Source: Hyphomonas sp. (GTDB lineage: Bacteria; Pseudomonadota; Alphaproteobacteria; Caulobacterales; Hyphomonadaceae). From it: DNA of 56,847 bases. Shown one piece after another: positions 1-56,847 of the stretch. The notes under the pieces were generated by a model. It ran no database searches. It saw only the letters and a program-made list of their open reading frames with translations, and was not told the origin of the DNA. Each line of letters begins with the position of its first letter. Within the stretch, counting starts at the first letter, position 1. The stretch covers positions 3,759 through 60,605 of the forward strand of contig PACZ01000049.1 in NCBI GenBank assembly GCA_002700305.1. Reading direction: 5' to 3'. The position numbers and the translations under genes were made by a program.

Positions 1-52
1 CCAAAACAGGGCAATTCCCAGGCAACAGCCGCTTGTGCAGACCGTCAGTCGT

Positions 53-529
53 TCAGAAAAGCCGCGCCTTGCGCGTCAGCAGGAAAACCAATGGTGGCAG
101 GATGACCCATTGCAGGATCGGGGCAAGGCCTGTGGCCAGGGGACCGACCGTCGGCATGGCGTCCCGATAGGCCCAGCTGCCGCGCAGGCTGACATTCAGC
201 CACTCACTAAAAATGAGATAGGCAATCCCCAGAAGCGTCGCTGCCAGCGCAACGCGCCAGTAGTGCTGCGCGGGCCAGTGCCGCCCGCCGAAGGCAAGCC
301 GAGCCAGGGCAAGCGTTGCTGATCCGATCAGCCCGTCCCCGATCGTGCAATGAAGGATCGCGAAAGTCTTTTCGGCCAACGAGGCTTCGGTCCAGATTGT
401 ATAAAGCGGCAATTGCGCGATTTCCCAGACGAGATTGACGACAGTCAGGACGAGGACATAGGAGAGGGCAAATCGCAGTGGCCTGCGGGCCGGGTCGAGT
501 TCTGTGATTTTTTTCCTTATTTGCGTCAT
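53..529 (-). CDS. four-TM membrane protein of unknown function
   Basis: The product is about 158 residues with four hydrophobic segments, so it is an inner-membrane protein. Recognisable stretches are WEIAQLPLYT in the first segment, HCTIGDGLIG in the second, and EWLNV followed by SWAYRDAMP between the third and fourth. I do not recognise a characterised family. The start at 529 is chosen because GAGGGAGAC sits directly upstream; an in-frame upstream start lacks this. The gene is divergent from the CnrYXH-like cassette and shares its 200-bp upstream region, so it could be a target of that sigma factor. That is inference from position only. Confidence 0.75.
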   Translation of the reverse strand: MTQIRKKITELDPARRPLRFALSYVLVLTVVNLVWEIAQLPLYTIWTEASLAEKTFAILHCTIGDGLIGSATLALARLAFGGRHWPAQHYWRVALAATLLGIAYLIFSEWLNVSLRGSWAYRDAMPTVGPLATGLAPILQWVILPPLVFLLTRKARLF

Positions 530-729
530 GTCTCCCTCTCGCCAAGCGACGAAATTCCTGCAAACAGGCAATCTGGCGGTTCGGTACAGCCCGTGCAGTC
601 AGCTGATTGCAAGGACGCTTGTCGATGCATACCAATTATTAGCAGTAGATTCATGAGGGGGTGTTGAAACTGCCGCGTACAGGGCAATACGTAATCCTCC
701 CTAATCTTGCTATCTGAAAGGAGAGCGCC

Positions 730-1041
730 ATGAACAAGGATCTCGACGCCCTCATCGCGGGGATCAAGGCCCTGCCGGCCGATCGCGACCTCAGCCATAT
801 CGAGCCCGAAGTCTGGGCCCGGGTCGATGCACGGGCCACGGGAACACAAAGGGGAGGCCTTTTCGGCGTTGCAACCAATGGCCAGGTTTCCGCCATGCCT
901 GTGCTCTCCCGCAGCATTGCCGTTGCGCTTGCGGTCGGTCTCTTCGTCGGGGTGATCTCTGTTCCCAGAACTTCCGGACCGAACGAGCTTTCGGTGTTTT
1001 CGATTGAGGCGCCGTACGGGCCTTCCGGTTTATTGCGCTAG
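730..1041 (+). CDS. CnrY-like membrane anti-sigma factor
   Basis: A 103-residue protein with a cytoplasmic N-terminal half, one transmembrane helix at about residues 58-78 and a short periplasmic tail ending PYGPSGLLR. Size, topology and place as first gene of a three-gene set match CnrY/NccY, the membrane anti-sigma factors that hold the ECF sigma CnrH until the CnrX sensor binds metal. The N-terminal segment DLSHIEPEVWARVDAR is the likely sigma-binding part. A strong Shine-Dalgarno (AAGGAGAG) precedes the ATG. The next gene begins 8 bases after the stop. Primary-sequence similarity in this family is low, so the call rests largely on synteny. Confidence 0.7.
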   Translation: MNKDLDALIAGIKALPADRDLSHIEPEVWARVDARATGTQRGGLFGVATNGQVSAMPVLSRSIAVALAVGLFVGVISVPRTSGPNELSVFSIEAPYGPSGLLR

Positions 1042-1049
1042 GAAAGCTT

Positions 1050-1484
1050 ATGCGGCTTGAACACTGGATCATCGTTTCCTTTGTTGCGCTGTGCGCAGGC
1101 ATGACCGGCGTTTTTCTTGCCGGAAACTGGTCCCCGGCGCCGGAGGTCCAGCGGGCTTCCAGTTTACATGACCTGATCCACAAGGACCTCGAGCTCTCCG
1201 ACGCACAGGAGCAGCGCCTTGCAGTCATTGAACGCAAGTTCGCGGCGCGCAAGAAGGAGCTTGAAACAAGGTTGCGAGCGGCCAATCTCGCGCTCGCCGA
1301 CGCGATCGAGACCGACAAGGCGAATTCCCCCGCTGTCCAGGCGGCGATTGATGATTTTCACGAGGCCATGGGGGAGCTGCAGAAGCTTACCATCGAGCAT
1401 GTGTTCGAGATGCGCGAGATACTGGATGAGGAGCAGGCAAAGGCATTCGACAAGGAAATCGTTCGGGCACTGAAGGAGCAATAG
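1050..1484 (+). CDS. CnrX-like periplasmic heavy-metal sensor
   Basis: A 144-residue protein with an N-terminal signal anchor (residues 5-25) followed by an all-helical periplasmic domain of the ZraP/CnrX (Metal_resist) type. The five metal ligands known in Cupriavidus CnrX (H42, H46, E63, H119, M123) have counterparts at H40, H44, E61, H117 and M121, a constant offset of two, which strongly favours a true Ni/Co-type sensor fold. It is translated from AGGAAAG 5 bases before the ATG, between the anti-sigma and sigma genes. It probably senses divalent metal in the periplasm and relieves the anti-sigma. Which metal it senses here cannot be read from the sequence. Confidence 0.85.
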   Translation: MRLEHWIIVSFVALCAGMTGVFLAGNWSPAPEVQRASSLHDLIHKDLELSDAQEQRLAVIERKFAARKKELETRLRAANLALADAIETDKANSPAVQAAIDDFHEAMGELQKLTIEHVFEMREILDEEQAKAFDKEIVRALKEQ

Positions 1485-1494
1485 ACATAGTCGC

Positions 1495-2067
1495 GTGGCC
1501 CATAGTGAGCGAACAGACGCGGAACTTGCCATTGCGGCGGCGGGAGGCGAGGAGCGCGCCTTCACCGAGCTTATGCGCCGCTACAAGGAGCCGCTCTATC
1601 GCTACATTCACCGGTCCATGCGAGGGGATGAGGACGCGTATGACGTGCTCCAGGACGCATTCACGGCCGCCTGGCGGTCAATCGACCGCTATGATCCGTC
1701 ACGCAAGTTTTCGACATGGATCTATCATATCGCCCTCAACAAGGTGCGCGATCACGGAAGGAAACGTGCGGTAAGGAGTTTCTTCTTCCAGGCCGCGCCG
1801 CTCGACGTTCCGGACCGTCCGGATATCGCGGACCACGGGACGGACATCCCGGGCGATTTTGAAATTCACGATGAGCTGAGACGCGTGTCCGCCATGATCG
1901 ACGAATTGCCGGAGAAGCTGAGGGTGGCGTTCACTCTACAGGTCCTGCAGGACCTGCCGCAGATCGAGGTCGCAGATATTCTCGGCGTATCGGTCAAAAC
2001 CGTCGAGACGCGCGTCTACCGGGCAAGAAAAATCCTCCAGGCGCAGGTCGAGTCCGCCGATCAGTGA
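1495..2067 (+). CDS. ECF sigma factor, CnrH-like
   Basis: A 190-residue ECF sigma factor (CnrH is 191). Region 2 covers about residues 20-90 (FTELMRRYKEPLYRYIHR, then DAYDVLQDAFTAAWRSI and FSTWIYHIALNKVRDHGRK). Region 4 lies at about 120-185, with the helix-turn-helix IEVADILGVSVKTVETRVYRA. Translation appears to begin at a GTG 11 bases after the CnrX-like stop. With its two upstream partners it forms a complete membrane-to-RNA-polymerase metal signalling relay. Unlike cnr and ncc loci, no CBA-type efflux pump follows; the next gene is convergent and overlaps its 3' end by 7 bases. Confidence 0.9.
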   Translation: MAHSERTDAELAIAAAGGEERAFTELMRRYKEPLYRYIHRSMRGDEDAYDVLQDAFTAAWRSIDRYDPSRKFSTWIYHIALNKVRDHGRKRAVRSFFFQAAPLDVPDRPDIADHGTDIPGDFEIHDELRRVSAMIDELPEKLRVAFTLQVLQDLPQIEVADILGVSVKTVETRVYRARKILQAQVESADQ

Positions 2068-2963
2068 TCGCGCCGCCCAGGTAAGGGTGACGTCCGGGGG
2101 ATCCGGCTGGACGCGAGATATAGTCCAAGCGCGGCCAGCATCGCACCAAGCGCGACATTTCCTCCGATGATTTCCCCGAAGAAGGCGGCGCCGGCGCTGA
2201 CGCCGATCAGCGGTACCAGGAAGCTGAAGCTGGCCGCTTCTGAGACGTCCAGCGATTGCAGGACCTTCTGCCAGAGCCAGTAGGCCAGTGCGGTACCGGG
2301 AAGTGCCAGGACTGTCAGGGAGAGCGCGAAGCGTGCGGACCAGGTGATGGCGAGCGGGTCCGGGCCGAATGCTGCAAGCAGGGCCAGAGGCACGGCGCCA
2401 ATCACGAGCTGCAATCCCATGGCCATGGATGCATCGACGCTGGCGGACACATTCTTGATCGCGATATTGCCTGCCGCCACACCGCCTGTGGCAATCATGA
2501 CGAAGCCCATGCCGTTCAGGGCCTGGTCACCCCCTGCAGCAAGGATTTTCGGGGCAGCGACCAGGGAAACACCGACAGCCCCCAGAACGAGGCCCGTCCA
2601 GTTCACGAGGCGGGGGCGCTCCCCGAGAATCAGGAAGGCAAGCAGGGCCGTCACCATGGGCTGGAGGCTTTCGATCATGGTGGCCAGCCCCGGAGACACG
2701 AATTCGGAAGCGTGGAACATGCCGAAATAGCCAAGACTGGTCATGCTGAGCCCCGTCAGGCAGATCCACCCCCATTCCGCCGCGCTGGAAGGAAGGCGGC
2801 ATTTCCGTGCACCGGCAATGGCAAGAAGGCCGCCTCCTGCAAGAAGGGCGCGCAAGGCGGCGAACGTCAGATGAGGCGCATCAGACAGGCCCATTGCAAT
2901 AAACGGATAACAACCGGCCCAGAGGAGCATAACGAGGATGGCAAGCGCGTGCGGGCCGGTCAT
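2061..2963 (-). CDS. EamA/DMT-family transporter
   Basis: About 300 residues forming ten predicted transmembrane helices as two EamA repeats (roughly residues 5-135 and 150-285). The second repeat contains the usual ALAYWLWQKVLQSLDVSEAA and FLVPLIGVSAGAAFFGE stretches. This places it in the 10-TMS drug/metabolite exporter family, which exports amino acids, nucleosides or other small metabolites across the inner membrane; the substrate cannot be told. The start at 2963 is preceded by AAGGGG, and a longer reading frame upstream lacks a ribosome site. Its 3' end overlaps the CnrH-like gene by 7 bases in convergent orientation. Confidence 0.85.
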   Translation of the reverse strand: MTGPHALAILVMLLWAGCYPFIAMGLSDAPHLTFAALRALLAGGGLLAIAGARKCRLPSSAAEWGWICLTGLSMTSLGYFGMFHASEFVSPGLATMIESLQPMVTALLAFLILGERPRLVNWTGLVLGAVGVSLVAAPKILAAGGDQALNGMGFVMIATGGVAAGNIAIKNVSASVDASMAMGLQLVIGAVPLALLAAFGPDPLAITWSARFALSLTVLALPGTALAYWLWQKVLQSLDVSEAASFSFLVPLIGVSAGAAFFGEIIGGNVALGAMLAALGLYLASSRIPRTSPLPGRRDH

Positions 2964-3100
2964 GGAACCCCTTGGTCGGTCAGGAAACATATTTGCAGTG
3001 CGCAAGGCTGTCTGCCTGAGGGGCGCACGCACATGCGACGTAATACGTTTCAGGAGCGCACATCCCCTTGCGTTCCCGAGGTTTGAAAAGGAGTTTACTC

Positions 3101-3541
3101 ATGAAACCTGTCTGGATAGCGGTTGCAATGCTCGCCCTATCGCCCGTGGCACTGGCTCAGGGCGGTCACGATTCTCACGATCATGGCGACAAGCCCGCCG
3201 CCGAATCCGGTGCTGCTGGCGGAGCTTCCTGCATGACGGGCCATGAAGGCATGCCTGATTGCAAGGCCGGTATGGAGAGCCAGATGACCGGTGGCCAGAT
3301 GATGACGCAAGGCGGCAACATGATGGATCACGGCGCCATGAAAATGGGCGGCGACGGCATGATGATGGACCATAACGGCATGAAAATGGACGGCGATGGC
3401 ATGATGATGGGCCAGGATGGTACGAAGATGAACCAGATAGGCGCCGATGATTGCGATGCCAAGCATGAAGCAAAGGAACATGACCCCGCCGATCACTGTC
3501 CGAAGACTGAGGGTCAGGGGGGCGGTGACGGGACTCAATAG
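3101..3541 (+). CDS. secreted Met/His-rich copper-binding-like protein
   Basis: A 146-residue protein with a clean Sec signal peptide (MKPVWIAVAMLALSPVALAQ). The mature part is almost entirely Met, His, Asp and Gly, like the Met-rich copper-binding segments of CopA/PcoA-type proteins. Two tandem 42-bp units at 3338-3379 and 3380-3421 encode a 14-residue Met-rich repeat (MKM-GDGMMM core), and the C-terminal third is rich in His, Cys and Asp. AAGGAG lies 7 bases before the start. It probably binds Cu(I)/Cu(II) in the periplasm. No folded domain is recognised. Confidence 0.75.
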   Translation: MKPVWIAVAMLALSPVALAQGGHDSHDHGDKPAAESGAAGGASCMTGHEGMPDCKAGMESQMTGGQMMTQGGNMMDHGAMKMGGDGMMMDHNGMKMDGDGMMMGQDGTKMNQIGADDCDAKHEAKEHDPADHCPKTEGQGGGDGTQ

Positions 3542-3686
3542 GCCCGGCCAACAGACCGCAATCTTGCGTCCGCTCCGGACCTCGTCCTCAATAGATGAGG
3601 CACCGTTTGGCGCAAAAACAGAGACAGCGGCAATGGTCCCACACATTGCCGTCAGGTCCTGTAATGTTCCCGTGCGTCCTTCCCCC

Positions 3687-3751
3687 CACGATCCCGGTGC
3701 ATTGCAGGACCGTCCTCTCCGGGGCAAAGCATAACCGAGATCGGGATCGTG
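3687..3751. repeat. long inverted repeat in the Rieske gene leader
   Basis: Perfect 10-bp arms CACGATCCCG (3687-3696) and CGGGATCGTG (3742-3751) enclose 45 bases. Inside lies a second small hairpin, AGGAC-C-GTCCT. The element sits 58 bases before the start of the Rieske protein gene. It could fold in the 5' untranslated RNA or act as a DNA operator. No poly-U follows, so it is not an intrinsic terminator. The rest of 3542-3809 shows nothing else I can name. Confidence 0.5.
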
Positions 3752-3809
3752 AAGACCTGAGGCCTGCCACCGCAAAGGGGTCTGCGGGCCGGATAAGGGA
3801 GTGGTCCGA

Positions 3810-4364
3810 ATGACCGACGAGATGTCTGCAAGCGACGAGCGGCGGAACTTCATTTTTGTAGCGACCGGTGCTGTCGCGTTTGGTGGGGCCGCGATGGCGG
3901 CCTGGCCGCTGGTCGACCAGATGAACCCCGCCGGGGATACGCGAGCCTCCAGTTCCCTGGATGTCGATATTTCAAAGATAAGGGTCGGTAGCGAGCTGAG
4001 GGTCCTGATCGGCGGCAAGCCATTTTTCGTCCGGCACAGGACGGAAGTTGAAATCGCCGAAGCCCGTGCGGTCAATATTTCGCGGCTTCGCGACCCGGAG
4101 ACCGACGAAGAGCGCCTGCGTCCCAATCAAGATGGGGGCCTCAATCCCGCCATTCTGATAACTTCTGGCGTCTGCACACATCTTGGCTGCGTTCCGCTTG
4201 GTCCCAATCAGGGAAATGTCGGAGACTATGGCGGATGGTATTGTCCCTGTCATGGGTCACATTATGATACGTCCGGCCGGATCCGGAAGGGACCGGCGCC
4301 TCTCAACCTTCCCGTTCCGGAATATATCTATCAAAACGGCAATATCGTCACGATTTCCATTTGA
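3810..4364 (+). CDS. petA: Rieske iron-sulfur protein (PetA-like), orphan
   Basis: A 184-residue ubiquinol-cytochrome c reductase iron-sulfur subunit. An N-terminal UCR_TM-type segment with one helix (residues 12-36) is followed by the Rieske fold with both [2Fe-2S] boxes, CTHLGC at 122-127 and CPCHGS at 145-150, so cluster ligands and the disulfide pair are intact. AAGGGA lies 9 bases before the chosen ATG; a GTG three codons earlier has no spacing for it. Cytochrome b and c1 genes, which normally follow petA, are absent. It is therefore probably an accessory copy within a metal-resistance region; the symbol reflects family, not proven function in complex III. Confidence 0.9.
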   Translation: MTDEMSASDERRNFIFVATGAVAFGGAAMAAWPLVDQMNPAGDTRASSSLDVDISKIRVGSELRVLIGGKPFFVRHRTEVEIAEARAVNISRLRDPETDEERLRPNQDGGLNPAILITSGVCTHLGCVPLGPNQGNVGDYGGWYCPCHGSHYDTSGRIRKGPAPLNLPVPEYIYQNGNIVTISI

Positions 4365-4415
4365 TACGCCGTCCCTTCGTGAAAAGCATGAATTCGCGCC
4401 TGCCGTGATCAACAC

Positions 4416-5087
4416 TTATTCGTGCCGGGCACGCTCGATGTCCTGCAGGTGTCCCCAGCGTGGCCAGAAGCGGGGTGTAACAGCCGCATAGGCGCTGTAC
4501 ATCTCTCCGAATTGCGCTTCGGCATCGCGTTCTTCCCTCAATGCCAGGCGGACATACATGAATACGAGAATGGGGAACATGATCAGGGTCAGGACGGTTG
4601 GCCACTGCAGGAGGAAACCGAACATGATCAGCACGAAGCCTGCATATTGCGGGTGCCGCATACGGGCATAGATACCTGTTTGCGCGAGTGTGCCAGAGCA
4701 CAGCGCGCCGTGCAGGACAGGCCATGCGGCAGACAGGACGCTAAAGCCCAGAAATATGAGACCGAGGCTCGCCCAGTGGAATGGGCCGAAGTGCGGATTG
4801 CTCTTCCAGCCAAATATCATTTCCCAGAAATGTCCGGACTCGTGGGCGAACCAGTTGATGTCGGGAAATCTCGATTCAAGCCAGGGCGCGAGGAAGTAGA
4901 TCGAAAGCGGGAAGCCGTACATTTCCGTAAACAGCGCGATGATGAAGGCACTGAAGGCGCCGAAAGAGGTCCAGTCCCTGGATCTCGACGGTTTGGCGAA
5001 ACTGAAAGCGAAGATAATGAAGACCAAAGAGTTCAGGACGACGAGAAACCAGAGCCCGTATTCGGACTGTGCCATGGATGGGTTCAT
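4416..5087 (-). CDS. isoprenylcysteine methyltransferase-like membrane protein
   Basis: A 223-residue polytopic protein with about five to six transmembrane helices. Its C-terminal segment GIYARMRHPQYAGFVLIMFGFLLQWPT and following REERDAEAQFGEMYSAYAAVTPRFWPR is the ICMT/PEMT signature, where SAM and a lipid-like substrate bind (RHPQY and the E-E pair). Homologues are common in bacterial copper and mercury resistance loci, but their substrate is mostly unknown. Its start overlaps the DUF2933 stop as ATGA, so the two are translationally coupled, downstream of the copper ATPase. Confidence 0.85.
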   Translation of the reverse strand: MNPSMAQSEYGLWFLVVLNSLVFIIFAFSFAKPSRSRDWTSFGAFSAFIIALFTEMYGFPLSIYFLAPWLESRFPDINWFAHESGHFWEMIFGWKSNPHFGPFHWASLGLIFLGFSVLSAAWPVLHGALCSGTLAQTGIYARMRHPQYAGFVLIMFGFLLQWPTVLTLIMFPILVFMYVRLALREERDAEAQFGEMYSAYAAVTPRFWPRWGHLQDIERARHE

Positions 5088-5362
5088 TGGCCGGGTCCTT
5101 CCTGGTTGTCCGATGGGGGCAGGAAACGATCTTCATGCCGGCCATGGCCGGCTCCGTGCCCGGCGTGTCCGCCATGCATGAACATATGCATCACGCCGCA
5201 GAAGAGCAGGAACCCCAGAAAGAAGACTGCGTTGGCCGGGATGTGCGCCCGGTGTTCATAGAGCAGGAAGACGGCGATCAGGCCGCCAAAGGCGATAATC
5301 GGCAACCAGAGGCGTCCGCCCCGGGGGTGATGGTTCCGAAATGATCTATTATCCTTCTGCAT
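5084..5362 (-). CDS. DUF2933 small membrane protein
   Basis: A 92-residue protein with two hydrophobic segments (about 18-35 and 43-62) followed by the His/Gly-rich tail MHGGHAGHGAGHGRH. This is the DUF2933 pattern, typically encoded near copper-transporting ATPases. The histidine cluster suggests metal binding at the membrane surface. GAGGAG precedes the ATG by 8 bases. It lies 80 bases downstream of the copper ATPase stop and overlaps the ICMT-like gene by 4 bases, so the three are probably one transcript. Confidence 0.8.
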   Translation of the reverse strand: MQKDNRSFRNHHPRGGRLWLPIIAFGGLIAVFLLYEHRAHIPANAVFFLGFLLFCGVMHMFMHGGHAGHGAGHGRHEDRFLPPSDNQEGPGQ

Positions 5363-5442
5363 GGCGTTTCTCCTCTGCCATCAGGACTGCGCACTGGACG
5401 GCGTGCGGCCGGTTCGACGCGATATCGCCTGGAATAATTGGG

Positions 5443-7509
5443 TCATGTGCCTGCCCGCTGCCGGTTCAGTTTGAGGAGCTGGGCATTGACGGCGCAGATT
5501 ACCGTGCTGGCGGACATGAACACGGCGCCGATTGCCGGGGTCAGGATCACGCCCCACGGGAAGAAAAGGCCTGCGGCTGCCGGAATGGCGAACGTATTGT
5601 ATCCGGTTGCCCAGGCGAGGTTCTGCATCATTTTCCTATAGGTCGCCCGTGCAAGTTCGATGATGGCGACGACGTCTGCAGGACTTGAACGCACGAGAAT
5701 GATGTCTGCCGTCTCGATGGCAACGTCTGTTCCGGCGCCGATTGCAATGCCGACATTTGCCTGAGCGAGGGCAGGGGCGTCGTTGACCCCATCACCCGTC
5801 ATGGCCACGATCAGGCCACGCGACTGAACTTCCCGGACCTTTGCGGCTTTTTCTTCCGGCAGGACTTCGGCAATGACTTCGTCCAGCCCGATCTCGCGGC
5901 CAACCCATTCAGCCACCTGCCGGTTGTCCCCTGTCAGCATGATACATCTGATGCCCATGTCCCGAAGGTGCCGGATGGCCTCGCGGGATTCTACGCGAAC
6001 GATATCGGCCAGCGCGATGGCCCCGGCGAGCCGGTCGTCAATCAGGACAAAGACGACGGTCTTTCCCTGCCGGCTCAGTTCCTCAAAGCGCGGGTCTTCC
6101 ATGCCGATGCCCTGGTCACGCAGGTAGCCGGGACTGACGACTTTTACCTCGTGTCCTTTCACTTCGCCGGAGGCCCCCTTGCCGGGGATCGCCCGGAATT
6201 TTTCGACCGGCCAGGCCTGTTTTGAGTCGCGGACAATCCCCTGGGCGATCGGGTGCTCGGAATGCGCCTCGATCGAAGCGGCATAGGCGACGATTTCTTC
6301 TTCGGAATGGGTGGTATCGAAGACGAGCGTATCTGTGATTCCGAACTCGCCCCGGGTCAGTGTGCCTGTCTTGTCGAATATGATGGCATCTATGTTGCGG
6401 GCCTCCTCGAACGCCGTCCGGTCACGGATGAGCAGCCCATTGCCTGCCGCGATGGCCGTCGAGCGCGCAACGACCAGCGGCACAGCAAGGCCGAGCGCGT
6501 GCGGACAGGCAATCACCATGACCGTGACAGCGCGGGCCATGGCGAACCCGAAACCCTGTCCGGTAAAAAATGTCCAGAACAGGAAGGTCGACAGGCCTCC
6601 GCCGAGTGCGATGAAGGTGAGCCATTTCGCTGCCGAGTTGGCGAGGTCCTGTGTCCGGGACTTGCTGGCCTGGGCTTCCTTGACGAGCTTGATCACGCTC
6701 GACAGGAATGTCTCGTCTCCGGTCTTGTCGACCCGGATGGTCAGCGAGCCTTCTCCATTGATGGACCCGCCAATCACCCGGTCATCAATGCTCTTGGGTA
6801 CAGGCTTCGATTCGCCCGTCAGCATGGATTCGTTCAGCGAAGAGTCGCCATGAACGATGATGCCGTCCGCCGGAACCTTTTCGCCCGGCTTGATCAGCAG
6901 CTGCTCGCCGCCGCGCAGTGTCGACACGGACACGTCCCTGACAGAGCCGTCGTCGGCGAGGAGGTGGGCTTCATCCGGCATGAGGCTGGCGAGCTTCTCG
7001 AGCGCGCGCCCGGCACCGAGAACCGATTTCATTTCGATCCAGTGCCCCAGCAGCATGACAGCGATCAGCGTGGCAAGTTCCCAGAAAAAGGTCTCGTCAC
7101 TGCCGATCGCGACCATGCCGACTGAATAGGCATAAGCGGTGGTGATCGCGACCGAAATCAGGGTCATCATTCCGATCCCGCGCCCGGTTATTTCCTGCCA
7201 GAATCCTTTCAGGAAGGGCCAGCCGCCGATGAAGAAGACAAGGCTTGAGAGCGCGGCGAGAAGGATCCGGTCACCGGAAAAGCGCAAACTGTCCTGAAGA
7301 CCGAGCCAGGTCTGTATCATCGGAGCCAGAGCCAGTATCGGCACGGTCAGGATCAGGACGATCCAGAACCTGCGGCGGTAATCAGCGATCATACCCTCGT
7401 GATTGTGACCCTCATGGGCATGCCCTGCGCCATTGTGAGCGTGATGGCTGTGAGGATTAACCGTTTCGGGAGAGGCGGCTGCCTGATGCGTGTGGGTCGA
7501 GTGGTCCAT
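5443..7509 (-). CDS. copB: copper-translocating P-type ATPase, CPH (CopB) subclass
   Basis: About 688 residues from the chosen start. A His-rich N-terminus (about residues 1-38, no CxxC HMA domain) precedes the P1B ATPase core. Visible motifs are TGES in the actuator domain (about 230), CPH in the ion-channel helix (about 334), the phosphorylation site DKTGT (about 378), HP (about 418) and GDGVND (about 571). Late helices carry NLAWATGYN and [15 protein letters not shown] with an N-terminal His-rich stretch is the CopB-type pattern, exporting Cu from the cytoplasm. The frame stays open upstream to 7857, overlapping the sigma gene, but family alignment and the His-rich start favour 7509; no clear ribosome site settles this. 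Confidence 0.92.
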
Positions 7510-7774
7510 GATTCTGACTATTTTTCCGTAATGGGACAGGGTCGGCAGGCGCGGGTTGCAATCCTGCATCCTGGCTTGGTGCGTGTGGACATTTCTGGAC
7601 CAATGATCATGGTCTTCCTTCGCTGCATGCGCTTTGTTTCCCCGCGCAGGGCGGTTGCCGGATTGCTTTTCAGAAATACGTGCCGGCGATGCTGACCCCT
7701 CAAAAGCTGATTGCCCGGACTTGTGGGCGGTTGCCAGCACCGGGAGGCGCATGATCGGTCCAGGCGCCGAGGCC

Positions 7775-8359
7775 CTACCTGTGCACCTTGCTGCCGGATC
7801 CCTGACAGGCGCACTGGAAGTATCCGTGTTCGAGGCAGGTATGGCAGGTCTGTTCAAGGCGTTCGCGCATAGCCCGGCGGGCCCGGTGCAGCTTCACCCG
7901 AAGGGCGGCTTCGCTGAGGCCGAGGTCTTCAGCGATGGCGGATCTTTCTTCTCCGATGAGATCTGCCCGCCAGATGAGGTCTGCATAGCCGGGACTGAGC
8001 GTCGGAAGCATCTTGTAGAGACAGGCACAGATCACGAAGTCCAGTTCCTCTTCGCCGAAGAGAAGCTCCGCATTGGCAGCATAGCTGGCCAGCAAATCGC
8101 TGGTACGTTTCCTGTCACGGAAATGGTCCGCGATTGTCGAGCGCAGAACCTGAGAGAGCCAGCCGCGCAAGCGGTCTTCATCCTTCAGGTCGGAAAAGCG
8201 CGTCAGGGCTTTCACATAGAAGTCCTGCAACACGTCCCTGGCATCTGCGTCATTGCCGATCTTCCGTTTCAGGAAGCGGTAAAGGTCCTGATGCGACTCG
8301 GTCAGAGCGGCTTCAACGGCCCGCCTGCGCTGCCTTGATGGCGCCTTGTCAGATGTCAT
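7775..8359 (-). CDS. ECF sigma factor with Cys-rich C-terminal tail (CorE-like?)
   Basis: A 194-residue ECF sigma. Region 2 includes DARDVLQDFYVKALTRFSDL and LRGWLSQVLRSTIADHFRDRKR; region 4 includes RSAIAEDLGLSEAALRVKLHRARRAM. After region 4 it carries a short Cys/His tail with C172, C175, H178, C183 and C185, plus an internal CAC before region 4. Myxococcus CorE-type sigmas sense copper directly through a C-terminal Cys-rich domain, and no anti-sigma gene is adjacent here. Direct copper sensing is thus plausible, supported by the copper ATPase lying downstream on the same strand (265-bp gap). The start at 8359 follows AAGGAACCAAGGG. Confidence 0.85.
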   Translation of the reverse strand: MTSDKAPSRQRRRAVEAALTESHQDLYRFLKRKIGNDADARDVLQDFYVKALTRFSDLKDEDRLRGWLSQVLRSTIADHFRDRKRTSDLLASYAANAELLFGEEELDFVICACLYKMLPTLSPGYADLIWRADLIGEERSAIAEDLGLSEAALRVKLHRARRAMRERLEQTCHTCLEHGYFQCACQGSGSKVHR

Positions 8360-8455
8360 CCCTTGGTTCCTTTCGCGGGATCGGCGGGCAGTCTGCATAT
8401 TCATACGCATCCGGCCGGCATGCCCCTTATCGGGCGTCCGTGGCGCCCGCCCGAC

Positions 8456-8481
8456 TGTAACGGTTGAGGGAGCGGGGCGTC
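8456..8481 (+). promoter_or_regulatory. predicted ECF sigma promoter of cfa-ppk2
   Basis: TGTAAC (8456-8461) and CGTC (8478-8481) are separated by exactly 16 bases, the textbook architecture of many ECF sigma promoters (AAC -35 core, CGT -10 core). It points toward the Cfa gene, whose start lies 65 bases downstream. The Cys-tailed ECF gene begins just upstream on the other strand, so that sigma is the natural candidate to use this promoter. This is inference; no comparable element was found before the sigma gene itself. Confidence 0.6.
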
Positions 8482-8545
8482 TTCTCCGTATCAGTCAATA
8501 AGTTCCGCCTGGCGACCGGCAGGTGGACTCCAACGGAGATCTGGC

Positions 8546-9817
8546 ATGGCACTCATAGGCGCGATCGCAAGAAACAGGCTGGAACGGGCGATCCGCAAGG
8601 GATGCCTCGAGGTCAGGTTTCCGGATGGAAAAACAGCGAGATACGGATCCTATCGCGTCCGACCGGTCCGGATCGCTATCGCCTCGAATGCCTGGCTTCG
8701 GCGGATCCTTCTGGATCCGGAACTGCAGGTCGGCGAGGCTTACATGGCAGGCGGCCTGACCATTGAATTCGGCGACCTTTACGACCTGCTGGATCTCTTC
8801 TGGGTGAACTTCCTGGCAGACGGACTTCCGGCAGCACGGTTGCCGGCGCTGTTCAGGAAGAGCGCCCGATTGATTGCGCAATTCAATCCGCAAGAGCGAT
8901 CCGCGCGCAATGTAGCTCATCACTATGACATCGGGAATGATCTCTATCGCCTCTTCCTGGATGAGGACATGCAATATTCCTGCGCCTATTTCCCGGATGC
9001 TGAGGTCACGCTGGAGCAGGCCCAGGAACTCAAGAAAGAACATATCGCCCGCAAGCTTTGCCTCAGACCTGGCGACCGGGTGCTGGACATCGGTTGCGGC
9101 TGGGGCGGCCTGGCCCTGCATCTTTGCCGGTCGGAGGACGTTCGCGTGGAAGGCGTGACGCTTTCCTGCGAGCAATACGAGTTAGCTCGCAAGCGTGCAG
9201 CGGATCAAGGGCTCGGCGACCAGGCCACGTTCCGGATCGAGGATTACCGGTCTCTTACGGATGAGTATGACAGGATCGTCTCGGTGGGAATGTTCGAGCA
9301 TGTCGGAGTGCCCCACTATCAGGAATATTTCAGACAGATTGCAGCGCGCCTGAGCCCGGACGGGGTTGCCCTTGTCCATACGATCGGCCGAGCGGGCAGG
9401 CCGGGTGCAACCAATCCCTGGATCGCAAGGCACATCTTTCCGGGCGGTTACATTCCGGCCCTGTCGGAGATCCTGCCGGCAATCGAGCAAGCGGGTCTGA
9501 CGGTGCTCGACATCGAAGTCCTCCGCCTTCACTATGCCGAAACGCTGAAAGCCTGGCGGGCGCGCTTTCTGGCGCGCGCTGCTGAGGCCGAAGCCTTGCA
9601 CGATGCGCGCTTTGTACGGATGTGGGAATTCTACCTGGTATGCAGCGAGCTTTCATTCCGGCACGGTGTCCACAATGTGTTTCAGCTCCAGCTCGGCAAG
9701 CGACAGGAGTCGGTTCCGCTGACGCGGGATTACCTGTATCAGCCAGATCCGATACCTGTTTCAAAGCGAACGAAATCCTGCCTGAATGAGGAAAGGCGCC
9801 ACCAGAATGTCCGATGA
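8546..9817 (+). CDS. cfa: cyclopropane-fatty-acyl-phospholipid synthase family
   Basis: A 423-residue SAM-dependent methyltransferase that transfers a methylene group to unsaturated phospholipid acyl chains at the membrane. An N-terminal lipid-binding region (residues 1-110) is followed by the CFA signature AHHYDIGNDLYRLFLDEDMQYSCAYF, the SAM motif VLDIGCGWGGLALHL and the later VSVGMFEHVG and HTIGR stretches. GGAG lies 6 bases before the ATG. The 3' end overlaps ppk2 by 11 bases, so they form an operon behind the ECF-type promoter. Cyclopropanation hardens membranes against oxidative, acid and metal stress. Confidence 0.93.
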   Translation: MALIGAIARNRLERAIRKGCLEVRFPDGKTARYGSYRVRPVRIAIASNAWLRRILLDPELQVGEAYMAGGLTIEFGDLYDLLDLFWVNFLADGLPAARLPALFRKSARLIAQFNPQERSARNVAHHYDIGNDLYRLFLDEDMQYSCAYFPDAEVTLEQAQELKKEHIARKLCLRPGDRVLDIGCGWGGLALHLCRSEDVRVEGVTLSCEQYELARKRAADQGLGDQATFRIEDYRSLTDEYDRIVSVGMFEHVGVPHYQEYFRQIAARLSPDGVALVHTIGRAGRPGATNPWIARHIFPGGYIPALSEILPAIEQAGLTVLDIEVLRLHYAETLKAWRARFLARAAEAEALHDARFVRMWEFYLVCSELSFRHGVHNVFQLQLGKRQESVPLTRDYLYQPDPIPVSKRTKSCLNEERRHQNVR

Positions 9818-10589
9818 CGAACAGGACGCCAGGGGCGTGTCAAAAAAAGCCTACAAGCATGATCTCCGGGCGTTGCAAGTAGAGCTGGTCAAGATCCAGA
9901 GGCGGGCGATCCGGCACGGGCATCGTATCCTCATTCTTTTCGAAGGGCGCGATGCAGCCGGCAAGGATGGCGTCATCAAGCGGATTTCAGAGCATCTCAG
10001 CCCGCGGGATACGCGGGTTGTTGCCCTTGGCAAGCCCTCCGACCGGGACACGAGGAGCTGGTATTTCCAACGCTATGTGCCGCATCTGCCGGCCGATGGA
10101 GAGATCGCCTTGTTCAACCGCTCCTGGTACAACAGAGCGGGTGTGGAACGCGTGATGAAATTCGCGCGGAAGGCCGAGGTGGCTGCGTTTCTGGAGACGG
10201 TCGGCGCGTTCGAGCAGATGCTCGTCCATGACGGGATGCAAATCCTCAAATACTATCTCGACATAAGCCGGACCGAGCAGGAGACCCGGCTGGAAGACCG
10301 CGACCGGGACCCGCTCAAACAATGGAAGAAGAGTCCGATCGACGCGGTGGCCCTGCAAAAATGGGATGAATATACGAACGCGCGCGACGAGATGTTCCTG
10401 AAGACGGATTTCGAGCATGCGCCATGGTATGTGGTCCGTACAGATGACAAGCGTGCAGCAAGGCTGAACGTCCTCGGACATATTATCCGGTCCATCGACT
10501 GTCCGGAGACGGACAAGACAGTCGCTGCGGTCGACCCGGCCGTCGTGATCGATAATCCGGGACAGAGGCTCGACCGGCTGGCCCGGTAG
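9807..10589 (+). CDS. ppk2: polyphosphate kinase 2 (PPK2) family
   Basis: About 260 residues with the PPK2 fold. The Walker A is GRDAAGKDGVIKR, the Walker B/lid region contains FNRSWYNRAGVERVM, and the terminal PWYVVRTDDKRAARLN stretch is typical. These enzymes move phosphate between polyphosphate and nucleotides. A single PPK2 domain of this length suggests class I or III, which use polyphosphate to phosphorylate (d)NDP or NMP; the class cannot be fixed by eye. The start at 9807 is 10 bases after AGGAAAGG and overlaps cfa by 11 bases. Polyphosphate also chelates metal, which would fit the neighbourhood. Confidence 0.92.
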   Translation: MSDDEQDARGVSKKAYKHDLRALQVELVKIQRRAIRHGHRILILFEGRDAAGKDGVIKRISEHLSPRDTRVVALGKPSDRDTRSWYFQRYVPHLPADGEIALFNRSWYNRAGVERVMKFARKAEVAAFLETVGAFEQMLVHDGMQILKYYLDISRTEQETRLEDRDRDPLKQWKKSPIDAVALQKWDEYTNARDEMFLKTDFEHAPWYVVRTDDKRAARLNVLGHIIRSIDCPETDKTVAAVDPAVVIDNPGQRLDRLAR

Positions 10590-10604
10590 TGCACCGCAAA
10601 CGGA

Positions 10605-10916
10605 TCAGGTCAGGATACTTCTTGCGATCAGAATGATGAGGCCCGCCAGTATGAGCCAGCTCGTCCAGTAGATCCCGTCCATCCACAAGGGGCGCGGAGA
10701 GCTCCTGCGAGTGATTCTCGCCAGCGCGATGACGGTCGCGGTCAGGGCGAGCAGGACGACCAGGAGCGCGATGTCCCTGAGATAGCTGGCGACACCCATG
10801 CCGAGTCCGAATGCGGCGACTGTGGACAATATCCCGAAGAAGGGCGGGGGAGGCCCCTTGCGGCCTTCCGGTGTATTCCGCGCAGGGGCGGGCGTGCGAT
10901 CCGGACGTTCGTTCAT
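10605..10916 (-). CDS. small two-to-three-TM membrane protein
   Basis: About 103 residues. A Pro/Arg-rich N-terminus (residues 1-25) is followed by three hydrophobic segments (about 27-45, 47-68 and 80-102). No family is recognised. GAGGGAAC directly precedes the chosen ATG. It is convergent with ppk2, ending 15 bases after the ppk2 stop, and has no obvious operon partner. Confidence 0.55.
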   Translation of the reverse strand: MNERPDRTPAPARNTPEGRKGPPPPFFGILSTVAAFGLGMGVASYLRDIALLVVLLALTATVIALARITRRSSPRPLWMDGIYWTSWLILAGLIILIARSILT

Positions 10917-11248
10917 CTGTTCCCTCATTGCTCGATGACCCTTTCGGCAAGGCCAGGCCTGGTCGCCCCGGTACGTGCCAGGTCAACAGACGGGAATGAT
11001 GCCGAGACGTTACACGCCTGCATGAAATTCACCGGCTTGGAGTTTCTATTGAGGGCGCGCGCGGTCAGGGCCGTATCAGCAGGCAACGCCAGACATTCAC
11101 CTGGAAGCCGGGGGTGTGCATGGAAAACACAGCCAGCCTGCCATCCTCGCATGTTCCGATTGAGGCGGTTGCGCGCCCGGGTCCGGGAACACACAGGCGG
11201 CAGTTTCATGCTGCAGGAACCTCATCCCTGTTTCGGCAAGGAGGACGC
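10917..11248. other. intergenic region, no gene seen
   Basis: This 330-bp stretch lies between the divergent small membrane protein and the AlbA_2 leader. A frame open on the plus strand (10935-11252) has an Arg-rich, low-complexity translation and no ribosome site, so I do not call it. It should contain the promoters of both flanking genes. I see no convincing -35/-10 or terminator. Confidence 0.4.
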
Positions 11249-11281
11249 ATGAACCGCTATCACTCAAGGACGAGAGGATGA
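11249..11281 (+). CDS. 10-codon leader ORF coupled to the AlbA_2 gene
   Basis: A mini-ORF (MNRYHSRTRG) preceded by a near-perfect Shine-Dalgarno, AAGGAGGA, 4 bases before its ATG. Its TGA overlaps the ATG of the next gene as ATGA. The downstream gene has only GAGAGG touching its own ATG, with no spacing, so it probably depends on ribosomes that finish this leader. The arrangement resembles translational coupling or a small control peptide. No attenuator hairpin is obvious. Confidence 0.5.
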   Translation: MNRYHSRTRG

Positions 11282-12075
11282 GCCAGAAAGCCCGGCAAAT
11301 CCGTCACCTGGTGATCTATGCCGCCCTTGGCGGGATCATCGGTGTTCTGGTCCTGCATCCGGTAAACTCGCTCGTGGTCTGGATGGAGTATGCTTCCCTG
11401 TTTTCAGGCAGGTATTCCGGGTTCGGCCAGTTCGCCTGGGAACGTGTCAGCGGCGCGCCCTTGCTCCACCTCATGGCCATGAATGTCATTTTTGCTGCCC
11501 TGGGCGCAATTATGGGGCTCGTATTTTCGGTGCTGACCCTTGCGCTTTCACGGCAGGCGCGCACGACCGAAGCTTTGCTGGAAGACCTTCAGATGGCTCT
11601 GCCCGGTGTGATTGCCGGAGGCGAGAACGAACGGACGGAATTCAAGTCGACCTTGCGCTGGGATATCCGGGAATCGCGAACGAACAGAAGCCTCGAGCAG
11701 GTGATCGCCAAAACCATTGCGGGCTTCATGAATCATGAAGGCGGACGTTTGCTCATAGGTGTTGCGGATGACGGCGAACTTCTCGGGATTGATCCGGATC
11801 TGAATACACTTCGGAACCCTACGGCGGATGAATTCGAACGTGCCCTGATCGGGATCGTCAGGACCTATCTCGGCAGCGCTGTCTGTCCACTCGTGCGCAG
11901 CAGGTTTCTGACGATCGACGGAAAGACGATCTGCTGGGTTCTGGTTGAGCGTTCGGACACGCCGGTCTTCCTGCTTCTGTCGGATACATCGAAATATTTC
12001 GTCCGTCTGGGTAATTCAACGCGGGAGCTCAATGCAGCCGAGGCGCACGATCACATTTTACGGCGCAGACATTAA
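11278..12075 (+). CDS. membrane-anchored AlbA_2 (Schlafen-type) domain protein
   Basis: 265 residues. Two transmembrane helices (about 10-32 and 62-90) are followed by an AlbA_2 domain at about 115-260. The domain shows ENERTEFKSTLRWD, IAGFMNHEGGRLLIGVADDGELLGI and a late SKYFVRLGNSTREL. AlbA_2 is a nucleic-acid-binding, Schlafen-like fold that also occurs in bacterial regulators and defence proteins. Here it is tethered to the inner membrane with the domain in the cytoplasm, which is less usual. Expression appears coupled to the upstream 10-codon leader. Its target is unknown. Confidence 0.8.
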   Translation: MSQKARQIRHLVIYAALGGIIGVLVLHPVNSLVVWMEYASLFSGRYSGFGQFAWERVSGAPLLHLMAMNVIFAALGAIMGLVFSVLTLALSRQARTTEALLEDLQMALPGVIAGGENERTEFKSTLRWDIRESRTNRSLEQVIAKTIAGFMNHEGGRLLIGVADDGELLGIDPDLNTLRNPTADEFERALIGIVRTYLGSAVCPLVRSRFLTIDGKTICWVLVERSDTPVFLLLSDTSKYFVRLGNSTRELNAAEAHDHILRRRH

Positions 12076-12200
12076 GTCAGCCCCCAGGGGGAGCTGAATG
12101 AAACCTTGTCTGCGGCGTGATTGCGACAGGGATCGCTGTACTCGCGTCGCCGACCGCCGGGCGGTGCGTTCAATTGGCCAGCCTGCAATCTGCCGGAACG

Positions 12201-13360
12201 CTAACCCAGCCCATGCTGGCACCAGACACAAGTGCAGTTCTCGTGATCGCAGCTCGGATCGTTCAGCGCTTTGCCGAGCCGCCATCTTGCGACGGGATAG
12301 ACAAGCTGTGTCAGGAGGGAGGGCCTGTAGAGCGATCCGAGTTTGCGCCCGGCGTCTGTCCTGCTGAGCCGGTTCAGGGCCCAGCGGCGCAGGCGCTCGT
12401 TTGCCAGTTCGTACAGGCAGCGATTGGAGATACCTGTTCGCAGCATGGGCCGAAGGTCGCGGCGCCAGAGCGTCTCATAAGCAGCGCCCGTGAGGATGCT
12501 TTGAGCGGCGAGTTGTCCGGAGCGAAGGGCATATCCCATGCCGAATCCGGCCAACGCGTCCTGGAATCCGGCTTGCTCGCCAATAACGGGGCGCTTGCCC
12601 TGCATCGCGGTGCGCGGAACCCTTATATTGCCGAACCCGCCAAACGGGCGGGCATTGCGCATATAAGGCCGGTGGCTTCGGCAAAGAACGCTGCCGTTCG
12701 CGCAACATATTCAGCCTGCTGCTTGAACCCGCTAAACATGCAACTGGCGAGCGTGCCGCGACCCTGATGTATCAGGAGATAGGCGTATCCGCCGGGTGCG
12801 AGGGAATTGTTGAGCGCAATGTAGTTGCCATCCGGGCAATCGGTTTCGAAAACATAGCCGGCAGCGATGACATCGGCGCGCCGCGGTCCGATCGCAAGCA
12901 CGTCCTGGCCGCCAGCATCCGTGACCCGGTCGCCAAACCGGACATCCACACCCGCCATCAGGGCCTGTTGCAACAGTCCATGATCAAGACAGCCCGGCTC
13001 GCTTCCGCGCCGAACCAGATAGTAAAGCGGGCGGGCGCTTCGAATGGGATAGGCCGTTGCCTGGGCGTCGAATGCTACACCTTCATGAACTGCGTGGGTG
13101 CTGAAATTCCGTTCAATCCCTGTCTGCGCGAACCAGTCGATCGCGTCCTCGCTGCGACTCCAGTTTTCGAGCCCCTGGAAGTCCCCGTGGAAGCGATGGC
13201 CGACAGAATTGTGCCACTCCCGGACGATTACCTGCCGGCCCGCCCGGGCAAGGATGATCGCGCAGGTCAGGCCGGCAATCCCGGCCCCGGCCATGATCAC
13301 AGGTGGGTCTTCCACGGCCGGTCCCTTGTCTACGATACCGGATGGAGTGCGGGAGGCCAT
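12201..13360 (-). pseudogene. FAD-dependent oxidoreductase (GG-reductase/lycopene-cyclase-like), frameshifted
   Basis: Two overlapping minus-strand frames make one protein of about 385 residues. The N-terminal frame (13360-12623) has the Rossmann motif IMAGAGIAGLTCAIILARAG and the family stretch GHRFHGDFQGLENW. The C-terminal frame (to 12201) resumes with MRNARPFGGFGNIRVPR, the expected continuation. The break lies at about 12650-12665, where loss of one base after the ACCGGCCTTAT stretch would explain it. The C-terminus ends in a Cys/His-rich segment (CDHENCTCVWCQH). It may be a decayed gene or a sequencing error. It starts inside the end of the DUF6629 gene, so the two were probably co-transcribed. 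Confidence 0.75.
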
Positions 13361-14019
13361 GGCCGGGACCCGTCTCCCTTGAACATCATCCAGACCAGGT
13401 AGGCCGACATGACGGCGCCGCCGAAGCAGAACACCGACACATAGGCGTAGGAGAAGAAGGTATACGTCGTAATCAGGACACCGAGCGCAAGCAGACCGAA
13501 GATCCGGACACCGCGGATGGACGAGATCAGAAGCGGCAGGATGACGACGGAAATATAGACAACATAAGTGAATTCGCGCCGCCCGACAAAATCCAGAAGT
13601 TCGGTGCCTTCATAAACGATCACATGTGGCAGGAAGCGGGTGTGGAGCCAGCCATCATGTGCGAAGTAGGGCACATATTGCAATGCTCCGAGCATTGCGC
13701 CGACAATGACAAAGATGAGGAACAAGGGCTTCCGGCGCGGCGGCTCCAGTGTGAACGTCGACACGGGAATCCAGACAGGCCAGGCGAGCCAGGAAAAGAA
13801 CATGTAGACGAGTGAGGCGTTCAGGATAAGGTCCGTGTTCTGGCCAGCGTCGGCAACCCAGACCACCCCTTCAGCCAATTGCTGAATACCAAAGAGGAGC
13901 GGCAAGGTTGCAAGCGGAAGATAATGGCGGTCCGTGCGCCACGCCTGACGCATACTGACCATGCCTGCGGGAATCAGGCCGGCTGCGGCGACGAAACTGA
14001 CTTCTGGTGACAGGCACAT
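13330..14019 (-). CDS. DUF6629-family membrane protein
   Basis: About 229 residues with seven predicted transmembrane segments. It opens with MCLSPEVSFVAAAGLIPAG, close to the MCFSxExSF opening of DUF6629, and continues with LLFGIQQLAEGVVW. The function of this family is unknown. I choose the ATG at 14019 because the family begins at this Met; a TTG two codons earlier is also possible. AAGGAAG lies about 12 bases upstream. The 3' end overlaps the frameshifted FAD gene by 31 bases. Confidence 0.8.
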   Translation of the reverse strand: MCLSPEVSFVAAAGLIPAGMVSMRQAWRTDRHYLPLATLPLLFGIQQLAEGVVWVADAGQNTDLILNASLVYMFFSWLAWPVWIPVSTFTLEPPRRKPLFLIFVIVGAMLGALQYVPYFAHDGWLHTRFLPHVIVYEGTELLDFVGRREFTYVVYISVVILPLLISSIRGVRIFGLLALGVLITTYTFFSYAYVSVFCFGGAVMSAYLVWMMFKGDGSRPWPPALHPVS

Positions 14020-14295
14020 ATCCAACTCTTCCTTACAACTCTTCGCGAACTGCGATCCACATCGTCATTGACAAAAGCCGTTACTCGAAATTCGACTGTA
14101 TCTGCCATCAGCGCCTACGGTGATTGCTGTACGCCCGGGGAGTGAACGGATACTTGATCGTCCTCACGACAACGAGGCATCCTGAAACCTGTGCAAGCCT
14201 GATACGATCCGGCGGCAATTGCGGCCCCAGACGGAAAGACCGGGCTGCGACCATTTTTTCCTTATCCGTGGTCAGGGCGGATGAAATCCCGGATA

Positions 14296-14724
14296 TCATC
14301 TGGCGCCATCCTTGCCCTGATGGCTCATGAACAGGAACAGGTAGGCGGCCGAGCAACTGATCAGTAGAAAGCCGTTCAAAGCCTCTACGCCGGCTACCAG
14401 CCGAAGGTGACCGGTTGGGACGATGTCGCCAAGACCGAGTGAGGTATAGCTGACGAGTGAAAAATAGAACACATCCATCGCGCGCAAGGGCTTGAGTTCG
14501 GCAAAGCTGCCAAGGTGCAGCGCCAGTCCAGCCCCATAGGTGGCCGCATAAAGTGCAACGACTGAAAGATGTGCAATTCCCGAGATACAGAGCACGAGCA
14601 CGAGCCTGCCGCCAGGAAAAAGCATTATGCGGTCAGCATGCCGGATGAAGCGGGACATGATCCAGTAGTGAAGGGCGCCGGACAGGATAAATGTTGCGGC
14701 CGTAAGAAAGATGGCCAACATCAT
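14296..14724 (-). CDS. potassium-channel-like protein (Ion_trans_2)
   Basis: 142 residues with four hydrophobic segments. The C-terminal half has a pore loop and selectivity-filter-like sequence SYTSLGLGDIVPTG between the last two helices, as in two-TM K+ channels (TxGxGD). There is no cytoplasmic RCK domain. It starts 30 bases downstream of the APC permease stop on the same strand and is probably the last gene of the long copper transcript. Ion selectivity cannot be proven from a TSLGLGD filter. Confidence 0.75.
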   Translation of the reverse strand: MMLAIFLTAATFILSGALHYWIMSRFIRHADRIMLFPGGRLVLVLCISGIAHLSVVALYAATYGAGLALHLGSFAELKPLRAMDVFYFSLVSYTSLGLGDIVPTGHLRLVAGVEALNGFLLISCSAAYLFLFMSHQGKDGAR

Positions 14725-14754
14725 GGGGAGAATACACCATAAAGGCAGGCTGGC

Positions 14755-16089
14755 TTAATGGGCATGCGAACTTTCATGACCTGATACTTCCTTGTTGCGG
14801 ACCTTGCCAAGATAGAGAGCCTCCAGGGCAAAGATCGCCGTCATGGATCCGATGGCAATGAGGATAATCGCGGGATCACTTGTCGCCTTTATAAAGATGA
14901 AAGCGCCGAGCGCTGCCGCATCGAACAGGATTGCCGAGACAAGGATCCAGGCCCGCGCACCAACATCCGCGCGCAGATGGCGCAACACGCCAAAGTGAAT
15001 AATAATGTCCATGACAAGATAATAGATCGCCCCAAGTGATGCGATCCGGCCGAGGTCGAAGAAGGCGGCAAGAATGGCCGCGATAACAACGGTGTAGACC
15101 AGCATGTGTTTCTGAATCCCGCCCGGCATGCCGAAGTGCCTGTGAGGAATGAGTTTCATGTCGGTCAGCATTGCCAGCATGCGGGAAACCGCGAACACGC
15201 TGGCGAGCAGGCCCGATGCCGTCGCGATAATTGCGATAATCACGGTGAAACCCACCCCGAGATCACCAAAGGCGGGACGTGAGGCTTCGGCGAGCGAGAA
15301 ATCTTTTGCGGCGACGATTTCTTCCAGCGTCAGCGACGACCCCACAGCAAAGGCGACGGACATATAGACGACAAGACAAATCGCCAGAGACCACATGATG
15401 GCGCGTCCGACATTCCTGCCGGGGTTCCTGACTTCCGCACCGCTATTGGTTATTGTCGTAAATCCCTTGAAGGCAAGGACCGCCAGTGCGACACCGGCGA
15501 GGAAGCCGGCGGGACCGGTCCCGTCTTCCGTCGCAGAGCTCGCGGCTTCGAAGGAAAATCCAGACGCCCAGAGGGCGGCACCGGAAAATATCAGTATGCC
15601 GCCAACCTTCAGGACGGCTGCAATCTTCGAGACGCCGCCAATGATCCTATTTCCGGCAATATTGACGAGAAATGCAAACGCGATCAACCCGACGGCAAGG
15701 ACCGGGACGAGCGTGTCCGTATTTTCGATGTCGAGCAATTGCAGCGAATAGGCGCCGAAGGTCCGGGCGACAAGGCTTTCATTGATGATCATCGACATCG
15801 TCATGAGGAGCGCGCTGGCGGCCGCGACCGTTGTAGGCCCGTAGGCCTTCTGCAGGATCATGGCGATGCCGCCGGACGAGGGATATTTGTCCGACATCTT
15901 GATATAAGTGTAAGCGCTGAACCCGCTGATGACCGCCGCAAGGAGGAAGGCGAGCGGAAAGGCCGGACCCGAATACTGGGCGACCTGTCCGGTCAGGGCA
16001 AATATGCCTGCGCCGATCATCACACCGGTGCCCATGGCAACGGTTCCGGCCAGGCTGAGCGACCCTTCCTTATAAGTCTCCGGTGTCAT
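14755..16089 (-). CDS. APC-family amino acid permease
   Basis: 444 residues with twelve predicted transmembrane helices. The TM1 signature GTGVMIGAGIFALTG and the TM6 region LAFKGFTTITNSGAEVRNPGRNVGRAI are typical of the amino acid-polyamine-organocation superfamily. The last residues are His-rich (SGHESSHAH). The start overlaps the DUF411 stop as ATGA, so it is translationally coupled to a copper-binding protein. The substrate is unknown; amino acid or polyamine uptake or exchange is the usual role. Confidence 0.9.
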   Translation of the reverse strand: MTPETYKEGSLSLAGTVAMGTGVMIGAGIFALTGQVAQYSGPAFPLAFLLAAVISGFSAYTYIKMSDKYPSSGGIAMILQKAYGPTTVAAASALLMTMSMIINESLVARTFGAYSLQLLDIENTDTLVPVLAVGLIAFAFLVNIAGNRIIGGVSKIAAVLKVGGILIFSGAALWASGFSFEAASSATEDGTGPAGFLAGVALAVLAFKGFTTITNSGAEVRNPGRNVGRAIMWSLAICLVVYMSVAFAVGSSLTLEEIVAAKDFSLAEASRPAFGDLGVGFTVIIAIIATASGLLASVFAVSRMLAMLTDMKLIPHRHFGMPGGIQKHMLVYTVVIAAILAAFFDLGRIASLGAIYYLVMDIIIHFGVLRHLRADVGARAWILVSAILFDAAALGAFIFIKATSDPAIILIAIGSMTAIFALEALYLGKVRNKEVSGHESSHAH

Positions 16090-16583
16090 GGCTCGCTGGT
16101 CTCGCTGGCCGGGAATCGTCCGACATAGCTCGAATAGGTGCGGGTAGTTCCGCTTCCGAACAGAATAACATCATAGGCATCTGGAGGGCCCTGCATTTCC
16201 ATGCCGGGAGAGCCCAGAGGCATACCGGGAACCGACAGGCCAGCTGCATCGGGGCGCTCTGACATCAGGCGCCTGATGTCCGCAGCCGGCACATGTCCTT
16301 CGATCGCATATCCGGCAATTTCCGCCGTATGGCAGGAGGCAAGCCGGTCCGGCACGCTCAGCGACGCGCGGACGGGGGCGAGATCTTCCCGCTCGATTAC
16401 ACGCACTTCGAATCCGTCCCGCTGGAGATGTTTGACCCAGGCTGTGCAGCAGCCGCACCAGGGTGTCTTGTAGACGGTCATCGTTTCGGCCCTGGCGGTC
16501 CCGGAGCTAATGGCCAGCCATGCCAGTCCCGAAATCAGCGCAACCAGCGTGGCGCCCAACAGGCCCCCCATCCATTTTTTCAT
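16086..16583 (-). CDS. DUF411 periplasmic metal-binding protein
   Basis: 165 residues. A signal peptide (about residues 1-32, ending near ARAE) is followed by the DUF411 domain: CGCC at 43-46, then SCHTAEIAGYAIEGHVPAADIRRLM and a closing MPLGSPGMEMQG. The cysteines and HTAEI/GHVP pattern are conserved in this family, found in copper and silver resistance clusters and thought to bind metal in the periplasm. AAAGGATG precedes the ATG. It overlaps the permease gene by 4 bases. A small inverted repeat, AACACT-AC-AGTGTT (16615-16628), lies 32 bases upstream and might be an operator. Confidence 0.88.
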   Translation of the reverse strand: MKKWMGGLLGATLVALISGLAWLAISSGTARAETMTVYKTPWCGCCTAWVKHLQRDGFEVRVIEREDLAPVRASLSVPDRLASCHTAEIAGYAIEGHVPAADIRRLMSERPDAAGLSVPGMPLGSPGMEMQGPPDAYDVILFGSGTTRTYSSYVGRFPASETSEP

Positions 16584-16725
16584 GACGTCATCCTTTCAAA
16601 CCCTCTCTTGGCGCAACACTACAGTGTTCCCAAAGAAAATCGAGGCGGCGGCGAATGGCCACGCTCTGTTTTTCGAACCGGGAAGCAATACGGGTGTCGT
16701 ATCTTTCCGGTCTCCGCAGTTGTTC

Positions 16726-16986
16726 TCAGCCGGAACGCACATTGCCGCGATTGAAATAATTGTAGAGCGGGACAAAAACCAGCGCGATATACCAGCCATA
16801 GAGATAGGATTCGATCAGTCCAAGGAAGAAACCCGGAACGGAAATAAAGGAAAATCCGGGCAGCAGGGATTCCCATGCAGCATGCATGTGAAGGCTTGCA
16901 GGTGTGACGAGGCCCCAGGCAATACATAGGGTAAATGTCATGGTCAGGAATATGGATAGGGCATGCCCCAATGGTTTGATTTTCAT
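16726..16986 (-). CDS. DUF5676-type small membrane protein
   Basis: 86 residues with two hydrophobic segments (about 8-30 and 47-76). The motif MHAAWESLLPGF followed by GLIESYLYGWYIALVFVPLYNYF is characteristic of DUF5676 proteins, often encoded in copper or heavy-metal islands. AAGGAGAC lies 4 bases before the ATG. It sits between the DUF2231 fusion and DUF411 on the same strand. Function unknown. Confidence 0.75.
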   Translation of the reverse strand: MKIKPLGHALSIFLTMTFTLCIAWGLVTPASLHMHAAWESLLPGFSFISVPGFFLGLIESYLYGWYIALVFVPLYNYFNRGNVRSG

Positions 16987-17119
16987 GGCTGTCTCCTTCT
17001 CTTTCTTTGGAACACCTGTGGCATTCCTTCCATGACGTGTGGCCCTCGTCCCGTTCCCAATGGGAGTTTTCCGGGGTCAGCTCTTGTGATACGGCAGGTT
17101 GCCCCGAGTTGAGTTCCTG

Positions 17120-18172
17120 TCAGTGTGCATGGCTTTCATCCAGGGGGCTGGAAGACCAATGGATATGCGTGATTTTCCAACCGTCCTCATTCCGCATGAG
17201 AACCATGGTTTCCATGGACCGGAGGTGGACGGCCTCACCCTTGTATGTACCGTTCATCTCCGATTGCGAAATGACGGTCGCCATGTCGCCTGCCTGGAAG
17301 ACTTTCCGGTCCTGTAGCTGAACATTCATCATGGTCATGAAGGACATGTCGGATTTCATGTGATGGCCGGCATATTCCTCGAAGGACAGCTCGGCCTGTC
17401 CGCCCTCCGCGATGACCGCGTCCGGTGCCATCATGGCGCGTAAGCCATCTTCATCACCTGACCGCAAGGCGGCCGAGAAGGCATCGGCCACGAATTCGGG
17501 CGTGCCGGTCTGGGCTGCCCCGGACACCCTCCCGGCATCTGCCTCATGATTGCTGCCGGGACCGTCCATGCGGCCGCCTTCCGCCATCTCGTCATGGTGC
17601 CCGTCGTCCATCTCGTCATCGGAGTGCTCATGGCCTGGCGCAGACGCCATTTCATCATGCCCGGCAGCGATGGCCGCCTCATCTGTCTTGCCACCATGAT
17701 GATGATCGTGACCTTGGCCTGTGACCTCGGGCAGACTCCTCACGCCAAGTCCATATCCGTAAACGATCTTCCCGCCCCACCAGGCTGTCGCGGTCAGCGC
17801 GAGGGCGGCGGCAGAAAGTGCGCCGACAAACAGGACCGACGCAGATTTTGCGCGGGTTCGCCAGCGCCATACCGCAAGGAGCAGAATGGCCGATCCCGAC
17901 GGCACCGCCCAGTTGCGGTGTGTCGTCATGGCAATGTGCGACGGCTCATCATGATCGACCGAATAATAGGCCTGGAAGCCCGCGGCGATGGTCACCACGA
18001 TCGAAGCGGCCGCAAAAGCCAGCAACCAGTCTGCCGCGGGCCGCAAGGATTGGGTCCAGCGGCCGGAAGGGAACACGCGACACAGGAGGTAGGATGCGGC
18101 GGCCGTCATGCTGAGGGCGTAGGCAAAATGGACCAGGATGGGGTGAATATTCGGTTCTATGAGGCCGTCCAA
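17120..18172 (-). CDS. DUF2231 membrane domain fused to an NTF2-like domain
   Basis: About 350 residues. The first 150 form four transmembrane helices of DUF2231 type (HPILVHFAYALS at the start, HRNWAVPSGSAILLLAVWRWR later). A His/Asp/Met-rich linker (HDHHHGG, then repeated HDEM units) follows at about 155-215. The C-terminal 120 residues resemble a SnoaL/DUF4440 NTF2-like fold (VADAFSAALRSGDEDGLRAMMAPDAVIAEGG, ending WKITHIHWSS). The TTG at 18172 is preferred because AGGAG precedes it; an upstream ATG at 18232 gives a non-membrane extension. The linker probably binds metal. The fusion is uncommon to my knowledge. Confidence 0.75.
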   Translation of the reverse strand: MDGLIEPNIHPILVHFAYALSMTAAASYLLCRVFPSGRWTQSLRPAADWLLAFAAASIVVTIAAGFQAYYSVDHDEPSHIAMTTHRNWAVPSGSAILLLAVWRWRTRAKSASVLFVGALSAAALALTATAWWGGKIVYGYGLGVRSLPEVTGQGHDHHHGGKTDEAAIAAGHDEMASAPGHEHSDDEMDDGHHDEMAEGGRMDGPGSNHEADAGRVSGAAQTGTPEFVADAFSAALRSGDEDGLRAMMAPDAVIAEGGQAELSFEEYAGHHMKSDMSFMTMMNVQLQDRKVFQAGDMATVISQSEMNGTYKGEAVHLRSMETMVLMRNEDGWKITHIHWSSSPLDESHAH

Positions 18173-18282
18173 GAAGGGCTCCTGTCTTGTTGCCGGGTCG
18201 TCAGGGCATTCGGCATGCGGCCGGCAACCCATTCATTCTGGCAGGTGATACGCGCCGGATGCACATGTCCCTCGAAACCGGC

Positions 18283-18510
18283 TCACCCGGCATCATCGAG
18301 CTCGCGTTTGCGACTTTCGAACTCGTCCTGGTCGATCTCGCCCCTGGCGTAACGGCGTTTGAGAATTTCAAGCGGTGTTTCCGGATCAGACGGGGGATCG
18401 CGCCTCCGGCCTGGGAGCGAGCGAAGCAGGAGACCGGCAAAAAGAATGATTCCGCCCCAGACGATGAGGCCGCCGACACCGCCAGGCATCCAGTGATTCA
18501 TGTTTGCCAT
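18283..18510 (-). CDS. SHOCT-domain membrane protein
   Basis: 75 residues. One transmembrane helix (about 12-31) is followed by a short oligomerisation SHOCT motif, PLEILKRRYARGEIDQDEFESRKREL. GGAGG precedes the ATG. It begins 18 bases after the CopB stop, so it belongs to the copper transcript. SHOCT proteins of this size are frequent in copper clusters; their role is not established. Confidence 0.85.
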   Translation of the reverse strand: MANMNHWMPGGVGGLIVWGGIILFAGLLLRSLPGRRRDPPSDPETPLEILKRRYARGEIDQDEFESRKRELDDAG

Positions 18511-18528
18511 CCGATCCTCCGGTCAGCT

Positions 18529-19338
18529 TCAGAACCAAGTGCGGATACCGCCCACCACGACCACCTGGTCCGGGTCTCCGCCAGCTACTCTGGTATAGTC
18601 TCGGGAACCGCCAAATTCAGATTGCCACTCGACGCCTACATAAGGCGCCAGTTCCCGGACGAATTCATATCGTAACCTCAGGCCTGCATCGATCGAATTC
18701 AGGCCCGAGCCGGTCTCGCGTTCGGCAATGTCCTGCGCGGAGAAGTTCGCCTCGATGCGGGGCTGCAGAATCAGACGCTGCGTCAGCAGAAACTCGTATT
18801 CTGCTTCGAAGCGGGCTGTCAGGTCACCTTTTTCACTGAGAAAAGCCGAGGCATCGATCTCGAACCAGTAGGGTGCCAATCCTTGGAGCGCCAGTACGCC
18901 ATGGGTCAGGCCATGGGGTTCGAAATCATGCCGCACGCCGGCTTGAAGGTTCCAATAGGGAGAGATTGCGCGGGAATACAGCGCCTGGAGCTCGGCGTCT
19001 TCGGTACCGTCGCCATTCAGGGAAGTACGTCCCTCGGACTTTATCCAGAGCTTGTTGATATCATCGCCCCAACTGGCCTGGCCGTTCCAGTACAGGGATT
19101 CCGATTCGTCAGAAAACTGCGCTTCGAGCTGGTTGAACAGAACATAAAAGGAATTCTGTGCGCCGCCTCCGGCCTGAACCGCCCTGCGGGCATCAGCCAT
19201 TGTTTCCTTTCCGAAATAGGCGTCGGCCTGTGACCAGGGCTTTTCAGAAGAAGACGGCGGCTGATCATCATGTGCTTGCGCTGATGCGCTTGTCGTAACG
19301 GCGATTGCGGCGAGCGCTGCGAACATCACCTTGCGCAT
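18529..19338 (-). CDS. copB: copper resistance outer-membrane protein CopB/PcoB
   Basis: About 269 residues. A signal peptide (through SASAQA) is followed by a CopB/PcoB beta-barrel: NSFYVLFNQLEAQ, YWNGQASWGDDINKLWIKSEGRT, LQAGVRHDF, LQPRIEANFSAQD and a closing aromatic F after IRTW. It is the outer-membrane partner of CopA oxidase. The Met-rich N-terminal repeats of longer CopB proteins are missing, so copper binding may rest with CopA. The ATG used here overlaps the CopA stop by one base (TGATG) with GAGGAG upstream; a GTG one codon earlier is also possible. Not to be confused with the ATPase at 5443. Confidence 0.92.
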   Translation of the reverse strand: MRKVMFAALAAIAVTTSASAQAHDDQPPSSSEKPWSQADAYFGKETMADARRAVQAGGGAQNSFYVLFNQLEAQFSDESESLYWNGQASWGDDINKLWIKSEGRTSLNGDGTEDAELQALYSRAISPYWNLQAGVRHDFEPHGLTHGVLALQGLAPYWFEIDASAFLSEKGDLTARFEAEYEFLLTQRLILQPRIEANFSAQDIAERETGSGLNSIDAGLRLRYEFVRELAPYVGVEWQSEFGGSRDYTRVAGGDPDQVVVVGGIRTWF

Positions 19339-21293
19339 CACTTCATCTCCTCAGGCTTGTCATGGCCCATGGCGGAGTGGTCCATCATATCGTGATCCAT
19401 CGGCATTTCGTGCTGCATAGGCATGTCATGCCCCATCATGTCATGGTCCATTGGCATCTTGTCCGTGGACGGCAGGACGGATACGACCTGCATCATGCCG
19501 GCATGCATGTGGTAGAGCAGGTGGCAGTGAAAGGCCCAGTCGCCGACATGTTCTGCCGAAACGTCAACGCTCAGCTTTTCTGCGGGTTTGACGACCACGG
19601 TATGCTTGCGCGGCTTATGATCTCCTCCTCCGTTGACGAGGTCGAAGAACATCCCATGGAGATGGATCGGGTGTGGCATCATTGTATCGTTGATGAGGGT
19701 CAATCGGACACGTTCGCCTTCGCGAAACCGGATGGACTGCGTGACTTCTGAAAACTTCACGCCGTCGAATGACCACATATAGCGTTCCATATTGGAGGTG
19801 AGGTGTATGACGACTTCTCTCTGCGGTGATCGGGAGTCGGGATTCGGCTCGAGGCTGCGAAGCTGAGAATAGGTCAGTGTACGGTGCGGCTGATCGGATA
19901 ATCCAATGCCCGGCTCATCAAGCCGGCTTGAGGGCATGGCCGCAATGTTTGCAACGCCAGGTCCCTTTTTGAGAGGCGCTTCAACACTCGCCAGTTGCGT
20001 TGGAGGGCCGTGCGGATCCGGGCCCATACCCGTACGTGGCATATCCCCATGTGTCATGTGATCCATGCTCGACATACCAGACATGTCGGACATGGTGGGC
20101 CTGTTTTCCATATCGCTCATGCCGGCCATGCTCTTATGGCTCATGCCCATGTCCTTCATCGTCAGTGATGGGACAGGCCGCAGGTCTGGAATCGCCGCAC
20201 GCAGGCCGGGTCGAGGGCCGAGGGTGGCGACGGCTTGACCAGAACGGTCAATTGACTCGGCGACGAAGGCGTAGGTCTGATCATCTTCAGGAGCAACGAT
20301 AACATCATAAGTCTCTGCGACGCCCATCTGGAACTCGTCCGTCTCGATTGGCTGAATATTCAGACCGTCGGATTGCACAACGGTCATTGGAAGACCCGGA
20401 ATGCGCACATTGAAGAGCGACATGGCTGATGCATTGATAATCCGCAGTCTGACGCGCTCGCCGGGCTGGAACACCATATTGAAATTCTCAGCGGTGGAAT
20501 GACCGTTTATGAGATAGGTGTAGGTCGGTGCCCCAACGTCTGCGAGATCGCGCGGGGACATGCGCATTTTGCCCCACATGGCGCGGTCTTCCAGTGTGTC
20601 ACTGAGCCCGTTATTGGCGGCATCCCTCAAAAAGTCGGGAAGGGTCCTGCGCTGGAAGTTCAGGCTTTCGGCATTATTCTTGAGCTTTGCATAAATCCGG
20701 TGCGGGTCTGTGAAGGACCAGTCACTGAGCACCAGAACGTATTCCCGGTCGTAGGCGATGGGATCCCTCTCTGACGGTTCGATGATGATCGGGCCATAAT
20801 GCCCTAGTTGTTCCTGCAGGCCGGAATGGGAATGATACCAGTACGTGCCATTCTGTCGGACCGGAAACTGGTAGCGGAATGTCTTGCCAGGTTTTATGCC
20901 TGGAAACGTAACACCCGGTACACCATCCATCTGGAACGGGACAAGCAGGCCGTGCCAATGAACAGACGTGTCTTCCTGAAGCTTGTTGGTGACATTCAAC
21001 GTCACCGTCTCGCCTTCGCGAAAGCGAAGCAGCGGACCCGGCAGCTGTCCATTGATGCCGACGGCCTTTCCGGTCTTACCGTTGATGCGTACCGGAAACT
21101 CTGCAATCTCCAGATCGAAGGCGGTACCTGAGGCCGAAGTAATTCCCAGGTTTCCGTCACTGGAGGAGCGGGCCCAGGCTGGAAGCATACCAGCTACCCC
21201 GAGAGCAGCGCCTGCTCCCAGCGTGTAGTGCAGCAGATGTCGTCTTGAAAGCATATCGGTATCCAACAATTCGTGTTGGCTACTGTTACGCAT
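19338..21293 (-). CDS. copA: multicopper oxidase CopA/PcoA
   Basis: 651 residues. A twin-arginine signal (SRRHLLHYTLGAGAALG) exports the folded enzyme. Copper sites are HWHGLL (112-117), YWYHSHSG (151-158), HPIHLHG (541-547) and HCHLLYHMH (about 589-597). A Met-rich insert at about residues 380-425 and a Met/His-rich tail over the last 40 residues add copper-binding capacity. It oxidises Cu(I) in the periplasm. The signal could also start at a Met at residue 14 (21254). It is followed by CopB with one-base overlap and preceded 27 bases upstream by the CusF-like lipoprotein. Confidence 0.95.
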   Translation of the reverse strand: MRNSSQHELLDTDMLSRRHLLHYTLGAGAALGVAGMLPAWARSSSDGNLGITSASGTAFDLEIAEFPVRINGKTGKAVGINGQLPGPLLRFREGETVTLNVTNKLQEDTSVHWHGLLVPFQMDGVPGVTFPGIKPGKTFRYQFPVRQNGTYWYHSHSGLQEQLGHYGPIIIEPSERDPIAYDREYVLVLSDWSFTDPHRIYAKLKNNAESLNFQRRTLPDFLRDAANNGLSDTLEDRAMWGKMRMSPRDLADVGAPTYTYLINGHSTAENFNMVFQPGERVRLRIINASAMSLFNVRIPGLPMTVVQSDGLNIQPIETDEFQMGVAETYDVIVAPEDDQTYAFVAESIDRSGQAVATLGPRPGLRAAIPDLRPVPSLTMKDMGMSHKSMAGMSDMENRPTMSDMSGMSSMDHMTHGDMPRTGMGPDPHGPPTQLASVEAPLKKGPGVANIAAMPSSRLDEPGIGLSDQPHRTLTYSQLRSLEPNPDSRSPQREVVIHLTSNMERYMWSFDGVKFSEVTQSIRFREGERVRLTLINDTMMPHPIHLHGMFFDLVNGGGDHKPRKHTVVVKPAEKLSVDVSAEHVGDWAFHCHLLYHMHAGMMQVVSVLPSTDKMPMDHDMMGHDMPMQHEMPMDHDMMDHSAMGHDKPEEMK

Positions 21294-21320
21294 TCGCGCA
21301 GCAAGACCCTCAGGTCTGAC

Positions 21321-21746
21321 TCAGTTCGGCTCATTGCCGGAGGACTCTTCGTCGTCGGGGACCAGTGCCTCGATTACTTCGCGAGCGCTGACGCGCCTTA
21401 TGGCAACAATCTCGGGAACATCTTCATTCGAGTAATCGAAAATGAACTCGACCGGGTCGCCAGGTGCAAATCCGCTGACATCGACATGGTGCGCGACGGA
21501 AAAGTTCATCTGCATGATCGGCCAGCCGGTTTCGTTGACCGGAGTGTGAGTGATCTCGATGGTTCGGTTTGCGGAATCCAGCGAAAGGATCGACCCAAAG
21601 GCTGGTGCGACCCTCGGGCCGAGCGCGGCTCCGAGTGCATCCGGATCTGCGATCTCTTCCTGTGAAACGGGTGAGGCTGGCGCACAGGACACAAGACCCA
21701 GAGGAGCAAGTGCCAGTGATCCGGCGAAAACTGCATATCTGATCAT
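21321..21746 (-). CDS. CusF-like copper-binding lipoprotein
   Basis: About 141 residues. A lipoprotein signal ends LGLVSC with the lipidated Cys at 21. The C-terminal 90 residues resemble a CusF-type OB fold (GSILSLDSANRTIEITHTPVNETGWPIMQMNFSV, then FAPGDPVEFIFDY). The family ligands His, two Met and Trp are represented by H, W, M and M in that stretch. AAGGGGGAAG precedes the ATG, so a longer frame to 21878 is rejected. It is the first gene of the copper block. A perfect 10-bp palindrome GGTCCGGACC (21785-21794) lies 39 bases upstream and may be an operator. Confidence 0.85.
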   Translation of the reverse strand: MIRYAVFAGSLALAPLGLVSCAPASPVSQEEIADPDALGAALGPRVAPAFGSILSLDSANRTIEITHTPVNETGWPIMQMNFSVAHHVDVSGFAPGDPVEFIFDYSNEDVPEIVAIRRVSAREVIEALVPDDEESSGNEPN

Positions 21747-22214
21747 ACGGACTTCCCCCTTTGCTTCATCCGGCAATCCTGATCGGTCCGGACCAGAGTG
21801 CGATTGAGCTGAGTTCAATACGCACCGCATCCTTCTCTCCCTCATAGCGTCAATCGCCGGGGATTTCCACTTGAGCATTGGCTGGGGCCGGAGAAGCCGG
21901 AAAAGGAGCTATTGGCGTGCCGCTGCCCGGCATGTGCGTTTGCTTCTCTGAGTTTCCCACCATTTGCCATCGATAGAACTACTTTTCTAGCTGGAACAGG
22001 AAAGGGTTCCGTGGCCAAAGGGCTACTGTCTTGTATGCCATTGAAATAATGGAGGAACAGTTGGAGCGGGTGAGGGGAATCGGATCCTCGTCGCTAGCTC
22101 GGCAATTGTGCAGAGGCAATAGACTGGTTGGGGGACTCCATTCTTATTGCGCCAGGCAATCGTAAGAAATCCCCGCTCACCCGCGCGCGACCCCTGTTGC
22201 AGGATTAAGTATTA
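21747..22214. other. intergenic region: copper promoter area and island boundary
   Basis: This 468-bp stretch separates the copper block from the glycosylation block, both on the minus strand. It holds the palindrome GGTCCGGACC (21785-21794) upstream of the CusF-like gene and the degenerate tRNA-Gly attachment-type repeat (21981-22105). No open frame with a credible start is present, and no terminator was recognised after the transferase gene. Confidence 0.5.
21981..22105 (-). repeat. degenerate copy of tRNA-Gly 3' end and flank (att-like)
   Basis: 22062-22105 matches the 3' half of the tRNA-Gly gene at 43190-43263: the terminal stretch TGGAGCGGGTGA is identical, followed by GGGAATCG, CCTCGTCG and further matches with scattered changes. 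The similarity continues beyond the tRNA end. CATTGAA (22039) corresponds to 43167, and ACTTTTCTAGCTGG (21981-21994) is identical to 43098-43111. The 5' half of a tRNA is absent. A 3' tRNA fragment in the same orientation, 21 kb away from the intact gene, is the usual footprint of tRNA-targeted integration. Confidence 0.7.
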
Positions 22215-23747
22215 TCAGGACTGCCCCTTGATGAATGGCTTTCGGATCAGCCCATAGGGCGAGGCATTCGGTTCGTCGGCAAAGTAAACGGAATATGTTT
22301 CTATCGGCTGCTCGTCCCTTGTGCGGGTGATCTGAGTGAGTAATTCAAAATGTTCAAATCCGGAGCGAACATCATCAAGAAACTGACAGGAGTCTCTGCA
22401 GATATAGAGAACGGGGAGAGCGAAGGCGTCGCCTGGAGGCGGGGGTTCGTTCGCCCATCTCAATCGTTCATTGATCTGGGTAACCGGAGTTTTTGAAGGC
22501 AGGTAAAATCGTAGCCAGCTGTTGGTCGTATAGTCGCTGGTGATAATTCTGGCTGCACCATTTTGTGCCGTGATAGAGGCAATGTCTTTTCCAATGTCAT
22601 GCCAACCATATGCAAGTTCCCGTGTTACGGGATCCTTGCGTCCGAGCGGGATCGGGCCAAACAGGGCTTGAACATATACGAGTGAAGCAAGGCCCGCTCC
22701 GACTGGCAACATGAGGCGCCTTGACCAGTTCGTCCACGGTGCCTTCAGCGATCCGGTTCGGGCAGCTTGAATGCTCATTGTGGCTGCCAGAACAAACGGC
22801 GGATACATCACTTCGGGCCAATTTCCTTCGACTCGTTCATGCAAGGAGTGCCAAGCAAAATATACAAAAGTTGGTGCGACAAGCGAGAGGATCAGTACTC
22901 TTGTGCTTGCCGGAATTCGGACGAGTCCCGGGATTTTCCTGAAGGCCAGAATGCCGAGTATGAATACCGGCGGCGTCAGAAAAGCAGCCTGGGAACCGAT
23001 ATAGTCGTCAAGATATTTCAAGGAGAATTGGTGAGTGTTTGTCCGGCCGGATTGGTACACAAACGAAATCCATTCATGATTCCAGTTCCAAATGACAACC
23101 GGCGCAAACAACAGGATGGAAACAACCGCACCTGAAATTGAATACGGGTTGAAGAGCCAACGGCGCCGTTGGGGGGTAATCACCACCCAGAGGACAATAC
23201 CGCAGGCAAGAAATATGGTTGTGTATTTCGACAACATTCCCAATCCGACAAAGACACCTGCGCCTAGCCACCAGAACCCGTTGCCGGATTTTTCGATTTG
23301 AGCGAGACAGTAGAGTGTGAATGCGCTGGTTGCGATCACGGCTGCGTCGGATGTTGCAATAAAGGACCCGACCGAAACGGCAACTGTAAGGTTGAAAATG
23401 AGCGCTGCTGTGGCGCCTGCATGTTCGTCTTCGAATAGTAGCTTTCCAGTTTGCCAGACGGCCCAAGTGGCCGGAAGGCTCAAGATCAATGGCAGCAAGC
23501 GGACACCGAGTGGGGAATCTCCAAGCAGAAAAGTCCCGATCCGGATTAGAAGAGGGTTCATCACGGGGTGGTCTACAAATCCCCAGCCGAGATGTTTGGA
23601 GTAACTCCAGTAGAGCGCTTCGTCGCCTGAAAGAGGCAGGACCGCTGCGCAAATGAGACGCACAATGAAAGATAACAGAATGCCACCGATGACCAGTTTG
23701 ACGTAAATCGGGGTGCGGCCAGGCGGGGAGCCATGATCAAAGGTCAT
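22215..23747 (-). CDS. GT39/ArnT-like glycosyltransferase
   Basis: 510 residues with about 11-12 transmembrane helices. The first periplasmic loop carries the GT39 signature LSGDEALYWSYSKHLGWGFVDHPVMNPLLI, with the catalytic-type acidic residue in GDE. These enzymes transfer a sugar from a polyprenyl-phosphate carrier to lipid A, protein or another envelope acceptor in the periplasm. AAGGAAAATTC precedes the ATG. The start overlaps the GtrA gene by 11 bases. It is the last gene of a five-gene glycosylation block. Confidence 0.9.
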   Translation of the reverse strand: MTFDHGSPPGRTPIYVKLVIGGILLSFIVRLICAAVLPLSGDEALYWSYSKHLGWGFVDHPVMNPLLIRIGTFLLGDSPLGVRLLPLILSLPATWAVWQTGKLLFEDEHAGATAALIFNLTVAVSVGSFIATSDAAVIATSAFTLYCLAQIEKSGNGFWWLGAGVFVGLGMLSKYTTIFLACGIVLWVVITPQRRRWLFNPYSISGAVVSILLFAPVVIWNWNHEWISFVYQSGRTNTHQFSLKYLDDYIGSQAAFLTPPVFILGILAFRKIPGLVRIPASTRVLILSLVAPTFVYFAWHSLHERVEGNWPEVMYPPFVLAATMSIQAARTGSLKAPWTNWSRRLMLPVGAGLASLVYVQALFGPIPLGRKDPVTRELAYGWHDIGKDIASITAQNGAARIITSDYTTNSWLRFYLPSKTPVTQINERLRWANEPPPPGDAFALPVLYICRDSCQFLDDVRSGFEHFELLTQITRTRDEQPIETYSVYFADEPNASPYGLIRKPFIKGQS

Positions 23748-24204
23748 GAATTTTCCTTTTGTATTCCGGGTCTCGCTGTTCCTGTTCCACGCGCAGGAAA
23801 GTCTTCGGCCGGAACACCCAGAGGGTGTTGATTAGATAGTTTGCTATAGGGACGAGGACCCAGCCAATCACCAGGCCCACCCAGAATGGCAGGTCTGATT
23901 TGTCGACCAGACGCATACTGATCGTAACGATCAAGAAGCTTGCAAAGGTTATAAGGATAAAGCGAAACAGGTGCGTGCTGTTGTGGGGCACATCCGGATA
24001 GGTTATTCGGGCATGAACCAGAAAGGAAACAGGTGCCGTAGTCAGCGATGCGAAGATGGTCGCTGTTGTCGGGTCTGAAATGAGGTCGCTCATCACAAGG
24101 AAAGCCACCTGGACAGAGTAGAAGGCTGTCACGCCAATACCCGCCGCGAGGTAGCGAAGCGGACGTTCAAACCGAACGGGAAGCCACTGGAGGTTGCTGG
24201 CCAT
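23737..24204 (-). CDS. GtrA-family membrane protein
   Basis: 155 residues with four transmembrane helices, starting RPLRYLAAGIGVTAFYSVQVAFLV and ending VPIANYLINTLWVFRP, the closing motif of GtrA/DPMS_flip proteins. They are thought to help polyprenyl-phosphate sugars cross the inner membrane. The ATG overlaps the asparagine synthase stop by one base (TGATG), and its end overlaps the next transferase. This agrees with a flippase-type role between GT2 and the ArnT-like enzymes. Confidence 0.9.
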   Translation of the reverse strand: MASNLQWLPVRFERPLRYLAAGIGVTAFYSVQVAFLVMSDLISDPTTATIFASLTTAPVSFLVHARITYPDVPHNSTHLFRFILITFASFLIVTISMRLVDKSDLPFWVGLVIGWVLVPIANYLINTLWVFRPKTFLRVEQEQRDPEYKRKIHDL

Positions 24205-26093
24205 CAGCAGCCTCCAGCAACGAGCCTGCGCTGGCGAGATGCGTCAGGCGAGGAAAGTTGCAGGGATAACCAGGCCCACAAGAAAAGGCGATGGTCCTTG
24301 TTGTCTTGCCTGTGTTCACGCCATGCCCGTCCGGGATAGTCCAGGCATACGCCTTCAAAAGGCGCAAGGGGTGGAGTGGTCGGAATGACACGCAACCAGG
24401 ATGAAATCGGCATCCCAAATCCTTTTTTGGGCCGTCGGAATACGGCTTCAGGAAGGAGCGGCTGCATTGCCTTTCTCAGAAGGTACTTTCGGGTGCCATT
24501 GCGCAATTTGTATCGGTGCGGCAAGCGGCTGCAAAACTGGACGAGCTCATTGTCAAGAAAGATGGAGCGGGATTCCAGTGACGATCTCATCGATGCGCGA
24601 TCCGCCTTGGCCAGAATCCCTTCCTGCAGATAGAAGCGCGTATAGAACTCAAGCGTGCGGTCGATGACGTTCCCGGCAGAACTTGCTTCCCAAACTTCCA
24701 GTGCTTCGGAGTATAGTTCTTCGGGCGCAATTGGCGCTTCGAACAGTTCCTGCATTTCAGCGGGATCTACCGGTGAAAGCCAAACCGGGTTCCACAATGA
24801 GGGGGGGTAGCTCAGGCCTCTCAGAGTTCTCTTGATACGGAAGTCAAGACTCATGTTGCGATCAGACCGGGGGAGGTAGTCGGCGCACCGACGAACAAGA
24901 TGGTGGAGGGGCGCTGGAACAAGCCCGCGATAGAAACGTGAGGGGGACAGAGCCAGGAACGGATCATATCCGGCGAAGAGTTCATCTCCTCCATCTCCAG
25001 ACAACGCGACCTTGACGTGTTTGCTGGCGAATCGCGCGAGCAAACTCGTTGGCACAATGGATGGATCACTCATTGGCTCGTCGAGGCCGGCGAGAATGTC
25101 GCAAATGCCTGCTCTGGCAGAATCCAGGTCAAGCGCTTCGGTCCGGTGAAGGGAGCGGAAATAGTCTGCAGTGCTGCGGGCGGCGTCAGATTCATCGAAT
25201 GAGGGTTCCTGAAAGCCGAGCGTAAAAGTCTGGAACCGCCTCTCTGGAGAGACCTGCGCGGCGCAGGCAAGCGCTGTAGCAGAATCGATCCCGCCGCTCA
25301 GAAAAATGCCGACCGGAACGTCTCCCATCAGTCGCCGCCTCACGGACGCAACAAGAAGTTCGCGAAGCTCTTCGGCAAGGTCGTCTTCATCCCGTGCCTG
25401 AATGGCCGGGTCAGGCTCGATGCGGAACTCCCAGTAAGTGATCTGACGGGTGTTACCCGAAGCGAGATCGTACAAGAGGGCCGTGCCACCGGGTAATTTG
25501 TAGCAGTTATCGTATATGGTTCCAGGGGCCGGGACATACCCATATGCGAAATACTTTTGAAGCTTCCGGAAACTGAGGTTTGGCTCGATATGCGAATGCG
25601 CAAGCAGGCTGGTCAGCTCACTAGCAAATGCAAACAGTCCTTTGATGCGCGCGTAGTAGAGGGGTTTCTCTCCAAACCGGTCGCGCGCAAGGAATAATTT
25701 CTTGCGTTCCAGATCGTAGATGCAGAATGCAAACATGCCATTGAGACGAATGAGCATGCTTTCACCCCATTCGATATAGGCGCGGAGCAAGACCTCAGTA
25801 TCGGAATGATCTGTATGAAATGCGTGGCCGAGTTGAACCAGCTCTGACCTGAGTTCTGCATGATTGTAGATCTCTCCGTTAAAGACGATGCATGTCTTGC
25901 TATCCTGGGTCCACATCGGCTGGGCGCCGCCTGCGATATCCACGATTGCAAGACGCTGATGACCGAGATGAACCGCATGACGGGGATCGACGAAGTGGCC
26001 ATGTCCGTCAGGACCGCGATGTGCAATGGCTGCCATCATGGCGGCAAGATCGTCGGCATCGCCGCGACCAACAAATCCCGAAATACCGCACAT
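24204..26093 (-). CDS. asnB: asparagine synthase (glutamine-hydrolysing) family
   Basis: 629 residues. An N-terminal class II glutaminase (nucleophile Cys2 in MCGISGF, then GPDGHG and FNGEIYNHAEL) is followed by an ATP-pyrophosphatase synthase domain with SGGIDSATALA and LSGDGGDELFAGYD. It converts Asp or another carboxylate to the amide using Gln and ATP. Within a glycosylation block, AsnB-like enzymes often amidate sugar or peptide carboxylates rather than make asparagine, so the symbol denotes family. The ATG overlaps the GT2 stop (TGATG). Confidence 0.92.
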   Translation of the reverse strand: MCGISGFVGRGDADDLAAMMAAIAHRGPDGHGHFVDPRHAVHLGHQRLAIVDIAGGAQPMWTQDSKTCIVFNGEIYNHAELRSELVQLGHAFHTDHSDTEVLLRAYIEWGESMLIRLNGMFAFCIYDLERKKLFLARDRFGEKPLYYARIKGLFAFASELTSLLAHSHIEPNLSFRKLQKYFAYGYVPAPGTIYDNCYKLPGGTALLYDLASGNTRQITYWEFRIEPDPAIQARDEDDLAEELRELLVASVRRRLMGDVPVGIFLSGGIDSATALACAAQVSPERRFQTFTLGFQEPSFDESDAARSTADYFRSLHRTEALDLDSARAGICDILAGLDEPMSDPSIVPTSLLARFASKHVKVALSGDGGDELFAGYDPFLALSPSRFYRGLVPAPLHHLVRRCADYLPRSDRNMSLDFRIKRTLRGLSYPPSLWNPVWLSPVDPAEMQELFEAPIAPEELYSEALEVWEASSAGNVIDRTLEFYTRFYLQEGILAKADRASMRSSLESRSIFLDNELVQFCSRLPHRYKLRNGTRKYLLRKAMQPLLPEAVFRRPKKGFGMPISSWLRVIPTTPPLAPFEGVCLDYPGRAWREHRQDNKDHRLFLWAWLSLQLSSPDASRQRRLVAGGC

Positions 26094-27118
26094 CAGGCAG
26101 AAGGCGGACCGGACATATGCTCCCGGACAGCATAGGGGTGTCGTCCGTGAGCCTCAAAATAGGTTCTCATTACCATTTCTGCGAGAAGCCCCATGAGAAT
26201 CGAAATGCAGCCGATCAGTACGAGCATCGCTGACAGGAGTGGCAGCGGGGTCTGGATCAGGGACGTGCCTGCAAAGAATTTGAGACCGATCGCTAACGTC
26301 AGAGTTATGAATGCAGCGGCGATAGTGGATAGCCCGAAACCACCGAAAACATAGATCGGTTTGACCAGATAGCTTTGCAGGAATTTGACAACAATCAAAT
26401 CAAGGACGACTTTGAAAATTCTGTTCAATCCGTATTTTGAATACCCGAATTTCCGGGGATGGTGCTTTACGGGAACTTCAACGACCCGTGCTCCCATCCA
26501 GCTCGCATAAATGGGAATGAACCGGTGCATCTCTCCGTAAAGCCGCACCCCGGTCATGACATCTCGGCGATAGGCCTTCAGGGTGCAGCCATAGTCGTTC
26601 AGCTTCACGCCCGATATTCTTGAAATGAGGGTATTGGCAATCCTGCTCGGCAGGTTTCGGGTCAGCCGCGCATCTTTTCGGTCAGATCGCCAGCCTGAAA
26701 CGACATCGTAGCCTTCATTGATCTTTGAGACCAGCAGAGGAATATCGGAGGGGTCATTCTGGAGGTCGGCATCCAGTGTTACGATAACGTCTCCTTCGGC
26801 ATGATCGAAACCGGCCATCAAGGCAGCCGTCTGGCCGAAGTTTCTCCTGAAATCGATAATGCGGATATGGGTGTTGCGGGATGCAATTTCCTGCAAGACA
26901 TGCAGGGAATTGTCCCTGCTTCCGTCATTTACGGCGATGATCTCATAGTCACACTGCATGCCATCGAGTACAGGCAGGAGTTGATCGAACAGAGAAGAAA
27001 GGCTTTCGGCTTCATTATAGATCGGCAGGACAATGCTGAGATCAGGCGGCTTTGACTTGCCGTTTTCGTGATTCAGCTCGGCAAGTGAATGAGCAGGTTT
27101 TTCCGGGGTTTTCAGCAT
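26093..27118 (-). CDS. GT2 glycosyltransferase, DPM1/ArnC type
   Basis: About 341 residues. A GT-A domain shows DLSIVLPIYNEAESLSSLF, VNDGSRDNSL, LDADLQNDPSDIP and YGCTLKAYRRDVM. Two C-terminal transmembrane helices follow (about 255-320). Such enzymes load a sugar onto undecaprenyl phosphate on the cytoplasmic face. The start is uncertain: the frame runs to 27202, overlapping the upstream gene by 19 bases, but the first 28 residues look non-coding, so MLKTPEK at 27118 is preferred. It supplies the carrier sugar for GtrA and the ArnT-like enzymes. Confidence 0.9.
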   Translation of the reverse strand: MLKTPEKPAHSLAELNHENGKSKPPDLSIVLPIYNEAESLSSLFDQLLPVLDGMQCDYEIIAVNDGSRDNSLHVLQEIASRNTHIRIIDFRRNFGQTAALMAGFDHAEGDVIVTLDADLQNDPSDIPLLVSKINEGYDVVSGWRSDRKDARLTRNLPSRIANTLISRISGVKLNDYGCTLKAYRRDVMTGVRLYGEMHRFIPIYASWMGARVVEVPVKHHPRKFGYSKYGLNRIFKVVLDLIVVKFLQSYLVKPIYVFGGFGLSTIAAAFITLTLAIGLKFFAGTSLIQTPLPLLSAMLVLIGCISILMGLLAEMVMRTYFEAHGRHPYAVREHMSGPPSA

Positions 27119-27183
27119 CGGGAAACTCGTGTGGCAAATTTTGAGTGCGCGGCAGTGTGAGGAAGATGAGGCACGGAAAAGCT

Positions 27184-29046
27184 CTAACCGCCGGGGTCGC
27201 ATGCGGACCGATCCAGCCGAAAGGCGACCAGGGCGACGGGCGAGCCTTTGGAATAGTTTTCAGCATAGACCGGCGCCGACTCCCTGACGCAGAATTTGCC
27301 GGACCTGGCGGCCTGTTCGAGAGCCGAAATGGCGGGAGCGGCTGATGACGATTCGAGATTTACAAGGACATAGGATGGATCTGCTGGAGCCGCCTGGCCT
27401 GTATCGAGTGCTTTCATCGGGTCGAAGTGAATGTTTGTGCCGAGAGTGAAAACAAGACTTGGCTCGGACAGTCCGAAGATCTGAAGATTACTTCCCTTGT
27501 CCTGCAGCAGGCATGGCTTGTCGTCTGCAACGGGTGATGCGCAGACAGACGCCAGCGCCTCCTGGGCTGCGCGGCTTGATTGTAGCCAGGCCTGAGCGGG
27601 CAGAAACTCGAAGCGTACGTGCCACCCAATCGAAAGGCTCGTTGCGATTGCGAACGTGATTGCCCATTTCAGTCGCTTTAGGCCTATGGCGGCGAGCGTT
27701 GCGATCAGGCAAGCCAGGCCGAACCACAATAGGAAAGCGGGCGTGTGTGTGTCGGGCACCCAGGATGAAATTACCGATTGGGATGTCGCCGTCTTGAAAT
27801 CGTTTGCCGCATCAACCATGAGCCACTCTGCGGCTGGCGTGGAAGTTGCGGCCAAGATGGCCAAGGCTGCAATGACGAAAACTGCGGCTCCTGTCCAAAG
27901 CCAGGGACCAGGCTTCGGCTTTGCGGCAAGCTGATCCGCGCCCCAGCCACAAATCAGTCCCAACGCCGGATACGCCGGCAGGACGTAGTGGGCGAGCTTG
28001 GTTGGAAGAAGCTCAAAGACGACCCAGATCGGAATGGCCCAGGCAAGCAGGAAAATCAGACCCTGCAGATCTGTTTCGTTGGGGGTCGTCCCGGCATTCC
28101 GGAAATTGCGGACGAGGAGCGGTATTGACGGAATGAGTAGCAAGGTCGCTGGGAAAAACATGATGGGGAGATTCAGCAGATGAAAGCCGGGGATGCCGCC
28201 ATGACCTTCGGACTCGCCTGACATTTTGCTGAACAGGTCTCCACCAACTGAATCCTGCAGGAAGCTGCCCTGGGTGGCGTGCTGCACCGCAATCAGCCAG
28301 GGGATGAGGAGGGTGGCGAGGAACAGTGGGCCGGCCCAATATCGCAGAGGCCGCATCCAGGACCTGTGCTTACGATCCATGAAATACATCACCGCCAAAG
28401 AAAGTCCGGCCATGAGTGGCGTCACTGGACCTTTGACGAGAACGCCAAGTCCCATAGCGACCCAGAAGAGAAAGGCCATGCGCTTCGGGTGGCCTTGCTG
28501 TCGATAAAGCGCAGCAAGTGCGGTCATGGCCAATGTTGTTGCAAGGACCAGAACACCATCGGTTTTTGCTATGTGAGCCTCGGTTGTCGCGAGAATGCTT
28601 GACCCGAACAGTGCAGCTCCCGTCAGTGCCGCACTGCGGGAAAGCAGGATCGTTCCGCACCAATAGGTTACGAGCGAGGCAAGGGAGACAGCGATCCATG
28701 ACGGAATTCGATACGACCAGATCTGATCAGTCTCGCCAGGGGAAAGAACGCTGGTAGCGGTTGCCTGCAACCAGTAGATTCCGGCGGGCTTCTTGTTCCG
28801 GTCCTCCTGCTGGAACCTGATATTCAGGTAGTTTCCGGATTCCAGCATTTGCCTGGATGCCTGGGCAAAGCGGCTTTCATCACGGTCCAGTGCGGGGAGT
28901 TTGAAGACACCGGGCGCAGCTGCGATGAGCGTGATTGCGAATACGGCAAGCCAGACCGTCATCCGGGACAGACGCGCCTTGTCCTCTCCCCGAGGTGTTA
29001 CCTGCGCAGGCGCGAATCTGGCGGTTTCCTCCTTGCCCGAGGTCAA
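27184..29046 (-). CDS. ArnT-like GT39 glycosyltransferase
   Basis: 620 residues. The N-terminal half has about ten transmembrane helices, with the ArnT-type first loop LPALDRDESRFAQASRQM and EDRNKKPAGIYWLQ. The C-terminal 200 residues form a periplasmic part. ArnT transfers aminoarabinose to lipid A; the sugar here is unknown, and no arn sugar-synthesis genes are in the window. The frame begins with TTG. First gene of the block, with a second GT39 enzyme at its end. Confidence 0.9.
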   Translation of the reverse strand: MTSGKEETARFAPAQVTPRGEDKARLSRMTVWLAVFAITLIAAAPGVFKLPALDRDESRFAQASRQMLESGNYLNIRFQQEDRNKKPAGIYWLQATATSVLSPGETDQIWSYRIPSWIAVSLASLVTYWCGTILLSRSAALTGAALFGSSILATTEAHIAKTDGVLVLATTLAMTALAALYRQQGHPKRMAFLFWVAMGLGVLVKGPVTPLMAGLSLAVMYFMDRKHRSWMRPLRYWAGPLFLATLLIPWLIAVQHATQGSFLQDSVGGDLFSKMSGESEGHGGIPGFHLLNLPIMFFPATLLLIPSIPLLVRNFRNAGTTPNETDLQGLIFLLAWAIPIWVVFELLPTKLAHYVLPAYPALGLICGWGADQLAAKPKPGPWLWTGAAVFVIAALAILAATSTPAAEWLMVDAANDFKTATSQSVISSWVPDTHTPAFLLWFGLACLIATLAAIGLKRLKWAITFAIATSLSIGWHVRFEFLPAQAWLQSSRAAQEALASVCASPVADDKPCLLQDKGSNLQIFGLSEPSLVFTLGTNIHFDPMKALDTGQAAPADPSYVLVNLESSSAAPAISALEQAARSGKFCVRESAPVYAENYSKGSPVALVAFRLDRSACDPGG

Positions 29047-29627
29047 ATTTTCGGCCCTCTTTTCCAGCGAGCAGGCTTGCCCTTTCTCTCAAGACGTCGA
29101 GGATCGCGTTTCGCCTCATCTAGGGCGGTGCCATGGAACAGGATCCGTCGGTCAGGTGCCGAATTGGGTCTGCTCGGTGAGCAGTCATAAGCAAACCTAT
29201 CGTATTCAGACGAGCCTGGATGGGAGGTCTTGGTCATGGTCGGAGAAGGGCCCGAAAATTGACGGCGAATTCGAGTGGAAGGCGCTCAGGGCGTGCTGCC
29301 ACCGTGCCTTAAAGCCTGAAGTCGGGGATGCGGGCTATCCAACATGTGTTCGAATTGCAGACCGGCAGCGAGATCGACCGAAGCGCCCGAAGAAACAGCG
29401 AAAATCAATGTTCATCGAACATTTGTTAGGTCGTTCATCGCGTCAGTTTTTCCGTTAGGGACACAAGAAGGACTGACCGGTAGTGAGCGCATTCCTGACT
29501 GAAACATCCTTGAGCAACCAGCAGAATCGCGAAGGTTGGAAAGGTCTGCGGTTTTCAGTTCCTTGGCACGCGACCGGAACGTATTCAGATGTGACGACAG
29601 TTGAATCGGGCGCGAGCGAGGCGTTGG
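29047..29627. other. 580-bp gap without a confident gene
   Basis: A minus-strand frame of 64 codons (29237-29043) ends in a TTGA overlap with the ArnT-like gene and could be a small coupled protein. It has no ribosome site, and its translation is Arg/Pro-rich without a recognised domain. Plus-strand frames look like shadows. The remaining DNA (29240-29627) shows no repeat or RNA element I can name and may be decayed sequence. Confidence 0.3.
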
Positions 29628-30380
29628 TCAGCCTTTGCCCGCAGCCGACTCGAGCTCATCTACCAAGTCAAGTTCGTGAGCAACCGCACTTTCTGCCAGC
29701 TCCTGGTTGAAGTCTGCGATCGCAGTCCCCAAGGCATCAAGATTGATGCTGAACTTGTCGGCGAGTTCACCGTCCTGGATGTGAGGGGCGACTTCGAGCC
29801 ATTGGCTGCTTGCGAAGTCAAAGGCTCCGGATATATCGTTCCATCTCACGGGATCGCATTTGAGATTGGCGTGAATCCTGAAACCTGCATAGTCGAGCAT
29901 GCTGATGGCTTTCGAAACGTCTGATGCATCCGAGATTTCGATGACGCGCCTGTAGCCTTCGACGGCGCTGAAAGCCACATCTGGACGACTGTCTGTTTCG
30001 ATCGAATTGCGGATCTTGAGGATGAGTGTGTCAATCTCAGAAGCAGTCACCTCGGGGACTGCCCCTCTGACTTCATCAAAAGACAGTCGGGTGCGATCGG
30101 CCAGCAGAAGGAGATCAGCTGGTTGATCGTCGAAGGCTCGTTCAGTCAGCATTTCGAAAAGTTCGGCAACGGGTTGCATCGTATCCCATAATGGTGAGAC
30201 CGTTGGCTTGTGAGCCGTGTCAGCGTTCGCGCTGTTTTCAGCTGCCGGTGTTGTCGCTACCGCTCTCGGTATTGTCGTTTTATCGGCTTCATCAAAAAGC
30301 GGCGTAAAGACAACAAGAGCGATTGCGCTTAGGGCAGTGAGGGTAAACACAATCAGAATTGTAAGTCGCGTCCCGCGCAT
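29628..30380 (-). CDS. exported or membrane-anchored protein of unknown function
   Basis: About 250 residues. A single N-terminal hydrophobic helix (RLTILIVFTLTALSAIALVVF) acts as signal or anchor. A Thr/Ala-rich linker (residues 35-65) leads to a helical periplasmic region of 180 residues with many acidic residues. One Cys (in NLKCDPVRW) is present. No family recognised. GGAG lies 9 bases before the chosen ATG. A strong dyad (30443-30458) sits 63 bases upstream. Flanked by the glycosylation block and FkbM. Confidence 0.65.
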   Translation of the reverse strand: MRGTRLTILIVFTLTALSAIALVVFTPLFDEADKTTIPRAVATTPAAENSANADTAHKPTVSPLWDTMQPVAELFEMLTERAFDDQPADLLLLADRTRLSFDEVRGAVPEVTASEIDTLILKIRNSIETDSRPDVAFSAVEGYRRVIEISDASDVSKAISMLDYAGFRIHANLKCDPVRWNDISGAFDFASSQWLEVAPHIQDGELADKFSINLDALGTAIADFNQELAESAVAHELDLVDELESAAGKG

Positions 30381-30442
30381 TTTCTCTACTCCAATCTCAC
30401 GCTTTGCATGCGCAGTGTTTGAAATTCGTCCAAGCAACAGCC

Positions 30443-30458
30443 GTCACGGCGCTGTGAC
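30443..30458. promoter_or_regulatory. dyad GTCAC-N6-GTGAC, possible operator
   Basis: GTCACGGCGCTGTGAC is a 16-bp dyad with 14 of 16 positions symmetric. It lies in the gap between FkbM (ending 30535) and the exported protein starting at 30380. It lacks a T-run, so a terminator is unlikely. The position suits an operator for the downstream minus-strand gene. The GTGAC half-sites recall CRP/FNR-type sites, but the match is loose. Confidence 0.35.
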
Positions 30459-30534
30459 GTATCTCACCCAAAGCAACGCTGCGTCGCCAAAATGGCTGCA
30501 TTGGGCCCGTGATTGGCGCGTTCCACATTGTTCC

Positions 30535-31377
30535 TTATGCCGGACGTAGAGCAGAATTGAGCTGTTCAGCGAACTCGCCTGGTGGCAATTTGGCAGATCG
30601 CGAGGGATGGACGAGGAAGTAATCCCTCCAGCGCCGTTTCGCGTCGAGTTCATCTACACGGATAAGTTCGGAATCATCGTCGCTCAGGCGCCAGCAGGCA
30701 TATCCAAGATTGAGGAAATATTTCAGTACACCATCCGGTTCCTGATGAAAATTCTGTTTCAGGGAGAATGGATGAATCTCAATCAGGAAAGTTGGAAAGA
30801 ACCGCTCAATCGTTTTCTTCCCTCCTGCGATCATGAGGCACTCTGCGCCTTCTATATCGCAGCGGATGAAATCCAGCTTGTCGAGGTCGAATCTTGAAAC
30901 GATTGAGTCGAGGCAGATGACCGGCGTCTGTTGGCGATCGAATTCTGTATCGTTGGCCATCGCAAGGATTTCTTCCGAGCCGCGTGCGGTCTCTCCGATC
31001 ACGGCATAGGCACGCCCCAGATGCCCGGATTTTTTACGTGGAACATTGAGATACGTTTCTCCGTCCTCTTCCCCTATCGCGTAATTGTGGGGTGAGACAT
31101 TTTCGATCCTGTGCCACTTGAGGAGTCGGCACATAATCGCAAATGAGTATCGTGATGGTTCGAACGCGTAGATTTTCCCGACGGGTCCGACTATGTGCGA
31201 TAAATAGTAGGAATGCCGGCCGTCGCTGGCGCCAAGATGCAAGCACGTGTCACCGGGATTGCAGAGCTGCTCCATATACGGCGTTTCAGGCTCAAATTTT
31301 CGGCCGGACAAATTGCGCCGATACATGCGCCAGGTCGTGTAGAGGTTACGCGTATGTTCCAGAAGGCCGTTTGTCAT
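30535..31377 (-). CDS. FkbM-family SAM methyltransferase
   Basis: 280 residues. The SAM fold is visible as GDTCLHLGASDGRHSYYLSHIVG, KIYAFEPSRYSFAIM and LDKLDFIRCDIEGAECLMIAGGKK, the last being the FkbM hallmark. FkbM enzymes O-methylate sugars or small molecules, often in surface polysaccharide loci, so it could methylate the glycan made by the neighbouring transferases. The usual GxG of motif I is GASDG here. AGG lies 7 bases before the ATG. Confidence 0.85.
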   Translation of the reverse strand: MTNGLLEHTRNLYTTWRMYRRNLSGRKFEPETPYMEQLCNPGDTCLHLGASDGRHSYYLSHIVGPVGKIYAFEPSRYSFAIMCRLLKWHRIENVSPHNYAIGEEDGETYLNVPRKKSGHLGRAYAVIGETARGSEEILAMANDTEFDRQQTPVICLDSIVSRFDLDKLDFIRCDIEGAECLMIAGGKKTIERFFPTFLIEIHPFSLKQNFHQEPDGVLKYFLNLGYACWRLSDDDSELIRVDELDAKRRWRDYFLVHPSRSAKLPPGEFAEQLNSALRPA

Positions 31378-31714
31378 GGAATACCTGTGTTCAATGACTT
31401 GAGAGATGCAGGTGCCCAGGAGCAGGACACCCAGCGTATGTGAGAAGACCTAAGAAGACTGTAAGACCAGGTCCACCTGACACTTGTAAGATAGGTGGCG
31501 ATCATGCGGGTGCGCGGTTGCAATCGGTGGGAGTTCTTGAGGAATCTCTGTTCCAAAGTTGAAGCATGACAATTGAGCGGCTCTGTACGCAGGCTGCAGC
31601 GCGAAGGGGGGCACCTCTGGTCAAGCGATGACAAAGCGCTCCGGTACCGCAAAACCGATCCTGTTACGAAACTGTCCGCAGAAAAATGTGAGCACGGGGG
31701 GAATGGCAGAAAGT
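31378..31714. other. intergenic region, no gene
   Basis: The 337 bases between FkbM and the MlaC-like gene contain two direct copies of GTAAGA (31461-31466 and 31486-31491, 25 bases apart) in the area where an FkbM promoter would lie. This might be a response-regulator site, but the evidence is thin. Reading frames here are short and have no ribosome sites. Confidence 0.35.
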
Positions 31715-32260
31715 TTATTTTTCCAGGTAGAGTTCTGCGACGGGTGTTCCCCTGTCTATAAGCGCATCGATCTGGGCTCGCTGTTCAATGGCCAGCCAGA
31801 CACCGTGGAATTCAACATCGACGAGGCGCCAGGCGCCGTCTGACTCTATCATTCGCCAACGCATCGTCATTGGGGCCCGGGTGGGTGTGCTTACGCGCGT
31901 CGACACGATGCAGTCATGCGCGTTGCGGTCGACTGAATTCAGGATCGATATTTCAGCGTTTTCGACTTCTTCAGCGCGGGTGGAAATGACGTTAAGGAGA
32001 TAATCGCGAAATCTCGTCGAGAAGGCGTCCAGTATTTCGTCGTCGAGAGCGGTCGCGTGGCGACCAAGAACGAAGCGGGACGTTCGCGCAATGTCGATAT
32101 CGGCAACAATCGCATCGGCAAGAGAAGAGCCATGAAGTTGTTGGACGTGCGCAATCAATTCGCGGACATTCTTCTCAGCTCCTTCATCGGCAGCAGCAGT
32201 CAATGCAAGGCCGGAGCAGGCGATTGCGCTCACGAAGAAGAGGGACAGGCGAGGCTTCAT
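31715..32260 (-). CDS. MlaC/Ttg2D-like periplasmic protein
   Basis: About 181 residues. A signal peptide (MKPRLSLFFVSAIACSGLALTAAA) is followed by a Tol_Tol_Ttg2 (MlaC) fold: LADAIVADIDIARTSRFVLGRHATALDDEILDAFSTRFRDYLLN and WRMIESDGAWRLVDVEFHGVWLAI. MlaC shuttles phospholipids between the membranes for the MlaFEDB transporter. The ABC genes are absent here, so this is an orphan that may serve an unlinked transporter. GGAGAC lies 5 bases before the ATG. A perfect 14-bp palindrome sits 78 bases upstream. Confidence 0.82.
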   Translation of the reverse strand: MKPRLSLFFVSAIACSGLALTAAADEGAEKNVRELIAHVQQLHGSSLADAIVADIDIARTSRFVLGRHATALDDEILDAFSTRFRDYLLNVISTRAEEVENAEISILNSVDRNAHDCIVSTRVSTPTRAPMTMRWRMIESDGAWRLVDVEFHGVWLAIEQRAQIDALIDRGTPVAELYLEK

Positions 32261-32338
32261 GAGTTGTCTCCGCTTGGAGTAAAAAGGAGTATATCTGGCA
32301 GCGGGTCTGTCTTCGCCGAGGCAGCATCGAACCTCCAT

Positions 32339-32352
32339 CCGACAATTGTCGG
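32339..32352. promoter_or_regulatory. perfect palindrome CCGACAATTGTCGG, possible operator
   Basis: A perfect 14-bp palindrome in the 152-bp gap between the first LuxR-type gene (ending 32413) and the MlaC-like gene (starting 32260). The same core GACAATTGTC occurs again at 33445-33454, across the stop codon of the second LuxR-type gene. No other copy was noticed in the window. A dimeric regulator site is the simplest reading. Confidence 0.45.
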
Positions 32353-32412
32353 GAATGAGATTTCCAGCTTACTTTTTGGCGAGCATCCGACACATGTGCG
32401 GCGGCAAAGCAC

Positions 32413-33021
32413 CTATTCTAGGTCTGCATTCACCAGCTCGCGAGCCGCTGGGACATCAACAGGCGTCAGCATGGCATCAAGAAAGTATGCGACGAACTCG
32501 GAGCGATTTGGCAGGCGTGATTTTTCGTAAATTGAACTTGCCTGTTGGCGAACAGTTGCGCTCGACGATCCTCGAAGGCGGGCGATTTCCTTGTGCGAAA
32601 ACCCCTTTAACATCAGCAATGCGACGTCGCTTTCCGCGTCAGACAGGTTCCACTGGGATAGTTGCGAGACAATGGTGTGGTTTGGATCTTTGGCCACTGA
32701 CTGCATTTCCCGACGTGCGGTTCCTTGAACTGCAGCTGCCTGCGAGACCCTGTCAGAGAGTCTTCTGTGTTGTTTGCGGAGTGACTGTGTTTCGGACGCG
32801 ATCACCGCCATAGTCACCATGGCGCCTGCTATAAGACCGTTTTCCAGCAGCTCCGTTCCCATATCCAGCGGTGTGAGCGGCTCGGGCGAAGTCAGCATTT
32901 CCACGACGGTCAGAGACAAAAAGGCCGCAGCACCAATAAGGACAACAAGCGTTATGGGACGGAAAGGGGACCACCCTATCGTAGTTTTAGGAAATGAATC
33001 CGATCGGTGTGCCGGGTTCAT
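32413..33021 (-). CDS. membrane-tethered LuxR-type HTH regulator 1
   Basis: About 202 residues. Two transmembrane helices (about 20-42 and 55-75) are followed by a coiled-coil-like stretch (SETQSLRKQHRRLSDRV) and a GerE/LuxR HTH at about 130-195 (LSDAESDVALLMLKGFSHKEIARLRGSSSATVRQQASSIYEKS). It has no receiver or autoinducer domain. DNA binding at the membrane face is implied. GAGGAGAG precedes the ATG; a longer frame to 33303 is not supported. It is a clear paralogue of the next gene upstream. Confidence 0.85.
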   Translation of the reverse strand: MNPAHRSDSFPKTTIGWSPFRPITLVVLIGAAAFLSLTVVEMLTSPEPLTPLDMGTELLENGLIAGAMVTMAVIASETQSLRKQHRRLSDRVSQAAAVQGTARREMQSVAKDPNHTIVSQLSQWNLSDAESDVALLMLKGFSHKEIARLRGSSSATVRQQASSIYEKSRLPNRSEFVAYFLDAMLTPVDVPAARELVNADLE

Positions 33022-33452
33022 TGTTTGCTCTCCTCGGAAGGCTTTCTGGTTCAGCTTCCAGCGGCGCCATGCTGTCGTGAAACCGGTTTCAGCATGAGGG
33101 ACTGGAGAAGAACCGCATCGTTGATCCTTCAAATCGAAGAAGCATTGGCTGTGCTCTTTCCGCAACATACTTATCTGTATAGTGTTCGAAAATGGCCGGC
33201 AGGAAAGGTCAGGCCATCGATCCGAGAAGGTTATCGGCGCTTGAGGCACTTGGTCTGGTCGACAAGTTTCTACGAAAGACCTGATCACTGCCGGGTGAGA
33301 CAAATGGCATGAAATTCGGATACTGGCGCGAATTGCTCTTGCTGCGCTCGCTCAGTAGTGCGCCTGAGGCGTCAGTTCGGGTGACAGGCCGGCAGCGACC
33401 ATCAAATGGTTGATCGCGATTCCCCAGCAGACGATTTCGGGCTCGACAATTG
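33022..33452. other. intergenic region between the two LuxR-type genes
   Basis: These 431 bases carry the upstream region of regulator 1, including the TAC-N6-GTA motif at 33168-33179. Near the upstream gene's stop codon lie a hairpin GCCGCT/AGCGGC without T-run and the palindrome GACAATTGTC (33445-33454). An open frame runs through part of it in continuation of regulator 1, but its translation is not conserved with regulator 2. I see no other gene. Confidence 0.45.
33161..33180 (-). promoter_or_regulatory. shared TAC-N6-GTA motif upstream of regulator 1
   Basis: Read on the minus strand the element is TACAGATAAGTATGTTGC, 147 bases before the start of the first membrane LuxR gene. The same pattern, TACAnAnnnGTATnnTGC, recurs before the second LuxR gene and before the PepSY-led efflux operon. 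The central TAC-N6-GTA dyad is of the kind bound by LuxR/NarL-type or OmpR-type dimers. Confidence 0.45.
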
Positions 33453-34040
33453 TCACGGCCGCTGCGAAGGAGCGGCGGGTTGCAGGATTAGAGCGTCAAG
33501 GAAATAGGCCACAAATTCCGACCGATTCGGACAACCGGATTTGTGATAGACCGCGCTGGCTTGTTGTCGCACTGTCGCATCTGACGAAGAGCGCAGGCGT
33601 CCGATTTCTTTGTGCGAAAAGCCCTTGAGCATTAGCCGGGCAACTTCCTGTTCGGCGTCTGAAAGGCCCCAGTCCGCAAACTGTCGTTCGATGGCGCGAT
33701 TGAGATCACCTACAGTACTCTCAGCGATGGCTCGCCAATGTCCGCTTTCGGACTCGACACTCGACAGTCTGCTTGTCAGAAGCCTGTGCTCGCGGCGCAG
33801 CAATCTCGTCTCGGACGCTATAAAAGCCATCAGGACCATGGTTCCGGCCAGGAGCGCATTCTCCAGAAGCTCAAGTCCGATGTCGATGTACGACAAGTGC
33901 TCATCGGCGCTGATGAACTCCACAACCGTCAAAAACATGAAGAGCAGCGCGCCGAGCGACACGAGCAGCGTAAACGGACTCAACGAGATCCGTGAGTGAT
34001 CGGATTTGTCTGCTGTGTTTCGCTCAGGACTCACATTCAT
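33453..34040 (-). CDS. membrane-tethered LuxR-type HTH regulator 2
   Basis: 195 residues, same plan as regulator 1: two transmembrane helices (about 22-43 and 55-76), a charged helical linker, and a LuxR HTH (LSDAEQEVARLMLKGFSHKEIGRLRSSSDATVRQQASAVYHKSG). The HTH blocks are nearly superimposable (LMLKGFSHKEI, ATVRQQAS, PNRSEFVAYFLDA), while the membrane parts differ more, which points to an old tandem duplication followed by sensor divergence. The ribosome site is weak. It lies downstream of PAP2 in the same direction. Confidence 0.85.
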   Translation of the reverse strand: MNVSPERNTADKSDHSRISLSPFTLLVSLGALLFMFLTVVEFISADEHLSYIDIGLELLENALLAGTMVLMAFIASETRLLRREHRLLTSRLSSVESESGHWRAIAESTVGDLNRAIERQFADWGLSDAEQEVARLMLKGFSHKEIGRLRSSSDATVRQQASAVYHKSGCPNRSEFVAYFLDALILQPAAPSQRP

Positions 34041-34137
34041 GTCGGCTCGCTAAAACTCGGGCCACGGCGGGAGGGAGCATTGGTGTTGCCAGGCACATCG
34101 ATGCAGCCTTCAGCATTCTTCATGTCGATACGAGCGA

Positions 34138-34157
34138 GCAACATACAAATTTGTAAA
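34138..34157 (-). promoter_or_regulatory. shared TAC-N6-GTA motif upstream of regulator 2
   Basis: On the minus strand TACAAATTTGTATGTTGC lies 104 bases before the start of regulator 2. TACAAATTTGTA (34144-34155) is a perfect 12-bp palindrome. The plus-strand prefix GCAACATAC is identical to the copy before regulator 1, so the two promoters are probably paralogous and likely see the same factor. Confidence 0.5.
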
Positions 34158-34263
34158 ACTGGAGGGTATCCTGCAAGAATGGAAGATATCGAAGTCTGAG
34201 CAGGGGCGGAACAAGCTCGCTTCTGCTGCTATAGGGCGGCCAGGTCCGATGAAGCGGAGAGCA

Positions 34264-34974
34264 TCAAATCCAGGATTTGGTCTGGTTCAGAAATCGCGCA
34301 ACAAGCCAGCACAGGATTGCCCAGGCTGTGCCGAAACCCCATCCGGCGATCACATCGCTTGGCCAGTGGACACCAAGAAATACGCGGCTGCAGCCAATTA
34401 GAACAGTCAGCAATAGTGCGCTCGATACGATGAATAGTCTGGCACGCCGGTGGCCTTGCGCGTCTGCGAGCAACAGACCGATCGTGAGATATGCGAGCGC
34501 CGAGCCCGCTGCATGACCGCTTGGAAAGCTCGGGCTTGTGGCATGGGTGAGGTGCTCCACGAGATCGGGCCTCGGACGGTCAAATCCTGCTTTCAGGGCA
34601 GAAACAAGTCCCGTTCCGGACGCAACAGAAAAGACGAGGAACACCGCGGATCGGTACTTGCGTTCAAGAAGGAGATAGAGACTGGAGAGAGTCATCAGGA
34701 GAGTGAGGACTGCGAATCCGCCAAGCGCTGTGATGTCTGACATGGCGTTTGCGAGCCATGTTGGACCAATCGGGTCGGCCGGGTCCGAACGGTTCCGGAG
34801 CGCGAGAAGAAGCCATGTGTCGAGACCATGTTTTTCTCCCTCCATGACGTCTTCTGCAATCGCGCCGAAAACCAGCAATCCACTGATCGCGATGCCGAAC
34901 GCCATCAACGTCTTGAGTTCGATCGGCGATTGCCGGAGACGGCCGATCAGTTCGATTGGTCCCAGACCCCTCAC
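34264..34974 (-). CDS. PAP2-family membrane phosphatase
   Basis: 236 residues with six transmembrane helices and all three acid-phosphatase motifs: KAGFDRPRP, PSFPSGHAA and SRVFLGVHWPSDVIAGW. Such enzymes remove phosphate from lipids such as undecaprenyl diphosphate, phosphatidic acid or lipid A on the periplasmic side. Translation starts at a GTG overlapping the RND pump stop as GTGA, so it is the last gene of the efflux operon. Linkage to ArnT-like enzymes and a two-component system suggests lipid carrier recycling or lipid A editing. Confidence 0.9.
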   Translation of the reverse strand: MRGLGPIELIGRLRQSPIELKTLMAFGIAISGLLVFGAIAEDVMEGEKHGLDTWLLLALRNRSDPADPIGPTWLANAMSDITALGGFAVLTLLMTLSSLYLLLERKYRSAVFLVFSVASGTGLVSALKAGFDRPRPDLVEHLTHATSPSFPSGHAAGSALAYLTIGLLLADAQGHRRARLFIVSSALLLTVLIGCSRVFLGVHWPSDVIAGWGFGTAWAILCWLVARFLNQTKSWI

Positions 34975-37900
34975 GCTACGGCTCTCGACCTGTATGTCAG
35001 GGCGGTATGAACCAGCGGCGCTGCGATCAGCACAAGAGGTGCACCGACAATGAGTCCGGAGATAATTGCGGTTGCCATGGGCGCGAGCAGGGCGGATCCT
35101 TGTCCGAGTTTGAGCGCGAGCGGCGACAAAGCCAATATAGCAATCAGCGCTGACATCATGATCGGTCTGAGGCGTGCCTTGCCGGCTTCGATTCGTGTCT
35201 CGTGGCTTGCCTCATCGCCGTCAATCTCTGCAAAATAGAATACACCCAGCTCAGCAATAATGCCGATGACCATGGTCAATCCCATCATGGCAGAGATATT
35301 GAGTTCCGTGCCTGTCAGCACCAGACCTGTCAGGACGCCTGCAACCGACAAGCCAACCACAGCAAGAATCGATGCGGCTTGGGCAAGACTGCGAAACAGG
35401 AACACAAGCAGCAGACCAGAGAGCAGGAAGGCCGCTGCGAATACGGTCATAAGGTCCGTAAAGGACTTCTGTTGTTCTGCGTAAAGACCACCGAATTCGT
35501 AACGTACGCCGGCTGGCAAAGTCAGGGATCCGATCGATTTGCGGACATCGACCATCGCGGAGCCCATATCCCTTCCTTCAAGGCGGCCGGTGACGGCGGT
35601 CATCGGTTGCAGGTTTTCGCGGCTGGATTGGGCCTGGCCCGAAACAATTTCGACATTTGCGATCCGCTCCAGCGGAACGAGATGTCCGTCAGGCGCACGC
35701 AGCATTAGATCTTCTATTTGCGGGACGCGTTGGCGCAGGTTTTCCGGCGACCAGAGACGAATATTCAGGCTGCGTTGGCCGTCGAGGATCGTGCCGGCGG
35801 AACGTCCTCCGACGAGGGTTTCAAGCTGGGTGCTGACGCTGGCCGGATCCAGTTTTTCTATGGCGAGTGAAGCCGGCTCCAATGTTACCACGAGAGCGTC
35901 TCCGGCTGTGCGGTCAGATTTCTGAACTTCGACAACACCACGGACATTTTCGAGCGCTGCCTGAGCCTGATCCGCTGCGGCGGCCAGCGAGGCAGGATCG
36001 TTGCCAAAGAGTTTGACTTCAATTGGCTGGGGGACGGCCGTAAGGTCTCCGATAAGATCGCCCATCAGCTGGATGGTTTCGATCTGCAGACCCGGGACTG
36101 TTTCGTCGACGCGCTGGCGCACTTCGGACATGACGTCCTCAATGGACCGCCTCGGAAACGGTTTCAGTCGAACAAACATATCGCCTTCATTGGCTTCGGT
36201 GAGGCCGCCGCCGAGCTGGACTCCCGTTCGCCTCGAATAACTTGCAACATCCGGAATGGAACGGATGATATCCTCGACTTGAGTCACCAGACGGTCAGTT
36301 TCAGTCAGGGAAAGCCCCGGTGGGGCGACATAGTCGAGCACGAAGCCGCCTTCATCCATCTGGGGCATAAAGCCGGAGGCGATCCGGTTGGAAGAGAAGG
36401 CACCGGCACTCAGGGCGAGAACCACCAGGACCATTGTGGAGATGCGCGCGTGCCGAAGCAGCGGGGTCATGAGCGCCCCATAAGCACTGGCCAATGCCCT
36501 CAGCCACCCCCCGGCATGCTCGGCACGTTCGGCATCAGACGCGCGGGTCAGGGAGCGTGCCAGGACGGGAACGACACTCATGGCGAAAACCATGGAAAAT
36601 AGCAGGCTGGCTGCCATGGTCACCGCAAGCGCTTTGAAGAACCCTCCCGTCACGCCGGAAAGGAATGCAAGGGGGGTGAAGACGATGATCGTTGCAAGGG
36701 AGGATCCGATCAGGGGACGGATCATTTCGGCTGCTGCTTCGAGAACAGTCTTGGTTCCTTCTGCAAGGCGACGGGCAATATGTTCGAGCATCACGACAAT
36801 ATCATCGACAATCAGGCCGACGGCGGCGGCCATGCCGCCGAGCGTCATGATGTTGAGGCTCTGGCCGAGAGCCATGAGTAAAAGCGCAGTTGAGGCAAGA
36901 ACTGAGGGCAACAAGACGCCGACAACCAGGACGAGCCTGAGGCTACGAAGAAAAAACAGAAGAACCAGCCCTGCGAGGACCGTTCCAATCAGGATAGCGT
37001 CCCGCACACTTCCGGCCGCCGAGACGACCAGATCGGATTGGTCATAGTAGGGTGTAATTCTCAGGTCTTTTGGAAAGGCGGGGCGTTCCCGTGCCAGTGT
37101 GTCCTTGACTGCAGAGGTGAGTGCGAGAGAATTTGCGTCCGGTGCTTGACGGATATTCACAAGAACGGCTGAACGCCCATCAGCGGTCACGCGTGTCCAG
37201 TCCGGCGCGACGGCGAGTTGAACATCCGCGACGTCGGCAACGTCAATAGCGCCGCCACCAGGAAGGCTTTTGAGGACAATCGCACCAATATCTTCTGTGC
37301 CAGTGAGCTGGTCATCGACGATTGTGAGGTAAAGTCGCGACCGATCCTCGAGCCGGCCCGACGCCGAAACTATATTTGAAGCGCTGATTGCTGTTTCGAG
37401 GTCCGACACTGAAAGGCCACGCGCCTGAAGGCGCGCCGGATCAGCAAGGACTTCGTACTCGGCGTCGCGTCCACCCAGAACGGCAACTTCAACAACACCA
37501 TCAAGCGAAGCCAGTAGGGGCCGCAGCGTGTACTGGGCGAAAGTCTTCAATTCGACCTGAGACAGCGTATCAGATGTCAGAGAATAGCCCATGACCGGAA
37601 AAATGGTCGGGTCCATCCGTCGGACGTTGAAGTAGAAGCCCGGGGGCAGGGAAGGCCCGAGGCGGGCCAGTTCGGATTCTGACTGCAGCGCAGCGGTGAC
37701 GATGTCGGCGCCCCAATCGAATGTCACCGACACCTCCGCAGATCCACGGCTCGTCTGGGAGCGGATGTTCCTGACCCCGGGAACAGCTCGCAGTGCATCT
37801 TCAACGGGACGTGTGACGGTGGCCTCCATCTGGTCGACGGGCCTGTCGCCTGCTTCAAGCGAAACGGCGAGTCTCGGAAACTGGATTGTTGGAAACAGGC

Positions 37901-37997
37901 TGACAGGCAGATGGGTCAAAGCAAATGCACCGCCTGCTGTCAGAAGCAGGAAGGCTGCCAGAATAAAGCGAGCCTGCTGATTTAGCCACCGGCTCAT
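34971..37997 (-). CDS. RND-family efflux pump permease
   Basis: 1008 residues. Twelve transmembrane helices with two large periplasmic loops, typical of AcrB/MdtB-type pumps. TM4 keeps the proton-relay Asp pair in GLIVDDIVVMLEHI. It drives export through the adaptor and TolC-like genes upstream. The substrate class cannot be assigned; the sequence looks closer to hydrophobic-compound (HAE) than to heavy-metal (HME) pumps. It overlaps the adaptor by 4 bases (ATGA) and PAP2 by 4 bases. Confidence 0.95.
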   Translation of the reverse strand: MSRWLNQQARFILAAFLLLTAGGAFALTHLPVSLFPTIQFPRLAVSLEAGDRPVDQMEATVTRPVEDALRAVPGVRNIRSQTSRGSAEVSVTFDWGADIVTAALQSESELARLGPSLPPGFYFNVRRMDPTIFPVMGYSLTSDTLSQVELKTFAQYTLRPLLASLDGVVEVAVLGGRDAEYEVLADPARLQARGLSVSDLETAISASNIVSASGRLEDRSRLYLTIVDDQLTGTEDIGAIVLKSLPGGGAIDVADVADVQLAVAPDWTRVTADGRSAVLVNIRQAPDANSLALTSAVKDTLARERPAFPKDLRITPYYDQSDLVVSAAGSVRDAILIGTVLAGLVLLFFLRSLRLVLVVGVLLPSVLASTALLLMALGQSLNIMTLGGMAAAVGLIVDDIVVMLEHIARRLAEGTKTVLEAAAEMIRPLIGSSLATIIVFTPLAFLSGVTGGFFKALAVTMAASLLFSMVFAMSVVPVLARSLTRASDAERAEHAGGWLRALASAYGALMTPLLRHARISTMVLVVLALSAGAFSSNRIASGFMPQMDEGGFVLDYVAPPGLSLTETDRLVTQVEDIIRSIPDVASYSRRTGVQLGGGLTEANEGDMFVRLKPFPRRSIEDVMSEVRQRVDETVPGLQIETIQLMGDLIGDLTAVPQPIEVKLFGNDPASLAAAADQAQAALENVRGVVEVQKSDRTAGDALVVTLEPASLAIEKLDPASVSTQLETLVGGRSAGTILDGQRSLNIRLWSPENLRQRVPQIEDLMLRAPDGHLVPLERIANVEIVSGQAQSSRENLQPMTAVTGRLEGRDMGSAMVDVRKSIGSLTLPAGVRYEFGGLYAEQQKSFTDLMTVFAAAFLLSGLLLVFLFRSLAQAASILAVVGLSVAGVLTGLVLTGTELNISAMMGLTMVIGIIAELGVFYFAEIDGDEASHETRIEAGKARLRPIMMSALIAILALSPLALKLGQGSALLAPMATAIISGLIVGAPLVLIAAPLVHTALTYRSRAVA

Positions 37998-39070
37998 TTG
38001 CTTTCCCCGGTTTGGGCTTGCGTACTTGTCACGTCTGCAGACGTGTCGAGCTTCATACCGTCGGAAAGAATTGCAGCGCCTTCGGTTACAATCAGGTCGC
38101 CCTCGGCAAGACCTGAGATGATCTCTGTCAACTGGCCACTAGTCGCACCGCTCTCGACACGGCGCCGCGCGGCCGTGCCGCCATCATCGACGAAGACATA
38201 GTCGCCTTGCTCGTCGGAGAAAATCGCCTTGCGAGGCGCCAGAATTATGTTCCGCCGGATCTCGGCTGCCGCAGTTGCCCGAATAGCTTCTCCGGGAAGA
38301 AATCCGACGCCGGGGGGGATCGGAACGCGGATCGAAGCCATACGTGTCTGGGGGTCGATGCGAAGATCAACTGCGGCAATCAACGCATCGGCAATGTGAG
38401 TCCCGCCATCAAGCCCTTCAATATGAACCTGTCCGCCCGTCGTCAGGCGTGTTGCATCTTCAAGTTCGAGGTTGATACGAGCCTGGATGGCGTCTGGTTC
38501 GGAAAGTCGGATCAGTCCACTGCCTGCAGGAAGAACATCGCCAACAGACACCAGAATTGCGTCGACAATGCCGCTATCCGGTGCGCCCACATTACTTATT
38601 GCGCCGGCTGTACGAATGAGCGTCTCGGCCTGCGCGGCCAGATCGTTCGCTGTATTCTGCGCGCGTTCGACGTCTGCGTCACTTGCAAGACCATCGGCAC
38701 GAAGGCGCTTCTGGCGGGCGAGTTCGGCTTGTGCGGCGTCGGCGTCTGCACGTGCTTTCGAAAGCCCGAGGCCCGACGCCGACGAAGGCGTCAGACGGAT
38801 GAGATCTGCCCCGCGATCAACGCGTGAACCGGGTTGTACAAGAATATCGGTTACACGGGCCTCGATTTCCGTGGTCAGGACGCGTTGAAGTGCCGGATCA
38901 AACTCGACTGTACCATATCCTGTGACACTGATAGGCAGGTCCCCACGCTGGGCTTTGACGGTAACCACACGGGCGACAGGTTCCGGAACAGGTGGTTCGG
39001 CAGGCTTTGAGCAAGCGGTTGCCATCAATAAGAAGGCGATGGAAAATACGGCAGGAAGTATTTGTTTCAT
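37994..39070 (-). CDS. RND efflux periplasmic adaptor (HlyD/MFP)
   Basis: 358 residues. A lipoprotein signal (LLMATAC, Cys20) anchors it to the inner membrane. The usual adaptor order follows: a lipoyl half (GYGTVEFDPALQRVLTTEIEARVTDILVQPGSRVDRGADLIRL), an alpha-hairpin (about 105-150), the second lipoyl half (GAPDSGIVDAILVSVGDVLPAGSGLIRL) and beta-barrel domains. It joins the pump to the outer-membrane channel. Overlaps with both neighbours show tight coupling. Confidence 0.93.
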   Translation of the reverse strand: MKQILPAVFSIAFLLMATACSKPAEPPVPEPVARVVTVKAQRGDLPISVTGYGTVEFDPALQRVLTTEIEARVTDILVQPGSRVDRGADLIRLTPSSASGLGLSKARADADAAQAELARQKRLRADGLASDADVERAQNTANDLAAQAETLIRTAGAISNVGAPDSGIVDAILVSVGDVLPAGSGLIRLSEPDAIQARINLELEDATRLTTGGQVHIEGLDGGTHIADALIAAVDLRIDPQTRMASIRVPIPPGVGFLPGEAIRATAAAEIRRNIILAPRKAIFSDEQGDYVFVDDGGTAARRRVESGATSGQLTEIISGLAEGDLIVTEGAAILSDGMKLDTSADVTSTQAQTGESK

Positions 39071-40374
39071 TAGAATGTATCCAAAGGGCGGCCGGTTGCT
39101 GTTTCTAGCGCAATCGCGGCTTCCGCTGCCGCAAGTGAAAGCGTGTCAGCCAGAATTTCCTTGTCGAGCGCTGTGAGTCGTGTCGCGGCTGCGGAAGTAT
39201 CGGAAATGTCACCACGGTTCGCAGCCGCCGCGGCACGATCGGCCTGGTCCGATATTCCTGCCAGGTCCCGGGCTACGTCTGAGTACTGACGATTTGCGAT
39301 TTCGTGCGCAGTCAGGGCAGCCCCAATGTCAGCGCGAACGGTTTCGCAGCGGGCGCGATACTGCGTCTCAAGGACGGTCCGACTGGCCTTGGCAATAGCA
39401 AGTTCTCCGCGCGCCCGGTTCCAGACAGGTAATGTAAATGTCACGGCTGGCCCGAGGGTCCGGATGCTGCCTGTATCGCGACCGGCATTCAGTGAAATGG
39501 ATGGCAGTGGGAAGCGTGAGGCATCAGCCACCGAAATACCTGCATTCGATGCGCGCAGACCATCGCGAAGGCCTTGGAGATCTGAGCGATATTCAAGTGC
39601 CGCCTCGAAGAGTTTATTGCCAGACCAGTCCTTGCCGCTCATGGAGGCGGGAGGCTCGACGGCGACGAATTCACCCGGAGCAATGCCGAGCAGGCGATTC
39701 AGATCGAGCCGTGCCGAGGCCAACTGGTTTTCCGCCGAGCGGTCACGATCGGACGCATCGGCAGCGGCAAGTCTCCTTGCATCCACTTCAATGGCGGCTA
39801 TGTCACCTCGGGATGCGGCTGCGATGGCGCGCCGGAGATCTGAATCTGCAAGACTGCGATATTCTGCTGTCTTGAGTTTAATCGTGTCGAGCCAGGCAAT
39901 CCGGGTCGCCAGGAGTTTTGCATTCTGCCGCGTCAACCATTCCGCCCAAAGTATATCTTTGCGGATGCCAGATGCCTGTGCTTCGGCCGCTTCGATCCGG
40001 CCTGGCCGCGTGGAGAGGGCCGCGAGGTCCAGACCGAGTGAAGCAGCAAGTGCCGTGACTTCATGTGCGCCGTTCAGCGGAAAATCAGCGCCCAGGCTGA
40101 TAGCAGGATCTGGAAGCAGACCGGCTGCGAAGACCTGAGCATCCGCCAAACCCGCTTCCGTACGCATCGCAACCAGATCAGGATTGTTTAAGACGGCCAT
40201 GTCGGCGAGGGTGCCCGTCTTGAGCGGTGATAACAGATCGATACCTGATCCTTCTTCTGTCGTCTGGGCAAGAGACCGGCCGGTCAATGAAATATCAGGC
40301 ACAACATAGGGAGTTGGATGTGCTACGCAGGCGGCAGCCATGAGCATGATCGGTGCGGCAATGACGCGTTTCAT
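39070..40374 (-). CDS. TolC-family outer-membrane efflux protein
   Basis: 434 residues. An outer-membrane lipoprotein-type signal (MLMAAAC) precedes two OEP repeats rich in Ala, Leu, Asp and Arg heptads. The region AGRDTGSIRTLGPAVTFTLPVWNRARGELAIAKASR is the classic OEP turn. It forms the outer-membrane channel for the pump encoded downstream. The start overlaps the kinase stop as ATGA, and its stop overlaps the adaptor start by one base. Confidence 0.92.
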   Translation of the reverse strand: MKRVIAAPIMLMAAACVAHPTPYVVPDISLTGRSLAQTTEEGSGIDLLSPLKTGTLADMAVLNNPDLVAMRTEAGLADAQVFAAGLLPDPAISLGADFPLNGAHEVTALAASLGLDLAALSTRPGRIEAAEAQASGIRKDILWAEWLTRQNAKLLATRIAWLDTIKLKTAEYRSLADSDLRRAIAAASRGDIAAIEVDARRLAAADASDRDRSAENQLASARLDLNRLLGIAPGEFVAVEPPASMSGKDWSGNKLFEAALEYRSDLQGLRDGLRASNAGISVADASRFPLPSISLNAGRDTGSIRTLGPAVTFTLPVWNRARGELAIAKASRTVLETQYRARCETVRADIGAALTAHEIANRQYSDVARDLAGISDQADRAAAAANRGDISDTSAAATRLTALDKEILADTLSLAAAEAAIALETATGRPLDTF

Positions 40375-41783
40375 TGATGTCCCCCAATTTCCTTAAGTGC
40401 GAATTCGAACTTCGGAAAGCGCACGGTGATTCGCAGACCGGGTCTGGCATCGCCAAAAACCATTTCGGCATTGTGCAGCCTGGCGATTGCGTTCGAAAGT
40501 GAGAGCCCAAGGCCGCTTCCGCCTGAGGTTCTCGATTTTTCAAGCCTGTAAAAGCGGCCGACGACCCGATCATACTCTTCAGCAGGGATGCCGGGGCCGT
40601 CGTCTGTCACTGCCATCGTAACTGTTTCGCCATCACGATCAATATTGATACTAATCCGTGCGCCCTTGCCAGCATGCCGGATAGCGTTCTCGATGAGATT
40701 TGCAAAGAGCTGCGTCAGAAGCTCACGATCACCAAAAACCAATTTGGAATCACGTCCCGCGGGTTCGACAAGTGTGAGTGATTGCCCGGAGTCTTCGGCG
40801 ACCGCCTCATAGGCATCCCTGAGGCTGGATGCAATTTCATCGAGTGACAGAGCCTGAAAGCGCGCCCGCCGCGCACCAGCTTCAATCTGGGAGATCCGGA
40901 GGAGCGCGTCGAAGGTGCGCGTTATCCGTTTGGCTTCGTCGAGAGAGGCGCTCGCCTTTTCCTCCAATTCGGGCGTGTCAGTCAGACCGTCGCGCAGGGT
41001 CTCAAGTTGAATCGTCAGTCGATTGATGGGGGTCCGTAAATCATGCGCAATGTCGACGCTGACTTGGCGAATGGCTTCAACCGTCGTGGCGAGCCGCTCG
41101 AGGGCAGCATTTATCTTTGTCGACAAACGCGAGAGATCGTCGCTGTCGCCGCTCGTAGCGATGCGAGAATCGAGATCGCCGTCAGCTACCGCGCGAAGGG
41201 TCAGGTCTATGGTGTCTATGCGCATCTGAGCACGCCGGGCGAGCAGCAAGGCAATCAGACCAGCAAATATTGCAGACAGGAGGGTCGCCGTAACAAAGAC
41301 CGCCAGGACCGTTTCACTGATAGCGTCACTTTCCTCATAACTTTGGCCGACGATCATGTGGAGCGCGCCGATGGGAATGAGGGTCAGGTAATATGTATCA
41401 GCATCATCCCGGCCGATCTGGCCACCGCGATAATCTCCTGTCGCCAGAGCGCCCGGCGATGTCAGGTGTTGACCAGCGATGTACGTTCCGTCCCTGGTTC
41501 CCAGCCAGAGGATCTGATCTTCAGGATCGACAGTTTTGGAACGCGAATTCAGAGCGGCGATCAGCCCTTCCTCATCCGAGCGCTCATATATATCCTGCAG
41601 TTCCAGCGCCATCAGGCGAGTACCCGACTGGATCCGCGACTCAAGGTCTCTGCTCACGAGATGATAGGCAATCGCACCGGCAGCCAGATAGACTGCAAAA
41701 ACGATTGCCAGCACGATTGCGGCAAGCCGTACATGCGAGCTTCGAAGGAGATCATTCCGGTGCACGAAGGGTGTACCCGACAT
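40371..41783 (-). CDS. sensor histidine kinase (HAMP, HisKA, HATPase)
   Basis: About 470 residues. Two transmembrane helices enclose a periplasmic sensor of about 120 residues, followed by HAMP, the phospho-acceptor box DIAHDLRTPINRL, and an ATPase domain with NLIENAIRHAGKGA, VTDDGPGIPAEEY and GGSGLGLSLSNAIARLH. Start uncertain: ATG at 41783 or GTG at 41765, both overlapping the response regulator gene; the frame is open to 41858. It partners the regulator directly upstream and is encoded inside the efflux operon, so the pump probably feeds back on its own sensor. Confidence 0.93.
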   Translation of the reverse strand: MSGTPFVHRNDLLRSSHVRLAAIVLAIVFAVYLAAGAIAYHLVSRDLESRIQSGTRLMALELQDIYERSDEEGLIAALNSRSKTVDPEDQILWLGTRDGTYIAGQHLTSPGALATGDYRGGQIGRDDADTYYLTLIPIGALHMIVGQSYEESDAISETVLAVFVTATLLSAIFAGLIALLLARRAQMRIDTIDLTLRAVADGDLDSRIATSGDSDDLSRLSTKINAALERLATTVEAIRQVSVDIAHDLRTPINRLTIQLETLRDGLTDTPELEEKASASLDEAKRITRTFDALLRISQIEAGARRARFQALSLDEIASSLRDAYEAVAEDSGQSLTLVEPAGRDSKLVFGDRELLTQLFANLIENAIRHAGKGARISINIDRDGETVTMAVTDDGPGIPAEEYDRVVGRFYRLEKSRTSGGSGLGLSLSNAIARLHNAEMVFGDARPGLRITVRFPKFEFALKEIGGHQ

Positions 41784-42429
41784 TCTTGATTGTGTGCAGG
41801 AGCGGTATGGTGAATGGCTTGTCGATCTTTGACCGCAGACGACTGATATGGGTCTCAACGACAGTCGTCTGAGGATCGAAATGGAAATCCCAGACCTGTT
41901 CCAGAAGCATTGTCCTGGAAAGGACCCTGCCTTCAGCCCGCATGAAATATTCGAGGAGCTGGAACTCTCTGGTCAACAACTCGATTGGCTGGCCTGCGCG
42001 CGATACCTTCCTGCGCACGAGGTCCATTTCCAGATCGCCGACGATCAGTCTGGTTTGCTCCACTGCCTGAGCAGGCCGCCGACCGATTGCGCCAAGTCGG
42101 GCAGATAGTTCGGACAAGGCGAATGGCTTGGTCAGGTAGTCGTCCGCTCCCGCTTCGAGCCCTTCGACCCGATCATCCACACCGCCAATTGCGGTGAGAA
42201 AGATAACGGGCGTCATGACCTTTGCAGCCCGCATGGCCTTAAGAATAGAGAGTCCATCCATGCCCGGAAGCATCCGATCGAGGATCGCGGCGTCATATGA
42301 GCCACGAAGGGCAAGCGCGAGACCGTCCACGCCGTCGGCAATATCGTCGACAACATGTCCGGCACCGCGCAGACCCGAAATCACGTAGTCACGGGTTACC
42401 TTGTCATCCTCGACCAGAAGCAATTTCAT
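41752..42429 (-). CDS. OmpR-family response regulator
   Basis: 225 residues. The receiver domain has acidic pocket EDD (7-9), phosphorylation site Asp51 (AAILDRMLPGMDGL), a switch Thr in VIFLTA and Lys in DYLTKPF. A winged-helix DNA-binding domain follows from about 130, with ELLTREFQLLEYFMRAEGRVLSRTMLLEQVWDFHFDPQTTVVETHISRLRSKID. AAGGATGC precedes the ATG. It probably controls this operon, and the motif at 42870-42887 upstream of PepSY is a candidate site. Confidence 0.94.
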   Translation of the reverse strand: MKLLLVEDDKVTRDYVISGLRGAGHVVDDIADGVDGLALALRGSYDAAILDRMLPGMDGLSILKAMRAAKVMTPVIFLTAIGGVDDRVEGLEAGADDYLTKPFALSELSARLGAIGRRPAQAVEQTRLIVGDLEMDLVRRKVSRAGQPIELLTREFQLLEYFMRAEGRVLSRTMLLEQVWDFHFDPQTTVVETHISRLRSKIDKPFTIPLLHTIKNVGYTLRAPE

Positions 42430-42461
42430 TCAGCATCCTTCGAACTGAACATCAGAGACGT

Positions 42462-42791
42462 TCAGTCGTCTTCCTCTTCCTCTTCGGTTTTAAGTATGGT
42501 GCCGGTCGTTGGATCGACAATAACTTCGAGTTCGCTGTTGTCAGGCATGAGGACTTCGACTGCGTAGATCCAGTTGCCATTTTCATTTTCAAACTTGCCC
42601 GACATGGCTCTCCCCTCCGCAAAGTCTTCGGCTACACGGACGGCATCTCCCAGTGAAATGGTTGCCGTCAGAAAGGCAGAGTCTTCGTCATGTGACCCGT
42701 CGTATTCCCGGTCTTCTTCTGCGTAGCTCGCACCCGCGCCAGAGAAAATGAGGAGCGCAATTGCAACGATCTTTATTGGATAGGGTTTCAT
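42462..42791 (-). CDS. PepSY-domain periplasmic protein
   Basis: 109 residues. A signal peptide (through ASYAEE) is followed by a PepSY domain: TISLGDAVRVAEDFAEGRAMSGKFENENGNWIYAVEVLMPDNSELEVIVDPTTGTILKTEEEEEDD. The tail is strongly acidic. PepSY proteins next to OmpR-type two-component systems are common and may modulate the sensor or bind cations. It leads the seven-gene operon, with 32 bases to the regulator. Confidence 0.9.
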   Translation of the reverse strand: MKPYPIKIVAIALLIFSGAGASYAEEDREYDGSHDEDSAFLTATISLGDAVRVAEDFAEGRAMSGKFENENGNWIYAVEVLMPDNSELEVIVDPTTGTILKTEEEEEDD

Positions 42792-43189
42792 GGCTTGGTT
42801 CCAATATTGTTAAGGCTCGCCCCCTCTTCTTGGCGCTTAGCATTTAGATCTGACATTTATTCTTCAGGCACTATACATCTCTGTAAACCGCCAGTTCGTC
42901 TAACTATTGAGACTTCAGGTTTGCTTCATCGGGCTGGCGGGGCGGCTCAATTTCCATCAATAGCCGCGTGCTGATCATACTGCATTTCATCATTCTGGCC
43001 CGCGCACACTCAAGGTCTGGCCGGTCCGCCACTTGCGGAAAACTGTTGGCGATACTTGTCCGTCCCATCATTCCCGATGTTGGCCATCAGTGGCGGCACT
43101 TTTCTAGCTGGTTTCTAGCTGGACGGGGTGCTCGCTCCATTCTCCATCAGAGGGCGGGCTTTAGTGCATTGAATAAATGAGGAATAATA
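42792..43189. other. intergenic region: efflux-operon promoter and island edge
   Basis: About 400 bases between PepSY and the tRNA gene. Its left part contains the shared TAC-N6-GTA motif (42874-42885). Its right part (43098-43189) is the flank that is repeated, degenerate, at 21981-22061. No gene is visible. ACTTTTCTAGCTGG is followed by a second TTTCTAGCTGG, a small tandem duplication (43098-43122). Confidence 0.5.
42870..42887 (-). promoter_or_regulatory. shared TAC-N6-GTA motif upstream of the efflux operon
   Basis: On the minus strand TACAGAGATGTATAGTGC lies about 80 bases before the PepSY start. It fits the pattern seen before both membrane LuxR genes (TACAnAnnnGTATnnTGC). The common element suggests one regulator acts on the operon and on both regulators. 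Confidence 0.45.
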
Positions 43190-43263
43190 TGGAGCGGGTG
43201 AAGGGAATCGAACCCTCGTCGTCAGCTTGGGAAGCTGCTGCTCTACCATTGAGCTACACCCGC
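43190..43263 (-). tRNA. tRNA-Gly (anticodon CCC)
   Basis: 74 bases on the minus strand. Acceptor stem GCGGGTG pairs with CACCCGC, then discriminator T and an encoded CCA. D arm GCTC/GAGC, anticodon stem CAGC/GCTG with loop TTCCCAA (anticodon CCC), and T arm GAGGG-TTCGATT-CCCTT are all present. Its 3' end faces the island, and a partial copy of that end lies at 22062-22105, so this gene is the likely integration target. Confidence 0.95.
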
Positions 43264-43357
43264 GAAGGTTCCGGTATTTGATCCGCTTTTTCCGCCAGCG
43301 CAAGAGGGCTGGGCATGCCGCTGGCGCCCGGCGGCGGAAGCGGTTAGAAGGCGGGCC

Positions 43358-43741
43358 ATGAACGGATTTCTTGCAGTCGCAGCAGGCGGCGCGCTCGGCG
43401 CGGCCATGCGCCATGGGGTCGGGCAGCTGGCGGTGCGCCACATGCCCGATCACTGGCCCTATGGCACTTTTGCCGTGAACATTCTCGGCAGCTTCTTCAT
43501 GGGTTTCCTGATCAGCTGGCTGGCTTTCCGCGGGCAGGGCGGGCCGCAGGAGCTGCGCCTGTTCCTTGCGACCGGTCTGCTCGGCGGCTTCACGACGTTT
43601 TCGGCGTTTTCTCTGGAAGTGGCGAACTATGTCCGCTCCGGCGACATGACCCGGGCCGCGGCATATGCCGGCCTGTCTGTCGCCCTGGGCCTGGTGGCCC
43701 TGCTTATCGGACTCTGGATTGCCCGGAAGGTGTTCGCATGA
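43358..43741 (+). CDS. crcB: fluoride channel CrcB/Fluc
   Basis: 127 residues with four transmembrane helices. Family motifs are GGALGAAMRHGVG near the start, GTFAVNILGSFFMGF in TM2 and ATGLLGGFTTFSAFSLE in TM3 (the Phe/Thr fluoride path). It exports fluoride as a dimer. The stop overlaps the pseudouridine synthase start as ATGA. No fluoride riboswitch was recognised in the 94 bases upstream. Higher G+C than the island marks a return to core-like DNA. Confidence 0.93.
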   Translation: MNGFLAVAAGGALGAAMRHGVGQLAVRHMPDHWPYGTFAVNILGSFFMGFLISWLAFRGQGGPQELRLFLATGLLGGFTTFSAFSLEVANYVRSGDMTRAAAYAGLSVALGLVALLIGLWIARKVFA

Positions 43742-44784
43742 GCGGTCAGATCGTCACAGAGACTGTTACGTCGAAGGAAGAAGGCACGCGCCTCGACCGC
43801 TGGATCAAGCGGCGGGTACAGCTGACACAGGGCCAGGTCGAGAAGATGATCCGCACCGGGCAGATCCGGGTAGACGGCGCACGGGCCAAATCCAACACGC
43901 GCCTGTCTTCCGGCATGCAGGTCCGCCTGCCGATCCTCAGCGGCGGTGCGGCGAAGCCGGCCCCGGACAAAGCGAGTAAAGTGTCCAAGGAAGACCGTGA
44001 CTTCCTGCGCGAGATCACGCTTTACGAAGACGACGACATGATCGCCCTGAACAAGCCCGCAGGCCTCGCCGTACAGGGTGGCTCAGGGCAGGGCAAACAT
44101 ATCGACGGCATGCTGGCGTCCCTCAGCGACGGCACGCACCGGCCGGTGCTGGTGCACCGCCTGGACAAGGACACGTCCGGTGTCCTGCTGACGGCGAAGC
44201 ATCCGGCTGCTGCGGCGCGCCTCGCGGAACTGTTCCGCAGCCGCGATATGGACAAGGTCTACTGGGCCGTCACGGTTGGCGTGCCCAATCCGCCTTTCGG
44301 GCAGATCCGCTGCTGGATGGTGAAAGGCGTGCCGGACGAGCATGAAGAAGATGGCTACCGTGTCGTCAATCCGAAGGCGCGCGGCCGCCGGGATTCAGAC
44401 CGTGAGCGGATGTTCCGGTCGGCACAGGGCGTTGAAGGCGCAAGGCACTCGATCACCGACTATGCCGTCGTCTCGACGGCGGGCCAGCGCGCAGCGTGGG
44501 TCGCCCTGAAGCCGCTGACGGGGCGCATGCACCAGCTGCGTTTCCACATGCTGGAAATGAACACGTCGATCCTCGGTGACTTCAAATACCAGTGCCGCCG
44601 GGAAGTGCCGCAAGGGCTCGCGCCCGGACTGCACCTGCATGCGCGGGCGCTCATAATTCCGCGCCAGAATGCAAAGCCACTGAAAATCGTCGCGCCGCTT
44701 TCACCGCATATGGCGCAGACTTTCGAAGCCCTCGGTTTCCTCGAACAGGAAGCCGGCAAGGATCCGCTCGCCCCTTTCGTCTGA
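43738..44784 (+). CDS. RluC/RluD-type 23S rRNA pseudouridine synthase
   Basis: 348 residues. An S4 RNA-binding domain (TRLDRWIKRRVQLTQGQVEKMIRTGQIRVDG) is followed by the synthase domain with the catalytic motif HRLDKDTSGVLLTAK (Asp is the nucleophile) and LKPLTGRMHQLRFHM. It isomerises specific uridines in 23S rRNA. Probably RluC (955/2504/2580), but RluD-like specificity cannot be excluded. It overlaps crcB by 4 bases and is followed after 12 bases by a HAD phosphatase. Confidence 0.93.
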   Translation: MSGQIVTETVTSKEEGTRLDRWIKRRVQLTQGQVEKMIRTGQIRVDGARAKSNTRLSSGMQVRLPILSGGAAKPAPDKASKVSKEDRDFLREITLYEDDDMIALNKPAGLAVQGGSGQGKHIDGMLASLSDGTHRPVLVHRLDKDTSGVLLTAKHPAAAARLAELFRSRDMDKVYWAVTVGVPNPPFGQIRCWMVKGVPDEHEEDGYRVVNPKARGRRDSDRERMFRSAQGVEGARHSITDYAVVSTAGQRAAWVALKPLTGRMHQLRFHMLEMNTSILGDFKYQCRREVPQGLAPGLHLHARALIIPRQNAKPLKIVAPLSPHMAQTFEALGFLEQEAGKDPLAPFV

Positions 44785-44796
44785 TACGGGTAGCCA

Positions 44797-45477
44797 ATGA
44801 CTGACCTGCGCCTCGCCATTTGGGATGTCGACGGAACGATCGTCGACAGCCGTGAGACGATCCACACTGTCATGGTGGAAGCCTTCCGGCAGTCCGGCTT
44901 GGTGCCCCCGGAGTATGACGATACACGCCGGATCGTCGGCCTTAGTCTGCATGAAGCCTGCGCCCAGCTGGCACCGGACGCCTCGGCGGATGAGATCGAG
45001 CGGCTCGTCACGGACTACCGGAACACATGGGTGCGTGCCCGCGGGCAACCCAATTTTCATCAGCCGCTCTATGAAGGCGCGCTCGAAACGCTGGAAGCCC
45101 TGCGCGACGAAGGCTGGCTGATCGGCATGGCGACCGGCAAGACGCGGGCCGGCATCGCCAGCCTGTTCAAGCTGCACCAGCTGGAGCATTTCTTCGACAC
45201 GATCTGGTGCGCCGATGACGGCCCCGGCAAGCCGCACCCGCACATGGTGGAGCAGGCCATGGGCGCCCTCGGCGTGGCGCCCGGCGCGAGCCTGATGATC
45301 GGCGACGCCATCCACGACATCGCCATGGGCCGCGCGGCCGGCGTGCGCACCCTCGGTGTCAGCTGGGGCTTTGGCGAAGCGCATGAGCTGGAAGACGCAG
45401 GCGCACATGAGGTTCACCACGATTTCGGCACGCTTAGGGAAAGTGTCCTGAAGTTTTTGCCCGCCTCTGCCCGATAA
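44797..45477 (+). CDS. HAD-IA hydrolase (phosphoglycolate phosphatase-like)
   Basis: 226 residues. HAD motifs: WDVDGTIVDSRETI (nucleophile Asp), GMATGKTRAGI (motif II), K at KPHPHMVE (motif III) and GDAIHDIAMGRAAGV (motif IV). An alpha-helical cap lies at about 15-85. It hydrolyses a phosphorylated metabolite; phosphoglycolate or a sugar phosphate are likely. It is cotranscribed with the synthase and ATP12 genes. Confidence 0.9.
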   Translation: MTDLRLAIWDVDGTIVDSRETIHTVMVEAFRQSGLVPPEYDDTRRIVGLSLHEACAQLAPDASADEIERLVTDYRNTWVRARGQPNFHQPLYEGALETLEALRDEGWLIGMATGKTRAGIASLFKLHQLEHFFDTIWCADDGPGKPHPHMVEQAMGALGVAPGASLMIGDAIHDIAMGRAAGVRTLGVSWGFGEAHELEDAGAHEVHHDFGTLRESVLKFLPASAR

Positions 45478-45536
45478 CCGCGCTCACGCAGGTTTGCCCC
45501 TTGGAAACCGGCCCCCGTCAGCGTAAATGCGCGGCC

Positions 45537-46253
45537 ATGACAACTTCTCCATCCGACAAGCCGAAGCGCTTTTACAAAGAGGCCGTCGCCGAGCAGATGC
45601 CGGGCGGCTGGACCGTTACGCTCGACGGGCGCAGCATCAAGACGCCCGCCCGGGCGCCACTTTGCCTGCCCAGCCAGCGGCTCGCCCGTGCCATTGCCGC
45701 CGAGTGGAACGATCAGGATGAAATCATCGATCTCATGGACATGCACCTCACGCGGCTGGCCAATGTCGCCATCGACCGGACGCCCGAGGCGCGTGACGAG
45801 ATGGCTGACGAACTGGCGCGCTATTGCGAAACCGACCTTGTGTGCCACCTCGCTGAGGGGCCCGTGGAACTGGTCGAGCGGCAAGAGGCCTATTGGCGCC
45901 CGGTCCGCGACTGGGCCGGGCAGGAGCTGGACATCCTGCTGGTGCCGGTGGAGGGGGTGCTTGCCTCGCCCCAGCCGGATGCATCGCTGGAAGCTGCCCG
46001 TCAGGTGGCCCTGGACATGGACGATTTCCGCCTGACCGGCACGGTGTATGCCTGCGGCCTGTTCGGGTCTGCGCTGCTGGCGCTTGCCGTGGCCGAAGGA
46101 CAGCTGTCTGCCGCCGACGCGTTCGAAGTGTCCCGCGTCGATGAGGCCTGGCAGATCGAGCAATGGGGCGAGGACGACGAGGCCAAAGCCGTCACCGAAG
46201 CCCGCCGGAAAGAAGCGCGCGCGCTGGAAACCTGGATGCGGGGCCTCGGCTAA
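45537..46253 (+). CDS. ATP12-family F1-ATPase assembly chaperone
   Basis: About 238 residues with the ATP12 fold: KPKRFYKEAVAEQMPGGWTVTLDGRSIKTPARAPLCLPS, AAEWNDQDEIIDLMDMHLTRLANVAIDR and CETDLVCHL. ATP12 binds the F1 alpha subunit during ATP synthase assembly and is found in alphaproteobacteria and mitochondria, which helps place the organism. The ATG at 45537 is preferred over an upstream TTG. It ends 17 bases from the convergent DUF1501 gene. Confidence 0.93.
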   Translation: MTTSPSDKPKRFYKEAVAEQMPGGWTVTLDGRSIKTPARAPLCLPSQRLARAIAAEWNDQDEIIDLMDMHLTRLANVAIDRTPEARDEMADELARYCETDLVCHLAEGPVELVERQEAYWRPVRDWAGQELDILLVPVEGVLASPQPDASLEAARQVALDMDDFRLTGTVYACGLFGSALLALAVAEGQLSAADAFEVSRVDEAWQIEQWGEDDEAKAVTEARRKEARALETWMRGLG

Positions 46254-46270
46254 GCCGGTCGTTGGCCGCG

Positions 46271-47665
46271 CTACAGGATGTTCTGCGCCGGGTTGGTGCC
46301 CGTGAAGTTGCTGAGGTTCGGCAGGGCGGCGGCGAGTTCGTTATCGCTCAGTCCGAACCAGCGGCCGAGCGGTTCGGCATATTGTTCCACGGAGATGGTC
46401 GGGATCAGACGGCCGCTGTCGGCATCCTGGTCGTGTCCGAATTCCGCCGGGGGCACATCCCCATAGATCCGCTGACCCTGAACGGCGCCGCCCACAACGA
46501 GGTGGTGCGAGCCCCAGCCATGATCGGTGCCGTCGCCATTGGCGGCGAGCGTGCGGCCGAAATCCGACGCCGTGAATGTGGTCACATCATTGCCCACGCC
46601 CAGCTCCTGCATGGCAGCGTAGAAGGCGGTGATCGCCGCTGACACTTCCGAGAGGTGGCCCGGCAGGTCAGCCGCCTGGGTGGAGTGGGTGTCGAATCCG
46701 CCGATCGCTGCGAAGAACACCTGCCGCCGTACCGACAGGCTGTCCCGGATGGCGATGGCGTTTGCGATCGCCTTCATCTGGGAGCCAAGATAGGATTGCG
46801 GGAACTGGGTCGAGATCGGGACGAGGTTCGCCACGGCCTGGTTGTAGGCCTCATTGAGAACAACGGACTTGTCCGCGATCCGCGCCACATCCTTTTCAAT
46901 CAGGTTGCTGTCATTGGAATCGGCTGCCGAGAAATGGCGGCGCAGCAGGTTCGTGATGTCGGAATTGCTGAAATCGTCAAGAATGTCGATTTCGTCCGCG
47001 CCATTCGTGCCGATCTGGTAGGGCAGTACTTCCTGTCCCGTCAGGAAAAGTTCGTTCCCGACCGTCGTGATCGTGCTGAATTCCCGGTTTGTGTTCGCGC
47101 CTGACAGGACAGACGCATCGGCAAACCGGCCGCCCCATCCATATTGCGCGCCTTCCGGTGCGCTCGCCGCCCAGGTGGACTGCTGGTCATTGTGCGAGAA
47201 CAGCTGCTTGGGCACAGGCACGGTGCCGCTCTGCCATTGCGAGCGGTTCAGTGGCCGGATCAGCGGGCCGGTATTGGCAACAAAGGCTGCGTTGCCTGAC
47301 TGAAACAGGTCGTGCACGCCGCTCATTTCCGGCGGCAAAGCGAACTGGCGGCCGCCGAAATCGCTCGCATTGGTGGGCGACAGTTGCAGCAGCTGGCTCC
47401 GGTCCCGGCTGCCATTGTATCCGCCAAACATGGAGCTGCGGATATTCCGGAAACTGTCATAGGACGACTGGTCGTACGGCAGGAGAACGTCGTGCGTGTC
47501 GCATCCGCCCAGCAGGAAGATACAGACCAGCGCTTTGTAGCCGGTGACTTCGGCGGCATTGGCCGCCTGGAAACCGTACATGGCATTACCGAGCGTGGTC
47601 AGTGTTGCAGCGCTCAGCGCACCGGCGCCGATGCCTTTGAGGAGGTGTCTGCGGGAAAGAGTCAT
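46271..47665 (-). CDS. DUF1501 exported protein
   Basis: 464 residues. A Tat signal (LSRRHLLKGIGAGALSAATLTTL) precedes the DUF1501 domain: LVCIFLLGGCDTHDVLLPYD, the FSHNDQQSTW motif, VFFAAIGGFDTHSTQ and TASDFGRTLAANGDGTDHGWGSHHLVVGG. The fold is alkaline-phosphatase/sulfatase-like and the function unknown. AGGAGAC precedes the ATG. It lies 9 bases after its constant partner DUF1800, so they are one operon. Confidence 0.92.
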   Translation of the reverse strand: MTLSRRHLLKGIGAGALSAATLTTLGNAMYGFQAANAAEVTGYKALVCIFLLGGCDTHDVLLPYDQSSYDSFRNIRSSMFGGYNGSRDRSQLLQLSPTNASDFGGRQFALPPEMSGVHDLFQSGNAAFVANTGPLIRPLNRSQWQSGTVPVPKQLFSHNDQQSTWAASAPEGAQYGWGGRFADASVLSGANTNREFSTITTVGNELFLTGQEVLPYQIGTNGADEIDILDDFSNSDITNLLRRHFSAADSNDSNLIEKDVARIADKSVVLNEAYNQAVANLVPISTQFPQSYLGSQMKAIANAIAIRDSLSVRRQVFFAAIGGFDTHSTQAADLPGHLSEVSAAITAFYAAMQELGVGNDVTTFTASDFGRTLAANGDGTDHGWGSHHLVVGGAVQGQRIYGDVPPAEFGHDQDADSGRLIPTISVEQYAEPLGRWFGLSDNELAAALPNLSNFTGTNPAQNIL

Positions 47666-47674
47666 GTCCGTCTC

Positions 47675-49522
47675 CTAACGCTGCACAAGGTAATCAGGGG
47701 ACGTCATGACCATCAGGACGGCTGTGCCGATCCGGGTCAGCTGTCCGTCATAGTTTGAGACGTTCTCATTCGTCAAAGGAATGGCGCCAACCGTCTGTAC
47801 GATATTGTTCCGCACTTCATCCGACAGCTGGCCGGAAGCGAGCAGCGTGTTGAGATGATCGACCAGGGCGGCTGGGTCGCTCGCCAGGGCGCGTTCATCG
47901 GTATAGTCCGGGATGAAGCTGGAATTGTGCTGGTCATTGCCGTTCAATGCTTCGGCGAAGGCAAAGTGCGCCATGAAATTGGCGTAGCCGACCAGGGTGG
48001 AACTGTTCGTGATCTGCAATTCCGGCACAGTCATGCCGACGGCTCCGGTGGCGCTGCCCGGTGCGATATATCCCGGGCGGTAGAAGTTGAAGACTGACGG
48101 GGATTCATAGGGAGACTGCCCGAGGTCAGCCCGCGTCGTCGGGTCATAAGGGTCGAACGAATTCTGCGGTGTGACGCTGGAGGCGTCGAACGCACGGGCC
48201 CATTGCACGAAGCGGATGGCCGGCTCACGGATCTTGCCGAATGTGTCGAAGGCCAGCATGTCATCGGACCGTGCCTCGGCATCCATCAGGATCGCGGCAA
48301 CCAGAGCTTCCATGGAGCCGCGGCGGCCGTCGCCGACGGTGTTTCCGTCCGGCAGGGTGTAGCTTCCGTTCTCGAAAGCCGTTGCCACCCGCCTCACATA
48401 ATCCGGTGAAGGGTTGCTGGTGACCATTCGCTGGATCATCTGACGGCTGATGAAGGGCGCGAGGTTCGGATGTTCGAAGAGCGTGTCGAGCGCGATGTCG
48501 ATGCTCTCCGGTCCGCTCGTGCCCGCCGGGATCGTGACGCCGAGGAAGGTCTTCGCCGAAGTCGAATGATATTCGGGGAACACCTTCATCGGGGTCGATT
48601 GCAGGCTTTCCGGCACATCCCAGATGGAGTCGAAAAAGTCAGCGCTGTTCAGGCTGAGCCCGGTGAAGACTTTGGCGAGCCCTGTCACATCGGTATTGTC
48701 ATAGGTCGGAATGGGCTGTCCGTCGGCGCCGGTTTTCTCGGTTCCGTCGAGGTTCAGCTCGTTCAGGCCGATCGTGAACAGCTGCATGATTTCCCGGGCA
48801 TAGTTCTCGTCGGGCATGCGCTGTGTGGCGGGGTCTTCCTTCTGGCTCTGGTAATAGGTCAGGTAGAGCCCCATGGCCGGGGAATAGGTAATCTCTTCCA
48901 GGATGTCGCGATAGTTGCCGAAAGCGTTCCGGGTGAGGATGTCCTGGTAATAAGCCACCGCGCGCGGCCGGTTATAGGTCGCGCTGGCGGTTTCGTGGTG
49001 GGACACGACGATGATCTGCGACAGGGCAAAGGCAACGCGCTGGCGCAGCTGGTCGTCTGCCGTAATTGCATTGATCCAGAAGGAATAGGTCGGTGCTGCG
49101 CCGCCGCGGTCATTGATATAGCCCTCGACGGTGCGGGAATTTGGCTGGTCCATGAAGTTTACGACCCAGTCGAGGTTGAGGGTCGCCGGTTTCGCGAATT
49201 CCTGGACGAGCCAGGCCGCGCCGCTGGTTCCGGTCAGCTGGTCGAGATCTTCCGTGGTCGGGCCGAACGTCGCCTGCGTCAGGAGACGGGACGTGCTCGC
49301 CCGCGTTTCAAACGCGATATCCCCGGCAGACGCCGGCGGAGGGGGCGGCGGCGGTGGCGGCGGAGGCGGGGGAGGAGGAGGTGGTGGCGGAGGGGGAGAC
49401 ACAGGCGTGGGTATGCCGCCGGAGTCGCCTCCGCTGCTCGTTCCGCCGCCGCCACCGCCGCACGCAGTCATCAGTACCGCGAGCGAAACAGCCGTTGCCG
49501 TAAAGGCCAATGATTTTTTCAT
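47675..49522 (-). CDS. DUF1800 lipoprotein with polyproline linker
   Basis: About 615 residues. A lipoprotein signal (MTAC) leads to a Gly/Ser stretch and 21 consecutive prolines (codons at 49334-49396), then the DUF1800 domain: SRLLTQATFGPTTEDL, RMPDENYAREIMQLFTIGLNEL and SPYESPSVFNFYRPGYI. The linker should need EF-P for translation and probably spans the cell wall or holds the domain away from the membrane. Proline codons are mixed, not a pure microsatellite. Partner of DUF1501; the pair's biochemical function is unknown. Confidence 0.93.
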   Translation of the reverse strand: MKKSLAFTATAVSLAVLMTACGGGGGGTSSGGDSGGIPTPVSPPPPPPPPPPPPPPPPPPPPPASAGDIAFETRASTSRLLTQATFGPTTEDLDQLTGTSGAAWLVQEFAKPATLNLDWVVNFMDQPNSRTVEGYINDRGGAAPTYSFWINAITADDQLRQRVAFALSQIIVVSHHETASATYNRPRAVAYYQDILTRNAFGNYRDILEEITYSPAMGLYLTYYQSQKEDPATQRMPDENYAREIMQLFTIGLNELNLDGTEKTGADGQPIPTYDNTDVTGLAKVFTGLSLNSADFFDSIWDVPESLQSTPMKVFPEYHSTSAKTFLGVTIPAGTSGPESIDIALDTLFEHPNLAPFISRQMIQRMVTSNPSPDYVRRVATAFENGSYTLPDGNTVGDGRRGSMEALVAAILMDAEARSDDMLAFDTFGKIREPAIRFVQWARAFDASSVTPQNSFDPYDPTTRADLGQSPYESPSVFNFYRPGYIAPGSATGAVGMTVPELQITNSSTLVGYANFMAHFAFAEALNGNDQHNSSFIPDYTDERALASDPAALVDHLNTLLASGQLSDEVRNNIVQTVGAIPLTNENVSNYDGQLTRIGTAVLMVMTSPDYLVQR

Positions 49523-49783
49523 GGCTCCACCATCCGTTCTGGATTGTCGGTTTATCCACCCGCATGCCTGTGTCACGGAGTTTCGTCACCTTAATTATAG
49601 GAATGGTTGGGAAAACTGCAGTTATGCCCGAATTGTCCGCTGAAAAAATCGCCCATCAGGCGAATTATGGCAGAACCGGTCATTTTTATGTCGAAACGTC
49701 CGGTTACTGCCCGATTTGAGCAGCAACCGGAAATGAACGCGGATTTCAGTATCGGTTCCGGTACGGTGTGTTTTCTTTCGGGC

Positions 49784-50296
49784 ATGATGAAACACGTCAT
49801 GACTTCTGGAGCGGCCGCCGTTGCCTTTGCTGCGTCGGCGCTCTTCACACTCCCTGCCGCGGCTGACAGTCCGCAGCTCCGGGCCGCTGTTGTCACGGAT
49901 ATTGGTGACAATTCCACGCTGTTTATCAGGGTGGGGCATGGCCGGGATGACTATCGTCCGGCTGCGTACAGCTACCGGGGCGCGATGCGCGGATATGCGC
50001 CCAACGCGCGCGACCGGATGGGCCGGGAGGCTATTCGCGCCTGCCGCGCCGGCATTCGCCGTGAAGCGCGCCGGATGGGCTTCCGGGATGTCGACTTTGA
50101 CAGCCGCGCCTGGGCCCAGCCTTTCGGCAGGCACGGCTACACGGTCCGTTTCCGCGAAGTGGAGCTCGAAGGCCGCCGGCACGAGTTCGACACAAGTATC
50201 AGCTGTACGATCCGCCATGGCCGCGTGACAGGCATCCAGGGTATTCCTCAGACCCGCGGCGGGCCCCGTTATCGCGGGCACGACAGACGCTGGTAA
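49784..50296 (+). CDS. secreted Arg-rich protein of unknown function
   Basis: About 170 residues. A signal peptide (MTSGAAAVAFAASALFTLPAAADS) precedes a basic, Arg/Gly/Tyr-rich mature protein (AAYSYRGAMRGYAPNARDRMGREAIRACRAGIRREARRMGFRDVDFDSRAWAQ) with two Cys (in ACRAG and SCTIR) that may form a disulfide. No family is recognised. The ATG pair at 49784/49787 starts the signal; a longer frame from 49607 has no support. Ribosome site is weak. An intrinsic terminator follows the stop. Confidence 0.7.
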   Translation: MMKHVMTSGAAAVAFAASALFTLPAAADSPQLRAAVVTDIGDNSTLFIRVGHGRDDYRPAAYSYRGAMRGYAPNARDRMGREAIRACRAGIRREARRMGFRDVDFDSRAWAQPFGRHGYTVRFREVELEGRRHEFDTSISCTIRHGRVTGIQGIPQTRGGPRYRGHDRRW

Positions 50297-50324
50297 AACC
50301 TCCTCGGCCAGAAGCGCCGCAACG

Positions 50325-50361
50325 GAAAAACGCCCCGGACTGAACATCCGGGGCGTTCTTT
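50325..50361. terminator. bidirectional intrinsic terminator
   Basis: Perfect 11-bp arms AACGCCCCGGA (50329-50339) and TCCGGGGCGTT (50347-50357) with a 7-base loop, flanked by A-run on the left and CTTTT on the right. It lies between the stop of the secreted protein (plus) and the stop of the MBOAT gene (minus) and serves both. Confidence 0.92.
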
Positions 50362-50378
50362 TAAACCATGCCAGCTTG

Positions 50379-51791
50379 TCAGAACTGGAAGTAGATGAAG
50401 GGCCGGTAGCCGAGCGGGACGAAGGACAGCGCCAGCGCGGCGAGTGCCCCCGTGGCCAGCGCGAAGCGGGCCGGCGGGATCTGCGCCAGCATCTCGCCCA
50501 GCTTGATCCTGTGGCTGATGATGTGGAACACGCCCATGGCCAGGATGAACGGCCATACGACGGCGGGCAGGTTTTGCGTGCCTTCGGAGCTGAACGTCAT
50601 ATAGGTCTTCGCGATGGAGAGGGATTCCTCCATCGTCGGGGCGCGGAAGAAGATCCAGGCGAGGTTCACCCAGTAATAGGTCATCGCTGTGCCGATGATG
50701 ATGCCGATCAGGCCCATCGGATTGAACCGCTTGGCAACATGGTCGCTCCACGTCCGCTCCACCATAAGGGCGAGGCCGTGCAGGAAGCCCCAGATGATGA
50801 AGTTGAATGACGCGCCGTGCCACAGGCCGCCCAGAACCATCGTGGTCATCAGGTTCACATCGCGGCGCATGTCGCCTTTGCGGTTCCCGCCCAGCGGGAT
50901 GTAGAGATAGTCGCGCAGCCAGCTGGACAGCGAGATATGCCACCGGCGCCAGAAGATCTGGATGTCGCGCGAGAGGTAAGGCGAGTTGAAGTTCGGCGGG
51001 AATTTGTAGCCCAGCAGGCCCGCCGTCGCGATGGCCATGTCGGAATAGCCCGAGAAGTCGCAATAGATCTGGATGCCGTAGAGCAGCACGCCGGCGATCA
51101 CGCTGTGCGCGGTGTAGGCGGACGGATCGGCAAAGATCAGGTCAACATAGGGCGCGATATTGTCGGAGACGCAGGCTTTCTTGAAGAAGCCAACCAGGAA
51201 CAAGGCCACGCTGGCCCGTACCGCCACATCGCTCCATTTCCGCGCCGTATCCATCTGCGGGATGAAGTCCGAGGCGCGCACGATCGGGCCGGCCACCAGC
51301 TGCGGGAAGAAGGCGATATAGAACGCCACATCCAGGAAGCTGCGCCGCGCATGGATCACGCCGCGGTGGACGTCCACCATGTAGGAGATGGCCTGGAAGG
51401 TGTAGAAGCTGATGCCGACCGGCAGGACGAGGTTCAGCGTCACATGACCGGCATTGAAGCCCATCAGGCCTGCGAAGTCGACAAAGCTGTCAGCGAAGAA
51501 GTTGAAATACTTGAACAGTCCGAGGACGCACAAGGAAAAAACGATACCGGCGCCGAGCGCCCATTTGCGCTTTTTCGTTTCTGACTCGGGCAGGGTGGCC
51601 GCATTGCCGACCAGATAGCTGACAATCGTTACCAGCATGATCAGGCCGAGGAAGCGCCAGTCCCACGCGCCATAGAACACATAGGAGGCCAGCGTCAGGA
51701 CGCGCTTGCGCCACAGATTGCTGCGCAGCGCCCAGACGAGGCCGAAGACGATGCCGAAAAAGAGGAAAAAGCGGGCTTCAACGAACAGCAT
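50379..51791 (-). CDS. MBOAT-family O-acyltransferase
   Basis: 470 residues with about ten transmembrane helices. Core motifs are the YFPQLVAGPIVR-like FFPQLVAGPIVRASDFIPQ, YCDFSGYSDMAIATAGLLGY, FWRRWHISLSSWLRDYLYIPLGGNR and the catalytic His in GLWHGASFNFIIWG. It belongs to the AlgI/DltB group that moves acyl groups to extracellular polysaccharides. Its start overlaps the SGNH-like gene by 14 bases; such pairs acetylate secreted glycans. Confidence 0.93.
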   Translation of the reverse strand: MLFVEARFFLFFGIVFGLVWALRSNLWRKRVLTLASYVFYGAWDWRFLGLIMLVTIVSYLVGNAATLPESETKKRKWALGAGIVFSLCVLGLFKYFNFFADSFVDFAGLMGFNAGHVTLNLVLPVGISFYTFQAISYMVDVHRGVIHARRSFLDVAFYIAFFPQLVAGPIVRASDFIPQMDTARKWSDVAVRASVALFLVGFFKKACVSDNIAPYVDLIFADPSAYTAHSVIAGVLLYGIQIYCDFSGYSDMAIATAGLLGYKFPPNFNSPYLSRDIQIFWRRWHISLSSWLRDYLYIPLGGNRKGDMRRDVNLMTTMVLGGLWHGASFNFIIWGFLHGLALMVERTWSDHVAKRFNPMGLIGIIIGTAMTYYWVNLAWIFFRAPTMEESLSIAKTYMTFSSEGTQNLPAVVWPFILAMGVFHIISHRIKLGEMLAQIPPARFALATGALAALALSFVPLGYRPFIYFQF

Positions 51792-52848
51792 TGGCGACCG
51801 TGTCCTTTCCGGTGGATGACATGGCGCAGTATTCCGCGCCCACTTTGCGGCTCAGCATACGTGCGCCGGTTTCGCCGAAATGGCTGAAGTCGAACCAGAG
51901 ATCGCGCTCGAACAGATCCGGATAGACATCTGGCCGGTTGAAGTTCAGCACCTTGTAGTCCCCAAGCGCTTTGACCGCTTCGCCCGTACGCGGTGTCCGG
52001 TCGAGTTCCGGCAGGTCCGGCGAGATATAAAGCGCTGCGTTCAGGCCGCGCGCCTTCAGCCGGTCCAGCCGCTGAGCCAGATAGGCGGCGCGGGCGCTGA
52101 CATCTTCGTTGCTGCTGGCGCCATAAAGGGCGAGGTCCTGTTTGAACTGATCCGGCTTGTCCTCGAAATCCTTGCGGCGGGCTTCGATGTCCGGCGTCAT
52201 GATCGAGCCCAGCGCCTCAAAGCCGTCATTCGACAGATCGAAACTTTTCGGCTCTTCCGGATCGCCCGGCGGGAAAAGAAGTTCTGCGCCCCGGCCCACG
52301 CCTGAGAGGTCAAAGCCTGTTCCCAGAGCGAACATGCCGCCCCGGAACACGCGCTTCGGCAGCGATTCCGGATAGGAGGCGATGCTGGCAATCTGGGCGG
52401 GCCACATGTCCGGGCTGCTGAAATAGCGCGCGCGATTGGTGGTCACACCGTCCAGCGTGCGCTCGTTCGGCAACGCGTCCTCAATGACGATGCGTTTCAG
52501 GGAATCCCCGCCAGCGGCGACCACCTGGTCGATCATCCAGTCCTGTTCGGCGCCGGTCAGGCCGAAGACGCCGAGATTGTAGACCTTCCAGTCCGGGCAA
52601 CCGGCCTCTGCGGCACCGGCTTCCACGGCGTCCGGCAGGATATGATAGAAGGTGCGCGAGCTGCCGATGAAGACCGTGTCGTATTTCTCCGGCGCGGCCT
52701 TGTAGGCCTCCAGCTTCGGGCTGAGGACGAGAAGGTCCGGCATCGGGGTCGCGGCGCGCAGACCGAGCGACAGCGGGATCGCCACGGCAACAAAGCCGAT
52801 GGCGAACAGGATGGCGGAAAACAGGGCAGTTCGGATCTGGGTAATCAT
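51778..52848 (-). CDS. membrane-anchored SGNH/AlgX-like protein
   Basis: About 356 residues. One N-terminal helix (ALFSAILFAIGFVAVAIPLSLGL) anchors a periplasmic domain. Block I-like IGSSRTFYHILPD (Ser) and block V-like DLWFDFSHFGETGARMLS (Asp-x-x-His) fit an SGNH hydrolase/acetyltransferase, and YNLGVFGLTGAEQDWMI is typical of MBOAT partners. It probably completes O-acylation of a polysaccharide with the MBOAT protein. The start at 52848 is preferred over the open frame to 52944 because it begins the membrane helix. Confidence 0.8.
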   Translation of the reverse strand: MITQIRTALFSAILFAIGFVAVAIPLSLGLRAATPMPDLLVLSPKLEAYKAAPEKYDTVFIGSSRTFYHILPDAVEAGAAEAGCPDWKVYNLGVFGLTGAEQDWMIDQVVAAGGDSLKRIVIEDALPNERTLDGVTTNRARYFSSPDMWPAQIASIASYPESLPKRVFRGGMFALGTGFDLSGVGRGAELLFPPGDPEEPKSFDLSNDGFEALGSIMTPDIEARRKDFEDKPDQFKQDLALYGASSNEDVSARAAYLAQRLDRLKARGLNAALYISPDLPELDRTPRTGEAVKALGDYKVLNFNRPDVYPDLFERDLWFDFSHFGETGARMLSRKVGAEYCAMSSTGKDTVANAVR

Positions 52849-52918
52849 GGCAGCCGGAAAAGGGGTTTCGTATCGGGCGGAAGGTGCAGGATGTATGCCA
52901 GTTCGCCAGATACGGGAA

Positions 52919-53659
52919 TTAATTTCCCGGTTGTTCCAGCGCAACGACGCGGTAACCCTCAGACTTCAATGACTGCAGCAGAAGACGTGTGCGCCATGCG
53001 GATCTGGAAAACGGATCGTGCAGCAACACCATGCCGCGCCGGTTGTGCTGTTCCAGCATGGTCAGGATCTGCGCGACGGAGTCTTCCGGGGTAATCCCGG
53101 TCCAGTCGGCGCCGTCCACCGTCACGGTGACGTCGATCAGGCCTTCGGCCTTGATCGCTTCAGAGAGTTCCGGCGTGGTGGCGATGAACGGAAAGCGGAA
53201 GAGCGGTGTGTCCTCTCCGATTGCCGCAGACACGGCCGCCTGCCCATGGAGGGCGTTTGCAACGGCTTCCTCCAGCGGAAGGTCGGCCAAATTCGCATGG
53301 TCCCAGCTGTGGCTGCCGACCGTATGGCCGGCCTCGCGGATCGATTTTGCGATGCCCGGCCAGGCTTCCGCCTTGTTTCCCTGAAGGAAGAAGGTGGCCT
53401 GTGTACACTCTTTCGACAGCTCTTTCATGACGCGCTTGGTGCGGTGCCAGGCCGGGCCGTCATCAAAGGTGAGGATCACTTCGCCGCGCTTCAGCAGCTC
53501 ATAAGGCGGCGGCGACTCGGGCGTCAGCATCAGCGTGCGGGAAACGCCCAGTGCATCCGGCCCGCACTCTGTTTCTGATGCGGCATCAAGGCATGCAGAG
53601 ATCATGACGAGGCCTGCAAAGGCAGTCGCTCGCAGCAGGGGGCGCAGGGCAGGTCGCAT
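52919..53659 (-). CDS. polysaccharide deacetylase (CE4 family)
   Basis: 246 residues. A lipoprotein-type signal (LVMISAC) is followed by the NodB homology domain: TFDDGP (motif 1), HSWDH (motif 2), RFPF (motif 3) and LLHDPF (motif 5). Metal-dependent removal of N- or O-acetyl groups from peptidoglycan or exopolysaccharide is the family reaction. It lies directly upstream of the O-acylation pair and may act on the same glycan. Confidence 0.9.
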   Translation of the reverse strand: MRPALRPLLRATAFAGLVMISACLDAASETECGPDALGVSRTLMLTPESPPPYELLKRGEVILTFDDGPAWHRTKRVMKELSKECTQATFFLQGNKAEAWPGIAKSIREAGHTVGSHSWDHANLADLPLEEAVANALHGQAAVSAAIGEDTPLFRFPFIATTPELSEAIKAEGLIDVTVTVDGADWTGITPEDSVAQILTMLEQHNRRGMVLLHDPFSRSAWRTRLLLQSLKSEGYRVVALEQPGN

Positions 53660-53870
53660 CGGAGAATCCCGTTCCGGAAGGGCTGTCCTGACGCTAGCAA
53701 GGAATGGGCCGCCCTGTCAGCAAGCCGCCCCGAAAGTGCGGTGACGCTGCGGCAATCCGCTGGGTGAGCGGCGAGATTGCCTCCCGCTTGCCCTTGCCAT
53801 TGAAATTGGGGCGATTATCAAGCACTTCGGACAAAACATATGACACTCTTTTGGCAAGGAGCCCGGGCGA

Positions 53871-55403
53871 ATGCAGGATGTGATCGAAGCACTGGAGCAG
53901 AAACGCGAACAGGCCCGCCTCGGCGGCGGTGAGCGGCGGATCGAATCCCAGCACGCCAAAGGCAAGCTGACGGCCCGCGAACGGATCGCCGTCCTGCTCG
54001 ATGAGGGCAGCTTCGAAGAGTATGACATGTTCGTGGAGCACCAGTGCTCTGACTTCGGCATGGAAAGCCAGCGCATCCCCGGCGACGGCGTCGTCACCGG
54101 CCAGGGCACGGTCAATGGCCGCCTCGTTTACGTCTTCTCGAAAGACTTCACCGTTTTCGGCGGCTCGCTCTCCAAGGCGCACGCCGCGAAGATCGTGAAG
54201 GTCCAGCAGGCGGCGGCCCGCGTCGGCGCCCCGGTGATCGGCATTTTCGATGCCGGCGGCGCGCGTATCCAGGAAGGCGTGGACAGCCTCGCCGGCTATG
54301 CCGACATCTTCATGGAGAATGTGCTTTCCTCCGGCGTCATCCCGCAGATCTCCGTCATCATGGGCCCGTGCGCTGGCGGCGACGTCTATTCCCCGGCCAT
54401 GACGGACTTCATCTTCATGGTGAAGGATACCTCCTACATGTACGTCACTGGCCCGGACGTGGTGAAAACCGTGACGAATGAGGAAGTGACCCACGAGTCG
54501 CTCGGCGGGGCCTCCGTGCATGCGGCTAAGTCCGGCGTGGTGGATGGCGCGTTCGAGAATGACATCGAGGCGCTGGTGCAGATGCGCCGCCTGATCGACT
54601 TCCTGCCCGGTTCCAACCGCGAAGACCCGCCGGTGCGTGACGTGTTCGACGATGTTGAGCGGATCGATGAAAGCCTCGACACGCTGATCCCGCCGAACCC
54701 GAACTCGCCTTACGACATGCGCGAACTGATCGAGAAAGTGGCCGACGAAGGCGACTTCTTCGAGATCAGCCCGAAATTCGGCGCCAACGTGCTCTGCGGC
54801 TTCGGCCGGATCGAAGGCTCGACCGTGGGCTTCGTCGCCAACCAGCCGATGACGCTGGCCGGCGTTCTGGACATCGACGCCTCCCGCAAGGCGGCGCGGT
54901 TCGTGCGCTTCTGCGACTGTTTCAACATTCCGATCGTCACCTTCGTGGACGTGCCGGGCTTCATGCCGGGCACCAAGCAGGAATATGGCGGCCTCATCAA
55001 ACATGGCGCGAAGCTGCTGTTCGCCTATGCTGAGGCCACTGTGCCGAAAGTCACCGTCATTACACGGAAAGCCTATGGCGGCGCCTATGACGTGATGAGC
55101 TCCAAGCATTTGCGCGGCGACGTGAACTATGCCTGGCCGACGGCCGAGATCGCCGTGATGGGCGCCAAGGGCGCGGTCGAAATCATCTTCCGGAAAGACA
55201 TCGGCGACGCCGAAAAGATCGCCGAGCATACGAAAATGTACGAGGACAATTTCGCAAACCCGTACGTCGCCGCGCGCAAGGGCTATATCGACGACATCAT
55301 CATGCCCCACTCAACCCGCCGGCGCGTGGCGAAGTCTCTCCGCACACTGAAAAACAAGCAGCTGGAAAACCCGTGGAAGAAGCACGATAATATTCCGCTG
55401 TAG
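53871..55403 (+). CDS. pccB: propionyl/acyl-CoA carboxylase beta subunit
   Basis: 510 residues forming two crotonase-like halves. Typical stretches: [79 protein letters not shown] and, in the second half, [55 protein letters not shown]. It transfers carboxyl from biotin to propionyl-CoA (or acetyl-CoA). The alpha subunit gene is not next to it on this side. GGAG precedes the ATG. The next gene begins 9 bases later on the opposite strand and looks foreign. Confidence 0.95.
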
Positions 55404-55412
55404 GGGCGCAGA

Positions 55413-56762
55413 TTACATCGTTTTCAGGGCATTTGCGGCGGCTCGAATTCGAGCCTTGATCGCTGCTTCATCAAGGTTGGCTAGATCGCCAATATTTTCG
55501 GTGAACTTGTCCAATTGCTCTTTCGAAACGCGGTCTGTTATTCGGAGCCCAAAGGTGGTTGGCATAGCAAGCTCATCTGCTTGCTCGCTATTTTTCATAT
55601 TCCTTGGATCAAGATAATATAGGTTCACAAGAAATTGTGGGTTCATAACCGTATCGGAAGGCAACCCGAGTTCGTTTGCAGCTCGAAGCACCACAGATTC
55701 CTCAGTTAACCACCACGTGCTAAGCCCATAGATGTCTGAGCCAACTTTTTCTTTGCGCTGAGTACGTTCTCGCGCCACGTGAAGCAATATTTGAGCATCA
55801 TTTTTTGCGAGGATTGTGTTTGTTTTTGTGATGCTCTGCTCACGAACAGAAACGATTTTATCGGTGAGCTTTTCAAGGGCATACCTATCAAGCCCTTCTA
55901 TTATTTCGTGTTCTTCTACAAATTGCAGTTTGAACTTGTTTAATAGGAAGGACCCGAAATCATCTTCCCGCTTCGCGTCCCGCGAATACCATAATGGTGA
56001 CCCGAAATTGGACAGATAGTTTTGCCAGTTCTTTGGGGATGCGGTGTGTTTATCGGGCTCTAGGTACGCATAGTAAAATGCCCTAATCAATATTTTGTCG
56101 AAGTGCTTCGTTTGCTCTATTTGTACGTGCCTGAACCACTTTTCATGTTCTGCGATGAATTCTGAGTTGGTGGAACACAAATGGTGATAGACTTCCTTCA
56201 TGATCTGTCGGGTTAGGTATACCTTTACCCCAGAGTCGGTAAGTAGAGATATGGTGTTGGTCATTGCACGGCTTTCCGGCTTCACCAAAGTTTCCGACAG
56301 CATGCGGACAAGAATATCCGCTCCGATATACAGCCGTAGGCGACGTGCCATTTCTGAGAAGTAGCTTGTTATCGCTACGTCGCCATCCATTAAAAAATGG
56401 ATCGAAAAATATTTCATGAGCAATTGAATATAAGCTCTTTCACTCTTGTTTGATGAGTAAAATACATTTCTGACTATTAAAGATGTGCTGTCTCTGCATA
56501 TGTCCTTCTCCGACTTGTCTAGAGGTTGGAGCTCCAAGAACTCGTCGATTATTTCGAAAACTCTAATATCATTGTCGGCGCCAATTTTGTGAAATGACGC
56601 AATAAAATTGATCGCTTGGCGTCTATATGTTTCGATCACGACTTTTCGGATTGCTGATATCACAAATGGCCGCAATTGTTCCGGAAGGTCTTGTTGGGTA
56701 GTTTGGATTCGGCGATGAATGCTTGCGGCAAACTCTTCTTCCGACGACTTGCTCTGCCCCAC
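55413..56762 (-). CDS. A+T-rich gene, PIN-like domain protein (putative)
   Basis: 449 residues. The central part (about 150-220) reads like a PIN nuclease fold: GADILVRMLSETL (acidic residue at the first PIN Asp position), then VKVYLTRQIMKEVYHHL (conserved Glu), and later NDAQILLHVARERT and LSTWWLTEES (where PIN proteins have further acids and a T-D pair). The match is by eye and incomplete. Helical flanking regions are unassigned. Base composition is clearly lower in G+C than pccB, a sign of transfer. The frame starts with GTG and has an in-frame stop eight codons upstream. A role in RNA cleavage or phage defence is a guess. Confidence 0.6.
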   Translation of the reverse strand: MGQSKSSEEEFAASIHRRIQTTQQDLPEQLRPFVISAIRKVVIETYRRQAINFIASFHKIGADNDIRVFEIIDEFLELQPLDKSEKDICRDSTSLIVRNVFYSSNKSERAYIQLLMKYFSIHFLMDGDVAITSYFSEMARRLRLYIGADILVRMLSETLVKPESRAMTNTISLLTDSGVKVYLTRQIMKEVYHHLCSTNSEFIAEHEKWFRHVQIEQTKHFDKILIRAFYYAYLEPDKHTASPKNWQNYLSNFGSPLWYSRDAKREDDFGSFLLNKFKLQFVEEHEIIEGLDRYALEKLTDKIVSVREQSITKTNTILAKNDAQILLHVARERTQRKEKVGSDIYGLSTWWLTEESVVLRAANELGLPSDTVMNPQFLVNLYYLDPRNMKNSEQADELAMPTTFGLRITDRVSKEQLDKFTENIGDLANLDEAAIKARIRAAANALKTM

Positions 56763-56802
56763 AGGGGTGGTCCACCGGTAATGTTAGTCCGGCGGTTTCC
56801 AC

Positions 56803-56824
56803 GTAGCGGCGTTCATGCCGCTAC
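56803..56824. repeat. 8-bp inverted repeat at the window edge
   Basis: GTAGCGGC (56803-56810) and GCCGCTAC (56817-56824) enclose 6 bases. It lies 40 bases upstream of the PIN-like gene. It might be a structured leader, a REP-type repeat or part of a mobile element end. The window stops 23 bases later, so this cannot be decided. Confidence 0.35.
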
Positions 56825-56847
56825 CTCGTCACAGTAAGGCGGTATGA

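Follow-up and report, generated by a model that had tools for sequence, protein, structure and literature searches.

In the 56,847-nt stretch of Hyphomonas DNA analysed here (the window), the sigma factor of a CnrYXH-type cassette likely directs a scattered copper-resistance regulon through the predicted promoter TGAGGG-N16-CGTA, and not an adjacent efflux pump, as judged from sequence comparison. The window is a copper island with copA, copB, a CusF-like gene, a copper P-type ATPase gene, DUF2933 and DUF411 genes and a gene for a Met-rich protein; the predicted targets within it span about 21 kb (Table 1).

The cassette comprises three genes that share one strand, are separated by gaps of 8–10 nt and, as the initial annotation had read them, follow cnrY, cnrX and cnrH in order and length. 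The product of the second gene is a membrane-anchored protein of the CnrX fold that matches Pfam Metal_resist (E = 5.9e-17). Against PDB sequences its best hit is CnrX (1.9e-21), ahead of NccX (2e-19), with Spy at 0.03. A fold search with its AlphaFold model (mean pLDDT 77.6) again places CnrX first, and at E ≤ 0.001 it yields 15 PDB matches, each of them to CnrX or NccX, so the structural likeness on which the initial annotation had staked its reading is borne out. The five ligand residues align without gaps to H, H, E, H and M of CnrX at identical spacing, again in agreement with the earlier reading. The third gene encodes a sigma factor whose best match among solved structures is CnrH (3.6e-27). 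The 103-aa protein encoded by the first gene, the candidate for a CnrY-type class II anti-sigma, matches no family model above its curated cut-off; its one hydrophobic stretch starts near residue 58, and its C-terminal tail is similar to the CnrY tail. Together, the three genes form a CnrY-X-H-type cassette.

Table 1. Genes and predicted promoters in the window (positions within the window)
Feature	Position	Strand	Basis or remark
4-TM copper-island protein	53..529	-	role as a target unsupported for this clade
Predicted sigma promoter of the cassette (autoregulation)	654..679	+	exact in 10/11 close cassettes; L041 one mismatch (TAAGGG)
CnrY-type anti-sigma candidate, 103 aa, one TM	730..1041	+	position, length, TM and C-terminal tail only
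CnrX-type periplasmic metal sensor, 144 aa; H40, H44, E61, H117, M121	1050..1484	+	Pfam, PDB sequence, alignment, AlphaFold fold match
CnrH-type ECF sigma factor, 190 aa	1495..2067	+	Pfam, best PDB match
Predicted sigma promoter before Met-rich gene	3017..3042	+	exact in 10/11 close relatives, not L044
Met-rich secreted protein, 21 Met and 9 His in 146 aa	3101..3541	+	predicted target
Copper P-type ATPase, CPH motif, His-rich N-terminus	5443..7569	-	predicted target; start 7569 or 7509
Predicted sigma promoter before copper P-type ATPase	7677..7702	-	exact site
CorE-like ECF sigma, Cys-rich C-terminus	7775..8359	-	predicted target; Pfam sigma2 and sigma4, cysteine spacing
Predicted sigma promoter before CorE-like sigma	8404..8429	-	one mismatch (TAAGGG-N16-CGTA)
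Predicted sigma promoter before cyclopropane synthase/PPK2	8465..8490	+	exact site
Cyclopropane fatty acid synthase and PPK2 polyphosphate kinase genes	8546..10589	+	predicted targets
Predicted sigma promoter before membrane/AlbA_2 gene	11050..11075	+	exact site
Membrane/AlbA_2 protein gene	11278..12075		site 202 nt upstream
Possible sigma promoter before DUF2231/SnoaL gene (17120-18232)	18249..18274	-	one mismatch (CGAGGG-N16-CGTA)
copA multicopper oxidase (19338-21254) and copB (18529-19341)	18529..21254	-	predicted targets
Predicted sigma promoter 32 nt before copA	21287..21312	-	exact site
CusF-like periplasmic copper-binding protein	21321..21746	-	predicted target; CusF_Ec 4.8e-17
Predicted sigma promoter 72 nt before CusF-like gene	21819..21844	-	exact site

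Sensors 97% identical to that of the window occur at three loci, among them those of H. jannaschiana VP2 and Hyphomonas sp. CY54-11-8. Of 33 related sensors that were aligned from genome loci, 26 keep all five ligands (the exceptions being L043, L054, L056, L057, L063, L065 and L066). In three other Hyphomonas genomes (L054, L056 and L057 in G040, G035 and G023, respectively), Y and I replace the ligands H117 and M121, and exact promoter sites precede a gene resembling those of outer-membrane factors and lie near one resembling those of TonB receptors, both named by reading the sequence; these cassettes possibly serve another metal. The genome of the window itself encodes a second Metal_resist protein, which lacks the ligand motif and adjoins another ECF sigma and an EF-hand-like protein (L004, G000:C52:4893-7180).

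The two promoter boxes were first spotted by eye in the upstream regions of close-relative cassettes and tested afterwards on sites outside this discovery set, six of the seven exact matches in the window being new. Shuffled versions of the window contain 0.06 matches on average and two at most, and none of 100 reaches seven. When the spacer is varied from 5 to 30, all seven sites appear at 16, with single ones at 15 and 30. One-mismatch sites of the window number three, two of them listed in Table 1 and the third at 30338. In the whole 3.5-Mb genome there are ten exact sites, eight of them on the 60.6-kb contig (P = 3e-13 under random placement). The reversed pattern has five matches in the same genome, so that clustering and gene identity carry the case and not the total. 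Behind the ten sites lie the cassette, the genes for the Met-rich protein, the copper ATPase, the cyclopropane synthase with PPK2, the membrane/AlbA_2 protein and the CusF-like protein, copA-copB, a gene with a porin-like product (C8) and a phosphoketolase gene slightly beyond the window (C1:3687, named from sister copies). No ORF start follows the tenth site (C37), which is probably a chance match. That an ORF start follows the other nine says little, since the nine sites of G013, a Hyphomonas genome without a detected cassette, also precede ORF starts.

Upstream of the cassettes of close relatives, a conserved CAATACGTA-like block lies closer to the gene than the boxes do. The sequence TGAAAC at 664 was considered as a −35 box and rejected, being absent from sister upstream regions.

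Promoters of the same class stand before cnr genes. On pMOL28, cnrY is preceded by CAAGGG-N17-CGTA (read by eye and two mismatches away from the TGAGGG pattern) and cnrC by CGAGGG-N17-CGTA, with CGTA ending 32–33 nt before the gene. According to passages of PMC9045368, the mapped starts of cnrY and cnrC lie 23–24 nt before the genes; CGTA thus ends 9 nt before these starts, where a −10 box belongs. Given this position relative to CnrH-dependent starts, TGAGGG-N16-CGTA looks like a CnrH-type promoter. Between CnrH and the Hyphomonas sigma, the recognition code looks to have been kept while the targets changed.

What are these targets? Besides the copper genes of Table 1, with DUF2933 and methyltransferase genes coming after the copper P-type ATPase gene, genes of lipid and energy metabolism recur at the sites: the cyclopropane synthase gene here, the phosphoketolase gene, and cyclopropane synthase genes with one-mismatch sites in sister species (L155-L157). 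Sites in relatives also precede genes for enoyl-ACP-reductase-like and acyltransferase-like proteins, both named by reading the sequence. This recurrence suggests that membrane protection may be part of the programme. Before the copper ATPase gene of these sister species (L155-L157), no sequence comes within one mismatch of the promoter.

A CBA pump is missing directly downstream of the cassette, as the initial annotation had seen; an EamA gene on the opposite strand comes next. The window does encode a tripartite RND system at 34971-40374, which was rejected as the missing pump: it has its own two-component genes, no sigma site is near, there being none within one mismatch beyond 30338 in the window, and its pump reaches the cut-off of none of the 11 listed NCBIfam models, the best-scoring of which are multidrug types. 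The system is part of a single run with a PAP2 phosphatase gene and a two-component regulator (34264-42429), and at 32413-34040 two adjacent genes encode paralogous membrane proteins with LuxR-like C-termini, as seen by eye.

Across genomes, the sites go with the cassette. Relatives of the sensor occur in 27 of 101 related genomes, the genome of the window included. With p values uncorrected for kinship throughout, Hyphomonas genomes hold a mean of 8.9 sites with the cassette (n = 13) and 3.0 without (n = 28; p = 9e-6), all 101 genomes 7.0 (27 with) and 2.3 (74 without; p = 3e-8), and genomes outside Hyphomonas 5.3 (14 with) and 1.9 (46 without; p = 7e-4). For the reversed pattern, the two Hyphomonas groups do not differ (2.5 and 2.5). 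Four cassette-bearing genomes (G059, G061, G063 and G081) have just 0–2 sites. Among the cassette-negative ones, G002 (16 sites) has an anti-sigma start with its promoter at a contig end, G015 (eight sites) has, together on one short contig, the gene for the 4-TM protein (Table 1) and a site that equals the phosphoketolase promoter site of L046, and G013 has nine scattered sites (L158-L166) and neither a detected cassette nor that 4-TM gene; all three were kept in the negative group for the tests of site counts.

Among 32 stretches, each at most 20 kb long, that surround the other sensors, 19 hold relatives of both copA and copB; in the remaining 13, copA or copB are absent, partial or outside the stretch, as they are 17 kb away in the window itself. 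The same cassette, promoter and cop genes recur on alphaproteobacterial plasmids. Twelve plasmid loci (216 kb) contain 20 sites at spacer 16 and three at 17, with none at any other spacer from 12 to 21. In the 11 annotated loci, nine of which have copA, an exact site lies within 200 nt upstream of copA in eight of nine cases, and a site within one mismatch in three of five cases for copC. Over the same distance, the anti-sigma gene has an exact site in five of 11 loci and one within one mismatch in nine, and the P-type ATPase genes an exact site, at spacer 17, in one of seven. Random 200-nt pieces of 13 scanned loci reach one mismatch or better in 24 of 1000 draws.

These observations can be assembled into a mechanism. 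Excess periplasmic metal, likely copper, would bind the five-ligand site of the sensor; the metal-bound sensor would alter the membrane anti-sigma and thereby free the CnrH-type sigma; and RNA polymerase carrying this sigma would transcribe the cassette itself as well as the copper operons. We infer copper as the signal from the targets alone, the ligands being the set of a nickel/cobalt sensor. For the same reason, the sensor might be thought to read nickel or cobalt as CnrX does, with the sigma turning on copper genes as a general metal response. The identity of the five ligands fits this view, given that CnrX signals with Ni and Co (passages of PMC7689651). However, the named targets are of copper type here and in the annotated alphaproteobacterial plasmids (copA in nine of 11), no nickel or cobalt gene was seen among the predicted targets, and CnrX is itself able to bind copper, a property known here from the title of PDB entry 3epv only. 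We therefore regard a nickel- or cobalt-reading sensor as unlikely and copper as the better candidate.

One of the predicted targets is itself a regulator. The CorE-like ECF sigma gene (start ATG at 8359) encodes C111-x-C113 in the linker and C172-x2-C175-x7-C183-x-C185 at the end of the protein, the latter four cysteines being spaced exactly as the invariant cysteines 181, 184, 192 and 194 of CorE (passages of PMC3107203). At the place of CorE Cys189, which the same source gives as the main activation residue, present in 11 of 21 members and not invariant, it has Tyr. No linked anti-sigma gene lies beside it; it is flanked by the genes for the P-type ATPase and the cyclopropane synthase. Among the close CorE-like copies (at least 74% identity), nine of nine have TGAGGG- or TAAGGG-N16-CGTA at a distance of 40–44 nt upstream of the start or of the position aligned with it, the match being exact in four; upstream of the four distant copies (46% or less), nothing within one mismatch is seen. 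From the sites before the close copies a cascade is inferred, in which the CnrH-type sigma would also transcribe the CorE-like sigma gene and so feed the periplasmic signal to a second, cytoplasmic sigma of copper type. As a side observation that takes in L153 and L155-L157 besides the window, the cyclopropane synthase-PPK2 pair adjoins the CorE-like gene here and in sisters, and a CorE-like gene on a Paracoccus plasmid is likewise located beside a cyclopropane synthase gene. Plasmid records with relatives of the CorE-like sigma number 360, Salmonella, Sinorhizobium and Escherichia contributing many of them, and just 100 cover 80% of the sigma.

The presence of this second sigma in the same island, copper-type by its cysteines, also raises the idea that the boxes belong to another regulator, be it the CorE-like sigma or a copper-responsive DNA-binding protein, and that the cassette is just one of the targets. 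Yet at E ≤ 1e-15 the CorE-like gene has relatives in 12 of the 101 genomes, as against 27 that have the cassette, and all 12 have a cassette, 11 being positive by search and that of G002 being cut by the contig end. Sites are also found in cassette genomes that lack a CorE-like gene. Moreover, the boxes match CnrH promoters with mapped starts, keep a fixed spacer and track the cassette, and ownership by another regulator is most improbable. With the cassette sigma as the owner of the boxes, the fuller proposal is that of a two-tier copper ECF cascade, in which a periplasmic CnrX-type sensor reads copper with the nickel/cobalt ligand set and a CnrH-type sigma drives a dispersed regulon of copper, lipid and polyphosphate genes together with a CorE-like sigma that senses copper in the cytoplasm; we judge this evenly balanced between right and wrong. 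If true, it would mean that two unrelated metal-sigma mechanisms are wired in series, and the module with its promoter would be an undescribed copper control system, widespread in Alphaproteobacteria and often plasmid-borne.

The initial annotation had instead singled out the divergent 4-TM protein encoded at 53-529 as the only close candidate target and as a possible new output for this signalling family. A CnrYXH-type module with a new output in place of the pump is indeed supported. As for the 4-TM gene, the best site upstream of it in the window has two mismatches and is no better than chance, and exact or one-mismatch sites precede many other genes of the window, eight or more in all, which speaks against its standing as the only close candidate. 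All 11 genomes that carry a close cassette have the gene, although it contains two in-frame stop codons in G045. The divergent 4-TM gene is followed by copA-copB in five close relatives (L041-L045), and in four of the 11 (L041, L042, L043 and L045) an exact promoter facing the other way precedes this 4-TM-copA-copB run; there, by virtue of that promoter and its place at the head of the run, the gene would belong to the copper programme. As an output of this cassette it is not supported in this clade, and we consider a role as the sole output barely plausible.

The 4-TM protein is likely a copper-island protein of an unnamed family. It has 344 relatives, and no Pfam domain is found in any of the 120 listed; W35-E36, H60-C61, G64-D65, S108-E109-W110, M125-P126 and Q140-W141 are invariant in 40 aligned members. 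The model of the protein reaches a pLDDT of 91, and a fold search with it returns no PDB match at E ≤ 0.001; the alignments used for the structure models took in 20 of 27 proteins in one set and 39 of the 120 listed 4-TM relatives in the other. At four loci (L119, L121, L122 and L128) the gene lies beside copA, DUF411/DUF2933 or P-type ATPase genes. Such copper-type neighbours are in the minority at the class-wide loci among L117-L138, and ten of 17 short class-wide loci have none of the queried genes.

Finally, that the sensor is a Spy/CpxP-like envelope-stress protein whose sigma runs an envelope repair programme is scarcely credible, for although LTXXQ and Spy-family matches of the sensor and the lipid genes among the sites would fit, CnrX is matched far better than Spy and all five metal ligands are kept.

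While the parts, namely CnrYXH, CopAB, CusF and CorE, are already known, no description of CnrYXH-type control of copper genes was found in the titles, abstract beginnings and passages of the open literature searched, a search that was not exhaustive. For CnrX, a periplasmic nickel/cobalt sensor that has been studied in depth, the choice of metal is discussed in terms of its ligands, methionine above all (passages of PMC7689651). In many Alphaproteobacteria the same five ligands stand above copper genes, so that sensor swaps would test directly what sets metal choice in this family. In addition, the promoter code allows the regulon to be predicted from sequence, and the link to the CorE-like sigma would join two separate copper-signalling mechanisms.

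Several known systems resemble parts of the one proposed here. SigAb of Acinetobacter baumannii is also a copper-responsive ECF sigma, and its anti-sigma has been modelled like CnrY; in contrast to the Hyphomonas cassette, its direct regulon is small (itself, relA and an sRNA), metal genes are affected indirectly, and the passages drawn on mention no CnrX-type sensor (PMC12153292). SigF-NrsF of Caulobacter crescentus, a member of the same order, likewise places an ECF sigma in the copper response, but with NrsF as the anti-sigma and with MrsPQ-like, DUF692 and DoxX genes as targets (passages of PMC8224329). With CorE of Myxococcus xanthus (ECF44/ECF238), the second sigma of the window shares the four invariant CRD cysteines at the same spacing and the linker CxC; it differs in having no counterpart of Cys189 and in being predicted to stand under a CnrH-type sigma. 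The closest likeness is to cnrYXH-CBAT on pMOL28 of Cupriavidus metallidurans, and to ncc, in gene order, sensor fold and ligands, sigma type, autoregulation and promoter class. There, the cassette runs nickel/cobalt efflux through a CBA pump, whereas the predicted targets in Hyphomonas are dispersed copper genes, reached through a promoter with a spacer of 16 and TGAGGG instead of the spacer of 17 with CAAGGG or CGAGGG of the pMOL28 cnr promoters.
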